The notes under the pieces are model-generated. The model was given only the letters and a program-made list of their open reading frames with translations, made no database searches and was not told where the DNA came from. Positions 1-64,000 of a DNA stretch of 64,000 nucleotides are shown one piece after another. A program made the translations under genes and the position numbers. Source of the DNA: Hemileia vastatrix (Eukaryota > Basidiomycota > Pucciniomycetes > Pucciniales > Zaghouaniaceae); contig JASXTE010000002.1 in the NCBI GenBank assembly GCA_030280995.1, positions 5,267,683 to 5,331,682 of the forward strand, read 5' to 3'. How positions within the stretch are numbered: the first letter of the stretch is position 1; every line of letters starts with the position of its first letter.

Positions 1-1
1 T

Positions 2-373
2 GAAAAACGCTTGGAACTATTCGAAATCAACTCTGAAGTCTCTAAAACTGCATTTCTACTCAAGCTACCTCCTAAATGGCAGGCTATTCACCCTGTTTTT
101 CACGTATCTCTCCTGGAACTGGCTTGAGAAACATACCCGGGAAAGAACGAACCTCCTCCGGAACCGGTCAAAGTAGAAGACCATCTAGAGTGGGAAGTAA
201 GCCGCATCCTTGATTCAAGAATGCGCAAGGGGAAACTTCAATACCTCGTGGAATGGGAAGGCTTCCTTGATAATACAGACAAAACATCCTGGGAACCAGC
301 CATCAATGTTTCTAACGCTCATGAACTTCTAAAATCTTTTCATCTTAAATATCCTTTAAAACCAAAACCTTAA
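2..373 (+). pseudogene. Ty3/gypsy pol C-terminus with chromodomain (element E3, 3' end)
   Basis: Frame 2 reads a gypsy integrase tail (residues like LPPKWQAIHPVFHVSLLE), then a chromodomain with the pattern EWEVSRILDSR, YLVEWEGF and TSWEP, ending at TAA 371-373. In chromoviruses this C-terminal module tethers integrase to chromatin. A single in-frame TGA at 125-127 separates the integrase tail from the chromodomain. It could be a CGA-to-TGA transition or a base error, since the frame is otherwise clean. The rest of the element lies outside the window to the left. The family call is firm. Confidence 0.9.
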
Positions 374-1248
374 AACTCTCTTTTATTTTTTCTTTCTCTT
401 TTTTTTCTTTCTTCTCTTTTCTTTTCTTCTTTTTAAAATCTAAAACATCTTTACTTCTAAAAAATTCCTTAATTTTGTTTTCTTCTTTATTCTTTTTCTT
501 TTCAAAATTTTTCAACCTTCTTTAAAATAAACAAAATAAAGTTAAAAATAAAATGAAATAAAATAAAAATTCAAATTAAAAAATAAATAAATCAAAAATC
601 AAATTAAAATAAAATAAAATAAAATTAAAATTAAAATCTTTTTCTTTTTTACTTTTCAATTTTCTATATACATTCTTTCTTTTAAAATTTCTTTTCCTCA
701 AACTATCAAAATTTTTCACAAACGCAACACAACCATCTTCTCAAACTTCACTTTAACCTCTAAATCTCTCTTTTAAATCCTTCGAACAAATTACTTCTTT
801 CTTTCAAAACTCTTTTAAAAATTTATTTCTTCTCTTCTTTTTTTTCTTTTCTTTTTTCAAATAACTAAATTCCTCAAATCTCTAATTAACAAAATTTCAT
901 AAATAACAAATTGTTTCTTTTCATTAAATTTTATTTACAACAAAATTATTTCAATCAATTATTTCTTTCTTCTTTCTTTCTTTCTTCTTACTTAATTCTT
1001 TTTCTTTTCAAACTTTAAAACTAAAACTCCTTCAATCAAATATTCTTTCTTTTCCTCTCTCATTTAAACTTCTTCTTTCAAAATTTTAAAACAAAATTCT
1101 ATTTAAATCTTTTTTCTGTCTTTTCCTTTTTCTCTCAAAATCTTATAAAAAATAAAATATTAAAATTTTCATAAAACAACAAAATAAAATAACTAAATAC
1201 AAATTGTTTTTTACTTTACTTTTCTTTCTTTTCTTTTCTCTTTCCATT
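374..1248. other. T/C-rich low-complexity spacer of element E3
   Basis: Between the pol stop and the antisense ORF lies about 870 bp of strongly pyrimidine-biased, AT-rich sequence (runs of TTTCTTT and TTTTCTTC, then AAATAAAA). I see no ORF, tRNA or clear repeat unit in it. It appears to be part of the element, because the 3' LTR follows further on. Confidence 0.6.
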
Positions 1249-2245
1249 TTAAATTCTCTCTTTTATTTTACCCTGAACAAATTCCTTCATCTTCTTCAAA
1301 ATCTCCCTTATTTCCTTCCTACACTTCTCAAAGACTTCCCCCTCTCCTACTGAAATCACTTCTCCAATTTCCAGTAGCTCCTCGGCCACGTCAAAGGAGG
1401 TGGTATCGACAATCTTATTGATTTTGCTGCTTAAGTCTTCAATAAACCTCACTCGCCAAACCTGGCGAGGCTTTTTTGACCATACTTGATCGAGGGTTTC
1501 TTCATTCTCCTCCCTCAAGGCAACCACTGGTAATCTATCTTCGGTCGAGATCAACACTGTCACTTCCACAGCAGTGGGTTCCACAATGTTCGCTTCCACA
1601 TTTGAAGCTTCCACCGTAGGGACTTCTGCAATGAAGTCTGAATTCTAAAACAAAACCATCAGTAACTAAATTTATAAAATATCAGGAGAATGGACTTAAT
1701 TCAAAGATGGGGTCTGCTTCTAAGAACAATCTCAGAGTGACCTCCACAGCCACTTCCTTTTCCTCTTCGTCATCCTTGATGACCACATGTCGCTTTTTTG
1801 GGGTCTGTCTTGAAATGGAGATTTCCTCTTACTCCTCAACTAACTTGTTGACTTCTTCTTCGACCACTTGTTTCTTGCTTGCAGCCCAAGTCACCCAGGT
1901 TGCTACATTGTCTTCAGCCTCCTCCTCATTTGCTCCCACCGATTGATTGTCCCCAATTGAGACATCCCAAATATCTTTGACTACCTCTTTTGTCTTGGGA
2001 ATCACCCAGTATTTAGTCTTCGTGAACCGACTCTTGATGTCGGCATTCTTCGACAAGGCGTCACATGCCACCCGTCTCCAGTGGCAAAATTTGCACTTCT
2101 GGAGAGGACCTTGTGTCGCTGTGCTTTCCACGCAAAAGTACTCCATTGACTCGCAAGCCGTGCAAGCCTTGGAATATTGCCATGTGACAATTCCCCCATC
2201 CGCTTTAGGGTGTGGAGGTGTGGGAGTTGGAGTAGGGAAATCCAT
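1249..2245 (-). CDS. Antisense ORF of E3 with Zn2Cys6-like cysteine cluster
   Basis: On the minus strand, facing pol, a 138-codon ORF (2245-1829) starts with a Thr/Pro-rich tract. It then shows six cysteines at residues 28, 31, 38, 51, 54 and 61, spacing C-X2-C-X6-C-X12-C-X2-C-X6-C, which fits the fungal Zn2Cys6 binuclear cluster. After the TAA at 1829-1831 the same frame continues with acidic coding-like sequence to about 1695. A TTTTAG acceptor at 1645-1650 could then open a second exon (1644-1249), which is Glu-rich and probably coiled-coil. The gene therefore looks spliced and slightly broken, or the TAA is a mutation. It lies between pol and the 3' LTR, so it belongs to the retroelement. 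The function is not known; nucleic-acid binding is an inference from the cysteines. Confidence 0.6.
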
Positions 2246-2346
2246 ATTAGTAAATTATAGAGTAATTAAAAATAAAAGTAAAGGGAAACTAGTGTGGGAA
2301 GTATGTCTTATGCTCAACGGAGCTTGCGTTCTTATACCCGGGAATC

Positions 2347-3150
2347 TGTCACGCGCCACATGACACTCGAGGCAAAAGCAGCTCATTAAATCAATAATAA
2401 GAGGTTTTTAAATCCATACTTGAAGCACAGAAAGAAATTCTCCATAGCAACTGCAACTTTCCTTTGTGTACTTGCTATTCAACCGCACTAGTCTAAACTC
2501 TAAATCTAAATTAGTCAATCTCTCAATAGTGTGTCTTAGTCTTTTTCTCAATAAGCAACGCACAGCGCAATAGCAAATGTAATAGTACATTAAAAGGTTT
2601 ATGAAATGTTTGTGGATTATTAAGGGGTAGTGAGCATGGACGGAATGGTTAGTGGAGGATTAAGGGGTAAACAGATGTTAGTGAGGAGGGTCCAGGTGTA
2701 ACGGATGTATTTTAATGGTATGTGATGTGCGGAATAGTGGATGGGTATGAGGTCAATGCAAGGAGGAGTAAAGGATATAAAAGGGGTTGGGTTTTGGGCT
2801 CGATACTCTTTAGAATTAAATTATAAAGAACGTATATATAGTTAATAGTGGTAAAGCTTTAGGTTAAATCATTATTATTGTATCTTTCCTTATTTCCTCA
2901 AATAATCATTTCTAAGAAAAATCTTTTAATTATTGAGTTTCCAAACCTTAGTGAGATTTTAAGAATTTTAATATTACCTTTAAATTATATTAGAATCCTT
3001 CTCAAACATATCTTGAAGAAGTAGCTCTTCCTTCAAGTCATCTTCAAATCACTTCCTCGAACATTTCCTCTGTGCATCAAAGAAGTTTCTAAACTCCTGA
3101 TCTCACTTACAGGAACATCCTCGACCTTGTGCGTAGGTCGTCTGGTGACA
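2347..3150 (+). repeat. 3' LTR of element E3 (804 bp, TGTCAC...GTGACA)
   Basis: The LTR begins TGTCACGCG at 2347 and ends GGTGACA at 3150. Two further copies in reverse orientation lie at 3454-5332 (interrupted) and 6004-6814. Polarity is set by a TATA box at 2776-2782 and by the pol and chromodomain lying upstream. The right flank (3151 onward) is another element's RT gene, so E3 inserted there. The matching TSD would be CAACC (3151-3155), with its partner outside the window. Confidence 0.85.
2776..2782 (+). promoter_or_regulatory. LTR TATA box
   Basis: GGATATAAAAGGGG lies in the middle of the LTR. The equivalent sequence is present in reverse in the other two LTR copies (around 3820-3835 and 6375-6395). 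It is the likely retroelement core promoter and fixes LTR orientation. Confidence 0.6.
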
Positions 3151-3453
3151 CAACCTAAGGCTACCGTCTTTTTTCTTTATAAAAAGAACAGGGAAGCCGG
3201 TTGGAGATTTTCTGGCTCTGATGAAAACTTTGGCTACATTCTCTGCAATGTAGTCTCGAAGAACTTGAGATTTGTCTTTCAACAAAGAATAGACAGGACC
3301 TGCCGGAGGTACTAGACCTATTAACTCTATTTTATTGTCATAGTTTCAATGAGGTGGTAACTTATTGGCCTTGCGGATTGAGAAAACATCGAGGAAATTG
3401 TGATAGATTTCCGGTAGAGTTGATTTAATGGCTTCAACGTTGATTTGGCCGTC
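3151..3453 (-). pseudogene. Ty3/gypsy RT N-terminal fragment (element E4)
   Basis: Minus-strand translation gives the conserved stretch leading into gypsy reverse transcriptase: PEIYHNFLDVFS, then LRDYIAENVAKVFIRARKSP and FIKKKDGSLRL. The frame stops at the 3' LTR of E3 (3150), exactly where VDYR would be expected. One in-frame TGA replaces an Arg-type codon after KLPPH, consistent with CGA to TGA. The upstream continuation, linker and protease, is on the far side of the solo LTR (5333-5928). It is a broken pol gene. Confidence 0.85.
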
Positions 3454-5332
3454 TGTCACCGGAAGACCTACGCACAAGGTCGAGGATGTTCCTGTATGTG
3501 AGATGAGGAGTTTAGATATTTCTTCAAAGCACAGAGGAATGATTCGAGGGAGGGTTTCAAAGATGACTCAAAGGAAGAACTACTGCTTCGATTTATGTTC
3601 GAGAAGGATTCTAATATAATTGAAAGGTAATATTGAAATTCTTAAGATCTCACGAAGGGTTGGAAACTCAACAATCAAAGATTTAGGATTTTAGAGATGA
3701 TTATTGAGAAAATAAAGAAAGATATAATAATAATGATTTAACTTAAAGCTTTACCACTATTAACTATAAATACGTTTTATAATTTAATTCTAAAGAATAT
3801 TGAAACAAAAACCCAACCCATTTTATATCCTTTACTCCTACTCGCATTGACCTCATACCCATCCACTATTCCGCACACCACAGACCATTAAAATACATCC
3901 TTTACACCTGGACCCTCCTCACTAACATCTGTTGACCCTTTAATCCTTTACTAACCATTCCGTCCATGCTCACCACCCCTTAATAACTCACAGACATTTC
4001 ATAAACCTTTTAATGTACTATTATATTGATTATTGCGCTGTGCGTTGCTTATTGAGAAAAAGACTAAGACACACTATTGAGAAATTGGCTAATTTAGATT
4101 TAGAGTTTAGACTAGCGCGGTTGAATAGCCAGTACACAAAGGAAAGCTGCAGTTACTATGGAGAATTGCTTTCTGCGCTTCGAGCATGGATTTGAGTCTC
4201 TTATTATTGATTTAATGAGCTACTTTTGCCTCGAGTGTCACATGGTGCTGTGGTCTTCCAACATTGGCAGGGGCCTTTGTTGTGTGATTTGGCGCTGTTT
4301 GTGCATGTCTTAATTGACATCTGTTAAAGAATTGGGTATTTTTCTGGTTTTATTTTGTGGATATTGGGTCTGCGGGTATGTGGGTACTATCATTGAATAG
4401 CCCTGGTTTTTCTCTATATTTTATGTCTTGAAGACAGTTTTCATATTCTGAGGTTTAAGGGGTCATTTCCTCATTTTTCATTTATAAAAGATTGCTGTTT
4501 AATTTTGTTTTTTGTGTTTTACGGGCTAACCTTAAGTCTTAGGGTTAAGTGCTTAGTACCATTGAATAGAGCTAATTTTTCTCTATATTTCATGTCACAA
4601 TGTTGTTATAGTGAAATTCCGTGTTTTAAAGGTTTTAGTAGTTGTAGCTAATTTTTCTAAGTAGATTAGTGGTTTTTGTTGGTTTTCTGGCTTCAGGGAG
4701 GCCGGGCCGCTTCAGGCGGCCCGCCCGCCTCTGTTTTAGGAGGTTGGGGAGCACTCCAGGAGGGTTTTTTATGCAATTTGGCGGGTACAGGCACCAGATT
4801 GGTGGGTGCGCATGGGCTCTTAGTTAGTGGTCTGTGTGTACATAGTGAATAAGACAGTTTGGGGCAACCTTAATCATCATAAAACCATCCGGAGGTGATA
4901 TCATTGTTCCTCACTCAGTTTTCACTGTTTTCTGGCCAAAATTGGCTGTGTTTGTTGCAAGTGAGTTCTTCCTTTAACTTAACTTTGGCAACTGTTTTCT
5001 CTGTTATAGTCTTGCAAGCTATAGCAAGTATTATTGCTGTCTCTGGTGTGGATTTTCAGCCTACATCAAGTATCTTTGCTGTCTCTGGTGTGGACTTTGT
5101 TCTACATTTAAGTTCTTTGGTCTGGTAGTCTATCTGGAGACTACTTTCTTGGCTCATCAAGCAGTCAAGTGTGTTAAACAGGAGCTTTAGCAAAACAGGA
5201 ACCAACTTACTTTAGCAAGTAAATCTCACTCTATTTTTCTAAAGGGACAGGGGATTTTCTCTCTGGTTTTTCTCCAACTCCCTTGGTCAAGGCCTATAGC
5301 TAGTACTATAGGATTGTCTACAGCGCGTGACA
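3454..5332 (-). repeat. Solo LTR of the E3/E4 family, split by another solo LTR
   Basis: TGTCACC begins at 3454. The LTR runs to about 4248, then resumes for its last ten bases, ending GTGACA at 5327-5332. Without the inner insert it is about 805 bp, matching the other two copies (804 and 811 bp). Flanks are CCGTC (3449-3453) and TTGTC (5333-5337), a 5-bp duplication with two C-to-T differences. Joining the flanks restores one pol reading frame on the minus strand, so this is a true insertion that later lost its internal region by LTR-LTR recombination. Confidence 0.8.
4249..5322 (+). repeat. Solo LTR of the G1 family (1074 bp)
   Basis: It starts TGTGGTCTTCC at 4249 and ends GGATTGTCTACA at 5322. 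The last ~80 bp match the ends of the LTRs at 44698-45606 and 49336-50231 almost base for base (from AAAGGGACAGGGG onward), and the start matches more loosely. It sits ten bases from the end of the preceding LTR. Flanks GTGC (4245-4248) and GCGC (5323-5326) look like a target duplication with one transition. Confidence 0.75.
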
Positions 5333-5928
5333 TTGTCCTCATCATCTTTGAGAGAATCTGTTGAGGGAAGACCAGAATTGAGAGAGCATAATTCGACTAC
5401 TTCAAGACAATTTAAATCCTCTTTGAGTGAAGTGATTGAGCTAGAAGGGTTAGCCAATTGCTCATTTAGAGAAAGATCAGATGCTTGCAAGTTATCTGGC
5501 AGAGATTTGTCTTCTAGAAGGACATTTTAAGGTGGGTTGTTTAACTCCCTATTGACCTGCATTGAAGAATCAAAAATATACTTAGCGCGTGGGATGATCA
5601 ATCCCCATGGATTCCAATGCGTTAAAAAATCATGGCCAAGGATGGTATCGTCCATTCTTGGGGCGTCCAAGACCGATAATTCCCACTCAAAGAGGGGAAA
5701 ATTTGGAAAGTTGAAAACCCATAAAACTTTCTTACTTACCCAATATTTGGTTTTCTCTGATTTGACCAAATAAATTAGAGTTTGATCAATATCTGTGAAT
5801 GTCAGCTTTAACTTCTCGGCAAAAGATAAACCAAAAAAAGAAATTGAAGCTCCAGAGTCTATAAGACAACTGAAGGGGGTATCCTCCTTAAAAAGAATGG
5901 TAGGAGGAGTGCGTTGAACAGGTGCCAT
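5333..5928 (-). pseudogene. Ty3/gypsy protease and linker fragment (element E4)
   Basis: A 133-codon ORF (5928-5527) contains the retropepsin motif FSCLIDSGAS near residues 18-27 and ILGHDFLTHWNP near residues 95-106, the usual protease fold ends. After a TAA that replaces a codon following NNPP, the frame continues through a Ser/Asp-rich linker (5490-5333) up to the solo LTR. Its continuation is the RT fragment at 3453-3151. The ATG is only about 75 bp from the adjacent LTR and no gag lies between, so gag appears deleted. Confidence 0.8.
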
Positions 5929-6003
5929 TTTAAAATATTTAGAGACACGTGAAAAAGGATGTAGTAGTTCAAAGAATGATAACTACGGAGAATTAAAGTA
6001 TAC

Positions 6004-6814
6004 TGTCACCGGAAAATCTATGCACAAGGTTGAGGGTGTTCCTGGAAAGTGAGATGTAGGAAGGATTTTAGAAACTTCTTCGAAGCACAGAGGAAATGTT
6101 TGAGGAAGTGATTCGAAGATGACTCAAAGGAAGAGCTACTGCTTTGAGATATGTTTGATAAGAATCTTAATATAATTTAAAGGTAATATTAATATCCTTA
6201 GGATCTCACAAAGGGTTGGAAACTCAATCATCAAAGATTTAAGTTTTAGAAATGATTACTGAGAAAATAAGGAAATGTAAAATAATAATGATTTAACCTG
6301 AAGCTTTACCACTATTAACTATATATACATTTTTTATAATTTAATTCTAAAGGAATATCAAACCAAAATCCAACACCTTTTATATCCATTACTCCTCCTC
6401 ACATTGACCTCATACCCATCCATCATTCTGCACACCACAGACCTCCAAAAATACACCCGTTACACCTGGACCCTCCTCACTAACATCCGTTGACCCTTTA
6501 ATCCTCCACTAACAATCCCGTCCATGCTCACTACCCCTGTTAATAACCCACAGATACTTAATAAAACTTTTAGCAGAATATTGCATTAACTATTGCGCTG
6601 TGCGTCGCTTATCAAAGAAAAGTCTAAGCACACTATTGAGAGATTGACTAATTTAGATTTAAAATTTAGATTAGCACAGTTGAATAGTGAGTACACAAAG
6701 GAAAGTCACAGTTGCTATATAGAATTATTTTCTGCGCTTTGAGTATGGATTTAGACCTCTGTATTATTGATTTAATGAGCTGCTTTTGCCTCGAGTGTCA
6801 CGTGGCATGTGACA
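6004..6814 (-). repeat. 5' LTR of element E4 (811 bp)
   Basis: It has TGTCAC/GTGACA ends and is the same family as 2347-3150 but reversed. It lies directly upstream of the minus-strand protease ORF with a short leader (5929-6003), so it is best read as E4's 5' LTR. The TATA-like GGATATAAAAGG is on the minus strand near 6380. The right flank (6815 onward) is unrelated tandem repeat. Confidence 0.75.
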
Positions 6815-7700
6815 GGTTCAGTGGTTGCTGAGATTTCAACCTCTGAAGTCAAGCCTTTTTTTCCAAATTTCACCTAATTTATTTCATGTTTTTATATTGC
6901 ATAATTAGAGAATAAAGATTCCAAAACTCTTATCTGATGATTATCTAGGCTTTTATCTCCCCCTTGTTGTAATTTTAATCATTACATTTGAATTTTTTGT
7001 GTATTCTTTAAAATAAGAGTCACTATTATGGTTAGGTTTATTTGAATATACTGTCCTATTAGCTGAAGATACTTCTGAAGCCTATATTTTATTTTAAGAA
7101 AACAGATTTGAATTAGGTTCAGTGGTTGCTGAGATATTGACCTTTAAAGTTGAGACTTTTTTCCCCGATTTGACTTTTTTTATTTCATGCTTTTATACAA
7201 CAAATAAGGGTTACATTTATTTAAATCATAGGTCCTTTAACTGAAGACTCTCCTGAAGCATATCTTTTATTTCTCACAAACAGGTTTGAATTAGATTTAG
7301 TGGTTGCTGATAATTTGAACTTTGAATTTGAGCTTCATTTCAGAATTTCCCTTTGTTTATTTCATGTTTTTATACTGCATAATTAGAGAATAAGGCTTCT
7401 GAAACTCTTATCTGATAATTATCTAAGATTTTATCTCCCTCGTGTTGGAATTTTCATCATCACTTTTTAAGTTTTTGTGAAATTTTGAAAATCAGAGTCA
7501 GTATTAGGTTTAGGTTTATTTGAACCTACTGTCATATTAGCTGAAGATACTTCTGAAACCTATCCTCTTTTTCAGCAAAACAATTTGAATTTGGTTCAGT
7601 GGCTGCTGAGATATTGACCTTTCAAGTTAAGTCTTTTTTTCCTAATTTCAGTTTCATTTATTTCATAATTCATATCATAACATTTACATCATGTATTTAT
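6815..7700. repeat. ~300-bp tandem repeat, four units
   Basis: Units start at about 6815, 7113, 7290 and 7591, each opening with a version of GGTTCAGTGGTTGCTGAGAT. They continue with a shared stretch including TTATTTCATG...ATACTGCATAATTAGAG, and close with GAAGATACTTCTGAAGC and GTTTGAATT. The second unit is shortened to about 178 bp. No coding capacity is visible. The last unit fades after about 7690. Confidence 0.8.
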
Positions 7701-8030
7701 CCTTCCAAATTCCTCAAACTACCTTACTCTTTACTTATTATTCTGCCTTTTCATCAAGGTGTGTTTTTTTCTTTTTCTTACCATTTTCATATGTCTAACC
7801 CTTCAATCATTTTTGCTGCTCTTATCAGATCAGTCAAAATTTAGTCCAACAAATCAACAAGGTAAGAAAAGAAATTAAAATTAATAAATTTACAAACCTT
7901 TTGGTAGATAAAAAAAGTTTGTTGATTTGTACAGTCATAAATATTTTTTATTCTTTCATAAATTTTTAATAAATAAATCTGATATTTAAATCTACTGAAC
8001 TAAACTAATGAGCCAACTAACCTTTTTTGT
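7701..8030. other. AT-rich sequence, nothing recognised
   Basis: Only low-complexity AT-rich sequence is visible here, with no credible ORF, no terminal repeats and no RNA gene. Confidence 0.4.
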
Positions 8031-9406
8031 ATAAATGGTAATCATGATAAAATTAAGTTGTTTCATGGGGCTCATCTAGCCTATACATGTGAAAAATCAC
8101 CAACTTAGTTTCTAGACTTGATCCACATTTTGGCTTGAGGAATTGTCATTACTTTAAAACTAGTGGATTTGATTTATCTGATTTATTTATAGATTAATAT
8201 ATGGAAGTTTATTAAATTTTTGGTGATTTTCACCCCTTACTTCAATAAAATTCAGGGGAGAGAATTGCCTTATTTTCAAATCTGAAATGGGAAACTGATG
8301 AGTTAGAATTTTTTTTTGATACCTACCCCTTGCTTCAATAAAATCCAGGGGAGGATATTGCCAAATTTTTCAAACAGATATAGAATTTTTTTGACTTCGG
8401 TTTATTTAGAAATGCAAATTTTTGGTGAGGTGATAAAATTATGTTGGTGATGAGGATTTTCACACAGGTTTCAGTATTATTTTACCATCTGAAATCCAAA
8501 AAGTGCAAGATAAGAGTCAAGTAAGGACAAATTATGTTATCAGGATCTCATGATATAACTATTTCTGATAAGATTAAAAGTAACTATTAAATTGGGAACC
8601 AAAAACAATATCCATTTCTTCATAGAAAATACACATGACATTGAGCTTTTTGGAAATAGTAGTAATTCCATTCTCCAAAGCATAATCATCAATACCAAAG
8701 CCAGTCAAAGTAGAAAAAAAATGAACCTTTTTATATTTTGATTGATACTTTTGAACCTCTTTTTCATTTTCTTAGGATCAATGTCAATTCTCCCTTTTGT
8801 AATCTTTTTTACTTCATTTTCCATAAACAAGAAGCCATTGAACTTTGATGAAGGTGGAATCTCACATTGAAAAAATGAATCATAATTTTATTTAATTTTG
8901 AGTAAATTGATAATGATGAGATAATTTCCCTTTTTTAGCTGTCCACACTTTGATTTCTCAGGTGAACGGTTGGATTATGCAAAGACCTTTGTGAAGTAAC
9001 TTTTTTTGAGTTGCCTTTTGAGTGCTGGATTTTCTGGGAGGCATTATGAAAATTTTATGTTACAAGAAAAGAAATTAAGAGGTTGAAAATATAAAAAAAG
9101 AAGGAAAAAACATGCCTGGTTAAAATTTCGCAATTAAATGTTTTGAATCTCAGTGAGGGGCGTGTGCCAAGGATTGATGAGAGGATTGAGGTCTGGGTGT
9201 CACATGTGACAGGGATGGGGTGGGAAAGGAAGCATGTATGTGGCAAACATGTGGTTGTGAAAAATAATTGGGAAAAAAGTGCTGATTTGAGGTCATAACT
9301 GACACCCATTTTTGAAATAAGTGAATTTTAAGCAAAATTTAAGTTCTGATTTGGTTTGAGATCCACAGTTAAGTTGAGTGCAAATTTTCTAGAACTGAAA
9401 ACCCCT
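8031..9406 (-). pseudogene. Harbinger-type element fragment with broken Myb/SANT-like exon
   Basis: Reading the minus strand: a terminal-repeat-like end AGGGG...CAGTTCTAG at about 9406, a leader with CACATGTGACACC, then a degenerate Myb/SANT-like exon (about 9048-8590). The exon retains YQSKYKKVHF and TGFGIDDYALENGITT but is broken by frameshifts and stops. It is joined directly at about 8580 to the 3'-untranslated segment (8580-8031) found after the Myb gene in other copies (52000-52560 and 60476-61060). The middle exons are missing here, so this is a deletion derivative. The minisatellite-like motif CACCCCTTACTTCAATAAAA occurs near 8230 and in variant form near 8325. Confidence 0.65.
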
Positions 9407-9408
9407 AT

Positions 9409-9720
9409 TCTTTCTTTTCTATTCTCCTCCTACTCAAACTGAAATTTCTAAAAATATTAACAGTTCTGACAATGACAATCCCGCAATGGAAGCTGCTTTA
9501 GATGAACTTCATGAACCCTCTAGCTCAAACTCCAAATTAAGGCATAAAGCCTCAACTTTAATGAACTTGAACCATCTGTTAAGACATAATAATAATTAAA
9601 TCAGCTCTTTTTCCTCCCATGATGATTATTTTGAGAAAATTTATCAGTAATTTTTTCACTATATATCTTCTTCAATAACAAATTTATTTATTTTTTCTAA
9701 TCATTTTTCTCAGAAAAATC
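9409..9720 (+). pseudogene. Myb/SANT-like gene, 3' exon remains (H1)
   Basis: Plus-strand translation gives PPTQTEISKNINSSDNDNP, then a Glu/Ser-rich stretch with NELP-like and MNLNHLL motifs. It is clearly homologous to the segment on the minus strand at 61757-61464. It ends in stops around 9600-9650. The DNA-binding exon is absent on this strand; a copy of it lies inverted just to the left (9048-8590). Confidence 0.55.
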
Positions 9721-9783
9721 CTCTATTGCAAAATATGCCCTTGACTTTGGGAAGATGAAGTTTGATCATATGCTAATGAAAGA

Positions 9784-11025
9784 TCAACAAGCCTTAGATT
9801 TGGATGAAATATATTTTTTCTTCAATAAAATTTTGAATAGTCCAGATTCAATCCAAAGGAGATGGAAAGAGTTTATTTTTATCCTTAGGATTAGCTTTTG
9901 ACTTATTTGGAAGGGGAAGCCAAAATGAGTAAAGTTGTGAAAAGATTCCAAACCTGGAGAAGCTTTTGTTGTCTTGTGATCAGTGTGAGAAGAGTCCCAA
10001 ACCAATTCAATTATTTGATTTCCTAATCCAAAATTGATTATAAACCTATAATCTGGGAAATATAAACCATGTCCTTTGATTTTAGCAGGTGAAGGAATAG
10101 GTTGTCTAGTAATAGGATTGATATGAGAGAAAATTCCTAAAGTAAGATAATTGGAATCATTTGAATTGGTATGAAACTTCTTATGAAATCCTGAATGAGT
10201 GATTATGACATTTGAAAACAATAGATATTCATTGCTATTTTCTTCCCATTCAGAGTCACACCAATTTTTTATTCCTACTTTAGTTTCAAGTTCTTGATTT
10301 TTTTGAAAGGCTTTATTACAGAGTTTTTTAAAGCAAAGAGCAAGAAAATAATAAAAAGAAGGTAAAGAGTCCCATTTTTGAAAATCATTATCTATTTCCA
10401 CTTTAGATAAATTTTTCAGCAAAGAATTGATGCCTATAGAATTAAAATGAGTGAACTATATTATAAATGAAACAATAAAATTTATTAGACTTACCAAGAA
10501 ATTAACCTTTAATAAATTCTGGTCTTCATCCAAAACCAATCATGATATCACCAAACCAATTCTTATTCCTTATTGGTAAGCAAACAAAAGCCACTTAATA
10601 TAGTTCAGAGATGAGATCAGATAGTTGAATAAAGGATTTATCTTTTGCTACATCAAATGAATAATTTTTGTAAATAATTTGAGGTTTAAAAGTATTACTG
10701 ATTACAGCCTTAACTTCATTGCCTCCTAATTTAGTTATATATTTGTTAACTTCAAGTAAGTTTTTCAGATATGTATTTTTTTATTGACTTTAGTTTTATA
10801 ATACTTGATGTTTAATATGTGGCCAAATGAAATATCCAAGTGAATTTTTTCAAAATTTCTTTTATTTTGATAATATTGATCATCATTTTTTATGTTTGAA
10901 GGGTTTGAAGAAGATTGAAATGAAGTAGAAATTGAAGAAAATGATAAAGAAGGTAAAGATGAAGATAGAAGTGTGGGCCTTGAATCAGAAGAAACAGATT
11001 TTTTTTCTGAAATTTTTTTTGACAA
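9784..11025 (-). pseudogene. Tet-like 2OG-Fe(II) oxygenase gene (H1), decayed
   Basis: The family is related to TET/JBP DNA base hydroxylases and strongly expanded in rusts. The main exon (10422-9784 plus ~10 codons upstream) shows LFSNVIITHSGFHKKFH, then GLYFPDYRFIINFG, VWDSSHTDHKTTK and FGFPFQISQKL, the expected oxygenase core order. A 61-nt GTAAGT...TATAG intron (10494-10434) joins it to an upstream exon containing VISNTFKPQIIY and IMIGF-RPEFIKG with three stops. A Ser-rich N-terminal segment reaches 11025. The HxD iron motif reads H-T-N here, so even the core would be inactive. It lies convergent to the Myb exon, about 60 bp away. Confidence 0.75.
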
Positions 11026-11352
11026 TTGAAATGAAGTAAATTTTTAAGAAGATTATAAAGAAGATACATATGAAGATAGAGGTGTAAGGCATGAATCAGA
11101 AGAAACAGACATTTATTTTTTCTGAATTTTTTTACTGGTCAAGAAAACATCAATATTTTTAAAAAAATAAGTAAAAACTCACATAATTTAAAATAAAAGA
11201 CATTAAGAATTTTCTACACATAATTATTAAGACTAATTATTACTTTACTTGAATTTGAGGAATTTTTTTGGTAAATTCTGCACAAATAATAAATTTTGAA
11301 AGAAGTTGTGAAGCCTTTATGTAAATTTTTTAATGGCTTCCTCATTGGTTCC
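11026..11352. other. AT-rich H1 spacer upstream of the Tet-like gene
   Basis: The sequence is AT-rich, with a second degenerate copy of the Ser-rich segment (GATACATATGAAGATAGAGGTG region). No ORF or RNA gene is visible. The chromovirus TSD follows at 11353. Confidence 0.4.
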
Positions 11353-11357
11353 CTTTC

Positions 11358-12534
11358 TGTCAGCCTAAATATCCTTAGGACTGAGTATTTCTTATGCTTA
11401 AAATTAGATAACCTTAACTAGATTAAGCTTATATCTTAAAAATAAGGTTAAAATAATAATATATATTATTTTATTATATATATATATAATTATTATTCTA
11501 TTATATAATTTATAATAGTTTAAATAGCTTATCCATGGCCTAATAATACTTATTAAGGTGGTAATGGAGTCATAATATACTTATCTTAATTGATATGAAG
11601 TAATTATTGACATACATAAGCTTATATGTATACATAAATCTCATATTCAGTGAAATATGCAGTATATTATGTATATTTAGGTATATAAGTGGGTTTTAGC
11701 CCCTTAATAGCCTATAACCTTTGTTTTTCTGCTTATTTTAGGTCATATGGAGGAAATCAGTGGATTCACAACGCCTACAGAAGCATAGACACCTATATCA
11801 GGCGCATACACCCAGTTTGGACAACTAAAATTACTTCCTTGGATGGTTATTCACGGATTTATGGGTTGGAAAGATGTTTTTGGGTTAATGTGGATGCTTG
11901 CGGATGTTATTGGGGGCTTGGACATTTTATTTGTTTCCTTTATATGCTTTTAGTTTCATTAAATCTCTTTTTGATCATTTATTTTACCTGTTTCTTTATG
12001 GTATCCGCTTTTATCTGGGATTTCTATTTATGGTATGACTCTGTGTTATTATTAATAGTGATGGAGGGTCCTTACTGGAGGTCTGAGTGTTGAAACTGCT
12101 TGAAGTGGACGCCATGGGGAGGTGATGGGCCCTCACAGTGCTGTAATTGCCGGGGATAGCAGTGACATCATCTGGATTGAAGGTCTGTGCACTCCAGTGG
12201 ATTTGGGTATAAGTAAGGAGGGATTTTGACGGTTTATTATCATCATTCAATTACTACACTTCAAACAAACATTACACTACAATTATTAGTATTCAGAAAT
12301 ATATTATAAAGCCCTTATAAATTGATATTATCTTTATAATAGCTATAACTATATTTTATTCTTCTATTTTCCACCACTAGCACGCATTTAAATCCAAGTA
12401 TTGTGAGTTTAATTTGAGTATAACTATTCTATTGATCTTCCCCTGAGGTTTAATCACTAAATCATTTATTAATAAGTAGTAGGACCATAAAATAACACTA
12501 TTATATCATACTTATATACTAGACTGTACTGACA
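11358..12534 (+). repeat. 5' LTR of copy 1
   Basis: It starts TGTCAGCC and ends ACTGACA, 1177 bp, preceded by TSD CTTTC. It contains an apparent 134-codon ORF that is repeated identically in the 3' LTR. This is LTR sequence, not a gene. Confidence 0.96.
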
Positions 12535-12536
12535 AT

Positions 12537-12550
12537 TGGGGGTCTTTCCT
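12537..12550 (+). other. Candidate primer binding site of copy 1
   Basis: TGGGGGTC begins two bases after the LTR, the usual place and TGG start for a tRNA-primed minus-strand initiation site. Copy 2 keeps ATTGGGGG at the same place (minus strand, about 59359). The tRNA is not identified. Confidence 0.4.
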
Positions 12551-13042
12551 TATATTTTACTTATTATTTAGTATAAGCCTTGGGACGTGATTTTTACCTT
12601 AGTACAACTCAAAATTAACCAAATATTTGGGTCTGCGGCATATTAGTGGGTCATCATAACTCATTGATTGCGGAAAAGAACCCTTATAATAATTGTACTA
12701 AATTTTTATAAAAATTAGATATTTACAGTAGTAACTGTACCCAATATAAACCCAATTTCACTTGGTATTTGGACACCAATATAACACCCAATAAAATTGG
12801 TATTTGGCTAAAGCTTGGTAAGCTAATTATTCACCCTTATAGAGGTCTAGTTAAACTTATTATTATATTTTTAACAGATTTTTTTGAATTTTTCTTATAT
12901 TTTATTTAAATAAATAAAGATATAAATTCAGGGTAAGCTCCATTGCTTTTTTATTAGTAATATAATTGCTAATATTATTTGTCTACTAATTCCACAGAGT
13001 TTTTTCCTTTTGTAGACGTAAAATATTGTTATTCTGAACAAT
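12551..13042. other. Copy 1 5' untranslated leader
   Basis: About 490 bp of AT-rich leader lies between the primer site and the first ATG. It includes short direct repeats around CCCAATATAAACCCAATTTCAC and CACCCAATAAAATTGG. Nothing else is recognised. Confidence 0.5.
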
Positions 13043-13393
13043 ATGAGTGCTCCCCAGGATAGTGTAAGTGAACAGCCTGCTTATAATACCAGGTCTAAAG
13101 CTAATAAAAACTTTCCAGGACATCACCATGGAGGGACAACAGTACCCCCAGCCAGAAAGCATGAGTATAGAGGAAAAGGACGCCCTCTTAAAAAAGATAA
13201 CTATCAAAAAGACGTCTCCTCCTCTTCAGGATCAACTGTCCCACCTGGCCAAACAGGTTCTGAAGCTAGAGGAATCAAAATCTCTCATGTTCAAAGAAGT
13301 AGAGCAGTTGCAAAACAATTGCAAGGTAGGATTTCAGCAGATGAATCAGGCAATGGCAGAATTAAAGGGAGGCCAGCCCAGTCAATCAAATAA
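13043..13393 (+). CDS. 5' ORF (frame 2), basic 116-residue reading frame of copy 1
   Basis: The start MSAPQDSV... is followed by YNTRSKANK, a motif often seen near the N-terminus of fungal gypsy Gag proteins. Copy 2 keeps the same start and NTRSRADK (minus strand, 58830-58760), which argues that this beginning is real. The rest of the frame is basic and low in structure. It overlaps the frame-3 coiled-coil ORF, so only part of it is likely to be translated, or the two are joined by an unseen frameshift or intron. Confidence 0.4.
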   Translation: MSAPQDSVSEQPAYNTRSKANKNFPGHHHGGTTVPPARKHEYRGKGRPLKKDNYQKDVSSSSGSTVPPGQTGSEARGIKISHVQRSRAVAKQLQGRISADESGNGRIKGRPAQSIK

Positions 13394-13589
13394 GCAACCC
13401 CCTACCCAAGGAGGGTCCACTCACTCCCAGGAGAAAATCCTGGTAGACAAATGGAAATGGGACTGGTTTCACCAACAGTGGACAAGCCACAGTTGCAACA
13501 GGGATCCGCCCCCTCATCTGACTTCCTCAGCTCACCCTTACAAGGGAAAAAAGCGCCAAAAATCAGGACTGGCAACCATCCCTTGGTAA
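13128..13589 (+). CDS. ORF1 (frame 3), coiled-coil protein overlapping gag-pol of copy 1
   Basis: The ATG at 13128 sits in a strong CACCATGG context. The product is about 153 residues: a short N-terminus, then a charged, heptad-like stretch (SIEEKDALLKKI, LSHLAKQVLKLEESK, FKEVEQLQNNCK) typical of a coiled coil, then a Gln/Pro-rich tail, ending TAA 13587-13589. It overlaps the gag-pol frame by about 195 nt, and a heptamer GGGAAAA at 13544-13550 is in the correct phase for a -1 shift into gag-pol. It is probably an N-terminal part or partner of Gag; the role is not known. Confidence 0.5.
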   Translation: MEGQQYPQPESMSIEEKDALLKKITIKKTSPPLQDQLSHLAKQVLKLEESKSLMFKEVEQLQNNCKVGFQQMNQAMAELKGGQPSQSNKQPPTQGGSTHSQEKILVDKWKWDWFHQQWTSHSCNRDPPPHLTSSAHPYKGKKRQKSGLATIPW

Positions 13590-16500
13590 GTAACTTACCC
13601 TCTCAGATTAGACATAATGCTGATAATTACAATATAGGTAATTCTATTGATGTTAAATCTGTACAACAAATAGAGGAGGATTTAAGAAATTTAGGTTTTA
13701 GAGTAGATACACCTGACTTGTCTTTTGTCCATAATAACAGTACTATATACAATGATAATACAGTTAATCCTCAGTTGCAACCACCTACTAGTGAGATGAG
13801 AAGTTCACAGGAGAGTGAGAGAATTGAAAAGGAGGAAATGGAATATTTTAACAATAATCCAACTGTCCATAGAATTGTTTCAGCATTGTGGAATAGAATG
13901 ACTGATTGTGAAGAACAGACAGTTAAGCTCACTAGTGATACAATTTCATCCTTAACATTGAACATTTCTCAATTAGCAACACGTAATAAAGAATTAGAGA
14001 AAGAACATTTGTCTCTAACTCTTAAATATGATTCATTGAGTAATAAATATAATGACCTTTCAAACAAATTTTGTGAGTTAGAAAAATTATATGAAACACA
14101 CTTATTAAAGACTGAATCAAGAACAAAGTTATCTTTTGCCCAGACAAATCAAAGTGTCTCTGAGTTGCTACAAAGATTAACTAAAGTTGAGATTGAAACT
14201 GCCAATCTACTAATGAACCAGGATAATCATAAGTATAATCAATATAATAATAATCCTTTCATTGGCAAAAGTGAATCTCATTCCTTCCCTGTACCACCAC
14301 AATTAAAACCATCTGGTGGTAGTGTCAAATCTGAAAATGTAAGTCACAAATCCGTGCAGGAAGAAATACAAGACCATTTATCAAAAGTGAATGAGTTGTT
14401 GAATTTACCTAAGATTAGTGAGATAAAATCCAATCAGAAGAACTGGCCTAAGATAGATCAGTACCCAACTTATGATGGGGAAGCCAGCTCTGATTGGCAA
14501 CATTTTATTCAAAGAATTGACAACTTGAAATTCTCATATAAGTTACCAGATGAAGAGATAAGATCAAAATTAATTTCTTTATTTAAGGATGTTGCTTTAT
14601 TATGGTTTGAAGCTGTCTTAAGTGAGGGTAGAGACTACTCTTGGGCTGAATGGAAACAACTTATTGAAAAACAATTTGGAGGTTCTAAATTCAGGCTTAC
14701 TCAGCAGAGACTGTATGAGAAGACTAGGTATAATCCGTTGAATGGTGACAAACCTATGGTATTTTTAATGAATTTAAACAAGATATTAAAAGCCATTGAG
14801 CCTCATATGGATTTTAACTTATGGAAAGATAAGATAATATACAAATTACCTATATCTGTCAGAGACATTGTTGTAGCTAGAACATTAAATGTTACTGAAT
14901 ATTCTGACTTTATTAATATTTGCAATGAAATATTATTAAACCATAAGTATGAATCAAGGTATTCCACTTATAAGCAAAATGTTGAACCTGTAAAAACTCA
15001 GAATTCAAAAACACTTCAGGAGAAGCAGAAAAAACCTACTGCACCTGTAGTACCTAAAAAGTATGAAACAAATACTTGTTATAAGTGTAACAAACCTTGG
15101 GTCAAAGGTCACAAATGTGAGAAAAACATAAATATTGTTGAAAATCAACGTGAATCTGAAACTGAAACTGAAAAAAGTAAAGAATCAAGTGATTATGACA
15201 GCAATATCTCATATAGTGATGAAAATGAAGTCTGTATGTTGGAAGATGATTTGTCCATCTTTGAAAATCCAATATTAAATATGGACTCAAATGAATCTTT
15301 AATGAATTTTGAGGATGCTGAAATCATTAAGGATATACAAGCTGATAACTTTAGAATGAAACCTATCACAGTTCCAGCTATCATTTCTGGTGAAAATGTT
15401 AATATAGTATTGGACACAGGAGCTGCTGGTTCAGTTGTTTCCACTAATACATTACAGAAAATTGATAGTGAATATAAGTTTAAGCTTGAACCACTTCAGA
15501 ATAAAAGTTGGAGAGGTTTTGGATCAGTACTACACCCCATTGGTAAATACAAAGCTGCTGTTTTCTTTAAACACCAACATGGTTATGTAAGGGTAACTTG
15601 TGACTTTGTAGTAATGGATAATACAAATTGTAGTAACTGTTTTATCATTGGAAATGATATTCTGACTAAATTTGGTGTAAAATTAGACCCTGCTAATAAC
15701 AATTTTACAATTGGCATGAATGGTAAAAGGAAATTTAAAATAAATTCTTTTAACACAGTCTTACACATTGAGTCAGTAACAAATTCCCCGTCTAAAGGAA
15801 GAGAATCCAATGAGATGGAACTTCTGGAAACAGAAATTTCAAAAGCATCATTTGGCACTCAGATAAGTGAAACTGAGAAAGATAATATTTTGGAATTAAT
15901 TAAAACTTTTCCAATGGCTTTTGCACATGGTACAAATGAACTTGGCCTTGTAAAAGATCATGAAATGAAGATTAGTTTAATCTGTGATATGGATAATATT
16001 CCTGCTAGTCTTAAAAAGAAACCATACCCTGCTTCACCAATGAAGAGGAAAGACATAGAGGATAATATTAAGATGTTATTAAAAATGAACATTCTTGAGA
16101 AGGTTGAAACTACACCAAAATATTGTGTAATATCACCAGTGCTGATTTCTTATGAACAAGATAAAGCAAGACTGTGCGGTGATTATAGAGCATTAAATAC
16201 ATTTACAGTAGATGATATTTATCCCTTGCCAAGGATTGCCTCTATACATGCTACCCTTAAAGGTGCTAAATATATAAGTTGCCTAGATGGAAATAAAGGG
16301 TACCATCAAATTCCTGTTGAAAAGAATTCACAGAACTTTTTGTTGATAACAACACACATGGGAATTTATAAGTATGTCAGAATGCCATTTGGACCAAAGA
16401 ATGCTCCATCAGTATTTCAAAAGTTAATGGATATAACATTCCATAATGAAATGATTGAGGGATGGTTAATGGTATACATTGATGACATCATAGTGTTCTC

Positions 16501-18901
16501 TAAAAATTTTGATGAACACTTAATCCATTTAAGGAAAGTATTTCAGAAAATGGATGAAATAAAAATGACCCTTGCATTGAAAAAATGTAAATTTGGGTTT
16601 GAATCTTTAAAAGTGCTTGGTCATATTGTATCTGGCTTACAAATATGTGTAGACCAAAATAAAGTGGCTGCAATAAAGAATATTGGCATTCCTCAAAATG
16701 TGAAGGATGTACAATCTTTTCTTGGAATGTGTGGTTATTATAGACAATATATAAAAAACTACCAATCAATTGCTGCACCACTGACCACACTGATAAAGAA
16801 ATCAGAAGCTTTCATTTGGAATAATGAAAGACAACAAGCTTTTAATAAGTTGAAAGAATGTTTAATGACAGCTCCTATCTTGGGATTACCAGATTTCCAA
16901 TTACCTTTTGTATTATATACCGATGCAAATTTTATTGGACTGGGTGCTGCTTTGCATCAAAAACAACTTATTGAAGGTAAAATGTCAGAAGTAGTAATCT
17001 GCTATATTTCACGTACTCTGAGAAGTGGTGAATTGAAATATGGTGCTACTCAACTTGAATGTTTGGCAGTAGTATGGGCTCTTGAAAAGCTACATTATTA
17101 CCTGGAAGACCAAAGATTTGAGTTAATAACTGACTGTAGTGCAGTTAAGTCACTCTTAAACATGAAAACTCCTAATAGACACATGTTTAGATGGCAATTA
17201 GCTGTACAAGAATACAGAGGCCGGATGACTATTACACATAGAGCAGGAACCTTGCACTCTAATGTAGATCTGTTATCTAGAGTACCTCTGCCTAATAATG
17301 ATGATAATCCTGCTTATGTTCCTGAGTCAGAGATTATTAACATTTATGGCATTTATATTGTAGATCTTGAGGATGAATTTATGCAATCAATTCTTGATAA
17401 TTATAATTCAGATCCTGACTTAAGTAAATTAACTACAATATTAAATGATCCATCTAATGCTTCAATGAATGTTTTAATAAAAACATTACCAATTAAGTAT
17501 AAAGAGGCATTAGAAAAACGAAAATTTTCCATTGAGGATGGTTTTATATATTACAGGAAAAAATTAAGTAATGTGATTGTAATTCCCCCTTCAATGAAGG
17601 AGTTAATGTTAAGTATATGTCATGATGATATATTAGCAGGTCATTTTGACTACCATAAAACATTAACCAGAGTAAAAAACACAGCTTGGTGGATTAACAT
17701 GTCTGAGGATGTTCAGAAATATGTTGAAACATGTGATTCTTGTCAAAAATCTAAAAGATTAACAGGAAAAAGAGCTGGTTTATTACAACAAATTGAGCAA
17801 CCAAAAGCTCCATGGGAAATCATTAACATGGACTTTGTAACAGGTTTGCCAATAGCAGGGCATAAGAGTTATAACTCCTGCTGGGTAATTGTAGATAGAT
17901 TTACAAAGATGTGTAAATTTATTCCTACCCACAAAGAGGTTTCTGCAAAGGACTTAGCTTTTATATGGTGGACACAAATGTTAAATACAGCAGGTTTCCC
18001 CAAAGCAATAGTTTCTGACAGAGATCCTAAATTTACTTCTGAGTTCTGGACGTCACTTATGGATGTTTCAGGGTGTCAATTAAAACTTTCTACAGCACAC
18101 CATCCACAAACTGATGGGCTAGCAGAAAGAATGATACAAACCTTAGAAGATATGATAAGAAGATACTGTGCTTTTGGTCTTAATTTTAAAGACAATGACA
18201 AATTCACGCATGATTGGGTAACCCTTATCCCAGGTTTAGAATTTGCATATAATAGTACAGTACATTCTGTCACTGGCAAAAAGCCATTTGAGTTATGGTT
18301 AGGTTATGTACCTAATACCCCTGCTAAAACTCTTAATAAGTTAGCTAGATTGGATATTCATCCAGGTACTAAATCTTTTCTTCAAATGCAGGAATTATGC
18401 AGAAAACATGCTCAAGAATGTATAAATAAGGCTTTTGAGTATGAAAAGAAAAGATGGTATAAAGCCCATAAAGAACAAATGTTCAAAGAGGGTGATGAAG
18501 TCCTTATTTCAACGCTACCTTTCAATTTAAATGGTAATGTTAAATTGAAGGATCCATTCATTGGACCATTTGTAGTTAAAAAGATGGTTGGTAATAATGC
18601 TGTTGAGGTTATTCTATATGCACCTTATGATAGAAAACATCCAGTATTTCCTATTTCTCTTATAAAACCATACCATTCTAATGATACTGCTCTCTTTCCA
18701 AGAAGATCAGGAAGGCATAAACAGCAACCTGAAGAAATAGTGGAAAAAGCAGAAATTGAAAAGATACTTAAAAAGAGACACCTTACTAAAGAAAAGGGAG
18801 TTGAGTATCTATTAAGATTTAAAAATAAATCAAGTGAATATGACCAGTGGATTCCAGAAAATGAAATCTCTGATCTTAAAAATCTCTTGAAAAAAATTTA
18901 A
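13451..18901 (+). CDS. Gag-Pol polyprotein of copy 1 (chromovirus)
   Basis: One 1816-codon ORF. A coiled-coil stretch lies near residues 170-270 and a retrotransposon capsid-like region at about 330-500. The CCHC-type knuckle CYKCNKPWVKGHKC is near 542-555 and the protease DTGA at 655. RT carries YIDD near 1009 and RNase H has D1158 with ECLAVVWALEK. The integrase HHCC zinc region is at about 1390-1438, with catalytic D1461, D1523 and E1559 (61 and 35 residues between). A C-terminal chromodomain-like module (EKILKKR, EYLLRFKNK, DQWIPENEI) follows. All catalytic residues are intact. The frame is open upstream to 13394, so the ATG at 13451 need not be the real entry; a -1 frameshift from ORF1 would enter at about 13550. 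Confidence 0.96.
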   Translation: MEMGLVSPTVDKPQLQQGSAPSSDFLSSPLQGKKAPKIRTGNHPLVSNLPSQIRHNADNYNIGNSIDVKSVQQIEEDLRNLGFRVDTPDLSFVHNNSTIYNDNTVNPQLQPPTSEMRSSQESERIEKEEMEYFNNNPTVHRIVSALWNRMTDCEEQTVKLTSDTISSLTLNISQLATRNKELEKEHLSLTLKYDSLSNKYNDLSNKFCELEKLYETHLLKTESRTKLSFAQTNQSVSELLQRLTKVEIETANLLMNQDNHKYNQYNNNPFIGKSESHSFPVPPQLKPSGGSVKSENVSHKSVQEEIQDHLSKVNELLNLPKISEIKSNQKNWPKIDQYPTYDGEASSDWQHFIQRIDNLKFSYKLPDEEIRSKLISLFKDVALLWFEAVLSEGRDYSWAEWKQLIEKQFGGSKFRLTQQRLYEKTRYNPLNGDKPMVFLMNLNKILKAIEPHMDFNLWKDKIIYKLPISVRDIVVARTLNVTEYSDFINICNEILLNHKYESRYSTYKQNVEPVKTQNSKTLQEKQKKPTAPVVPKKYETNTCYKCNKPWVKGHKCEKNINIVENQRESETETEKSKESSDYDSNISYSDENEVCMLEDDLSIFENPILNMDSNESLMNFEDAEIIKDIQADNFRMKPITVPAIISGENVNIVLDTGAAGSVVSTNTLQKIDSEYKFKLEPLQNKSWRGFGSVLHPIGKYKAAVFFKHQHGYVRVTCDFVVMDNTNCSNCFIIGNDILTKFGVKLDPANNNFTIGMNGKRKFKINSFNTVLHIESVTNSPSKGRESNEMELLETEISKASFGTQISETEKDNILELIKTFPMAFAHGTNELGLVKDHEMKISLICDMDNIPASLKKKPYPASPMKRKDIEDNIKMLLKMNILEKVETTPKYCVISPVLISYEQDKARLCGDYRALNTFTVDDIYPLPRIASIHATLKGAKYISCLDGNKGYHQIPVEKNSQNFLLITTHMGIYKYVRMPFGPKNAPSVFQKLMDITFHNEMIEGWLMVYIDDIIVFSKNFDEHLIHLRKVFQKMDEIKMTLALKKCKFGFESLKVLGHIVSGLQICVDQNKVAAIKNIGIPQNVKDVQSFLGMCGYYRQYIKNYQSIAAPLTTLIKKSEAFIWNNERQQAFNKLKECLMTAPILGLPDFQLPFVLYTDANFIGLGAALHQKQLIEGKMSEVVICYISRTLRSGELKYGATQLECLAVVWALEKLHYYLEDQRFELITDCSAVKSLLNMKTPNRHMFRWQLAVQEYRGRMTITHRAGTLHSNVDLLSRVPLPNNDDNPAYVPESEIINIYGIYIVDLEDEFMQSILDNYNSDPDLSKLTTILNDPSNASMNVLIKTLPIKYKEALEKRKFSIEDGFIYYRKKLSNVIVIPPSMKELMLSICHDDILAGHFDYHKTLTRVKNTAWWINMSEDVQKYVETCDSCQKSKRLTGKRAGLLQQIEQPKAPWEIINMDFVTGLPIAGHKSYNSCWVIVDRFTKMCKFIPTHKEVSAKDLAFIWWTQMLNTAGFPKAIVSDRDPKFTSEFWTSLMDVSGCQLKLSTAHHPQTDGLAERMIQTLEDMIRRYCAFGLNFKDNDKFTHDWVTLIPGLEFAYNSTVHSVTGKKPFELWLGYVPNTPAKTLNKLARLDIHPGTKSFLQMQELCRKHAQECINKAFEYEKKRWYKAHKEQMFKEGDEVLISTLPFNLNGNVKLKDPFIGPFVVKKMVGNNAVEVILYAPYDRKHPVFPISLIKPYHSNDTALFPRRSGRHKQQPEEIVEKAEIEKILKKRHLTKEKGVEYLLRFKNKSSEYDQWIPENEISDLKNLLKKI
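13544..13550 (+). promoter_or_regulatory. Candidate -1 ribosomal frameshift heptamer GGGAAAA
   Basis: In ORF1 the codons read ..G GGA AAA, the X XXY YYZ pattern. Slipping back one base continues as GGG AAA AAA GCG in the gag-pol frame. The site lies in the ORF1/gag-pol overlap, 37 bases before the ORF1 stop. I did not establish a downstream pseudoknot. The decayed copy 2 does not keep the heptamer. Confidence 0.4.
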
Positions 18902-19013
18902 ATCTAAATAATACTGTTCATTCAGTATATGTATTATAAAAAATTTTTTATTTTATTATTTCATTCCTTAAGATTAATTAAAATGTCTTAACATTTTTTT
19001 TATTGTTTTTTTT

Positions 19014-19025
19014 GGGGTGAGGGAG
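19014..19025 (+). other. Polypurine tract of copy 1
   Basis: GGGGTGAGGGAG immediately precedes the 3' LTR. It is the expected plus-strand primer site, and the same sequence precedes the 3' LTR of copy 2 (28795-28806, minus strand). Confidence 0.6.
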
Positions 19026-20202
19026 TGTCAGCCTAAATATCCTTAGGACTGAGTATTTCTTATGCTTAAAATTAGATAACCTTAACTAGATTAAGCTTAT
19101 ATCTTAAAAATAAGGTTAAAATAATAATATATATTATTTTATTATATATATATATAATTATTATTCTATTATATAATTTATAATAGTTTAAATAGCTTAT
19201 CCATGGCCTAATAATACTTATTAAGGTGGTAATGGAGTCATAATATACTTATCTTAATTGATATGAAGTAATTATTGACATACATAAGCTTATATGTATA
19301 CATAAATCTCATATTCAGTGAAATATGCAGTATATTATGTATATTTAGGTATATAAGTGGGTTTTAGCCCCTTAATAGCCTATAACCTTTGTTTTTCTGC
19401 TTATTTTAGGTCATATGGAGGAAATCAGTGGATTCACAACGCCTACAGAAGCATAGACACCTATATCAGGCGCATACACCCAGTTTGGACAACTAAAATT
19501 ACTTCCTTGGATGGTTATTCACGGATTTATGGGTTGGAAAGATGTTTTTGGGTTAATGTGGATGCTTGCGGATGTTATTGGGGGCTTGGACATTTTATTT
19601 GTTTCCTTTATATGCTTTTAGTTTCATTAAATCTCTTTTTGATCATTTATTTTACCTGTTTCTTTATGGTATCCGCTTTTATCTGGGATTTCTATTTATG
19701 GTATGACTCTGTGTTATTATTAATAGTGATGGAGGGTCCTTACTGGAGGTCTGAGTGTTGAAACTGCTTGAAGTGGACGCCATGGGGAGGTGATGGGCCC
19801 TCACAGTGCTGTAATTGCCGGGGATAGCAGTGACATCATCTGGATTGAAGGTCTGTGCACTCCAGTGGATTTGGGTATAAGTAAGGAGGGATTTTGACGG
19901 TTTATTATCATCATTCAATTACTACACTTCAAACAAACATTACACTACAATTATTAGTATTCAGAAATATATTATAAAGCCCTTATAAATTGATATTATC
20001 TTTATAATAGCTATAACTATATTTTATTCTTCTATTTTCCACCACTAGCACGCATTTAAATCCAAGTATTGTGAGTTTAATTTGAGTATAACTATTATAT
20101 TGATCTTCCCCTGAGGTTTAATCACTAAATCATTTATTAATAAGTAGTAGGACCATAAAATAACACTATTATATCATACTTATATACTAGACTGTACTGA
20201 CA
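19026..20202 (+). repeat. 3' LTR of copy 1
   Basis: It is 1177 bp, the same as the 5' LTR except for the A at 20097, and is followed by TSD CTTTC at 20203-20207. Confidence 0.96.
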
Positions 20203-20207
20203 CTTTC

Positions 20208-20500
20208 TCCCCTTGTAAAGCTTCTCAAAAGACCATTCCAAACTACCTCTAAAACACCCCTATACCCCCTAAAATACCCCCCTCCTCATTTTTTAACAGA
20301 TGATTGTTAAGAATTTTTTTTAGAAAAAGAGGAGAGGGGGGGTAGGGGGTTTTGGAGTGGTATAGAGAGGGTTTTGTGGGGGTATAGGGGGAATTGAGGA
20401 GGTATAGGAAGGGGTTCGAGGGAGTTATAGGGGGGGGGTGGAAAGGGGGGTTAGAGGCAGCCAAAGAGAAGGGAAAGGGGGGATATGTCCATGCCAAGGA
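20208..20500. repeat. G-rich minisatellite-like tract of H1
   Basis: A C-rich stretch (20208-20285) changes to a strongly G-rich stretch (20330-20480). The switch centres on an imperfect hairpin around AACAGATGATTGTTAAG. Repeating pieces of the form GGGGGTATAGGG and GAGGTATAGG are visible. The same arrangement, longer and clearer, occurs in H2 at 54420-54990, between the Tet-like and transposase genes. Confidence 0.65.
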
Positions 20501-21130
20501 GGGGTGAATTCAGGAAAAACAACCAGGCCATGAAGAATAAAGAGTAGGAGGGAGAGAAAAAAAAGGAGAGAAAAAAAAGATTATTTTACCTTGAAAATGA
20601 AAAACAAAACCACTTACCAGAAAAATGAGAAAAAAATGAAAAAAAGAAAAAGAAAAAAAAGACAATTGGAAAATATGAAAATAAAAAGGAAAAAATTGAC
20701 TTAGTTGAAGAGATGAGTTTAGAAAAAAATAGACTTCAAATTATTTGAGGGATGTTTGAGAAGAAGAGGAAAAGGATATGAGGGATGAATGAAAAAAAGA
20801 ATGACTGAAAAGTTATGCAATAGCTGAAAATATGTGACTTCATGTTGAGGTGGCAAACAAATACAAATGAGAAAGGTAAAAAGAGACTTTAACAGAAAAT
20901 TCAAAATAAAATTCAATATGCAAAAATAAAATTAAAAAAGCAAGAGAATTTCACATGCAACTTGATCATTTGAAGAGTATGAAAAAAATTAAAAGTTTTT
21001 TTTTAAGAAAAGTTGGAGTATTATTGGCATAATGATGAAGTGTATCCCAGTGGGAAGTAAGATTAATAGTAGATAAAAACAAAATGAATTTTGTAATAAT
21101 TTAAGAAAAAATCACTAAATATCCCATAGT
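20501..21130. other. A-rich purine spacer downstream of the H1 transposase
   Basis: Runs of GAAAAA and AAAGAAAAAG dominate, and no gene is visible. It corresponds to 54990-55545 in H2. Confidence 0.5.
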
Positions 21131-22365
21131 GCCAGTGTGATTGGAAGAAATTTTACCCATATTCTAGGGGTTTGAGAAATAGAAGTGTTGGATATAGTGG
21201 GAGGTGTTTCAACTTGCTTATCTTCATACAACTCAACCATTGATCTTTGAGGTCAGAAAGTAGGTTATGAAGTATAGTGAGACACAGAATCCAGTTAATC
21301 ACTGCCTCTATTTTGGAATCATTCCTAAGAGGATTTCTTAATTTTCTTAAAATGTAAAAAGAACCTTTCAAGATTCCAATAGAATTTTCAATATTGACTC
21401 TTGACTTTGCCAAATGATTGTAAACTTGGAATTTTGACTTTCATCAGATGCTACTACTCAAAGAACAGGAAACACATAATATCCATTCAAATAAGTAGAA
21501 TATTCCAGAAGATACTGATCTTCATCAAAGAATTCTCAGGTTATATTGAAATTTTCATTCTTTGAAAGAGGTAGGAGTCATAACATGATTCAGGATAGCC
21601 AGTGAAGAAAGATATAATTTTTTTGTTTATGTCACAAATAAGCTGAATGAAAATTGAATATCTATAGAGAAGATATAGTTGTTTGTTTTAGATTAAAAAA
21701 GAATAAAAGTAAGTAAAAATAATGTATGTCTTTTTAAGGTCAAAGTAATTTTTTTGAACTTGAGCAGGTTTCTGGCTCAAAGGAATAGTAGTACCATCTA
21801 AAAAACCAATACATCCTGGGAATTCCTCTGCTTGCAAAAACCTGAGAAGATTCAAGTCACTCTTCTTTAGTTGGCCAGGTGAGAAGTATAGATTCCAAGA
21901 AGTTGATAGAAGTGATGCATTGTTTTGTATAAGTGTTAACAGAGCCATAACCTACATCAAACACATTTAAAAACATTTTAAGGCAGCTCCATTAATATTG
22001 GAACCCAAACAACATAGTGTGACAGCTCATTGAATTGAAGGATCATGTTGTGGTTTCAAGAATTATTGTGAAAGAAAGGGTGATCCTGAATTAGATAAAG
22101 CAATTTAAGGAAACATTCCTGAGAAGTCCTGAAAAACTTTCTAAAACTGGGAACAGATAGGTTAAGAAGTGTTTGGATGGTTTACTTGAAGGTATGAAGT
22201 GCTTGAGGCTTTCTTGGAAGAAGGTAATGTTTCCTGGCCACTTTTAATAAAAAAAATCTTCTTCAAGATCAGAATCAGAATCAAAATAAGAGTCCAAGAG
22301 GAGATCAAGAGCCATGAAGTCATTAATTGATGTAGCTTATCACAATTTGAGAGTGAGAAAGTCAT
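21131..22365 (-). pseudogene. PIF/Harbinger transposase, DDE_Tnp_4 type (H1), decayed
   Basis: Minus-strand pieces keep the catalytic surroundings of this family. EEFPGCIGFLDGTTIPLSQK (first Asp) is in 21948-21688. NIENSIGILKGSFYILRKLR, with the expected catalytic Glu, and LTILHNLLSDLKDQW are in 21413-21153. The middle piece with the second and third conserved Asp region is damaged (about 21420-21690). Upstream remains of the N-terminal exon are at 22365-22100. A long intron-like gap follows LKK in the first block. The gene is broken by several stops but collinear with the transposase of H2 (56774-55545). Confidence 0.8.
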
Positions 22366-22499
22366 GATTCTTATATGGTATAAAGATATAAATGATGTAT
22401 GATGTTTTGAGTTATAAAGTGTTATACTGCAGAGTGCTGTGTGTCAATGGAATGATGCTGACAAATCAGTGAAATGGGACATTATGGTGAAATCAGCAC

Positions 22500-22667
22500 T
22501 TTTGGTTGAGAAAGTTCAGATTTGAGTGAAATAAGTGACTTATTTTATTTTGAAGTTGACCAGTGTTGGGGAAAGTGTGTTTTGGAAATCTTCACTGAAA
22601 TAGGTGTGGATTTGGTCAAAACTTGGTGCAGATTTGAAAGTGTAGATTTGCCAGAACTTACACCCCA
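22500..22667. repeat. Right terminal region of H1
   Basis: The outermost bases read, inward on the minus strand, GGGGTGTAAGTTCTGG. This matches the left-facing terminus at 27016 (GGGGTGTCAGTTCTGG) and continues with AAATCT in both. Subterminal motifs such as AAATCAGCACTTTTGG occur at about 22492-22510 and again next to the other termini. The end abuts a TTTATC-type array. Confidence 0.6.
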
Positions 22668-22985
22668 TATTTTATCTTTATTTTATCTTTATTTTACCTT
22701 TATTTTACCTTTATTTTACCTTTATTTTATCTTTATTTTATCTTTATTTTATCTTTATTTTATCTTTATTTTATCTTTATTTTATCTTTATTTTATCTTT
22801 ATTTTATCTTTATTTTATCTTTATTTTATCTTTATTTTATCTTTATTTTATCTTTATTTTATTGTTAATTTTATCTTTAATTTTATCTTTATTTTATCTT
22901 TAATTTTATCTTTAATTTTATCTTTAATTTTATCTTTAATTTTATCTTTAATTTTATCTTTATTTTATACATATTTTATCTTTAC
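22668..22985. repeat. ATTTTATCTTT microsatellite
   Basis: Some thirty units of an 11-base T-rich repeat (ATTTTATCTTT), with variants ACCTTT at the left and TTAATTTTATC at the right, begin directly at the H1 terminus. The plus-strand ORF across it is an artefact of the repeat. Confidence 0.85.
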
Positions 22986-23045
22986 TTTTTAATTTTAACT
23001 TTTTAACTTTTTAAATTTTTAAACTTTTAAACTTTTTACTTTTTT

Positions 23046-23165
23046 TGTCAGCCTTGTTACACCCAGGACAGAGTAAATTAAACATATAAAAGATGCTAGA
23101 CACATGCAATAGGAATGTATAGAAATCTTGAGTATATATAATGAGTATACATAAATATAATTAGT
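23046..23165 (+). repeat. Truncated LTR start, TGTCAGCC type
   Basis: TGTCAGCCTTGTTACACCC and then AGGACAGAGTAAATT resemble the first bases of the copy 1 LTR (TGTCAGCC...AGGACTGAGTA). Similarity fades after about 100 bp. It is probably a remnant of a related LTR. Confidence 0.4.
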
Positions 23166-23170
23166 CATAT

Positions 23171-23981
23171 TGTCAGCCAGGCTGCTAGACTTACCCAGTA
23201 AAATAATTAATTATTTACTGGGATGAAGCCGGACCTTTTTATTTCTTATATTATTATTAATTATAATATATTTACTTTAAAATTACTTACAATAAATTAA
23301 ATAGTTACAAAAATTAAATTAGAAAATATTTAAAAATTAATTTTAAATGTCCCTTATATTTTTTATTTCTTAACACCGTTCTCAATGACAGTTTAAATGG
23401 ATTAAAAAATTGAAAAATAAAACTTTATAGTAAAATAAAAATTAATATTAAAATAAATACAAATATATATAAAAAATTCAAATTGCTTATTTAAAAGTGA
23501 CACTTATAGTAATTTTTAAATAAATCAATTTATTTTGACATATACAGAAAAAACATATTTTACATACCTTCTTTATAGAACAATTTTAATATTTGAAATA
23601 TTTTTTCTATAATTTTCTTTTTCTTCTTCTTTTCTCATACTCCTGTATATAGGATTTTAACTCCGTGCATTATCTCTCTTTTGCCTATATAAGGCCTCGC
23701 CTTTCTGGCTGTTTTGGACATTCTTTTACTCTTTTATTATTTTATTTAAATCATTATACAAATTATTATTTATTACTATCTTCTATATTTTAGTAGATAC
23801 ATAATGTATTTCTAAAATATTTATTAAAATAATAATTATAAAGAAAATCTTACCTCTTTTAAATTTTAGTAATTAAAATAAAAGATAAAATTTGTACCTT
23901 GTTTTTGAAATATCAAAATCCTATCTACGTACACCCTTATACTTCTTTCAAAAGCTTCTAGACCAAATGTCCCTCTTGACA
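23171..23981 (+). repeat. Solo LTR, separate family (811 bp, TSD CATAT)
   Basis: It starts TGTCAGCCAGG, ends CTCTTGACA and is flanked by perfect CATAT at 23166-23170 and 23982-23986. A near-perfect hairpin of CCCAGTAAA...TTTACTGGG lies at about 23197-23225. A TATA-like CCTATATAAGGCC near 23684-23696 supports plus orientation. No internal region or partner LTR is nearby. Confidence 0.75.
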
Positions 23982-23986
23982 CATAT

Positions 23987-24411
23987 CATCTTTTTTTAAT
24001 TTAATGGTTTTTTATTTCATAGCTGCACAGGGGAAAGAGGGATTAGTGCGATCTGAAGAACAACTGGGGGAAAGATACCTTTGAGAAGATCTATGAAAAT
24101 GAGGCATGTTAAGATATTTGATGATGATTACAAAAAAGAGAAGACATGAGCAGATGAGATGGGGAACAATCTGAATGGATGGAGGAAATAGACAGGATGG
24201 GAATGCACAGAAAGGTAGCAAGTCTGGCACATCAAGATAGATGTCCAAGATGTGTTTATGAGAAATTGAGAATAAAAATGTCAAATAAGAGGTGAACATT
24301 GACACACAAAAGTCTAATAACCCAATTATTAATGAAAATAATTGTGGAAGATAATTGGGGTATAACAAATTTTATCTGAAATTAAATTAATTGCAGATTC
24401 CTTAACATTAA
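23987..24411 (-). pseudogene. Harbinger-type 5' end with start of a Myb/SANT-like gene
   Basis: On the minus strand a terminal repeat AGGGGGTGTTAATG starts at about 24411. A leader follows (CCCAATTATCTTCCACAATT, shared with H2 at 44640-44665 and continued at 50240). Then comes the region of the Myb gene start (PHFHRSSQRYLSPSCSSDRTNP, compare the H2 product start). It breaks off after AAATTAAAAAAAGATGATA, the point where the H2 exon goes on. It serves as an uninterrupted reference for the H2 leader that G1 splits. Confidence 0.7.
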
Positions 24412-24609
24412 CACCCCCTTTTAATTTTATTATTATATAAATTATATATAAATTTAAGTAAGCATAAATAACATTATATTCTATAAAAAATGTACACATT
24501 ATTATTTATTTAATTACATATATTAATGATTAATTTATTATAACTTCTTAATATTATAATTATAAGTAATAAGAATTACTTATACTGTAATGTAACTAAT
24601 TAGTTAAGT

Positions 24610-24809
24610 AGGGGGTATAAAAGCTAGTAATTTGTAATTATTTTAAAGGTATTTTGTAACACAAAAAGAAAGCCACAAACTTAACATCAATTCTAAGTGA
24701 GAAGCTGTTTTGGGGGCACAACATGGCATATTTTAAAAAATAATCATGGTTGATTTGGGGGAAAAAAGAGGTACTTTGAAATGGAAGATTTCTAACTTTG
24801 ATACCCCCT
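24610..24809. mobile_element. Short Harbinger-type MITE (~200 bp)
   Basis: The left end AGGGGGTATAAAAGCTAG and the right end, read inward, AGGGGGTATCAAAGTTAG form inverted repeats like those of H2 (AGGGGGTATCAAT). There is no coding capacity. Flanks AGT and ATT do not match, so the target duplication is unclear. Confidence 0.5.
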
Positions 24810-25508
24810 ATTATATACATAAAAAATTTCATTTAATATTGTATAATCCATAAATATTAAACACTTTTTGGCTCATAATTTTGTAATCAAAAGTATTGAA
24901 CAAATGAAAACACTTTATTAAACAAATTATAAATTTTTCATTTTAAAAATTAGTAATCTTCTTAGAATAAATTTGTGTTTGACTTAAAATAATTATAACA
25001 CTAATAAATAAGTTTAAAACAATTATCTACTTATATTTTATACTAATTTAATTTATTACACTAATTTTATGTGGTAAATTGGTATACTTCATGTGTTTCA
25101 CTTATTCTGGTTATTATTTAAATATTTATAAAACATGTTTTAAATTAAATTAATTAATTTTTATGTGTTTCACACTTTTTTAATTACTCACTAATTCTAT
25201 TGTAATTTTTTGCATTTAAATTAGTGGATTTTTGGGCTCTTACTCATGTATCTTAGTTAATTGTGTCACCCTTAATCTTAAATTTTATTACAGTAGTTTT
25301 ATTTATGCTTTTCTTTGTTTAAAGTCTTTATTACAAATATTGTGGCGCTTCAGAGGGCCCATTGCCTATATAAGGGCCTTCAAAATCCCCCTGAAGCCTT
25401 GTTATTTACATTCAATTTCTTTTATTATAACAAATACTTATAATTATCTTTTTTTATTGTGACATGTAGTTTTCCTTTAAAATTAATTAATTTATAAATT
25501 TAAGGTTG
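24810..25508. other. AT-rich stretch with a second TATA-like fold-back
   Basis: Mostly AT-rich filler. At about 25350-25400 an imperfect fold-back (GCTTCAGAGGG...CCCCCTGAAGC) brackets TGCCTATATAAGGGC. This resembles the core of the solo LTR at 23684, so the last 250 bp may be an LTR remnant. No genes. Confidence 0.4.
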
Positions 25509-27010
25509 AGAATCTTTATCTTTATCTTTATATTTATATTTATATTTATATTTATATTTATATTTATATTTATATTTATATTTATATTTATATTTATATT
25601 TATATTTATATTTATATTTATATTTATATTTATATTTATATTTATATTTATATTTATATTTATATTTATATTTATATTTATATTTATATTTATATTTATA
25701 TTTATATTTATATTTATATTTATATTTATATTTATATTTATATTTATATTTATATTTATATTTATATTTATATTTATATTTATATTTATATTTATATTTA
25801 TATTTATATTTATATTTATATTTATATTTATATTTATATTTATATTTATATTTATATTTATATTTATATTTATATTTATATTTATATTTATATTTATATT
25901 TATATTTATATTTATATTTATATTTATATTTATATTTATATTTATATTTATATTTATATTTATATTTATATTTATATTTATATTTATATTTATATTTATA
26001 TTTATATTTATATTTATATTTATATTTATATTTATATTTATATTTATATTTATATTTATATTTATATTTATATTTATATTTATATTAATATTTATATTTA
26101 TATTTATATTTATATTTATATTTATATTTATATTTATATTTATATTTATATTTATATTTATATTTATTTTTATATTTATTTTTATATTTATATTTATATT
26201 TATATTTATATTTATATTTATATTTATATTTATATTTATATTTATATTTATATTTATATTTATATCTATACTTATATTTATCTTTATCTTTATCTTTATC
26301 TTTATCTTTATCTTTATCTTTATCTTTATCTTTATCTTTATCTTTATCTTTATCTTTATCTTTATCTTTATCTTTATCTTTATCTTTATCTTTATCTTTA
26401 TCTTTATCTTTATCTTTATCTTTATCTTTATCTTTATCTTTATCTTTATCTTTATCTTTATCTTTATCTTTATCTTTATCTTTATCTTTATCTTTATCTT
26501 TATCTTTTTCTTTATCTTTATCTTTATCTTTATCTTTATCTTTATCTTTATCTTTATCTTTATCTTTATCTTTATCTTTATCTTTATCTTTATCTTTATC
26601 TTTATCTTTATCTTTATCTTTATCTTTATCTTTATCTTTATCTTTATCTTTATCTTTATCTTTATCTTTATCTTTATCTTTATCTTTATCTTTATCTTTA
26701 TCTTTATCTTTGTCTTTGTCTTTATCTTTATCTTTATCTTTATCTTTATCTTTATCTTTATCTTTATCTTTATCTTTATCTTTATCTTTATCTTTATCTT
26801 TATCTTTATCTTTATCTTTATCTTTATCTTTATCTTTATCTTTATCTTTATCTTTATCTTTATCTTTATCTTTATCTTTATCTTTATCTTTATCTTTATC
26901 TTTATCTTTATCTTTATCTTTATCTTTATCTTTATCTTTATCTTTATCTTTATCTTTATCTTTATCTTTATCTTTATCTTTATATTTATCTTTATCCTTA
27001 TTTTATCTTT
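25509..27010. repeat. 1.5-kb hexamer array (TTTATA then TTTATC)
   Basis: About 750 bp of near-perfect TTTATA units (25527-26275) changes abruptly to about 720 bp of TTTATC units (26278-26995), with a handful of point variants. It stops one short variant stretch before the Harbinger terminus at 27015. Open frames run through both strands because of the hexamer period (Ile-Phe, Lys-Ile, Ser-Leu repeats). They are not genes. Confidence 0.95.
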
Positions 27011-27014
27011 ATTA

Positions 27015-27618
27015 TGGGGTGTCAGTTCTGGTAAATCTTCACTTAAATTAACAGCAGATTTCAAAGCAAATCAGCACTTAAATTTTGCAAAAAATTAACT
27101 TATTTCAAAATTGGGTGTCAGTTGTGACCTTAAATCAGCATTTTTTTCCTGATTTATTTTTCAAAACCACTTTTTGGCCACAACATCCCTTCCTTGCTCA
27201 CCCCATCCTTGTAACATGTGACACTGACCTCCATCCCCCCATCAATCCTTGGCACACACATACAAGCTATCTTTATTTAAGAAGAGAGAAAAATAAAACT
27301 TACTTAATTTTTGAATAAACCCAAGGTTATTACTAAGAGTTTAATACTAGTCATATTTATATTTTTTGTCAACCACTTCCCTTATTTGTATTATCTTTTA
27401 AATACCTCTTTTTATTTTATTTTACTTCTTTTAAGGTCTTCATTTTTATCCTTCTTCTAGAGGAACCAGCCAATAATTGGAGGCCTTTCAAAAGGACAAC
27501 AAAAACAAATGACTTTCAGAAAAAAAATAACTTTAAACAACTTTGAATAAGACTGCAAAAGGAGCACAGACCACCAGAATTTCATATGCATGCACAACTG
27601 TGAATTGAACTGCGCTCC
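27015..27618 (+). repeat. Harbinger-type terminus and leader (Myb side)
   Basis: It begins GGGGTGTCAGTTCTGG at 27016. The leader then matches, base for base over long stretches, the minus-strand leader at 9400-9170 (AAATCAGCAC, GGGTGTCAGTTGTGACC, AATCCTTGGCACAC). After about 27260 the match stops. The remainder to 27618 is AT-rich and unrecognised, and is then cut by the LTR of copy 2. Confidence 0.6.
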
Positions 27619-28794
27619 TGCCAGTATATGCTAGTATTTATGTATGATTTAATAGTAAATATTAATAGTCCTACTACTTAATATTAAATTATTTACTGAT
27701 TAAACCTTAGGGGAAGACTAATAAAATAGTTATTCTCAATTTTTAACTCACAATATTTGGATTGGAGCAGACTAGTGGTCGAAAATAGACTAAGAAAATA
27801 TAGTTATAGCTAATATAAAGATAATATCAATTAATAAGGGCTTTTAAATATAATTTTATTTGATAATAGTTGGTTAATAATTTTTATTTGATTTTTAGTA
27901 AGTAATTGATGTCCATTTACCTGTCAAATACTCCTTTACTTATAAAAAAATCCACTGGAGTGCCTAGACCTTCAATCTAGATGATGTCACTGCTATCCCT
28001 GTAAATGACAGAACTCTGAGGGCTCATAATCTCCCCATGGCTTCCACTTCAAGAAGTTTCAAAACCCAGACATCCAGTAAGGACTCTCCATCACAATTAA
28101 TGATATCATACACCCATACCATAAATAGAAAAAACAGATATTAGCAGATACCATAAAGAAACAGGTAAATTAACTCATCCAAAAAGAATAAAATGAGACC
28201 CAAAGAATATAAAGGAACCAAATTAGCTGTCAAAGACCCCAATAAAATCCCCAAGCATCCACATTAACACAGTAATCATGTCTCAACCCATAAATCTGTT
28301 AAAATCCATTAAAGGAAGCAGATTAAGTTGTCCAAATTGGATATATGCACCTGAAAAAGGTGGATATGCTTGTGTAGGCCTGCTTTGTCCATTAAATACG
28401 TCTATATGACCTAAAAAAAGCAAAAAAATAAAGTTTATAGGTTATCTAGAGGGCTAAACCCACATATAGGCCTATATAACATAATATGAATGCATATTTT
28501 ACTGAATATGAAGTTTATGTATACATATAAGCTTATGTATGTCTCTAATTACTTAGTACCACTTAATATAAGGATATTATGACTACATTAGCAACTTAAT
28601 AAGTATTATAGGGCTATGGATAAGCTATTTAAAACTATATACATCATTTAATAGTGTATTAAATATATATATAAGAATTATAATCATATATATAAGTATT
28701 ATAACTATAATTTTAACTTATAAACTTAATTGAATTAAGTTAATCTTCTTTTAAAAATAAGAAATACTCAGTCCTGGGGATACCTAGGCTGACA
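27619..28794 (-). repeat. 3' LTR of copy 2
   Basis: It has TGTCAGCC at the 28794 end and TGCCAGTATATGC (for TGTCAGTAC) at 27619, 1176 bp. The polypurine tract and 3' untranslated sequence of the family follow at 28795-28892. Confidence 0.9.
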
Positions 28795-28909
28795 CTCCCT
28801 CACCCAAAAAAACAATAAAAAAATGCTAAGACATCTTAATTAATAAGTAAGGAGTGGATGGAAAAAATATTTTAGAAGTCTCTATATACATACACCATGG
28901 GAAATCTAG

Positions 28910-29494
28910 GGGTGAATTGCTAGCAATCCCCTCTCTTGAAATTTAGAGTGTCCCTTAATTATGCCAGGTTTATGACTACTTTATAAACATAAGTAAATTA
29001 GAGTTAGATTTACATTTATTCTCAGATTGATTATAGACAGAATATCAACTCATTCCAAATTATGCACAAGTTGATCCTCCAGAACTTGATTTTGGTCCTC
29101 TTTGAGCACAAATTGAGCACAAATTGATCTAACCTAAGCTTATGCATATATAATAATTCAGGATACTTGCTCTATTAAATTTGATAATAAAATAAAATAT
29201 TGATGAATTTATATAAAAAAAATTATTATGTAAGATATTAAATTATAAATTTAGGCATCATAGGAGGGCACTTAATAGAACTTATTTATACTATGTGACA
29301 CCTTAATACTGTATCATGCAGTTTGAAACATTTAAAACAAAATGTGTCATGATGGGCAATGAAGTTTCTTGGACAGACACTTTCAAAATTAATACTGACC
29401 ATAATACACAAGTATGAAACCTTGGCATCTATCCAATAAAAGATTTTCCTTATGATAAATGGATTTTTCTCAGTTACTCCCTGCTAAAAAGTGT
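28910..29494. other. Left subterminal region of S
   Basis: AT-rich, with short repeated words (GAGCACAAATTGA twice near 29105-29125, CTTGATTTTGG, CAAGTTGATC). This resembles the repetitive subterminal zones of CACTA elements. No gene. Confidence 0.45.
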
Positions 29495-30268
29495 CCTTGT
29501 GAGGTTTGTCTGACCTTCAGGGGGGTAATTTGGCCACATCAAACTACTTCTATTTCCATGATTGACCAAAACATCATCCTCATTTCCATCTAAAGAGTTG
29601 ATCTCATCTTACTGTGGCTGATCAAAGGGGTCCACCACAAATTTAGCCAAAGTTTTGGTGAACACTTTTTTGATGGATAGTGACTAACTGGTGCTTTCCG
29701 AAATTGTCCACCTGAAGTTAGGCTAAAATTCAAGAGGATAAATTTATTATGAATACCAAATTAACTGAAGAATATTTTTGCCCTAGCTACTCTGCATCAT
29801 AAAAGTGTCCAACTGAGGTTTAGCCATAATTCAGGTAGACACTTTTAGAAATGCACAGTCTGATGGGTTTAATATCTATATATGGCAATAAGTATGAGTT
29901 TTTTATCAACATGGAACTAGAATTAATTTAATATGGCCAAACGGTTCACCTGTAGTTTGGCCAAAATACAGGTGGAAATTTTTTTGAGGATTACTTGATG
30001 AAATGAAGAAGACTTGCAATTACTTTCCATCATAAAATTTTCAAACTTAAGTTTATCAAAAATTGTGGTGACACTTTTGCCAGATCCAGTCATATGGGAT
30101 AAACTCTCTATATGGTAATGAGAATCAATTTTTAGTCAATCATGGCATTAGAAGTAATTTGATATGGAAAAACTTTCCACCTGATTTTTGGCCAAAAATA
30201 AGTTGGAAATGTTTATGAGGAATACTAGATTAACTAAAGAAGACTTGCACCCTACTACTGTCCATCAT
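29495..30268. repeat. Short (~233-bp) degenerate hairpin units of S
   Basis: Degenerate versions of the array hairpin occur at about 29495, 29801 and 30034, spaced 306 then about 233 bp. Each is followed by the CAGTCATATGGGATAAACTCTC-like segment but lacks the ~370-bp AT-rich part of the long unit. They look like a shorter, older form of the repeat. Confidence 0.65.
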
Positions 30269-33200
30269 AAAAGTGTCCACCAGAAGAATTCTCAAACTTG
30301 TGGTTGACACCTTTGGCCTGGCCCAGCCATATGGGATCAATTCTGCATATGGAAACGAAGATTTAATTTGCTCAGTCATGGTACTAGAAGTAATTTGATA
30401 TAGACAAAGTGTCCAACTAAATATTGGAAAAAAATCAGTTGAAAAATTCATTTAGTTTTTAAAAAAATCAAATTAAGTACAATTTTATTCCTGATGATGC
30501 CCATTTTATCCAACACCTCTTCTGAGCCTTGAAAGTAGGCATTTAGCTTGAATTTTTAATTTCATATAAAATCCCTTTTATTCAACCTATTTCTTTTTAT
30601 CCCTTTTTTTCTTTTAGATATCAATTAATTTTATGTAAAAAAATCATTTTCATAATTTTTTACCTGTATTTAATAAAATTATTAAAGGTTTAACATCACC
30701 CTGTAAGCATTTGGCACATGTTTTTTTGCTATACTAATAAAAATAATAATATACTGGTGACAAAAAATTGATCAAATGACAAATTATTAATAAAACAGAA
30801 AGATCAAATACCAGTGGATATGTTTTAAAAAAATACCAGTTGCACTGAAGAAGAGCTGCACCCTAGATACTCACCATCAAAAAAGTGCCCAGCACAAGTT
30901 TGGCCAAACTTGTGCTAGACACTTTTGGTCAGGTGCAGTCATATGAGATTGATTCTTGCTATGGCAATGAAAAAAATTATTTGATAAAAAACTTCACTAG
31001 CAGTAGTTTTACATAGCCAAATTTTCTACCTAGAGTTCATCCAAACCACAGGTGCACAATTTTTTATCTTTAAAAAAAAGTCAATTTAGTACAATTTATC
31101 CCTGATGGCTCTCATTTGCTTCAACACCTCTACTGGCCTTTGATAGTAGGAATATTACTTGGATTTTTTTTCATATTTGATCCCTTTAACTTAATTTTTT
31201 ATTCCTAATATTGCTTTTGGATATCAATTAATAATTTTTAAAATAGACTATTTTCATATTTATATACATTTATTTAATAATATTATAAATGGCATAACAT
31301 CACCTGGTATGCATTTGGCACATGAGTTTTTTCTATACTTATAAAATTAATAATATAATGGCGACCAAAATTAATCAAATGATATTTATGAGTGAGGAAC
31401 AAAGATAAAATACCAGTAGACATGTTTGTAAGAAATACTAGATGAACTGAAGAAAAATTCTACCCCAGCTACTCTCCATCATAAAAGTGTCCAGCACAAG
31501 TTCGGCCAAACTTGTGCTGGACACTTATGGTCAGGTGCAGTCAGATGGGAGCAATTCTCTCTATGGAAATGAAGATAAATTTTTGATAAAAAATTACACT
31601 AGAAGTAGTTTGATATGGCAAAATTTTCATGCTGAAATTTTGGTAAAGCTCAAGTGGATTTTTATTTTATTTTTACAAAAAAGAAAATTTAGTGCCAGTT
31701 TAGCCCTGATTGTGCTAATTTGATTCAACATCTCTTTTTTCTGTTTATGGCAGGAATTTAACTTGGATTCTAATTTTCATCTTTGATTTCTTTTATTTTA
31801 CTTTATTCCTCTCATATTGCTTTTGGATAGAAGTTTATTTTTTGTAAAATAAATCATTTTCATATTTTTTTACCTTTATTTAATAATATTATAAAAGGTG
31901 TAACATTACCCAGTATTCATTTGGCACATAAGTTTTTTCTATACTGATAATATTAATAATATAATGGTGACAAAAAATTAATCAATTGATAAATATGAGT
32001 GAGGCACAAAGATTTAATAACAGTGGACATGTTTATAAGAAATTCCAGATGATTTAAAATGACTTGCACCCTGGCTACTCTCCATCATAAAAGTGTGCAG
32101 CACAAGTTTGGCCAAACTTGTTCTGGACACTTTTGGTTGCATTCCGTCAGATGCAATCAATTCTTTTTATGGAAATGAGACTGAATGACCACTCCATCAT
32201 TGCACTGAAAGTAGTTTTATATGGACAAATTGTCCCCCAGAAGTTTGTCCAAACCTAAGGTAGACAATTTTTTACTTTGGTAAAAAGTAAATTTGATCCA
32301 TGTTAATCTATGATTTTGCCCATTTTTTCAGAAGCCTCTACTGGCTCATGATAGCAGAAATTATACTTAATATCTTTATTTCATGTTTGATCTCTTTGAT
32401 TTTAATTTTACCCTTTTATTTATCCTTTAGCTTTTAAATATCAATTTTATTTTGGTAAAACTGATAACTTTCACATTTTTTTACATTTATTATATAATAT
32501 TACTAAATTTGTAAAATCACACAGTGTAAATTCAGTACACATGTTTTTTCTATACTAAAAACATCAATAATATAATGGTGACTAAAAAAATCAAATAATA
32601 AATATGGATGACACAGAAAGATCAAATACCCATAGACATTTTTAAAATGAATATAAGATTAACTGAAGAAGACTTGCACCCTAGCTACTCTCCATCATAA
32701 AAGTTTCCAGCACAAGCTCAGCTGAGCTTGTGCTGGACACTTTTGGTTGCATGAAGTCAGATGGGATAAATTTACTCAATGGAAGTTAAAATGAATTTTT
32801 GCTCAATCATTGAACAAGAAGTAGTTTTATACTGCTATACTATCCTCCTGATTTTTTTGAAAACCTCAGGTGGACACTTTTATTAATTTAAAAAAAATGA
32901 AAATATATTCCAAATCTAGAACTGGTGGTGCAATTTTGGTCTGAAAACTCAAATTTTCTTTGATGGCAGAAATTTTATTTGAATGTTTAATTTCATATTT
33001 AATCACTTTTATTTTACTTTTTTATTCCTCTTTTTGCTTTCAAATATCAATTTATTTATTGTAAAACTAATACTTTTTTTTCTTTTATTTAATAAGATTA
33101 TTAAAGATGTGGCATCTCCCAGAATGCATTTGGCTTATAATTTTTTTCAATACTAATAACATTAATAGTATAATGGTGAAAAACAATGAATCAAATGATA

Positions 33201-36200
33201 AATATGAATGACACAGAAAGATCATATATAAGTGGATTTGTTTATAAGGAATACCTGATGAACTGAAGAAGACCTGCACCCTAGATACTCACCATCATAA
33301 AAGTGTCCAGCATAAGTTTGGCCAAACTTGCGCTGGACACTTTTGGTTGCATGCAGTCAGATGGGATAAATTTACTCTATGGAAATGAAAATGACATTTT
33401 GCTCAATCATTGCACAATAAGTAGTTTGATATTGCCAAAATGTCCTCCTGATGATTTTTCAAAACTCATCAGGACACTTTCTTTGGTTTAACAAAAAAGA
33501 AAATATAGTCCAGGTTTAGCCCTGGTGGTGCACATTCGATCTAACACCTCTACTTGTTATTGATAGTGGGAATTTTCCTTAGATTTTTTTTTCTTATTTT
33601 ATCCCTTTTATTTTACTTTTTTATTGCTCATATTGCTTTGGATATCAATTTTTAATTTTTAAAATAAAAAATTTTCATACTCTAATACCTTTATTTAATA
33701 ATATATGATTAAAGGTGGAGCACCACCTGGTATGAATTTTCCACACAAGTTATTACTATATTAATAACGTTAATAATATAATGATGACAAAAAATTAATC
33801 AAATGGTAAATTTAAATGACACAGAAAGATCAAATACCAGTGGAAATTCTTATAAGAAATCCCTTTTGAGTTTAAGAAGATTTACTGTATGCCTACTCTC
33901 AATTATAAAAGTGTCCAGCACAAGTTCGGCCGAACTTGTGCTGGACACTTTTGGTTGCATGAAGTCATATGAGATAAATTCTCTCTATGGCAATGAAAAT
34001 AATATTTCACTCAATTATTGAAGTAAAGAATGTTTAATATTGTAAAATTGTCCCCTGGAAGTCTGTCGAAACCTCAGCTCAAAATTTGTTAGCTATACAT
34101 AAAAGTAAGTTTAGACCAAGTCTTGACCTAGGGGTCCCCAACTGTCCCAACACCACTTCTGGCTCTTGATAGTAAAATTTTACTTGTATTTTTTATTTCG
34201 TATTTGATCCCATTTATTTTCATTTTACTTTTCTATTACTCTTTTTAATTTAAAATATCAATTTATTTTTTTAAAAACTAAACATATTCATATTTTTTTA
34301 ACTTTATATAATAATATTATTAAAGGTGTAACATCACCAACTTTGCGTTTGGCATGCAGGTTTTTGCTATACTAGAAACATTAATAATATATATGGTGAC
34401 AAAAAATTAATTATAAGATAAATATGAATGATAAAAAAAAGTTAAAAAACCAATAGAAATGTGAAAAACAAAAAACTGATGTACTGATAAACACTTCCAC
34501 CCTAGCTACTCTCCATCATAAAAGTGTCCAGCACAAGTTCGGCCGAACTTGTGCTGGACACTTTTGTTCAGGTGCAGTCAGATGGGATCAATTCTCTCTG
34601 TGGAAATTAAATTAAAAAAAATGCTAAATAATTACATTAGAAGTAGTTTGGTATGGCTGAATTATCCATCTTGAGTTTTTCCAAACCTCAGGTGAAAAAT
34701 TTTTTATCTTTAAAAAAAATTAAATTTTATCAAATTTAGCCCTGATGGCACCCATTTGTTTCAACACCCCTACTGGCTCTTGAAGGCAGGAATTTTCCTT
34801 GAATTTTTCTTTTTCATATTTTATCTCTTTTACTTTACTTTTTTATCACTCATGTTACATTTGGATATTAATTTATAATTTTGGAAAAAAAATCATTTTC
34901 ATATTTTTTTAACATTTTTTAATAATATTATAAAAGGTGTAATATAACATGGCATGCATTTGGCGCACAAGTTTTTTCTATACTAATAAAATTAATAATA
35001 TTCTAATGAAAAAAATTAATAAGATAATAAAATATGAATAACACAGAAAGATCAAATACCAGTTGAAATGTTTTAAAAAAAACAGTTGCACTGAAGAAGA
35101 CCTGCACCCTAGCTACTCTCCACCATAAAAGTGTCCAGCACAAGTTCGGCCAAACTTGTGCTGGACACTTTTGGTCAGGTGCAGTCAGATGGGATCAATT
35201 CTCTCTATGGCAATGAAAAAAATTATTTGATAAGAAAATTCACTAGATGTAGTTTGATATAGCTGAATTATCCACCTAGAGTTCATCCAAACCACAGGTA
35301 CACAATTTTTTATCTTTAAAAAACAGTCAATTTAGTACAATTTATCCCTGATGGCTCTCATTTGCTTCAACATCTCTACTGGCCTTTGATATTAGGAATA
35401 ATACTTGGATTTCTTTTTTCATATTTGATCCCTTTAACTTAATTTTTTATTCCTCATACTGCTTTTGGATATCAATTAATAATTTTGAAAATAAATTATT
35501 TTAATATTTTTATACATTTATTTAATAATATTATAAAAGGTGTAACATCACTCAGTATGCATTTGGCACACAATTTTTTGCTATACTTATATAATTAATA
35601 ACATAATTAAGACAAAAAATTAATCAAAAAATATGTATGAGTGAGGCACAAAGATAAAATACCAGTAGACATGTTTGTAAGAAATACCAGATGAAATGAA
35701 GAAAAATTCTAACCCAGCCACTCTCCATCATAGAAGTGTCCAGCACAAGTTTGGCAGAACTTGTGCTGGACACTTTTGGTCATGTGCAGTCAGATGGGAT
35801 CAATTCTCTGTATGGCAACAAAAATTTTTTTTTATAAAATTTCACTAGAAGTAGTTTGGTTTAGCTGAATCATCCACCTGCTGTTCTGCCCAATATCAGG
35901 TGTATAATTTTTTATCTTTAAAGAAAAGGTCACTTATTACAATCAAGCCCTGATGGCTCCCATTTGCTTTAACACCTCTACTGGCTCTTGATAGCAGGAA
36001 TTTTACTAGTATTTTTTCCATATTTGAACTGTTTGACTTTTATTTTACTCTTTTATTCCTCTTTTTACTTTTAAATTTCTATTTAATTTTTGTAAAACTA
36101 ATCCTTTCCATATTTATTTACGTCTATTTTAAAAAATTATTGAAGTTATAACTTCACATTGTATGCATTTGGCACACAATTTTTGCTATACTAATAACAT

Positions 36201-38036
36201 TAATAATATAATGGTGATAAAATATTAATTGGATGATGAATATGAAAGATACAGACTGATCAAATACCAGTAGACATGTTTATGAGAAATACAAGATGAA
36301 GGAACTGAAGAAAATTTCCACCCAAGCTACTCTCCATCATAAAAGTGTCCAGCACAAGTTTGGTCACATGCAGTCAGATGGGATCAATTCTCTCTATGGA
36401 AACAAAAAACATTTTTTTATTAAACTTCACTACAAGGAGTTTTGTTTAGCTGAATCGTCCACCTGTCGTTCTTCCCAACCTCAGGTGTGTAATTTTTTAT
36501 CTTTATATAAAAAGGTCACTTATTAAAATTTAGCCCTGATGGCTCCCATTTGTTTCAACACTTCTACTGGCTCTTGAGAGCAAGAATTTCACTAGTATTT
36601 TGTTTTTCATAATTGATCTCTTTGAGATTAATTTTACTTTTTTATTTCTTATTTTTTTAATATCTATTTAAATTATTGTAAAGCTAATCATTTTCATATT
36701 TTTTTACTTTTATTTCATAATATTATAAAAGGTGTAACATCACCTGGTATGCATTTGGCACATGAGTTTTTTCTATACTTATAATATTAATAATATAATG
36801 GTGAAAATAAATTAATCAAATGATATATATGAGTGAGGCACAAAGATCAAGTACCAATGGACATGTTTATGAGAAATACCAGATTAACTGAAGAAAAATT
36901 CTACCCTAGCTACTCTCCCTCATAAATGTGTCCAGCACAAGTTCGGCCAAACTTGTGCTGGACACTTTTGGTCACATGCAGTCTGGTGTGATTGATTCTC
37001 TCTCAATCATTGCACTAGTAGTTGTTTTATATGGCTAAATGGTTCTGCTGAAGTTTTGTTAAACCTCAGATTGGCATTTTTTTGTTTTTCAAAAAAGCAA
37101 TTATAGTCCAAGTTTAGTGCCACTGGTGAGCGTTCACCCCAACATGTCTACTTGCTCTTGATGGCAGTAATTTTATTTTAATTTTTTATTTCATATTTGC
37201 TTCCTTTAATTTTACCTTTTTATCCCTCATATTGCTTTTGAATATCAATTTATTTTTTGTAAAACAAATTATTTTCATACTTTTTTACCTTTATTTAATA
37301 ATATTATAAAAGGTGTAACATCACCCGGTATGCGTTGGGCACATGAGTTTTTGCTATACTTATAATATTAATAACATAATGGTGACAAAAAATCAATCAA
37401 ATGATAAATATGAGTGAGGCACAAAGATCAAATACCAGTGGACATGTTTATAAGAAATACCAGATGAACTGAAGAAAAATTCCACCCTAGCTACTCTCCA
37501 TCATAAAAGTGTCCAGCACAAGTTCGGCCAAACTTGTGCTGGACACTTTTTGTCACATGCAGTCTGATGTGATCAATTCTCTCTATTGCAATGGAAATGA
37601 ATTTTTCTTCAATAATTGCACTAGAAGTTGTTTGATATGGCAAAATTGTCATCCTGAAGGTTTGGTAAAGCTGGATTTTTTTTTATTTTTACAAAAAAGA
37701 AATTATAGTCCAAGTTTAGTGCCACTGGTGGGCGTTCACCCCATCATGTCTACTTGCTCTTGATGGCAGGAATTTTACTTTAATTTTTTATTTCATATTT
37801 GATCCCTTTAATTTTACCTTTTTATCCCTCATATTGCTTTTGGATATCAATTTATTTTTTGTAAAACAAATCATTTTCATATTTTTTTACCTTTATTTAA
37901 TAATATTATAAAAGGTGTAACATCACCCGGTATGCGTTGGGCACACGAGCTTTTGCTATACTTATAATATTAATAACATAATGGTGACAAAAAATCAATC
38001 AAATGATAAATATGAGTGAGGCACAAAGGTCAAATA
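30269..38036. repeat. ~606-bp tandem array with 46-bp palindromes (13 units)
   Basis: Palindrome starts: 30269 (degenerate), 30881, 31483, 32089, 32699, 33299, 33907, 34520, 35127, 35732, 36341 (right arm deleted), 36924 and 37504, so the period is 580-613 bp. Copies at 33907-33952 and 34520-34565 are perfect 46-base palindromes with arm AAAAGTGTCCAGCACAAG and centre TTCGGCCGAA. Each unit also holds a second, weaker hairpin about 120 bp on, a CAGTCAGATGGGATCAATTC segment, and an AT-rich segment with ATTATAAAAGGTGTAACATC. No frame stays open through a unit. Confidence 0.93.
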
Positions 38037-38630
38037 CCAATTAATCAATAGTTCTTTTTAATATTATAAATTTTTTGATTAAATAAAATGGTAATGATGA
38101 ATTATATTTTTCATCCACAATTCCACTCTAATGATTCCCACTGCACAAAAAGGGTTCACTTGGTCCTTTCTTTACTGCTTGTGCATATATTTTATTGCCC
38201 ACAGTACTACAATTTTTTGTAGTGATTATCCGACATCTGATTCAGGAATATTTTTGAACAATATAAGTTTTTTTTACAAAAGACCTTATCATATCCAATA
38301 TCCCACAAAAAATACAACCTGTTTTTGTATTAAAACCCATTAATTATTAAGAAATTTTTAAAATAATTAGATTAGACCCTGGCACAGCTAGATCCATACC
38401 AACCGACCTAAACTCTTTTTAATATTGAAAACAATTAAATAAAATTATGATATCATACTAAATTATGGGAACCAACCATAATTCAGCACTTCTCATTTGC
38501 TCTGCTACAAAATGAGTGCATGTAGCATTTTTCTAACGTCGGACTGTTTTTCTTCCTTCCCTCACACCTTTAGTCCAGAATGAAAATTTAGTATGAGTTT
38601 TGGTCAAGTTGGTTTGCCAGTGTTATCTGT
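38037..38630. other. S interior right of the array
   Basis: AT-rich, non-repetitive sequence. A 70-codon frame at 38131 has no recognisable similarity. I see no gene. Confidence 0.4.
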
Positions 38631-38995
38631 ATGCAATATGAATTCATATTGCATATTTCTATTTATGCATAAAATATACTCGTTAAGCACCATTTTTTTG
38701 CATTTTTCAATCATTATGCATATTTATGGATATGCATATGCATATTCATTATACAGATTTATATGCATATTAATATATTTTATTCATATACATATATGCA
38801 CCTTTTTTTTGCATATTCAATATGCATATTTTTATGCATATTCAATATGCATATTTTTTATGCATAATAACTATGCATATTTTTTATGCATATTTATTCT
38901 TCATAGTCATTATGCATACACTTTGGATAGGCATTTCACATCAATTTTTAACATGCAATAAGTATCCACCATGCAAATTCAAATGCATATGCATC
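38631..38995. repeat. ATGCATAT-rich cluster
   Basis: The palindromic word ATGCAT or its extension TATGCATATT occurs about fifteen times in 360 bp (for example around 38715, 38740, 38820, 38840, 38855, 38870 and 38885), at irregular spacing. It is close to the right end of S. Apparent frames (Ile/Tyr/Cys-rich) follow from the repeated word. Confidence 0.7.
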
Positions 38996-39299
38996 TATAT
39001 CATACACACAACATATATTCAAGTTTAATATTTGAATATTAAGGTATGCTAAGTGATGTTGTTCAACCTTTTGCCAAACCTGAAATTAACTGATGTTCAA
39101 TGTGGTTCCTAAATTCTGCTCAAGGAGGGATTGTTCTGGATTCAATCTGTGACAGTTTATTTTTTCAATGTTTTTTCATCAGATTTAAAAACATATTTCT
39201 GACAGTTTCAGGATGGTTTCCCAACAGTTTCATGACAAATTCCTGATAGTTTCCAATAGAGGGAACTGCTAGCAGTTCACCCCCAGATTTCCCGTGGTG
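38996..39299. other. Right subterminal region of S
   Basis: It contains repeated pieces CTGACAGTTTC, TCCTGATAGTTTCC and CAACAGTTTCATGAC (39145-39255), then the terminal repeat. This is typical of a transposase-binding subterminal zone, but that role is inferred. Confidence 0.45.
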
Positions 39300-42200
39300 A
39301 TATACTGTATTTTACCATATTATTTGGGTTTAAATCTTTTCAAAAGTTTTTTAAGATCAGAGATTTCATTTTCAGGAATCCACTGGCCATATTCACTTGA
39401 TTTATTTTAAAACCTTAATAGATACTCAACTCCCTTTTCTTTAGTATGGTGTCTCTTTTTAAGTATCTTCTTAATTTCTTATTTTTCAAGTATTTCTTCA
39501 GGTTTCTTTTTATCTCTTCCTGATCTTGGAAATAGAGCAGTATCATTAGAATGGTATGGTTTTATAAGAGAAATAGGAAATACTGGATTTTTTCTATTGT
39601 ATGGTGCATATAATATAGCTTCAAAAGCATTGTTACCAACAATGATTTTTACTACAAATAGTCCAATGAATGGATCCTTCAATTTAAAATTACCATTTAA
39701 ATTGGAATGTAGTGTAGAAATAAGGACTTCATCACCTTCTTTTAAATTTTTTTCTTTATGGGCTATATCCCATCTTTTCTTCCTATACTCAAATGCCTTA
39801 TTAATTCATTCTCGAGAATGCTTTATGCATAATTTTTGCATTAGATGAAAAGATTTTGTACCTGGATGGATATCCAATCTTAGTAGTTTATTAAGAGTTT
39901 TAGCAGGGGTATTAGTTACATAACCCAAACATAACTCAAATTGCTTTTTTCCAGTGAAAGAATGAACTGTACTATTGTATGCAAATTCTAAACCAGAGAT
40001 AAAGGTTACTCAATAAGAGTGGATTTGTCATTTACTATAAAGTCAAAACCAAAATCAGAATATATTCTTATCATATCTTCTAAATTTTGTATCATTCTTT
40101 CTACAAGCCCATCAGTTTGTGGATGGTGTGCTGTAGAAATTTCTAATTGACAACCTGAAACATCCATAAGTGATTTCCAGAACTCAGAAGTAAATTTTGG
40201 ATCTCTGTCTGAAACTATTTCTTTGGGTAAACCATCTATATTTAACATTTGTGTCCACCATAAAAGATCTAAGTCCTTTTCAGAAACCTCTTTGTGGGTG
40301 GAAATAAATTTACACATTTATGTAAACCTATCTACAATTACCCAGCAGGAGTTATAACTCTTATTCCCAGCTATTAAAAAACCTGTTACAAATTCCATGT
40401 TAACTATCTTCCATGGAGCTTTTAGTTTCTCAATTTTCTGCAGCAAACCAGCTCTTTTGCCCTCCAATCTTATATATTTTTGAAAAGAGTCACATGTCTC
40501 AACATATTTTTGAACCTCATAAGGCATGTTAATCCACCAAGCTGTATTTTTTACTCTCATTAATGTTTTATGGAGGTCAAAATGACCTGCTAATATATCA
40601 TCATGACACAAACTTAACATTAAATCCTTCATTGAAGGGAGAATTACAATTACATTACTTAATTTTTCTCTATAATATATAAAACAATCCTCAATGGAAA
40701 AATCACCTTTTTATCATTCTTCCCTATATTTTTGTGGAAATGTTTTTATAAAAGCACTTATTGATGAATTAGATGAATCATTCAATATTTTAGTGAGTTT
40801 AATCAATTTAGGATCTGAAACATAATTATCAAGAATTGATTGCATAAATTCATCCTCAAGATCTACAATATAAATGTCATAAATGTTAATAATATATGTT
40901 TCAGGAACATAAGCTGGATTATTATCATTATTAGGTAGAGGTACTCTAGATAAAAAATCTACATTAGAGTGTAGAGCTCCTTCCCTATGTTTAATAGTCA
41001 TCCGTCTTTTGTACTCTTTTACAGATGATTACCATCTAAAAATATGCCTATTTGAATTTTTCATGTTTAAAAGTGACTTAACTGCACTACAGTCAGTTAT
41101 TAGCTCAAATTTTTAGTCTTCAAAGTAATAATTTAGCTTCTCAAGAGCCAATACTACTTCCAAATACTCAAGTTGAGTAGCACCATGTCTCAATTAACTA
41201 CTTCTTAGAGTACATAAAATATTGAAAATTAATACTTCTAAAGTTTTTCCTTCAATAAGTTGTTTTTGATGCAAAGAAGCACCTAAACCAATAAAAGTTG
41301 CATCAGTATACAAGACAAAAGGTAGTTGTAAATCTGGTAATCCAAAGATGGGAGCTTTTATCAAACATTCTATCAACTTATAAAAAGCCTGTTGGCTTTC
41401 ATTTTTCCAAATGAAAGCTTCTGATTTCTTTGTCAGTGTGGTCAATGGTACAGAAATTAATTGGTAGATCTTTATATATTGTCCATAATAACCACACACA
41501 CCAAAAAAAGATTGTACATCCTTTATATTTTGAGGAAATTTGTTATTCTTGATTGCAGCCACCTCATTCTGGGAAACACATATTTGTAGGCCATTTAAAA
41601 TATGACCAAGCGCCTTTTAAAGACTCAAAACAAAATTTACATTTTTTCAATTAAAGATTCATTTTTATTTCATTCATTTTCTGAAATACCTTCTTCAAAT
41701 GGAGTAAGTGTTCATCATATGTCTTAGAGAAAACTAAGATGTCATCAATGTATACCATCAACCACCCTTCAATCATTTCATTATGGGATTTTATATCCAT
41801 TAACTTCTGATATACTGAAGGAAATTTTTTTTCCAAATAGAATCCTGACATATTTATGAATTCCCATGTGTGTTGTTATCAATAAAAAGTTCTGTAAGTT
41901 CCTTTCAGCAGGAATTTGATGGTACCCTTTATTTCCATCTAGGCAACTTATATACTTAGAACCTTTAAGGGTAGTATTTATAGAGGAAATCATTGGAAAG
42001 AGGTATAAATCATCTACTTTAAATGTATTTAATGCTTTATAATCACCAAAAAGTCTTGCATTATCTTGTTCATAAGAAATAAGCACTGATGATATCACAC
42101 AATATTTTAGTGTAGTTTCTATGTTTTCAATAATTTTCATGTTAAACAACATCTTAATGTGATCCTCTATGTCTTTCCTCTTCATTGTTGAAGTGGGGTA

Positions 42201-44580
42201 TGGTTTCTTTTTAAGACTAGCAGGAATATTATCTGTTTCACAGGTCAAACTAACTTTCATCTAATGATCTTTCACAAGGCCCAGCTCATTGGTCCCATGC
42301 GCAAAAGCCATTTGAAATTCCTTAATTAAGTACAAAATATTTGTCTTCTCAGCTTCACTTATCTGAGTTCCAAATGATGCTTTTGAAATTTCTGTTTCCA
42401 GAAGTTCCATATCACTGGCTTCTCTTCCTTTGAAAGGAATATATAAGGCCAAATCAATTTTCAAGACTGTTTTAAAATAATTTATTTTAAATTTCATTTT
42501 ACCAGTCATGGCAATTGTAAAATTATTATTAGAAGGGTTTAATTTTACACCAAAATTTTTCAGAATTTCATTACCAATGATAAAAAAGCTACTATAATTA
42601 GTATTATCCATTACTACAAAGTCACAAATTACTCTAAAATAACCATGTAGATGTTTAAAGAAAACAGAAGATTTTTATATATCAATGGGGTGTAGTACTG
42701 ACACAAACCATCTTCAATTCTTACTTGTAAGGGGTTCAAGCTTTGACTTATAGCAACTATCAATTTTCTGTAATGAACATGCAGAAAAAACAGAGCCAGA
42801 AGCGCCTTTATCCAATAATATATTTACAGTTTCTCCAGAAATTATTGCTGGAACTGTGATAGGTTTCATTCTTAAGCTATGAGCAAGTATATCCTTAATA
42901 ATCTCAGCATCTTCCAAATTCATTAATGAAACATTTGAGTCCATACTTAATATTGGATTTTCAAAGATATACAAATCATCTTCCAACATACAGACCTCAT
43001 TTTCATCACTATATGAGATATTACTGTCACAATCACTTACATCTTTAATTTTTTCTGTTTCATGTTCAGATTCTTGCTGATTTTCAACAAGATTTATGTT
43101 TTTCTCATAATTGTGAACTTTGATCCAAGGCTTATTAAGCTTGTAACAAATATTTGTTTCATACTTCTTTGGAACTACAGGGGCAGTAGGTTTTTTCTGC
43201 ATCTCCTGAATTGGTTTTTAATTTTGAATTTTTACAGGTTCATTATTCTGCTTATAAGTGGTGTACCTTGTTTTAATAATATTTCATTAAAATATTGATA
43301 AATTCAGAATATTCTTTTACCATTATTGTTCTAGTTAAAAAAATGTCTCTGACAGATATAGGTAATTTATATATTATCATACCCTTCAATAAGTTAAAAT
43401 CCATTTTTGGTTCAATGGATTTTAATATTTTAGTTAAATTAATTAAAAATACCATTAGTTTGTCACCATTCACTGGATTATACCTTGTTTTCTCATATAA
43501 TCAATGCTGTGATAGTCTAAACGTTTTACCTCCAATTTTTTTTAATTAGTTGTTTCCATTCAGCCCAAGAGTAATCTTTACCCTCATTTAATACAGCTTC
43601 AGATCATAATAAAGTACCATATCTAAATAATGAAGTTAATTTTGATGCTCTCTCTTCATCAGGTAGTTTATATGAGAATTTTAAGTTGTCAATTTTTTGA
43701 ATAAAATGTTTTCAATCAGGGCTGGATTCCCCATAATAAGCTGGGTACTGGTAAGTTTTAGGCCAATTTTTCTGATTAGATTTAATTTGACTTATCTTGG
43801 GAAAATTCAATAACTCATTTTCTTTAGATAAATGGTCTTGTGTCTCCTCCTGTACAGTTCTGTGACTCACAATTGTTTTTTCAGATTTGACACTTCCACC
43901 AGTTGTTTTTCCCTTAGGTGGAAATAAGAGTTTTTGATATTAATTTTTGGAAATCAAAGCATTATTATTATACTGGGTGTAATTTTGATTATACTGGCTC
44001 ATTAGTATATTAGAAGTTTCAATCTCTACTTTAGCTATCCTTTGTAACAGTTCTGAGAGAGTCCAATTTGTTTGTGCAAAGGATAATTTTGTTCTTGATT
44101 AATTTTTCAATAAATGTGTGTCAAAAATGTATTCTAACTCAATTAATTTTTTTGATGATTCACTATATTTATTTTCCAATAAATCATACTTTAGGATTAG
44201 AGCCAAGTGTTATTTCTCTAATTCCCGGTTTCTTATTGCCAACTGAGATATATTTAATGTTAAAGAAGAAATTTTCTCACTAGTGAGCCTAATCTCTTTC
44301 TCCTAGCACTCAGTCATTCAACTTCATAATTCTGAAAAAATTCTATGAAAAGTTGGGTTATTATTAAAATACTTAACATCTTCCTTCACACATTCTTCAC
44401 TTTTTGGGTAAGCTCTCATATCAAATTTGTGTGGTGGAAAATGAGGGTTAGAAGTATTATCATAAAAAGTAATATTGCTATAAAAAAAGATAAATCAGGT
44501 GTGTCTAAATCAAAGCCCAATTCTCTTAAGTCCTCCTCTATTTTTCGCACAGATTTTTGATCAATCACATTACCTACATT
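39300..44580 (-). pseudogene. Gag-Pol of chromovirus copy 2, decayed
   Basis: From high to low coordinates the minus strand gives gag pieces (43750-43270), a zinc knuckle region with CYKLNKPWIKVHNYEKN (both knuckle pairs damaged, 43140-43095), protease with DKGASGSVF in place of DTGA (about 42815), RT with YIDDILVFS (about 41755-41730), RNase H with YTDATFIGLGASL, integrase HHCC (40600-40480), and DDE core SDRDPKFTSEFW and PQTDGL. Many stops and frameshifts break it into some ten frames. It is collinear with the intact ORF at 13451-18901 throughout, and the 5' part continues beyond H2. Confidence 0.93.
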
Positions 44581-44697
44581 AGGGGGTATCAATAATCAGG
44601 GATCCACAATTAAATTAATTGCCCAAAATAATCTGCATACCCCAATTATCTTCCACAATTATTTTTGCTAATAATTGGGTTATTAGACACTTTAGGT

Positions 44698-45606
44698 TGT
44701 GGTGATCAAAACCTGGGTAGGCCTTTGGAGTGCATATTTGGGGGGATTTGGTATGTAGGGTGTTATTGGGGTTATGGTGTCATTAGTGGATTTTTTCATC
44801 TTTAGGTAATAGTTAGTAGTGTTTATAAAGGCTTAATCTAGGGTCACTTATTATTTCTCAGCTTAATGTCCTTTCTTTTCTCTTCATTTTGGTATCCCTA
44901 TGGGTGTTACCTTGTTTTATAGGGTAGTTAGGTGTTGTTATTGGTATTTATCGGAAGTTTATTGCTTAGTGGTGCTTATGTAGGCTTAAGCTAGGGTTAC
45001 TTATTATGTCTTAGCTTATTTTCCTTTATTTTATTTTCATTTTGGTATGTCTTATGTGTGTTTGTCTTGTTTATTAGTGAAGTTATGGGTTTTTAGGGTT
45101 TTTATGGGTTGTATGGGTGTTTTAGGGCCTAGAAGCGGCCTGCCACCCCCTAAGCGGAGGCCCGCCTTGAAGCATGGGTGGGTGCTGGGAAAGCGCTAAA
45201 ATGCACTTTTATGCATGAAAAAGGATGGGAAAGCTGTATTTTGGGTGGGGAATTGGTCAGGGTGGTCTGTGCACTGGCTGTATGATGTGTGTGTGGGAAG
45301 AGTTTTAGCAAATCATCTTATCTCTTTACTCATCAACTCTCTGTTTCTCACTGTCTCATTGGATGGTGTTTTGTTGGAATATATTACTGTTAATTTCAAC
45401 TCTTTCTGGTAGTCTGTCTGGGACTATTATCTTTCACTTTTAAAGAGGTCAAGAGTGTTTAATTAGAGGGTCTAGCAAACAGATCTCCAATTTGCTGCAA
45501 CAGGTAAATCTCACTTGTTTTTATAAAGGGACAGGGGTTATTCTTTCTGGTTTTTCTCCAACTCCCTTGGTCAAGGACTATAGCTAGTACTATAGGATTG
45601 TCTACA
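44698..45606 (+). repeat. 5' LTR of G1
   Basis: It matches 49336-50231 through GGGTAGGCCTTTGGAGTGCA, GAAGCGCTAAAATGCAC-type and TGGTCAAGG.CTATAGCTAG stretches. A more distant copy is the solo LTR at 4249-5322. Confidence 0.88.
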
Positions 45607-45610
45607 TTTC

Positions 45611-45628
45611 TGGTGCCCAATGTGGGGT
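45611..45628 (+). other. Primer binding site of G1
   Basis: TGGTGCCCAATGTGGGG starts four bases after the LTR. It closely resembles the tRNA-Lys-type primer sites of other LTR elements (TGGCGCCCAACGTGGGG). The tRNA assignment is an inference. Confidence 0.55.
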
Positions 45629-45844
45629 CAAATCTGTTGGCTTTTTGGAATCTCTGTTGATTTAGGCTTCTCTCTTTGGTGGATCTCCTTTGGTGGATTT
45701 TGAATTTGGTGCTATATCTCTTTGTGGTTGGTCTAGGGGTCTTCTTTTCTGTTGGATTTGGTCCCTCCTATGTCTTTAAGGCTATTGGGGGGGACTTTGG
45801 CTATCTTTGGTGGAGATTGGAGGCTGTAACTTGGATTTGCTAGG

Positions 45845-46198
45845 ATGGTTAGGATTCAGTCTTGGGATGGTTCAAGGCTTTTGGGGGAGGATTCAAAGGG
45901 TTTTTTATCTAAGTTTGAGGTTGCTTCTGAGATTGATGGGGCCTCACTGTTGGACATGGTTAGGCAAGTAATCTTTTTCATTGGTAATAGGGAGGTGGAG
46001 AAGGAAGTTTCTGGTATGGCAGGATATAGGAGTCAGGACTGGGGAAAGTTGAAGATTGAAATGATTAAAAGGTGGCCTACTACTTTCTCAATGATGGATC
46101 TTCATGGGATTGCTAGGAAGTGGGAATTGAAAGGTGGTGTAACTTCTCTTTCTCAGTATGGGGAATTTATGGAGGAGTTTTGGGAGGCTCTGGATTAA
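45845..46198 (+). CDS. Gag-like protein, N-terminal part (G1)
   Basis: The 117-residue ORF begins MVRIQSWDGS and contains DMVRQVIFFIGNREVEKEVS, GYRSQDWGKLKIEMIKRW and GGVTSLSQYGEFMEEFWEAL. This is the capsid-like helical pattern of Gag in rust and other basidiomycete gypsy-type elements. It stops at TAA just where the next piece (46284) should follow in another reading. Gag would form the particle that packages the RNA, with enzymes supplied in trans by a related element. Confidence 0.7.
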   Translation: MVRIQSWDGSRLLGEDSKGFLSKFEVASEIDGASLLDMVRQVIFFIGNREVEKEVSGMAGYRSQDWGKLKIEMIKRWPTTFSMMDLHGIARKWELKGGVTSLSQYGEFMEEFWEALD

Positions 46199-46283
46199 CT
46201 GGTATATAATGATTTATTACAACATGAAGATTAGGCCAAGTATGTATTTTGGAGTTCCATGTAGAGATTTAAAGGTGTAGGCT

Positions 46284-47225
46284 ATGGAGATTTTTTTCAA
46301 GGCTGACATGATGAAGACTCTTCCAAATGGGGAGAATAGGATTCCTGATATGGCTGTTTTAAAGGAGGTTATTTTGGTATATTTGGATGGTATGAAGGAT
46401 AGGGATGTGGAATCTGGAGAGGAAATACTGTTTGACAGAGAGGTTCAGAGGACTGTGGTGGAAATTTTAGCTTCTGGGGAGGTGTTGGAGCCATCAATTT
46501 CAGAAGATGGTGATTCTGATGATGTTTGTGAAGCTTATTTTTCTTTTCCAGAGGATACCATGGGAACTCAGGAATGTGTTTCACTGGACATTTTGGAGAT
46601 GTATGCACTAGGGGATAAGTGTATTTCCTTAAGTTTGGATGAATTATGTGAGAAGGAGGATTTTTCTGGTCATGATGAAAGATTTTGGGATATTGAGAAG
46701 GAATCTGTGGTGGATGAATGGTTGTTGAGTGATGATTATTTTTCTATCTCAAGTTCAGATAATGGCTTATTGGAGGAGGATGTATCAGTTGAATTTTTAG
46801 ATGGACAGAAATATTCTGTCTTGGATCTTTTTCTAATAGAGGATGATTATTTTCAGGTGGTTCCCTCAAGATCAGAAGGTCTCTTCTTGGAGGAGGATTT
46901 TTATTTTGATATTATGGATGTTATTCTGGAGGATTTTGCAGATTCTAGGCAAGATTCCTATAGGGAAGAGGAAAATTGTGATATTTTGGATGTCACTGGT
47001 ATGGAGATTGATTTTAAAGATGTGGTGGAGGTTCCAGATGTTTCACAGGGTGAAGAATTTATTGATTCTGGTGATGTGAACTATGGTAGACTCAGTGTAT
47101 GGAGGAGGATTGAAGATTTTTTTGGAGGTCTGATGTTGGGACATCAGAATTGGAAGAGGAGCTTAGGATGTTCAGGCCCTAGGGGCAAACTTATTGGTTT
47201 CAACTTTTGGATTTCAAGAATCTGA
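46284..47225 (+). CDS. Acidic Gag-like protein, C-terminal part (G1)
   Basis: A 313-residue ORF. Its start (KADMMKTLPNGENRIPDMAVLKEVI) resembles the Gag segment after the capsid helices in related elements, where a pre-ORF frameshift and stops (46199-46283) have split the gene. From residue 45 it is very rich in Asp, Glu and Ser with no zinc knuckle or enzyme motif, and ends with a short basic tail. The acidic part is unlike usual Gag; its function is not known. Confidence 0.55.
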   Translation: MEIFFKADMMKTLPNGENRIPDMAVLKEVILVYLDGMKDRDVESGEEILFDREVQRTVVEILASGEVLEPSISEDGDSDDVCEAYFSFPEDTMGTQECVSLDILEMYALGDKCISLSLDELCEKEDFSGHDERFWDIEKESVVDEWLLSDDYFSISSSDNGLLEEDVSVEFLDGQKYSVLDLFLIEDDYFQVVPSRSEGLFLEEDFYFDIMDVILEDFADSRQDSYREEENCDILDVTGMEIDFKDVVEVPDVSQGEEFIDSGDVNYGRLSVWRRIEDFFGGLMLGHQNWKRSLGCSGPRGKLIGFNFWISRI

Positions 47226-49335
47226 TTCCTCCAAAATGAGGATAAACTACTTAATTGTTTTGGTTTTGCTTAATTTGGCCTCTATGTATTTGGTCAGGTT
47301 TTTTTTTGTTGTTGTATCCAATTCTTATCAGTCTCTCTGATTCAAGTATCTATATAAAAAAGGAAAAGAAAAGAAAAGAAAAAAAATCTTAGTATAATGA
47401 AGATGGAAGAAAAGAAAAATTCAAGTGAAGATGGGTATTATATTTAAAAAAAAAGAAGATAAAAATGATGATCATTGGTTTTATCTAACCTCTGGCATGA
47501 GTTTAAACTGCAAAATTTTATTTCTAAATTGGATTTTTTTGGCTTTCAAGAATTTAAATGGTTTTTTAATGGTTTTGGATTTTTTATGGGAGAAGATTTG
47601 TGTTGGAAAATCCTTTTGTTAGAAGGTACCCAGGGGTGGGGCTTCTAGATTTTATTTTTGCGAGTTTGGGGGTAACTGATGGGCTGGCTGCTCTAACAAC
47701 AGTTACCCCAGATTGTCTGTTTCAAACCCCTTCTCTTAATTTTGTTGAATTCTAGTATTGGTTTTTTTCTTTAACAGGCTTATAGTCCACCATGACTTTA
47801 CACTTGAAATTCTTTTGGTCTTCAAGTTCTGGACCCCTCATGCTTATTGGTTTTGTTTAATTTTGTTGGATGTTGTGTTTTGTTAGAAGGTACCCAGGGG
47901 GGGCTTCTAGATTTTATTTTGGCAAGTGTGGGGGTAACTGATGAGCTGGCTGCTCTGTAGAACAGTTACCTCAGAATGTCTGTTTCAAGCCTTTGCTTTT
48001 TTTCTAGTTGAATTCTTGTGTTGTTTTTTTGTGATTCAGGTTTTTAGTCCTCTATGACTTTAAACTGGATTGCCTTGAATGTCTTTTGGCAATTTTGGAT
48101 TGGTGGTGGATCACTGGTGGTCCCCTATCATTTTAACTTATTGGAGGGAGCCCACCCAGTTATCTTTTCTGTAGACCTGGAGCTGGCTTTTCTATGTGGT
48201 TTTAGGGTGTTGGCTGTGAAAGTGGTGGATTCAAGATTATTTTCTTTTTTCTCTTTTTTTCTTTTAATTTTTTTATTGAGGCTATGTTTGTTCAAAGGCT
48301 CAAGATAGGGCTCTGGCAATGTTTTTGGTAGAAGAGGAGGAGTCAAAATAAAATAAAAAAATGTTTTTAGGTGTGACCACATCAAGGTGCACTTGGATGT
48401 GGGTAAGGTATCAGAGGATTAGCCCATCAATTGGCTGGGGGATACCATTTTATTTTGTTTTATTTGTTAAAGGAGGTTAAATGTTTTGGCTTTGATGGTT
48501 TTTGGTTTGGGAATTTATGGGCTATATCTTCAAGATTTTTTTTTCTGTAATGTCCTTCAAGACTTTAAACTGATCTTTTATTTATGGTATATATCTTTAA
48601 GATTTTTTTCTGGAAAGTCCTTTAAGACTTTAAACTGATCTTTTAATTATGGGATCAAGATTTTTTGATGGAAAGTCCCCCAAGACTATAAACTGAGGAA
48701 TGGGAGGCAGTGCAAGGTGGAAGTTTAAAGGCAGAGGATCCAAGGGGGAACTTCTGAATTTTGTAAAGGCAATTTTGGTTGTGACTTATGGGCTGGAAGC
48801 TCTATATACAGTTACCCCAGAAAGTTATTTACTTCTACAAATATTTTTCTGGTTTATCTCTGGCTCTGGGCTCTGTGATTATGGTTTTTGCAGTCCCCCA
48901 AGACTATAAAATGAGGATTTTTTGGAGTCCCCCAAGACTATAAAATGAGGGATGTTAGTATCCCAAGACTTTAAAATGAGGGTTGTGAGTCCCCCAAGAC
49001 TATAAAATGAGAAATTTTTTATGCTGGTAGAAGTTTATAGTCATGAAGACTGGTCAACTGGATATCACTTTTCATTTTTAGAGGCTGGTACAGCCAGAGT
49101 TGGAATTCAGAAACAGAAGAAAGAGATTTTTTTTCACAGGGATAGATTGATTTTAAAGGCATGGTGCAAGAGAAGTTATAAAGAAAAATCTTGGATTGCT
49201 GGTTCAGAAGTTCACTTAGGATGGAATAGGATCTGGTGGAAGAGAGAAATGGGCTGTTTGTAAAGATTCTGGAGAGGTGTTTGAACATGGTTTTTGGCAA
49301 AGGAAGAATAGAGACATTCTTGATTGGAGGGAGGA
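47226..49335. other. Non-coding interior of G1
   Basis: There is no RT, RNase H or integrase signature in any frame. Internal repeats are present. A segment with GTTAGAAGGTACCCAGG, GGGTAACTGATG and GCTGGCTGCTCT occurs twice (47617-47760 and 47883-48000). A motif CCCCCAAGACTATAAA(A/C)TGAG recurs about seven times between 48540 and 49010. A purine tract GGAGGGAGGA precedes the 3' LTR. Confidence 0.6.
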
Positions 49336-50231
49336 TGTGTTTATCCAAACCTGGGTAGGCCTTTGGAGTGCATATTTGGGGGTATTTGGTGTGTAGGGTG
49401 TTATTGGGGTTATGGTGTTATTAGTGGATTTTTTTATCTTTAGGTGATAGTTGGTAGTGTTTATGGAGGCTTAAGCTAGGGTCACTTTTTATGTCTCAGC
49501 TTAATGTTCTTTCTTTTCTCTTCATTTTGGTATCCCTATGGGTGTTACCTTGTTTTATAGGGTAATTAGGTGTTCTTATTGGTATTTATCGGAAGTTTAT
49601 TGCTTAGTGGTGCTTATGTAGGCTTAAGCTAGGGTCACTTATTATGTCTCAGCTTATTTTCCTTTATTTTATTTTCATTTTTTTATGTATTATGTGTGTT
49701 TATCTTGTTTATTAGTGAAGTTATGGGTTGTATGGGTGTTTTAGGGCCTAGAAGTGGCCTTCCCTCGCCTAAGCAGAGGCCCGCCTTGAAGCAGCGTGTT
49801 CCCCTGTGCACTGGGGAAGCGCTAAAATGCACTTTTATGCATGAAAAATGCTGGGAAAGCTGGATCTTTGGCGGAGAATTGGTCAGGGTGGTCTGTGCAC
49901 TGGCTGTATGATGCGTGTGTGGGAGGATTTTTAGGAAATCATCTCATCTCTTTACTCATCACCTCTCTGTTCCTCACTGTCTCATTGGCTTGTGTTTTTT
50001 AAAATATATTATTGTTCATTTCAACTCTTTCTGGTAGTCTGTCTGGGACTATTATCTTTCACTTTTAAAAAGGTCAAGAGTGTTTAATTAGAGGGTCTAG
50101 CAAACAGATCTCCAATTTGCTGCAACAGGTAAATCTCACTTGTTTTTCTAAAGGGACAGGGTATATTATTTCTGGTTTTTCACCAACTCCCTTGGTCAAG
50201 GCCTATAGCTAGTACTATAGGATCATCTACA
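49336..50231 (+). repeat. 3' LTR of G1
   Basis: It starts TGTGTTTATCCAAACC and ends GGATCATCTACA, 896 bp. The H2 leader resumes directly at 50232. Confidence 0.88.
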
Positions 50232-50429
50232 ACGGTTGAATGTTCACCTCTTATCCAACATTTTTTACTCAATTTTTCATAACCACATCTTGGACTACCC
50301 TCTGGATATGCCTTCTACCTTTCTGCACACTAACATTCTCATCACATCCTGTCCATTCTCTCTGCTCAGAACCCCTCACCATCTCATCTGCTTGTTTCTG
50401 CTCCTTTTCATCTTCATTTATATTTTAAC

Positions 50430-51891
50430 ATGCCTTGTCGTCCTAGATCTTCTCAAATGCAGCTATCACCCAGTTGTTCTTCAAATTCCACTACTAACTC
50501 TTTCCCCCTCTCAGCCAAGAAATCTAAGAACTTTCAATTAAAAAAAGATGATAATCTCATTCTTATCAACTTGCTGAAAACCAAATCTAACTATGATTCT
50601 TGTTTTGGTACTGAGTATGCAACTAAAGTAGGACCTCCCCCAGCATCAAAAGTTAATGGCTATCTTCTAATGGAAAATTAATTACGGAATAAGACCAAGG
50701 GAAAAATTGATATTTTTCCTAAACAGATGTCTGAATGCTTCAAGCATTACCAAGCCAAATACAAGAAGACAAAGGCTCTTTAATCTTCCACTGGTTTTGG
50801 GGTTACCAACATCAATATCACTAAGGGCATCAAATCCATAGACAATAAACTTGAATCTTTATGTCCTACCTTTAAAGAGATGGATGCAATTTTTGGAAAG
50901 CGAGCCGATGTTAATCCTGTAAAAATGTTGGATGGAGAAGATCCTATCTCCGAACATGATGTTGAAGAAAATCTTTTCCCATCCTCTTCCTCCACTCAAG
51001 CCTCCCCTCATCTGAATGAGACCAATCTAGATAGCTTTTCTGTAGATCCTATTGGAGATTTAACCCAACCAAATCTAACTCAGGTCAGTTTCTTTTTTCT
51101 TTTATCTTATCAATTCTATTTTTTTATTTAATTATCATTTTCTTATTTCTTAAAAGGCTAACAAAGAAACCCAGGATCCTCAATCAACTGAGTCTGAAGG
51201 TAGCGACAATGATGAGGAGGAAAATATGACCTTGAAAAAAAAGCGTAGGGCTTCAAGTAGTCTAAATTTCCAGTCCAAAAGAAGACAAAAAAGTGATATT
51301 TCATCACAAACCCCTTTTTTGTCTATGGATCAATTTTTAGAAAAACGTGATGCTGGTAAGTGATACCATACCTCTTATTACTTTACTCTGCTTTTATTAT
51401 ACTTTATGTTAATTTTTATTATCACTCTAGAACAAGTGAAAATTGCTAAAGAGACTCTAATCTTTGAAAAGAAGAAATACAAGCTCTCTTTAAGAAGGGA
51501 TGATAGGCTACAAGATTTAGAAGAGAGGAAGTACGAGCTCTCTTTACGGAAGGATGATTGGGCCCAAGATTTGGAGGAGAAGAAGTTTGAGTTAACTCTA
51601 AATATTGAAAAATCAAAAAAGGAGAAAACACTCGAACATCAAAACCTATTAGAGCAGATGAAATATAAGTTTGAACATGAAGAAAATTCCAAGAAGAAAG
51701 ATTTCTTGATAGAATGTGTTAAAGCCAATAAATCTGTAGAGGAAATTGAATGTTTAAAGAAATTGTTTGATGACTATTTTGTTTTATTTCTCTCACAATT
51801 CAACTGTTCATATTTATTTATACATAAAATTTACAATAATTTCCTGTATTTCATTACTCTATCAATCATTACTTCAATTTTTGTATTTTAA
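50430..51891 (+). pseudogene. Myb/SANT-like DNA-binding protein gene of H2
   Basis: In PIF/Harbinger elements the second gene is a Myb-type protein that brings the transposase to the ends. Exon 1 (50430-51083) encodes a Ser-rich start, the helical domain (KKDDNLILINLLKTKSNYD, KQMSECFKHYQAKYKKTKAL) and the family tail STGFGV...LCPTFKEMDAIFG. Introns of 73 nt (51084-51156) and 75 nt (51356-51430, GTAAGT...CTCTAG) lead to an acidic/basic exon 2 and a coiled-coil exon 3. Exon 3 has an ~18-residue repeat (KYKLSLRRDDRLQDLEE, KYELSLRKDDWAQDLEE). Two in-frame TAA codons in exon 1 (50679 and about 50779) make this copy a pseudogene. Confidence 0.78.
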
Positions 51892-51939
51892 TGTTAAATA
51901 TTCTTTTTTTAAATAAAATTTTCATGTCTCCTTTGAAAA

Positions 51940-52350
51940 TTTGACAATCCCCCACCCCTGGATTTTTTTGAAGTAAGGGGTGGGTATCACCAAAATTCTT
52001 TCATGTCATGAATCTTGAAAGTCTTATATGAAACTTTGGCTTTAATACCCCCTGCATTTTACCAGTATCTCCAAAATTCTTACAAGTCAAGAATTTCACA
52101 AGTCTTATAAGAAATTTCGGCAATACCCCCCCTGGAATTTATTGAAGTAAGGGACGGGTATCACCAAAAATTTTTCACCAAAATATTTACAAGTCAAAAA
52201 TTTTACATGTTACATTTGAAAATTTGGCAATACTCCCCCTATATTTTATTGAAGAAAGGGGTGGGTATCACCAAAATTTTTACAAGTCTTCAATTTTGAA
52301 TGTCAGATTTGAAAATTTGGCAATACCCCCCCTGCATTTTATTGAAGTAA
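51940..52350. repeat. Minisatellite between Myb and Tet-like genes
   Basis: About five ~70-100-bp units carry CAATACCCCCC, TTTTATTGAAGTAAGGG, GTGGGTATCACCAAAAT and ACAAGTC. Fewer units sit at the equivalent place in other Harbinger fragments (8210-8400 and 60660-60860, minus strand), so the copy number varies. Confidence 0.75.
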
Positions 52351-52657
52351 GGGATGGAATTCATCTAAATTTAATATAATTACATAAATTATTAAATAAA
52401 TATCTAATATATATCAATTTCCCTAGTTTAAAGTAATGAAAATTCCTCAAGACAAAATGCAGATCAAATCTAGATACAAAAGTTTGGGACTTTCCGCAGG
52501 TATAGGCTAGAGGAACCCCATGAAACAAATAAATGTTATCATGATTACCTGTTATAAAACCCAGGGTCGTTGGCCCATTACTTTAGTTGAGGAAATTGAT
52601 ATATAAAAAATATTTATTAAAAATTTATGAAAAAATATAAAGTTTTTGATGACAACT
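52351..52657. other. Conserved non-coding segment 3' of the Myb gene
   Basis: This segment (with AAGACAAAATGCAGATCAAA and GGCTAGAGGAACCCCATGAA) is kept in reverse at 8045-8160 and 60500-60620. Its conservation exceeds that of the minisatellite. It may be a shared 3' untranslated or regulatory segment of the two convergent genes. Confidence 0.5.
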
Positions 52658-53990
52658 CTAATCCCCATACTTTTTGGATATAGATAAAGTTTTTTTGAAT
52701 TGATTAACTTTACCTTCTTTCTTTACCTTGTTGATTCTTTGAATCAACTTATGACTGATTTGAAATGAGCAACCAAAATGTGTTAAATCTTGACAGGATT
52801 CCAAACCAGGAGGAGCTTTGGTTTTTTGATGATTATCCTGAGAAGAATTCCAAATAGTCTCAATGATACCATTTCCCAAACCAAAATCAATGATGCACCG
52901 GTGGTCTAGAAAATACAAACCATGTCCTTTTATTTTAGCTGGAGATGGTATTAGTTGGCCAGTTATCAGATTGATATATGAGAATATACCAAAAGTAAAG
53001 AAATTGGTGTCATTCCTATCAATATGAATCCTATTTTGGAATACAGAATGAGTGATAATAACATTAGAAAATAAAATATATTGGTGGCTGATATCTTTCC
53101 ATTTGGAGTCACCAATTTGGTATTCCAACTTTGGTTGAAAGTTCATGATTTTTTTCAAATGCTTTATTACAGAGATTTTTGAGTCAAAGAGCAAGAAAAG
53201 AGTTAAAGGAAGGTAGAGTGTCCCATAAGCAAAAATCTTCATCTTTTTGAGATTTAGTGATATTCTTGAGCAATGAATATATGCCTATATAATTGAAATA
53301 ATTGAAATGATATTAAGAATGGAACAAAAATTATTAGACATACCAAAAGAATATCCTTTAACAAAACCAGGTCTCCAAGCAAATCCAATCATGATACCAT
53401 GCAAAAAATTTGTGTTCCTTATAGGTAACCAAACCAAAGCCATTTGATAAAGAGTTATGATAAGATTGGATAGTTGATTAAAAGATTCATCTTTCACACC
53501 ATCAAATGAATTAACTTCCAAAATGAATTGAGCCTTAAAAGTATTACTGATAACTGCAACAACTTTATCATCTGCAAATTTGGTTAGATATTTGATATCT
53601 TCTGGTAATTTTTTTAGGTATTGAATTTTTTTTATCTACTTTAGTTTTATAAAAAAAATGTTTGGGATGACGAAAAAAACTTTTTCAGAGAATTTTTTTT
53701 TTCAGATATCTTTTCTTCTGATGAAACTGATTATCTTTAATTTTTTTTGATGATTTAGAAGATGATTTTTTTTTCAGATATCTTTTCTTCTGATGAGACT
53801 GATTATCATTAAATTTTTTTGATGATTTAGAAGATGATTGTATTGAGGTTGATTGTGAGGAAGATTATTAAAAAGATGATAAAGAGGATAAAGAGGATAA
53901 AGATGAAGATGATAGAGAAGTAAGGGGTGAATCTGAAGAATACATTTTTTTGATCTGAAAAAAAATTTAAATTTCAAAAAAAAATTTAAC
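52658..53990 (-). pseudogene. Tet-like 2OG-Fe(II) oxygenase gene (H2)
   Basis: Exon 1 (about 53990-53343) has a Ser/Glu-rich start, then KIQYLKKLPEDIKYL and the block VISNTFKAQFILEVNSFDG, continuing to GFAWRPGFVKGYSFG. A 59-nt GTATGT...TATAG intron (53342-53284) follows. The core exon has LFSNVIITHS, the iron motif H-I-D in RIHIDRND, GLYFLDHRCIIDFG, W-NSSQDNHQKTKAPPG and HFGCSFQISHKL. TET/JBP-related enzymes oxidise methylated bases in DNA; here that activity is inferred only from family. A frameshift near 53130-53160 splits the core exon. It is homologous to 11025-9784 throughout. Confidence 0.8.
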
Positions 53991-54419
53991 ACATTTTTTT
54001 TAAAAAAAAAACTCACCTAATAATATCTTTTAAAATAAAATTTAAAGCAAAATCCTTTTAAAAAAATTTAAAAAAAAAAATTAAAATTTTCAGTAAAAAT
54101 TATTTCAAAAAAAAAATTTCAATGAAAACCTGAAGTTTGGTTATAATAAACCTTCACAGAAAATCCTGACAAAAAAATTAAAAAATAAAATAAAAAAATA
54201 AAAAAAAATTCAGTAAAAGAAAAATCAAAACAAAAAAATTAAAAAAAAAATTATATTCAGTAAAATTATTTGGAAGAAAAATTAAAAATTAAAATCTAAA
54301 CCTTTTTTGTTTTGTAATTAACAGGGAAAATCCTTAACAGAATGTAAAAGATATTTTTTTTTCTAAAATTCTGCCAAAAAAAAAAAATTATAAAAAACAA
54401 ATTTTTAGTATGTTTTTTA
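53991..54419. other. A/T-rich spacer in H2
   Basis: Near-homopolymeric AAAAAATT sequence with short direct repeats (CAGTAAAA, TTAAAAAAAAAATT). No gene. Confidence 0.5.
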
Positions 54420-54990
54420 GAAAGTAGGTAACCCCTCTTTAACTCCCATAAAAGTCCCCTTTCCCCCCCTTTATTTCTCTGAAATACCCTATAAAATTCC
54501 TCCCTCCTTGCCTCAAAACCCCCCTAAACTCCCCCCCTTCACCCCTCTTTGTATGTCCCAAACCCCCCCTTTCCCCCCCTCTTTAGCTGCCTCAAAGCCC
54601 CCCTCCTCCCCTTCCACTCCCCATAAACCACCTCTACCCCCCCCCTCCTTCTTAATGAACAATCAGTAATGATTGTTCATTAAGAAGTAGGGGGGGTAAA
54701 GGCAGATTAAGGGGAGTGGAAGGGGGGGGTTTGAGGCGGCTAAAGAGAGGAGAAGGGGGGAGGGTTGAGGCACCTAAAGAGAGGGGAAGGGGGGTCATGA
54801 GGTGCCTAAAGAGAGGGGAAGGGGGGGGTCATGAAGGACCTAAAGAGGGGGGAAAGGGGGGATTTGGGACAGGTAAAGAGGGTGAAATAAGGGGGACTTG
54901 AAGAAGGTAAAGAGAGGGGAGAAGGAGTGACTTGAGGGAGGTAAAGAGAGAGGAAAAGGGGTGAAATGAGGCAGCTAAAGAGGGTGAAGG
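54420..54990. repeat. C-rich to G-rich strand-switch with hairpin and minisatellite
   Basis: The plus strand is C-rich from 54420 to 54648 and G-rich from 54688 to 54980. The switch is a hairpin with arms CTTCTTAATGAACAATCA and its complement (about 54648-54690). The G-rich side consists of about eight 31-36-bp units with the core CTAAAGAGAGGGGAAGGGGGG; the C-rich side carries related units in complement. The same design occurs in H1 (20208-20500). Confidence 0.8.
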
Positions 54991-55544
54991 AAAGAAAAAA
55001 AGAGAAAAAAAAAGAGAAAAAAGAGAAAAAAAAACAAAATTAGTCTAACCTTGAAAATAAAAAAAAAGAACTTACAAAAAAAAACAGAAAAAAAAAAAAA
55101 AAACAAAAAAAAGCAAAATAAAAAAATTCATGATTAGCAAATAAAAAACAAGAAAAAAGAAAAAAAAAACATACCTGGTGAGATGAGTTGATAAAATAAA
55201 AGTAACCAAAATATTTGAGTGGTGTTTGAGGAGAGGATGAAAAGGATATGAGTGATGAATGAAAAAAAAATCACTGACAAAATATGGGATTTCAGAAAAT
55301 ATGCAATTTCATGTTAAGCTGGTGAAAGAAAACCAATGAGCCATCCAAAAAAAAAATATTCACTGTAAATTCAAAAAAAATGAATGTGCAACAAACCAAA
55401 ATACCAAACCAAGTGAATAAATTACACAAAGAGGAAATTTGGAGAGTACAAAAAAATAATTTAAAAGGGTGGTGAAGAGAAATTTTTGAGAGTAATAGGC
55501 ATAATTACAGAGCATATGCCGATTGAATGAATGTTTTGTGATTT
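54991..55544. other. A-rich purine spacer downstream of the H2 transposase
   Basis: Runs of GAAAAAAA dominate. It corresponds in position and composition to 20501-21130 in H1 (shared pieces GATGAAAAGGATATGAG and ATGCAATTTCATGTT). No gene. Confidence 0.5.
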
Positions 55545-56774
55545 AAGGGAGGGGAGAGCCAGCGCTGGTTCAGGATCCTCTTCTTCATAAAGATCATTCC
55601 ACTCATCCTTTAAATCAGCTAGGATATTGTGGAGTGTAATTCAAGTCATGATACAATGATTTTTAGTTTTGATCTCCAATTTTTTTGGAAATTGGATTCT
55701 GAGCTACGGAAGACTAGAAAATTGTCCCTTTAAAATACCTATAGCATGTTCAATTTGTACTCTTTATTGGGCAAGGTGATAATTAAAGGTAGTTTCGGGG
55801 TCACTTTCTAAACTTGCACCACAGAAAGCAGGGATAATGTACTTTCCACTTGCATAGGCTGAGTCTGAAAGCAGGTACTGAGATTTGTCAAAGTATGAGT
55901 CAGGGGTTTGAGAAATCCCCATTCTTTGGAAGATGGAAGAGTCATGACATGAGCCAGTGCAGCCACTATGAAAAGCAATAAGTTTCTTATTGACATTGCA
56001 TACAAGTTGAACAGCAATAGAGTATCTAGAAAGAAGATAAAAAGTTAGTTTATGAAGGATGAGAAATTGGAGAATATTTTGAAGAAACCCTTTTTTGAAA
56101 TCAAAATAATGGTTGCCATCATGAACAGGCTTTTGACTCAATGGTATAGTTGTGCCATCAACAAATCCTACACAGCCAGGGAAACCTTCAGCTTGCATTA
56201 CTTGAGAGGATTAAAGTTGCTATTCTGGAGTTGGCCAAGCAAGTGTTTGAGACTTGAGGGAAAGGATAGAAATCATACAGAGCTTGGTGTATAATATCAC
56301 GGTACCAAATCCTATGTTAAAGAGATTATCCAAATGTCTTACAGCAGCACTGTTTCTATTTGAGCCAAAGCGACATAGTGCAACAGCAAGTTGGATGGCA
56401 GGATTACGCTGTTTGTAATGGGAGTTGTTATTAAAAATAGGATTACTGGAGATGAGTTGATAAAGTTTGAAGAAAGAATCGGGAGAAGTTCTAAAAAGTT
56501 GGGTGAAGTTTAAATGAGGAATTTTGAGAATTGAGGCCAGATCATATCAGGGATCATGATAAAGATTTGGCCCCCTGGTGATGATGTAACTCTTTTTGGA
56601 AAGAAAACACATATATGCTAAAGCATGTTCCAAATCAGAGTCAGATATATAGTAAAGAACTAAAAGAAAGGTAATAGCATTAATTGTTGAGTGAAGTAGC
56701 TTCCTAGTAGAGAGGTGTTTCATTGTTGCTGGTGGAAGGGTTATATGATGAGAGAAGTGGGAATTCACTTCCAA
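55545..56774 (-). pseudogene. PIF/Harbinger transposase, DDE_Tnp_4 type (H2)
   Basis: The gene can be followed over its whole length. It has an N-terminal region starting near 56774, QRNPAIQLAVALCRFGSNRN (helical domain), EGFPGCVGFVDGTTIPLSQK (first Asp), CTGSCHDSSIFQRM (second Asp), YLLSDSAYASGKYIIPAF, RVQIEHAIGILKGQF with the expected Glu, and ITLHNILADLKDEW. An intron (about 56095-56026, acceptor TTTCTAG) interrupts it after the first catalytic block. At least five in-frame stops (for example before YDL, in the linker before QAEGF, and after NYHLAQ) make it inactive. Catalytic residues themselves are kept. Confidence 0.87.
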
Positions 56775-57103
56775 ATGTACAGTTGGGGTGTGTAGATATG
56801 AAAAAAACTTAAGTGTTTGCCACCAAAATTAAGTAGCATAGAGTTAGGAAAGACTTCAAGATGGAATCAGCAATTATGAGTCATGTGACTTTCTTGCAAA
56901 TCCATCATGGATGAGATGAGTTTGGGATCAGGAATTAGGAATGGAAATTGGGGTATAAGAGGCAGGATAATGCATTATTGTGGATTCCTTATCCACTAGC
57001 CACAGGGCTAGTGGATAAGAATCTTCTATAATTAATAATGTCTGATCCTGGGAAAAAAAATTCCTGATTCCTAATTGTGGATCCCTGAGCATTGATACCC
57101 CCT
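56775..57103. repeat. Right terminal region of H2
   Basis: Upstream region of the transposase gene and the terminal inverted repeat. An internal palindromic stretch TCCTTATCCACTAGCC..GGCTAGTGGATAAGAA lies at about 56985-57022 and could form a stable hairpin close to the end. Confidence 0.6.
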
Positions 57104-57106
57104 ATT

Positions 57107-57326
57107 GTAATAATAAGTATTATGCACAACTTTAGAAGGTGACTTATTTACCAAGGTATAGGAGAAAGCCCTGATTACTGGTACTTTATCTTTGGTTTGT
57201 AAGGTCTATTGGTGGTTGATTGATGAGGAGCTATATCCTTGTTGCAGTTGTGGCTGGCATCTAGTTGGTGAAACCAAACCCACTTCCATTTTACCACTAA
57301 TATTTTATCCTGGGACTGATCTGATC
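57107..57326 (-). pseudogene. Copy 2 gag 5' part, between H2 and the solo LTR
   Basis: It aligns to copy 1 from about 13420 to 13636 (GGTTTCACCAAC, CCACAACTGCAACAAGG, GTACCAGTAATCAGG). It contains the gag-pol overlap region, but the GGGAAAA heptamer is replaced by a different sequence. Confidence 0.8.
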
Positions 57327-58493
57327 TGTAAGTGTATTCCAGTATCTAAGTATGATTTAATAGTAAATATTTTATGGTCCTAATTATTATTTGTAAATTA
57401 TTTAGTTATTAAACCTCAATGGAAGACTAATAAAATAGTTATGATCAATATTAACTCACAATATTTGGATTGGTGCGGGCTAGTGGTGGAAAATAGGTTG
57501 ATAAAATATAGTTATAGATAATATAAAGATAATATCAATTTACAAAGGCTTTAAAAAATATTTTTATATGGTTAAAATTGTTTTTTAATGTTTGTTTAAG
57601 TTTTATTAATTAAGTGATTGATTTATTGATGTCCAATAGCCTGTAAAATCCTACCTAACTTATACCAAAATCCACTGGAGTGCACAGACCTTCAATCCAG
57701 ATGATGTCACAGATATCCTCAGAAATTAAAGCACTTTGAGGGCTCATCACCTCCCCAGGGCATCCAATTCAAGAATTTTTAATACCCATAACTCCGCTAA
57801 AGACCCCCCATCACAATTAATGATATCATAAACCCATACCACAAATAGAGAAAACAGATAAAAGCAGATACCATAAAGAAAAAGGTAAAATAAATCATAA
57901 AGAGAGTATAGAATTAAACTAAAAGCATATTAAGGAGCTAAAGAAGCTTTCCAAGAATCCAATAACATCCCCAAGCATCCATATTAACCCAGAAATCATA
58001 TTCCAATCCATAAATCTGTGAAAATCCATCAAAGGAAGCAGATTAAGTTGTCCAAACTGGATATATGCTCTTGGAAAAAGTTGTATATGCTTGTGTAGGA
58101 ATGGTGAGTCCATTGAATACCTCCATATTACCTTATATAAGCAAGAAAATAAATATTATAGGATAATTAGAGGTTTAAACCTGCTTATAGACTATATATA
58201 CATAATATAACTACATATTTCACTGAATATGAGGTTTATGCATACATATAAGCTTATGTATGTCTATAATTACTTAAATCACTAAAGATAAGTATATTAT
58301 GACTCCATTAGAAGTTTAATAAGTATTATGGGGCTATGGATAAGCTATTCAAATTTATATAAGTCATTTAATAGTGTAATAAATATATATATAAGTATTA
58401 TAACCATAATTTTAACTTATAGGCTTAATTCAATTAAGGCTATATTATTTTAAGCATAAGAAAAACTCAGTCCTGGGAGTAACTAGGCTGACA
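57327..58493 (-). repeat. Solo LTR of the copy 1/2 family in copy 2 gag (TSD TGATC)
   Basis: It is 1167 bp, with TGTCAGCCTAGTT at the 58493 end. Perfect TGATC repeats lie at 57322-57326 and 58494-58498. Both flanks continue the gag sequence of copy 2, so a full element of the same family inserted here and recombined to a solo LTR. Confidence 0.88.
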
Positions 58494-58498
58494 TGATC

Positions 58499-59359
58499 CT
58501 CCTTGGGTATGAGGTTGATGACTTTCCTGCTCTGCTAGATGTTGATTCAATTCCTGGAATCCTAACCTGCAATTGTTCTCCACTTTCTCTCCCACTTTGA
58601 TTAAAAAAGACTTGGATTCCTCCAGTTTCAGGAATTGTTTTTACAGATGGAAAGTTGGTCCTGAAGAGGAGATTAGGTCTTCATGAAAGTTGTTCTTTAT
58701 AGGAGGGCCAGCTTTTCTTCTATGCTTATCTTGTCTGGCTGAGGTTAGGTCTGTTCTTCCATGGTGATGTCCTGGTACACTTTTATCAGCTCTAGACCTG
58801 GTATTAAGGGAAATTTTATCACTTAAATTTTCCTGTGGAGCACTCAATATGACTGAAATAAATATCAAATAGTCCTAAAAAAGTAAAAACCTGTATGGTA
58901 ATCACTAGAGAAAAAATTTAGTAATTTTAATACTAATAAAAAACAGTAGAGCTTAACCTTTATTTATATATTTATTAATTAAAATAAAATATAATAAAAA
59001 TTCAAAAAAAATCTGTCAAGTTTATATAATAAGTTTAACTAAACCTTTATAATAGTGAGTAATTAGCTTACCAATCATTAAACAAATACCAATTAAATTG
59101 GGTGTTATATTGGTGACCAAATACCAAATAAAGGATGGATATATATTGGGTACAGTTACTCCTGTAAATACCTAATTTCTATTGAATAAATATTAGTAAA
59201 ATTTCTAAAAGGGATCTTTTACACAATCACCTAGTAATGGCGACCCACTAATGCTCTGGAGACCCAAATATTTAGCTTATATGAGCTATAGAAGAATAAA
59301 AATCATGTCCTAAAGTTATAACTAAAATTATAAGTAGTAAATTAGGCAAGCCCCCCAAT
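58499..59359 (-). pseudogene. Copy 2 gag start and 5' leader
   Basis: The minus strand keeps SAPQ...LNTRSRADK...PGHHHG (58845-58755), matching the start of the copy 1 ORF at 13043. It then keeps, 58870-59359, the AT-rich leader with AATTAAATTGGGTGTTAT and the ATTGGGGG primer site at the LTR edge. Stops and frameshifts are present. Confidence 0.8.
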
Positions 59360-60475
59360 TGTCAGTGTATGCTAGTAAAAAAGTATAATTTAATAGTAAA
59401 AATTAATTTCCAGACTACTTAATTAGATATGATTTATGGCTTAAACCTCAGTGAAACAATTATAAAAATTTTATACTCAATTATTAACTCACAATATTTG
59501 GGTTGGTGCATGCTGGTGGTAGAAAATTGACTAATAAAATATAATTTAGCTGGTATAGAGATAAAATCAATTTATAAGGGCTTTAAAATATATTTTAATA
59601 TATTAATAAGTAATTCTAATTTATTTTTAACTGTGTAGTAAGTAAATAATACCTAATAACTGGCCAAATCCCCCTTTACTTATGCCATAACCCACTGAAG
59701 TGCACAGACCTTCCTTCCAAATGATTCTACCACTCTCTCTCTCTAAATTAAAGCACTTTGAGGACTCATAACCTCCCCATGGCTTCTTATTAAAGACTTT
59801 TCATCACCTAGATCTTCAGTTTGTACCCTTCATCACAATTAATGATATCATACCATCATACCATAAACAGAAGAAACAGAGAAAAGTGTGAACCATGAAG
59901 AAAGCAATTAAAATGGCTTATCAAGAGAGAATAATATGAAACCAAAGAAATATAAGGAAACAAAATATGCTTCCAAGATCCCAGTGAAATTCCCAAGCCT
60001 TCCAATTGACTCAGTAACCATGATCCAACCCACAAAACTGTGATATTTCATTGAAGGAAGCAGATTGAGTTGTCTGAACTGAATATATATGTGTGTAGGC
60101 ATGGTGAACTCATTGAATACTTTCATATAATTTAAAATAAATGATATGATCATACATATAGGCTATTTAGAGGGTTATACCTGCATATAGTTATATATAT
60201 GCATAAAATAACTGCATTTTTCTATGAATATTGAAGTTATACATGCATATGAGCTTAAGTATGTCTCTTATTACTTAATACTACTTAAGATAAATATATT
60301 ATGACAACACTATCACCTTAATAAGTATCATGGGGCTACAGATAACCTACTTAAACTCATATAAGTCTATATAATAGTATAACAAACATATATTTAACTT
60401 ATAAACTTAATTCAATGAAGGTTATCTTATTTTTGCCATAAGAGTTAATAATTCCTGGAGTTAACTAGGCTGACA
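59360..60475 (-). repeat. 5' LTR of copy 2
   Basis: It spans from TGTCAGTGTATGC at 59360 to TTAACTAGGCTGACA at 60475, 1116 bp. It is strongly diverged from the 3' LTR at 27619-28794. Confidence 0.88.
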
Positions 60476-62469
60476 GACTTTGTGTTGCATAAAAAGTAAT
60501 AATGGAAAAATTAATTTGTTTTATGGGGTTCCTCTAGCATATACCTGTGAAAAGTCCCAAACTTAGTTTCTAGACTTGATCTGCATTTTGGCTTGAAGAA
60601 TTGTCATTTATTTAAAACTACTAAATTTGACATATATTATTTATTTATTTATTGATTTATTTAATTATATTAAATTTTGGTGACTTTCACCCCTTACTTC
60701 AATAAAATTCATGTGAGGGTATTGCCAAATTTTCAAATCTGACATGAAAAATTGATGAGTCGGAAAAATTTTGGTGATACACACCCCTTAACTAATTAAA
60801 ATGCAGGAAAGGTTATTACCAAAGTTAACAAAAAGATATAGAATTTAATTGAATTAGCCCTATTTATAAATGTGAGTTAGTGGTGAGGTAATATAAGTAT
60901 GTTGGTGATGAGGATTTTTGCACTGGTGTCAGTATTATTTTACCATCTGAAATTCTAAAAGTGCAACATGTTAGAGTCCAGTGAAGAAAAACGGTGTTAT
61001 AAGACTCTCATGATATAACTACTTTTGATAAGATTAAAAGTAACTTTTAAAGTCATTCCCCAACCATTAACTAAGAAAACAATTAATCTATTAAAAAAGT
61101 CAAGTAATTTTTTAATGCCCTCATAAGATTGGACATTTTTTACACATTCCATAATAAAGTTTTTTTAATTTTTTGCTTTTACAAATCATTACTTGCCATT
61201 TATCTTTGAAAATCACCAGCTTTTCTGTTCTCTGAGTGAAGATGAACTCTTTCCATCTCTTCTGCATCAAATCTTGAATTTTCAAAATTTTATTGAAGCA
61301 AAAAAAATTTCACTCTGAATCTAAGGCCCTTTGATCTTTCATTAGAATATGATCAGACTTAATCCACTCAAAGCCAAGTGAATTTTTCGCAATAGAAGGT
61401 TATTCTGAATAAATTGAGTAAAAAATATTGTATTAAAGAAGCTATATAGTTACCAAATATTTCTTATATACTTTTTTCAAAAAAAATATTATGGGAGGAA
61501 AAAAAGATGGTTGAAGTATTACCATTTTTTAAAATATGATTCAAGTTCATTGGAGTTGAGGCTTGAAAATTTTGTTTGGAATTTGAGCGAGAGGGCTCAG
61601 GAAGTTCATTTAAAGCAGTTTCTAAAGAAGGATTGTCATTGCTGTAAACATTATTCTTTTTTAAACTTTGAGTTTGAGTAGGAGGAAAATAGAAAAGAAA
61701 AAAAAGGATAAGAAATTTAGCAAATAATTTATGAAAAATGAAAAATTTAACATGCATAAATGAATTGGGGCTTTAAGGACTCATATCTTCCCTGAAATAA
61801 TTGTTATTCTTGGTAGTTGGGGTCATCTTCAGGTGAACTATGGTTAGAAGCTGGAGGAGAGTGATGTCCTTTAAGTACAGGTGTGTTGTGAGGACTATTA
61901 GATGGCTGAGAACCAGAGTGTATATCATTGGTAAAATCATGTAGAAACCAAGGTTTGGTATCAACTCAGGAACCATAAAGAATATCTATTTACTCATAGA
62001 AAGAACACATGAAATTGAGCATTTTGGAAACAGTAGTAATTCCATTTTCCAAATCATCATTATAAATACAAAAGTAAATGGAAGTAAAAGAGAAATGAGC
62101 CTTTTTATATTTTGATTGATAAATTTTAAACCTCTCCATTTGCTTAGAATTAATGTAGAATCTCCTTTTTGTTTTCCTTTTTACTTCATTTTCCATAAGA
62201 AAGAAGCCATTGACATTTGATGAAGGTGGATTTCCAATTTGGCTGGACTTCTCACAACCAAAACATGCATCATAATTTGATTTAATTTTGAGGAAGTTAA
62301 TGATGATGAGATAACCTTCCTTTTTTATCTGTCCAGACTTTGATTTCTCAGGTAAGAGCATTGCATTATGGGAAAACCTTTGTTATCAAACATTTTTTTG
62401 AGTTGCATTTTGAGTTTTGTATTTTCTGGGAGGAATTATGAAACTGGTATTTTAAAAGAACAGAGATTA
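60476..62469 (-). pseudogene. Harbinger-type fragment with decayed Myb/SANT-like gene
   Basis: On the minus strand, in normal order: exon 1 (about 62440-61990) with LIIINFLKIKSNYDACFG, NGFFLMENEVKRKTKRR and KQMERFKIYQSKYKKAHF. A middle part (61976-61773) and a Ser/Asn-rich part (61757-61464, FPPTQTQSLKKNN and MNLNHILKNGN) follow, and then the 3' segment and minisatellite (60860-60480). It breaks at the copy 2 LTR on one side and at a CACTA-type end (62470) on the other. Several stops and frameshifts. Confidence 0.72.
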
Positions 62470-62570
62470 CACTATGCAATATTTGGGGGGGGAATGGCTA
62501 GCAAGTCCTCAACTTGAACTTAGATGGAACACAGATGGAACTCAGACTGAACTTATAATGAATTGATACT
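62470..62570 (+). mobile_element. CACTA-type left end, truncated element
   Basis: CACTATGCAATATTTGGGG is followed by GGCTAGCAAGTCCTCAACTT and repeated GATGGAAC words, matching the left end of the MITE at 63676. I found no matching right end before that MITE, so the element seems truncated or its other end is changed. Confidence 0.5.
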
Positions 62571-63675
62571 GAACTTTACTTTGAACTCATCATGAGCTCT
62601 TAACCAATTATGGATGAGTCTGTGCTGGAATAATAGTAAAAGTTTAATTAATAATTTATAGAAATGATGACAAGGGAAGATTAAGAATCTAATCCATTCA
62701 CAGAATTTTTTTCATAAAACACAATTTAATTTTCATTTTGAATTTCACTTGATCATTAAAAAGACTGAAAATTATACTTTTTATTTAAAAAGAATCACTT
62801 TTAAACTCTCTAATGATTCTATTAGTTTTTTTTTGAAAAATATATAATAAATTCAGTGGTTCTTTTAATTGATAACTCCTTTTAACCAAGAATTTGAAGC
62901 TTTCATTTTTTAATTTAAACCATATTACCTGATTTTCTTTGTATTTTTATTATTTCTGATTATGAAATATATATATTTTCAGTTCAATGGATTTATTTAA
63001 CAAACATATTGAACCATCAAAATCCTCAAGTATTTTATTTTATAATACTGTGAAAAGACTCATAATTAAAAAAATAAAAGATAGCAATATGTTTTCCTAA
63101 TTTCTGTTTCAATAAAGTCCTCTCATAGCTTCTTTACACTAAGAACTAATAATTAATAAATTGTTTTATTATAAGTTTAGAAAGAAGTATAATTCTTATA
63201 CAAGTGAATTTTAATCAATTTTTTTAACATTTTTATATGCAAGAAGATAATTAAAATTAAAAGAAATTTTTTTTTGCTCTTTTTTTGTTTTATTGAATAT
63301 TCAACTACTTAGAATTTTTGCAATATACATTACTTCAATGTAATACATATATGATATTCTAGAACTTTTCATGATTTATTTCATCAAAATTGCATGTAAA
63401 TATGGTTATTTTGTAGAGTAATCTCATGAGTTGAAATAATAAATCACTAAGTAAATTTTTCATATGAAAAACTGAAATTCAAGCTAGATGTAAAAATTTA
63501 AAGAAAATGAAAATAAATTAGTATAAATTTATTTAAACATTAATTTTAGTGCTTGATTTTGCTTCAATGCTGTATTGTTGGATAATTTCAGTGTCAACTT
63601 GGGAATAATTACCATATATTTCACAAAGTGTTATCATGTTAAAAAATGTGCTTCAGATAAATTTTTTGATTGTAT
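62571..63675. other. AT-rich sequence, nothing recognised
   Basis: About 1.1 kb of AT-rich sequence without credible ORFs, RNA genes or clear repeats. It might be the interior of the element starting at 62470. Confidence 0.4.
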
Positions 63676-63924
63676 CACTACACAATATAGGGGGTAGACT
63701 TGCTAGCAAGTCCTCAACCTGAACTCAGATGGAACTCAGACTGAACTCATATTAAATCCATACTGAACTATACTTGAACACCCATCTAAAACTGTTCTTC
63801 TGAGTGGTGTTCATCCCTGATTGTATGGTTCCTTTTTCAATAGCTCAATGTGTGTTCAATCTGTATAGAGTTTGGTTCCAAGGTTGCAAACTTGCTAGAA
63901 AGTCTGCCCCCATATTGTGTGGTG
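63676..63924. mobile_element. CACTA-type MITE (249 bp, TSD TAT)
   Basis: The left end is CACTACACAATATAGGGGG and the right end, read inward, CACCACACAATATGGGGGC. Perfect TAT lies at 63673-63675 and 63925-63927. Subterminal GCTAGCAAG and repeated GAACTCA words are present. No coding capacity. The ends are related to those of element S. Confidence 0.8.
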
Positions 63925-64000
63925 TATTATTGTTCAAGAACTTAATTAAAGAAGTAGAAGTGGTACATCTTTATACTTTTATCAGTTTAAAATTTAAAAA

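What the first reader, a model, noticed from the sequence alone, without database searches (positions are those of the whole stretch)
44581..57103. Harbinger-type transposon carrying a Tet-like oxygenase with its Myb and transposase genes
H2 has inverted ends (AGGGGGTATCAAT...), a 3-bp ATT duplication and three genes: Myb/SANT-like (+), Tet-like 2OG-Fe(II) oxygenase (-) and DDE_Tnp_4 transposase (-). The borders are set by comparison with the same gag site in the intact chromovirus copy 1 (13625-13645), so the oxygenase was moved as internal cargo and is not just a neighbour. Established: TET/JBP-like genes are expanded in basidiomycetes and have been tied to KDZ-type transposons. A PIF/Harbinger carrier is, to my knowledge, not the standard picture. 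Inference: the element may use base oxidation to undo host methylation of itself or to mark its ends.
Basis: partly seen in the sequence, partly recalled or inferred. Interest (0 to 1): 0.92.

Follow-up and report, generated by a model that had tools for sequence, protein, structure and literature searches.

The report
Decayed rust transposon carrying TET oxygenase
A broken jumping gene, apparently from a rust fungus, carries a gene for a DNA-oxidising enzyme between its own ends; this kind of element was described in print in 2025, and this copy looks like a patchwork of two transposon families.

Summary
The element is real. 44581-57103 has inverted ends (29 of 31 bases match). Between them lie a third gene (+), a Tet-like 2OG-Fe(II) oxygenase (-, PF20515) and a DDE_Tnp_4 transposase (-).

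Corrections: (1) 44700-50233 is a nested LTR retrotransposon, so the element proper is about 6,984 bp. (2) This copy is dead: all three genes carry stops, and the oxygenase also a frame change. (3) The duplication is not settled: ATT fits the one empty site, TA fits both ends and a related short element. (4) No profile match supports Myb/SANT.

It is not new in kind. TET+ Harbinger elements of rusts ("PHISTA": transposase, TET, non-Myb third protein) were published in December 2025 (PMC12730594). The transposase groups with Puccinia proteins in a rust clade.

Added here: a second, diverged copy (A) has TET and transposase in the same order and orientation; all three genes show purifying selection between diverged copies; and the spacer beside TET is as close to copies B and C as these are to each other, while the third gene is far more diverged, so H2 looks like a mosaic. 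Self-demethylation is inferred, not shown. The source genome could not be searched.

The parts
44581..57103 (.). H2, decayed TET-carrying Harbinger-type element, 12,523 bp with the nested retrotransposon
   Evidence: inverted ends and genes between them; empty site in chromovirus copy 1
44582..44612 (+). left inverted end
   Evidence: 29 of 31 bases match the right end
57072..57102 (-). right inverted end
   Evidence: 29 of 31 bases match the left end
44700..50233 (+). nested LTR retrotransposon inserted in H2; borders set by eye from the GGTTG repeats
   Evidence: LTRs 90% identical; GGTTG at 44695-44699 and 50234-50238; copy E has a stretch of equal length without the insert
50430..51783 (+). 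third gene (about 3 exons, exon borders by eye), function unknown; stops at 50679 and 50781
   Evidence: relatives in copies B, C and E of the window; no Myb/SANT match; stops
51913..52657 (.). spacer with tandem units of about 93-107 bp; the terminal motif GGGGGTAT occurs 3 times (minus strand)
52658..53945 (-). Tet-like 2OG-Fe(II) oxygenase gene, broken; HxD and distal His present; one intron placed by eye near 53287-53357
   Evidence: PF20515 E 8.7e-13; alignment; lesions
54532..54988 (.). C-rich then G-rich inverted and tandem repeats between oxygenase and transposase
55545..56723 (-). DDE_Tnp_4 transposase gene, 6 in-frame stops; start by eye
   Evidence: PF13359; stops at 56549, 56222, 56213, 55766, 55706, 55643
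9404..22666 (.). copy A: third-gene-like 3' part (+, 9404-9879), TET (-, about 9784-11130), chromovirus copy 1 (inserted, inferred), transposase remnant (-, about 21121-22390), outer end at 22666
7808..9403 (-). copy B, inverted and truncated: outer end 9403, third gene, spacer, last codons of TET
60481..62377 (-). copy C, inverted and truncated: third gene, spacer
23985..24419 (-). copy E: end of the H2 type and start of the third gene
24611..24808 (.). 198-bp element with ends GGGGGTAT (19 of 24 bases match), TA on both sides

Best explanation
H2 is a decayed copy of a TET-carrying Harbinger transposon of a rust fungus, of the PHISTA kind described by Kojima (2025). Shown here: the inverted ends, the internal place of the oxygenase, the same order and orientation of TET and transposase in the diverged copy A, and past purifying selection on the three genes. 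Inferred: in a live copy the transposase, probably helped by the third protein, cut and pasted the element, and the oxygenase oxidised 5-methylcytosine in its DNA, relieving silencing or CpG hypermutation. H2 was then disabled by point decay and a retrotransposon insertion. Its spacer beside TET was probably acquired by recombination with a co-resident family (that of B and C).
For: Ends 29 of 31. PF20515 and PF13359 matches. Copy A: PF20515 E 6.2e-22, transposase remnant in the same orientation. Transposase sister to Puccinia proteins 97/96 within a rust clade 99/96. Selection, H2 against A: TET exon 2 pS 0.75, pN 0.18 (138 codons); transposase pS 0.80, pN 0.33 (159); third gene H2 against C pS 0.73, pN 0.31 (132); codon-position excess p 1.7e-11, 8.4e-9, 5.7e-6. 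Patchwork: H2/C third gene position 3 76/136 against spacer 65/369, p 3.7e-16; B/C 22/114 against 105/564, p 0.90. CpG observed/expected 0.175 in the window.
Against: No intact copy seen; the genome could not be searched. The duplication in the one empty site reads better as 3 bp than as the TA of PHISTA. PHISTA sequences themselves were not available, so membership rests on the transposase tree and gene content. CpG depletion is also seen in the chromovirus (0.172) and has no gene-rich baseline. In copy A the HxD motif reads HxN. TET exon 1 shows weaker constraint (pS 0.39, pN 0.22). No enzyme, expression or methylation data.
Confidence: 0.7

Rival explanations
1. H2 is a separate capture of TET by a canonical, 3-bp-duplicating Harbinger lineage with a Myb-like partner, distinct from PHISTA.
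For: The ATT reading aligns to the empty site without a gap, score 168 against 165 for TA, with only 8 indels in 1052 aligned bases of gag. By eye the third protein recalls Myb/SANT-like proteins (recalled, no test).
Against: No Myb/SANT match in 10 readings. Transposase sister to Puccinia proteins. TA at both ends of H2 and of the 198-bp element, where the 3-bp reading gives AGT against ATT. ATT is not the TWA of canonical Harbinger (recalled).
Confidence: 0.2
2. The low spacer divergence reflects constraint on a regulatory or protein-binding array, not exchange between families.
For: The array beside TET carries three copies of the terminal motif GGGGGTAT.
Against: Between B and C the spacer evolves like codon position 3 (105/564 against 22/114, p 0.90); constraint would make it slower.
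Confidence: 0.25
3. The oxygenase came into H2 as part of another transposon nested in it and was never part of the element.
For: TET genes move between transposon superfamilies in rusts (PMC12730594, section 3.4).
Against: Copy A has TET and transposase in the same order and orientation, strongly diverged from H2; spacer and TET end lie beside the third gene in B as well.
Confidence: 0.05

Closest known systems
TET+ PHISTA (Harbinger) families of Puccinia and Austropuccinia, Kojima 2025, PMC12730594
   Same: Harbinger-type transposase, TET/JBP oxygenase and a third protein between inverted ends, in rusts; H2 transposase sister to Puccinia proteins
   Different: Direct comparison with the published sequences was not possible.
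Nuwa / canonical PIF/Harbinger
   Same: transposase superfamily; an accessory protein beside the transposase
   Different: Per PMC12730594 section 3.1.4, Nuwa has a Myb/SANT protein and 3-bp duplications and encodes two proteins; here no Myb/SANT match and a TET gene
KDZ transposons with TET/JBP (Kyakuja, Dileera, Zisupton)
   Same: TET oxygenase carried by a fungal DNA transposon
   Different: other transposase superfamily, longer duplications (7-8 bp in PMC12730594)

Membership tests
PIF/Harbinger (PHIS) transposons | DDE_Tnp_4 transposase | tested here: met
   PF13359 E 4.9e-12, 7.3e-21 with X at stops
PIF/Harbinger (PHIS) transposons | terminal inverted repeats | tested here: met
   29 of 31 bases
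PHISTA | TA target duplication | tested here: inconclusive
   TA fits both ends and the 198-bp element; the single empty site fits ATT better
PHISTA | transposase clusters with Puccinia Harbinger transposases | tested here: met
   sister to Puccinia proteins 97/96; that these proteins are PHISTA is inferred
PHISTA | TET/JBP gene and a third protein without Myb/SANT | tested here: met
   PF20515; no Myb/SANT match in 10 readings; a missed divergent SANT is possible
Harbinger with Myb/SANT partner (Nuwa, canonical) | Myb/SANT protein | tested here: not met
   no profile match; structure model too poor to help, pLDDT 39.6
TET/JBP oxygenase | HxD...H iron ligands in a PF20515 domain | tested here: met
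   present in H2 and P0001; in copy A HxD reads HxN
TET/JBP oxygenase | oxidises 5mC in DNA | not testable with these tools
   no enzyme data

The most novel reading that the evidence does not exclude
The TET gene with its 3' repeat array is an exchangeable anti-silencing cassette traded by recombination between co-resident Harbinger families of one genome; the array, which carries the terminal motif GGGGGTAT, is the hot spot where exchange, perhaps transposase-induced, takes place.
Probability: 0.3. Interest if true: 0.65.

Novelty: new member of a known kind. Interest (0 to 1): 0.4.

Why it matters
It supports, for an element clearly diverged from its Puccinia relatives (47% transposase identity), that TET genes are kept by selection as transposon cargo. 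It also gives a local, testable footprint of how such genes pass between transposons; Kojima inferred transfers between superfamilies but saw no special sequence at the borders (section 3.4). If the oxygenase protects elements from CpG methylation or hypermutation, it is a counter-defence inside the genome.

Tried and rejected
Reassigned stop codons: rejected, because the 1,816-aa chromovirus frame is open under the standard code. C-to-T hypermutation as the cause of all lesions: looked at by eye only; not all stops seemed to fit, so not claimed. My first account of the oxygenase lesions (two frame changes) was wrong: the change near 53640 is shared by copy A and may be gene structure, and at 53186 there is a stop.

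Led nowhere: IMG/VR scans with the TET piece, the transposase piece and the end motif; GTDB contigs with the TET piece; PDB by sequence with the TET piece, 0 matches at E up to 1, and with third-gene alignment A1, 1 unrelated match at E 0.38; protein search with the third protein, 154 candidates, none at E up to 1. The TET protein search gave 1 protein of 48 candidates. Both structure models were too poor (pLDDT 39.6 and 35.1), so no fold search was run. The repeat finder on the whole window was swamped by a simple repeat for direct repeats. Papers: searches; several listings were capped (for example 12 of 2,654 papers). PMC12730594 was the only listed paper whose title or abstract describes TET-carrying Harbinger elements. 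Iyer et al. 2014 is not held.
Full report
The ends. The inverted ends 44582-44612 and 57072-57102 match at 29 of 31 bases (one search gives 38 nt at 92% with the flanks). From 44581 to 57103 there are 12,523 bp. Of these 5,539 are a nested LTR retrotransposon with one copy of its GGTTG repeat: its LTRs are 90% identical, GGTTG stands on both sides, and copy E has a stretch of equal length without the insert (my count). The element proper is about 6,984 bp.

The genes. The minus-strand piece 52661-53284 matches PF20515, Tet-like 2OG-Fe(II) oxygenase, at E 8.7e-13; 55767-56210 matches PF13359, DDE_Tnp_4, at 4.9e-12, and the transposase with X at stops at 7.3e-21. The oxygenase has HxD and the distal His. 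The third gene (50430-51783) has relatives in copies B, C and E. Ten pieces or readings of it, from H2, B and C, gave no Myb/SANT family at E up to 10; three had weak unrelated matches. Its structure model is too poor to use (pLDDT 39.6), and so is that of the oxygenase (35.1). By eye the third protein recalls Myb/SANT-like proteins; that is memory, not a test.

State of this copy. Third gene: two in-frame stops. Transposase: six. Oxygenase: a stop at 53186 and a frame change near 53120, both absent from copy A, and stops at 53687 and 53867-53870 in the low-complexity start; a frame change near 53640 is shared with A and may be gene structure. So none of the three proteins could be made whole from this copy, unless the assembly has errors.

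Target site. On the ATT reading the joined flanks align to chromovirus copy 1 without a gap at the junction; the TA reading needs a 3-bp indel there, and a reading without duplication a 1-bp one (scores 168, 165, 163; 8 indels in 1052 aligned bases of gag). Against this, a 198-bp element at 24611-24808 with ends GGGGGTAT has TA on both sides, while the 3-bp reading gives AGT against ATT. Of eight ends seen, TA stands directly before the G-run at five (both of H2, both of the short element, outer end of B), TA plus one T at two (22666, 27016), and AA at one (24419). I leave it open, leaning to TA because of the published TA of related families.

Other copies. Copy A: a stretch at 9404-9879 (+) that resembles, also as protein, what follows the third gene in copy C (464 aligned bases, 92 differences), then TET (-, PF20515 E 6.2e-22; 73% identical DNA to H2), chromovirus copy 1 (its two LTRs differ at 0 of 1027 sites; that it is inserted in A is inferred), a transposase remnant (-) and an outer end at 22666. 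The first part of A's third gene was not found; B's outer end abuts at 9403. A direct match between H2's third-gene 3' part and that of C was not found (17 bases only). A has ends of another type. Copies B, C and E are truncated. I saw no complete intact copy in the window, and the genome could not be searched.

Selection. H2 against A: oxygenase exon 2, 138 codons, pS 0.75, pN 0.18; its 5' part, 40 codons, 0.41 and 0.21; exon 1, 105 codons, 0.39 and 0.22 (ratio 0.47, bootstrap 0.29-0.79); transposase 159 codons, 0.80 and 0.33, and 57 codons, 1.0 and 0.30; third gene, H2 against C, 132 codons, 0.73 and 0.31. Synonymous sites are near saturation, so ratios are rough: for TET exon 2 only 213 of 500 bootstraps gave a value. 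Differences concentrate on codon position 3 (TET exon 2: 33, 19, 71 of 138). B against C shows no such excess (17, 12, 12 of 56). So the oxygenase was kept by selection for much of the time since H2 and A parted.

Patchwork. In the third gene H2 differs from C at 76/136 third positions and from B at 41/80; B differs from C at 22/114. In the spacer: H2/C 65/369, H2/B 97/486, B/C 105/564. The contrast for H2/C has p 3.7e-16; for B/C p 0.90. The spacer thus seems to evolve neutrally, and H2's spacer, perhaps with the end of TET (H2/B 20/89), looks shared with the B/C family much later than the third gene. The left border lies near 52161-52191 within a tandem array, so its place is rough; the array carries the terminal motif at 52045, 52123 and 52323. 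Within TET, H2 and A differ less at third positions in the 5' part (48/148) than in the 3' part (71/138), p 0.0012, or 0.017 by permutation over breakpoints.

Placement. The transposase search gave 48 proteins of 5,245 candidates; the best are from Puccinia and Austropuccinia, weaker ones from Phakopsora, plants (Orobanche, Riccia), Pythium, Mortierella and metagenomes. In a tree of 22 rows (query and 21 of the 48) H2 is sister to the Puccinia proteins, 97/96, in a rust clade, 99/96; 8 of 19 inner branches are weak. The host is therefore probably a rust; its species is unknown.

Literature. PMC12730594 (Kojima, December 2025): I read the abstract, passages, Results part 1 of 3, sections 3.4 and 4.2 and the figure legends; not the figures or supplement. 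It describes TET+ Harbinger families in Puccinia species and Austropuccinia, TA duplications, a third protein without Myb/SANT, transfers of TET between superfamilies, and proposes escape from methylation-based silencing or hypermutation. PMC12210899 was seen in passages. The finding is thus a further member of a described kind. I saw no selection contrast between copies or spacer mosaic in the parts read.

Function. The window is CpG-depleted (observed/expected 0.175; H2 right part 0.146; A TET region 1 CpG; A transposase part 0; chromovirus copy 1 0.172). That fits methylation or hypermutation acting on these repeats and would give the oxygenase something to counter, but it is circumstantial and not special to H2.

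Noticed in passing
46281-47225: The nested LTR retrotransposon has an acidic 314-aa frame without a Pfam match; no pol frame was seen in the ORF list. It may be non-autonomous.
   Followed up: partly
13451-18901: Intact 1,816-aa chromovirus polyprotein frame (RT, RNase H, integrase, chromodomain), with LTRs identical at 1027 of 1027 sites: a recent insertion.
   Followed up: partly
25515-27012: A 1.5-kb array of a 6-bp unit (TTTATA), 98% matches.
   Followed up: no
54532-54988: C-rich and G-rich inverted and tandem repeats between oxygenase and transposase; a similar-looking stretch stands beside the transposase of copy A (20216-20500, by eye; only 50 bases aligned).
   Followed up: partly
2410-4193: Long palindromic structure: arms of 418 nt, 92% complementary, 948 nt apart.
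   Followed up: no
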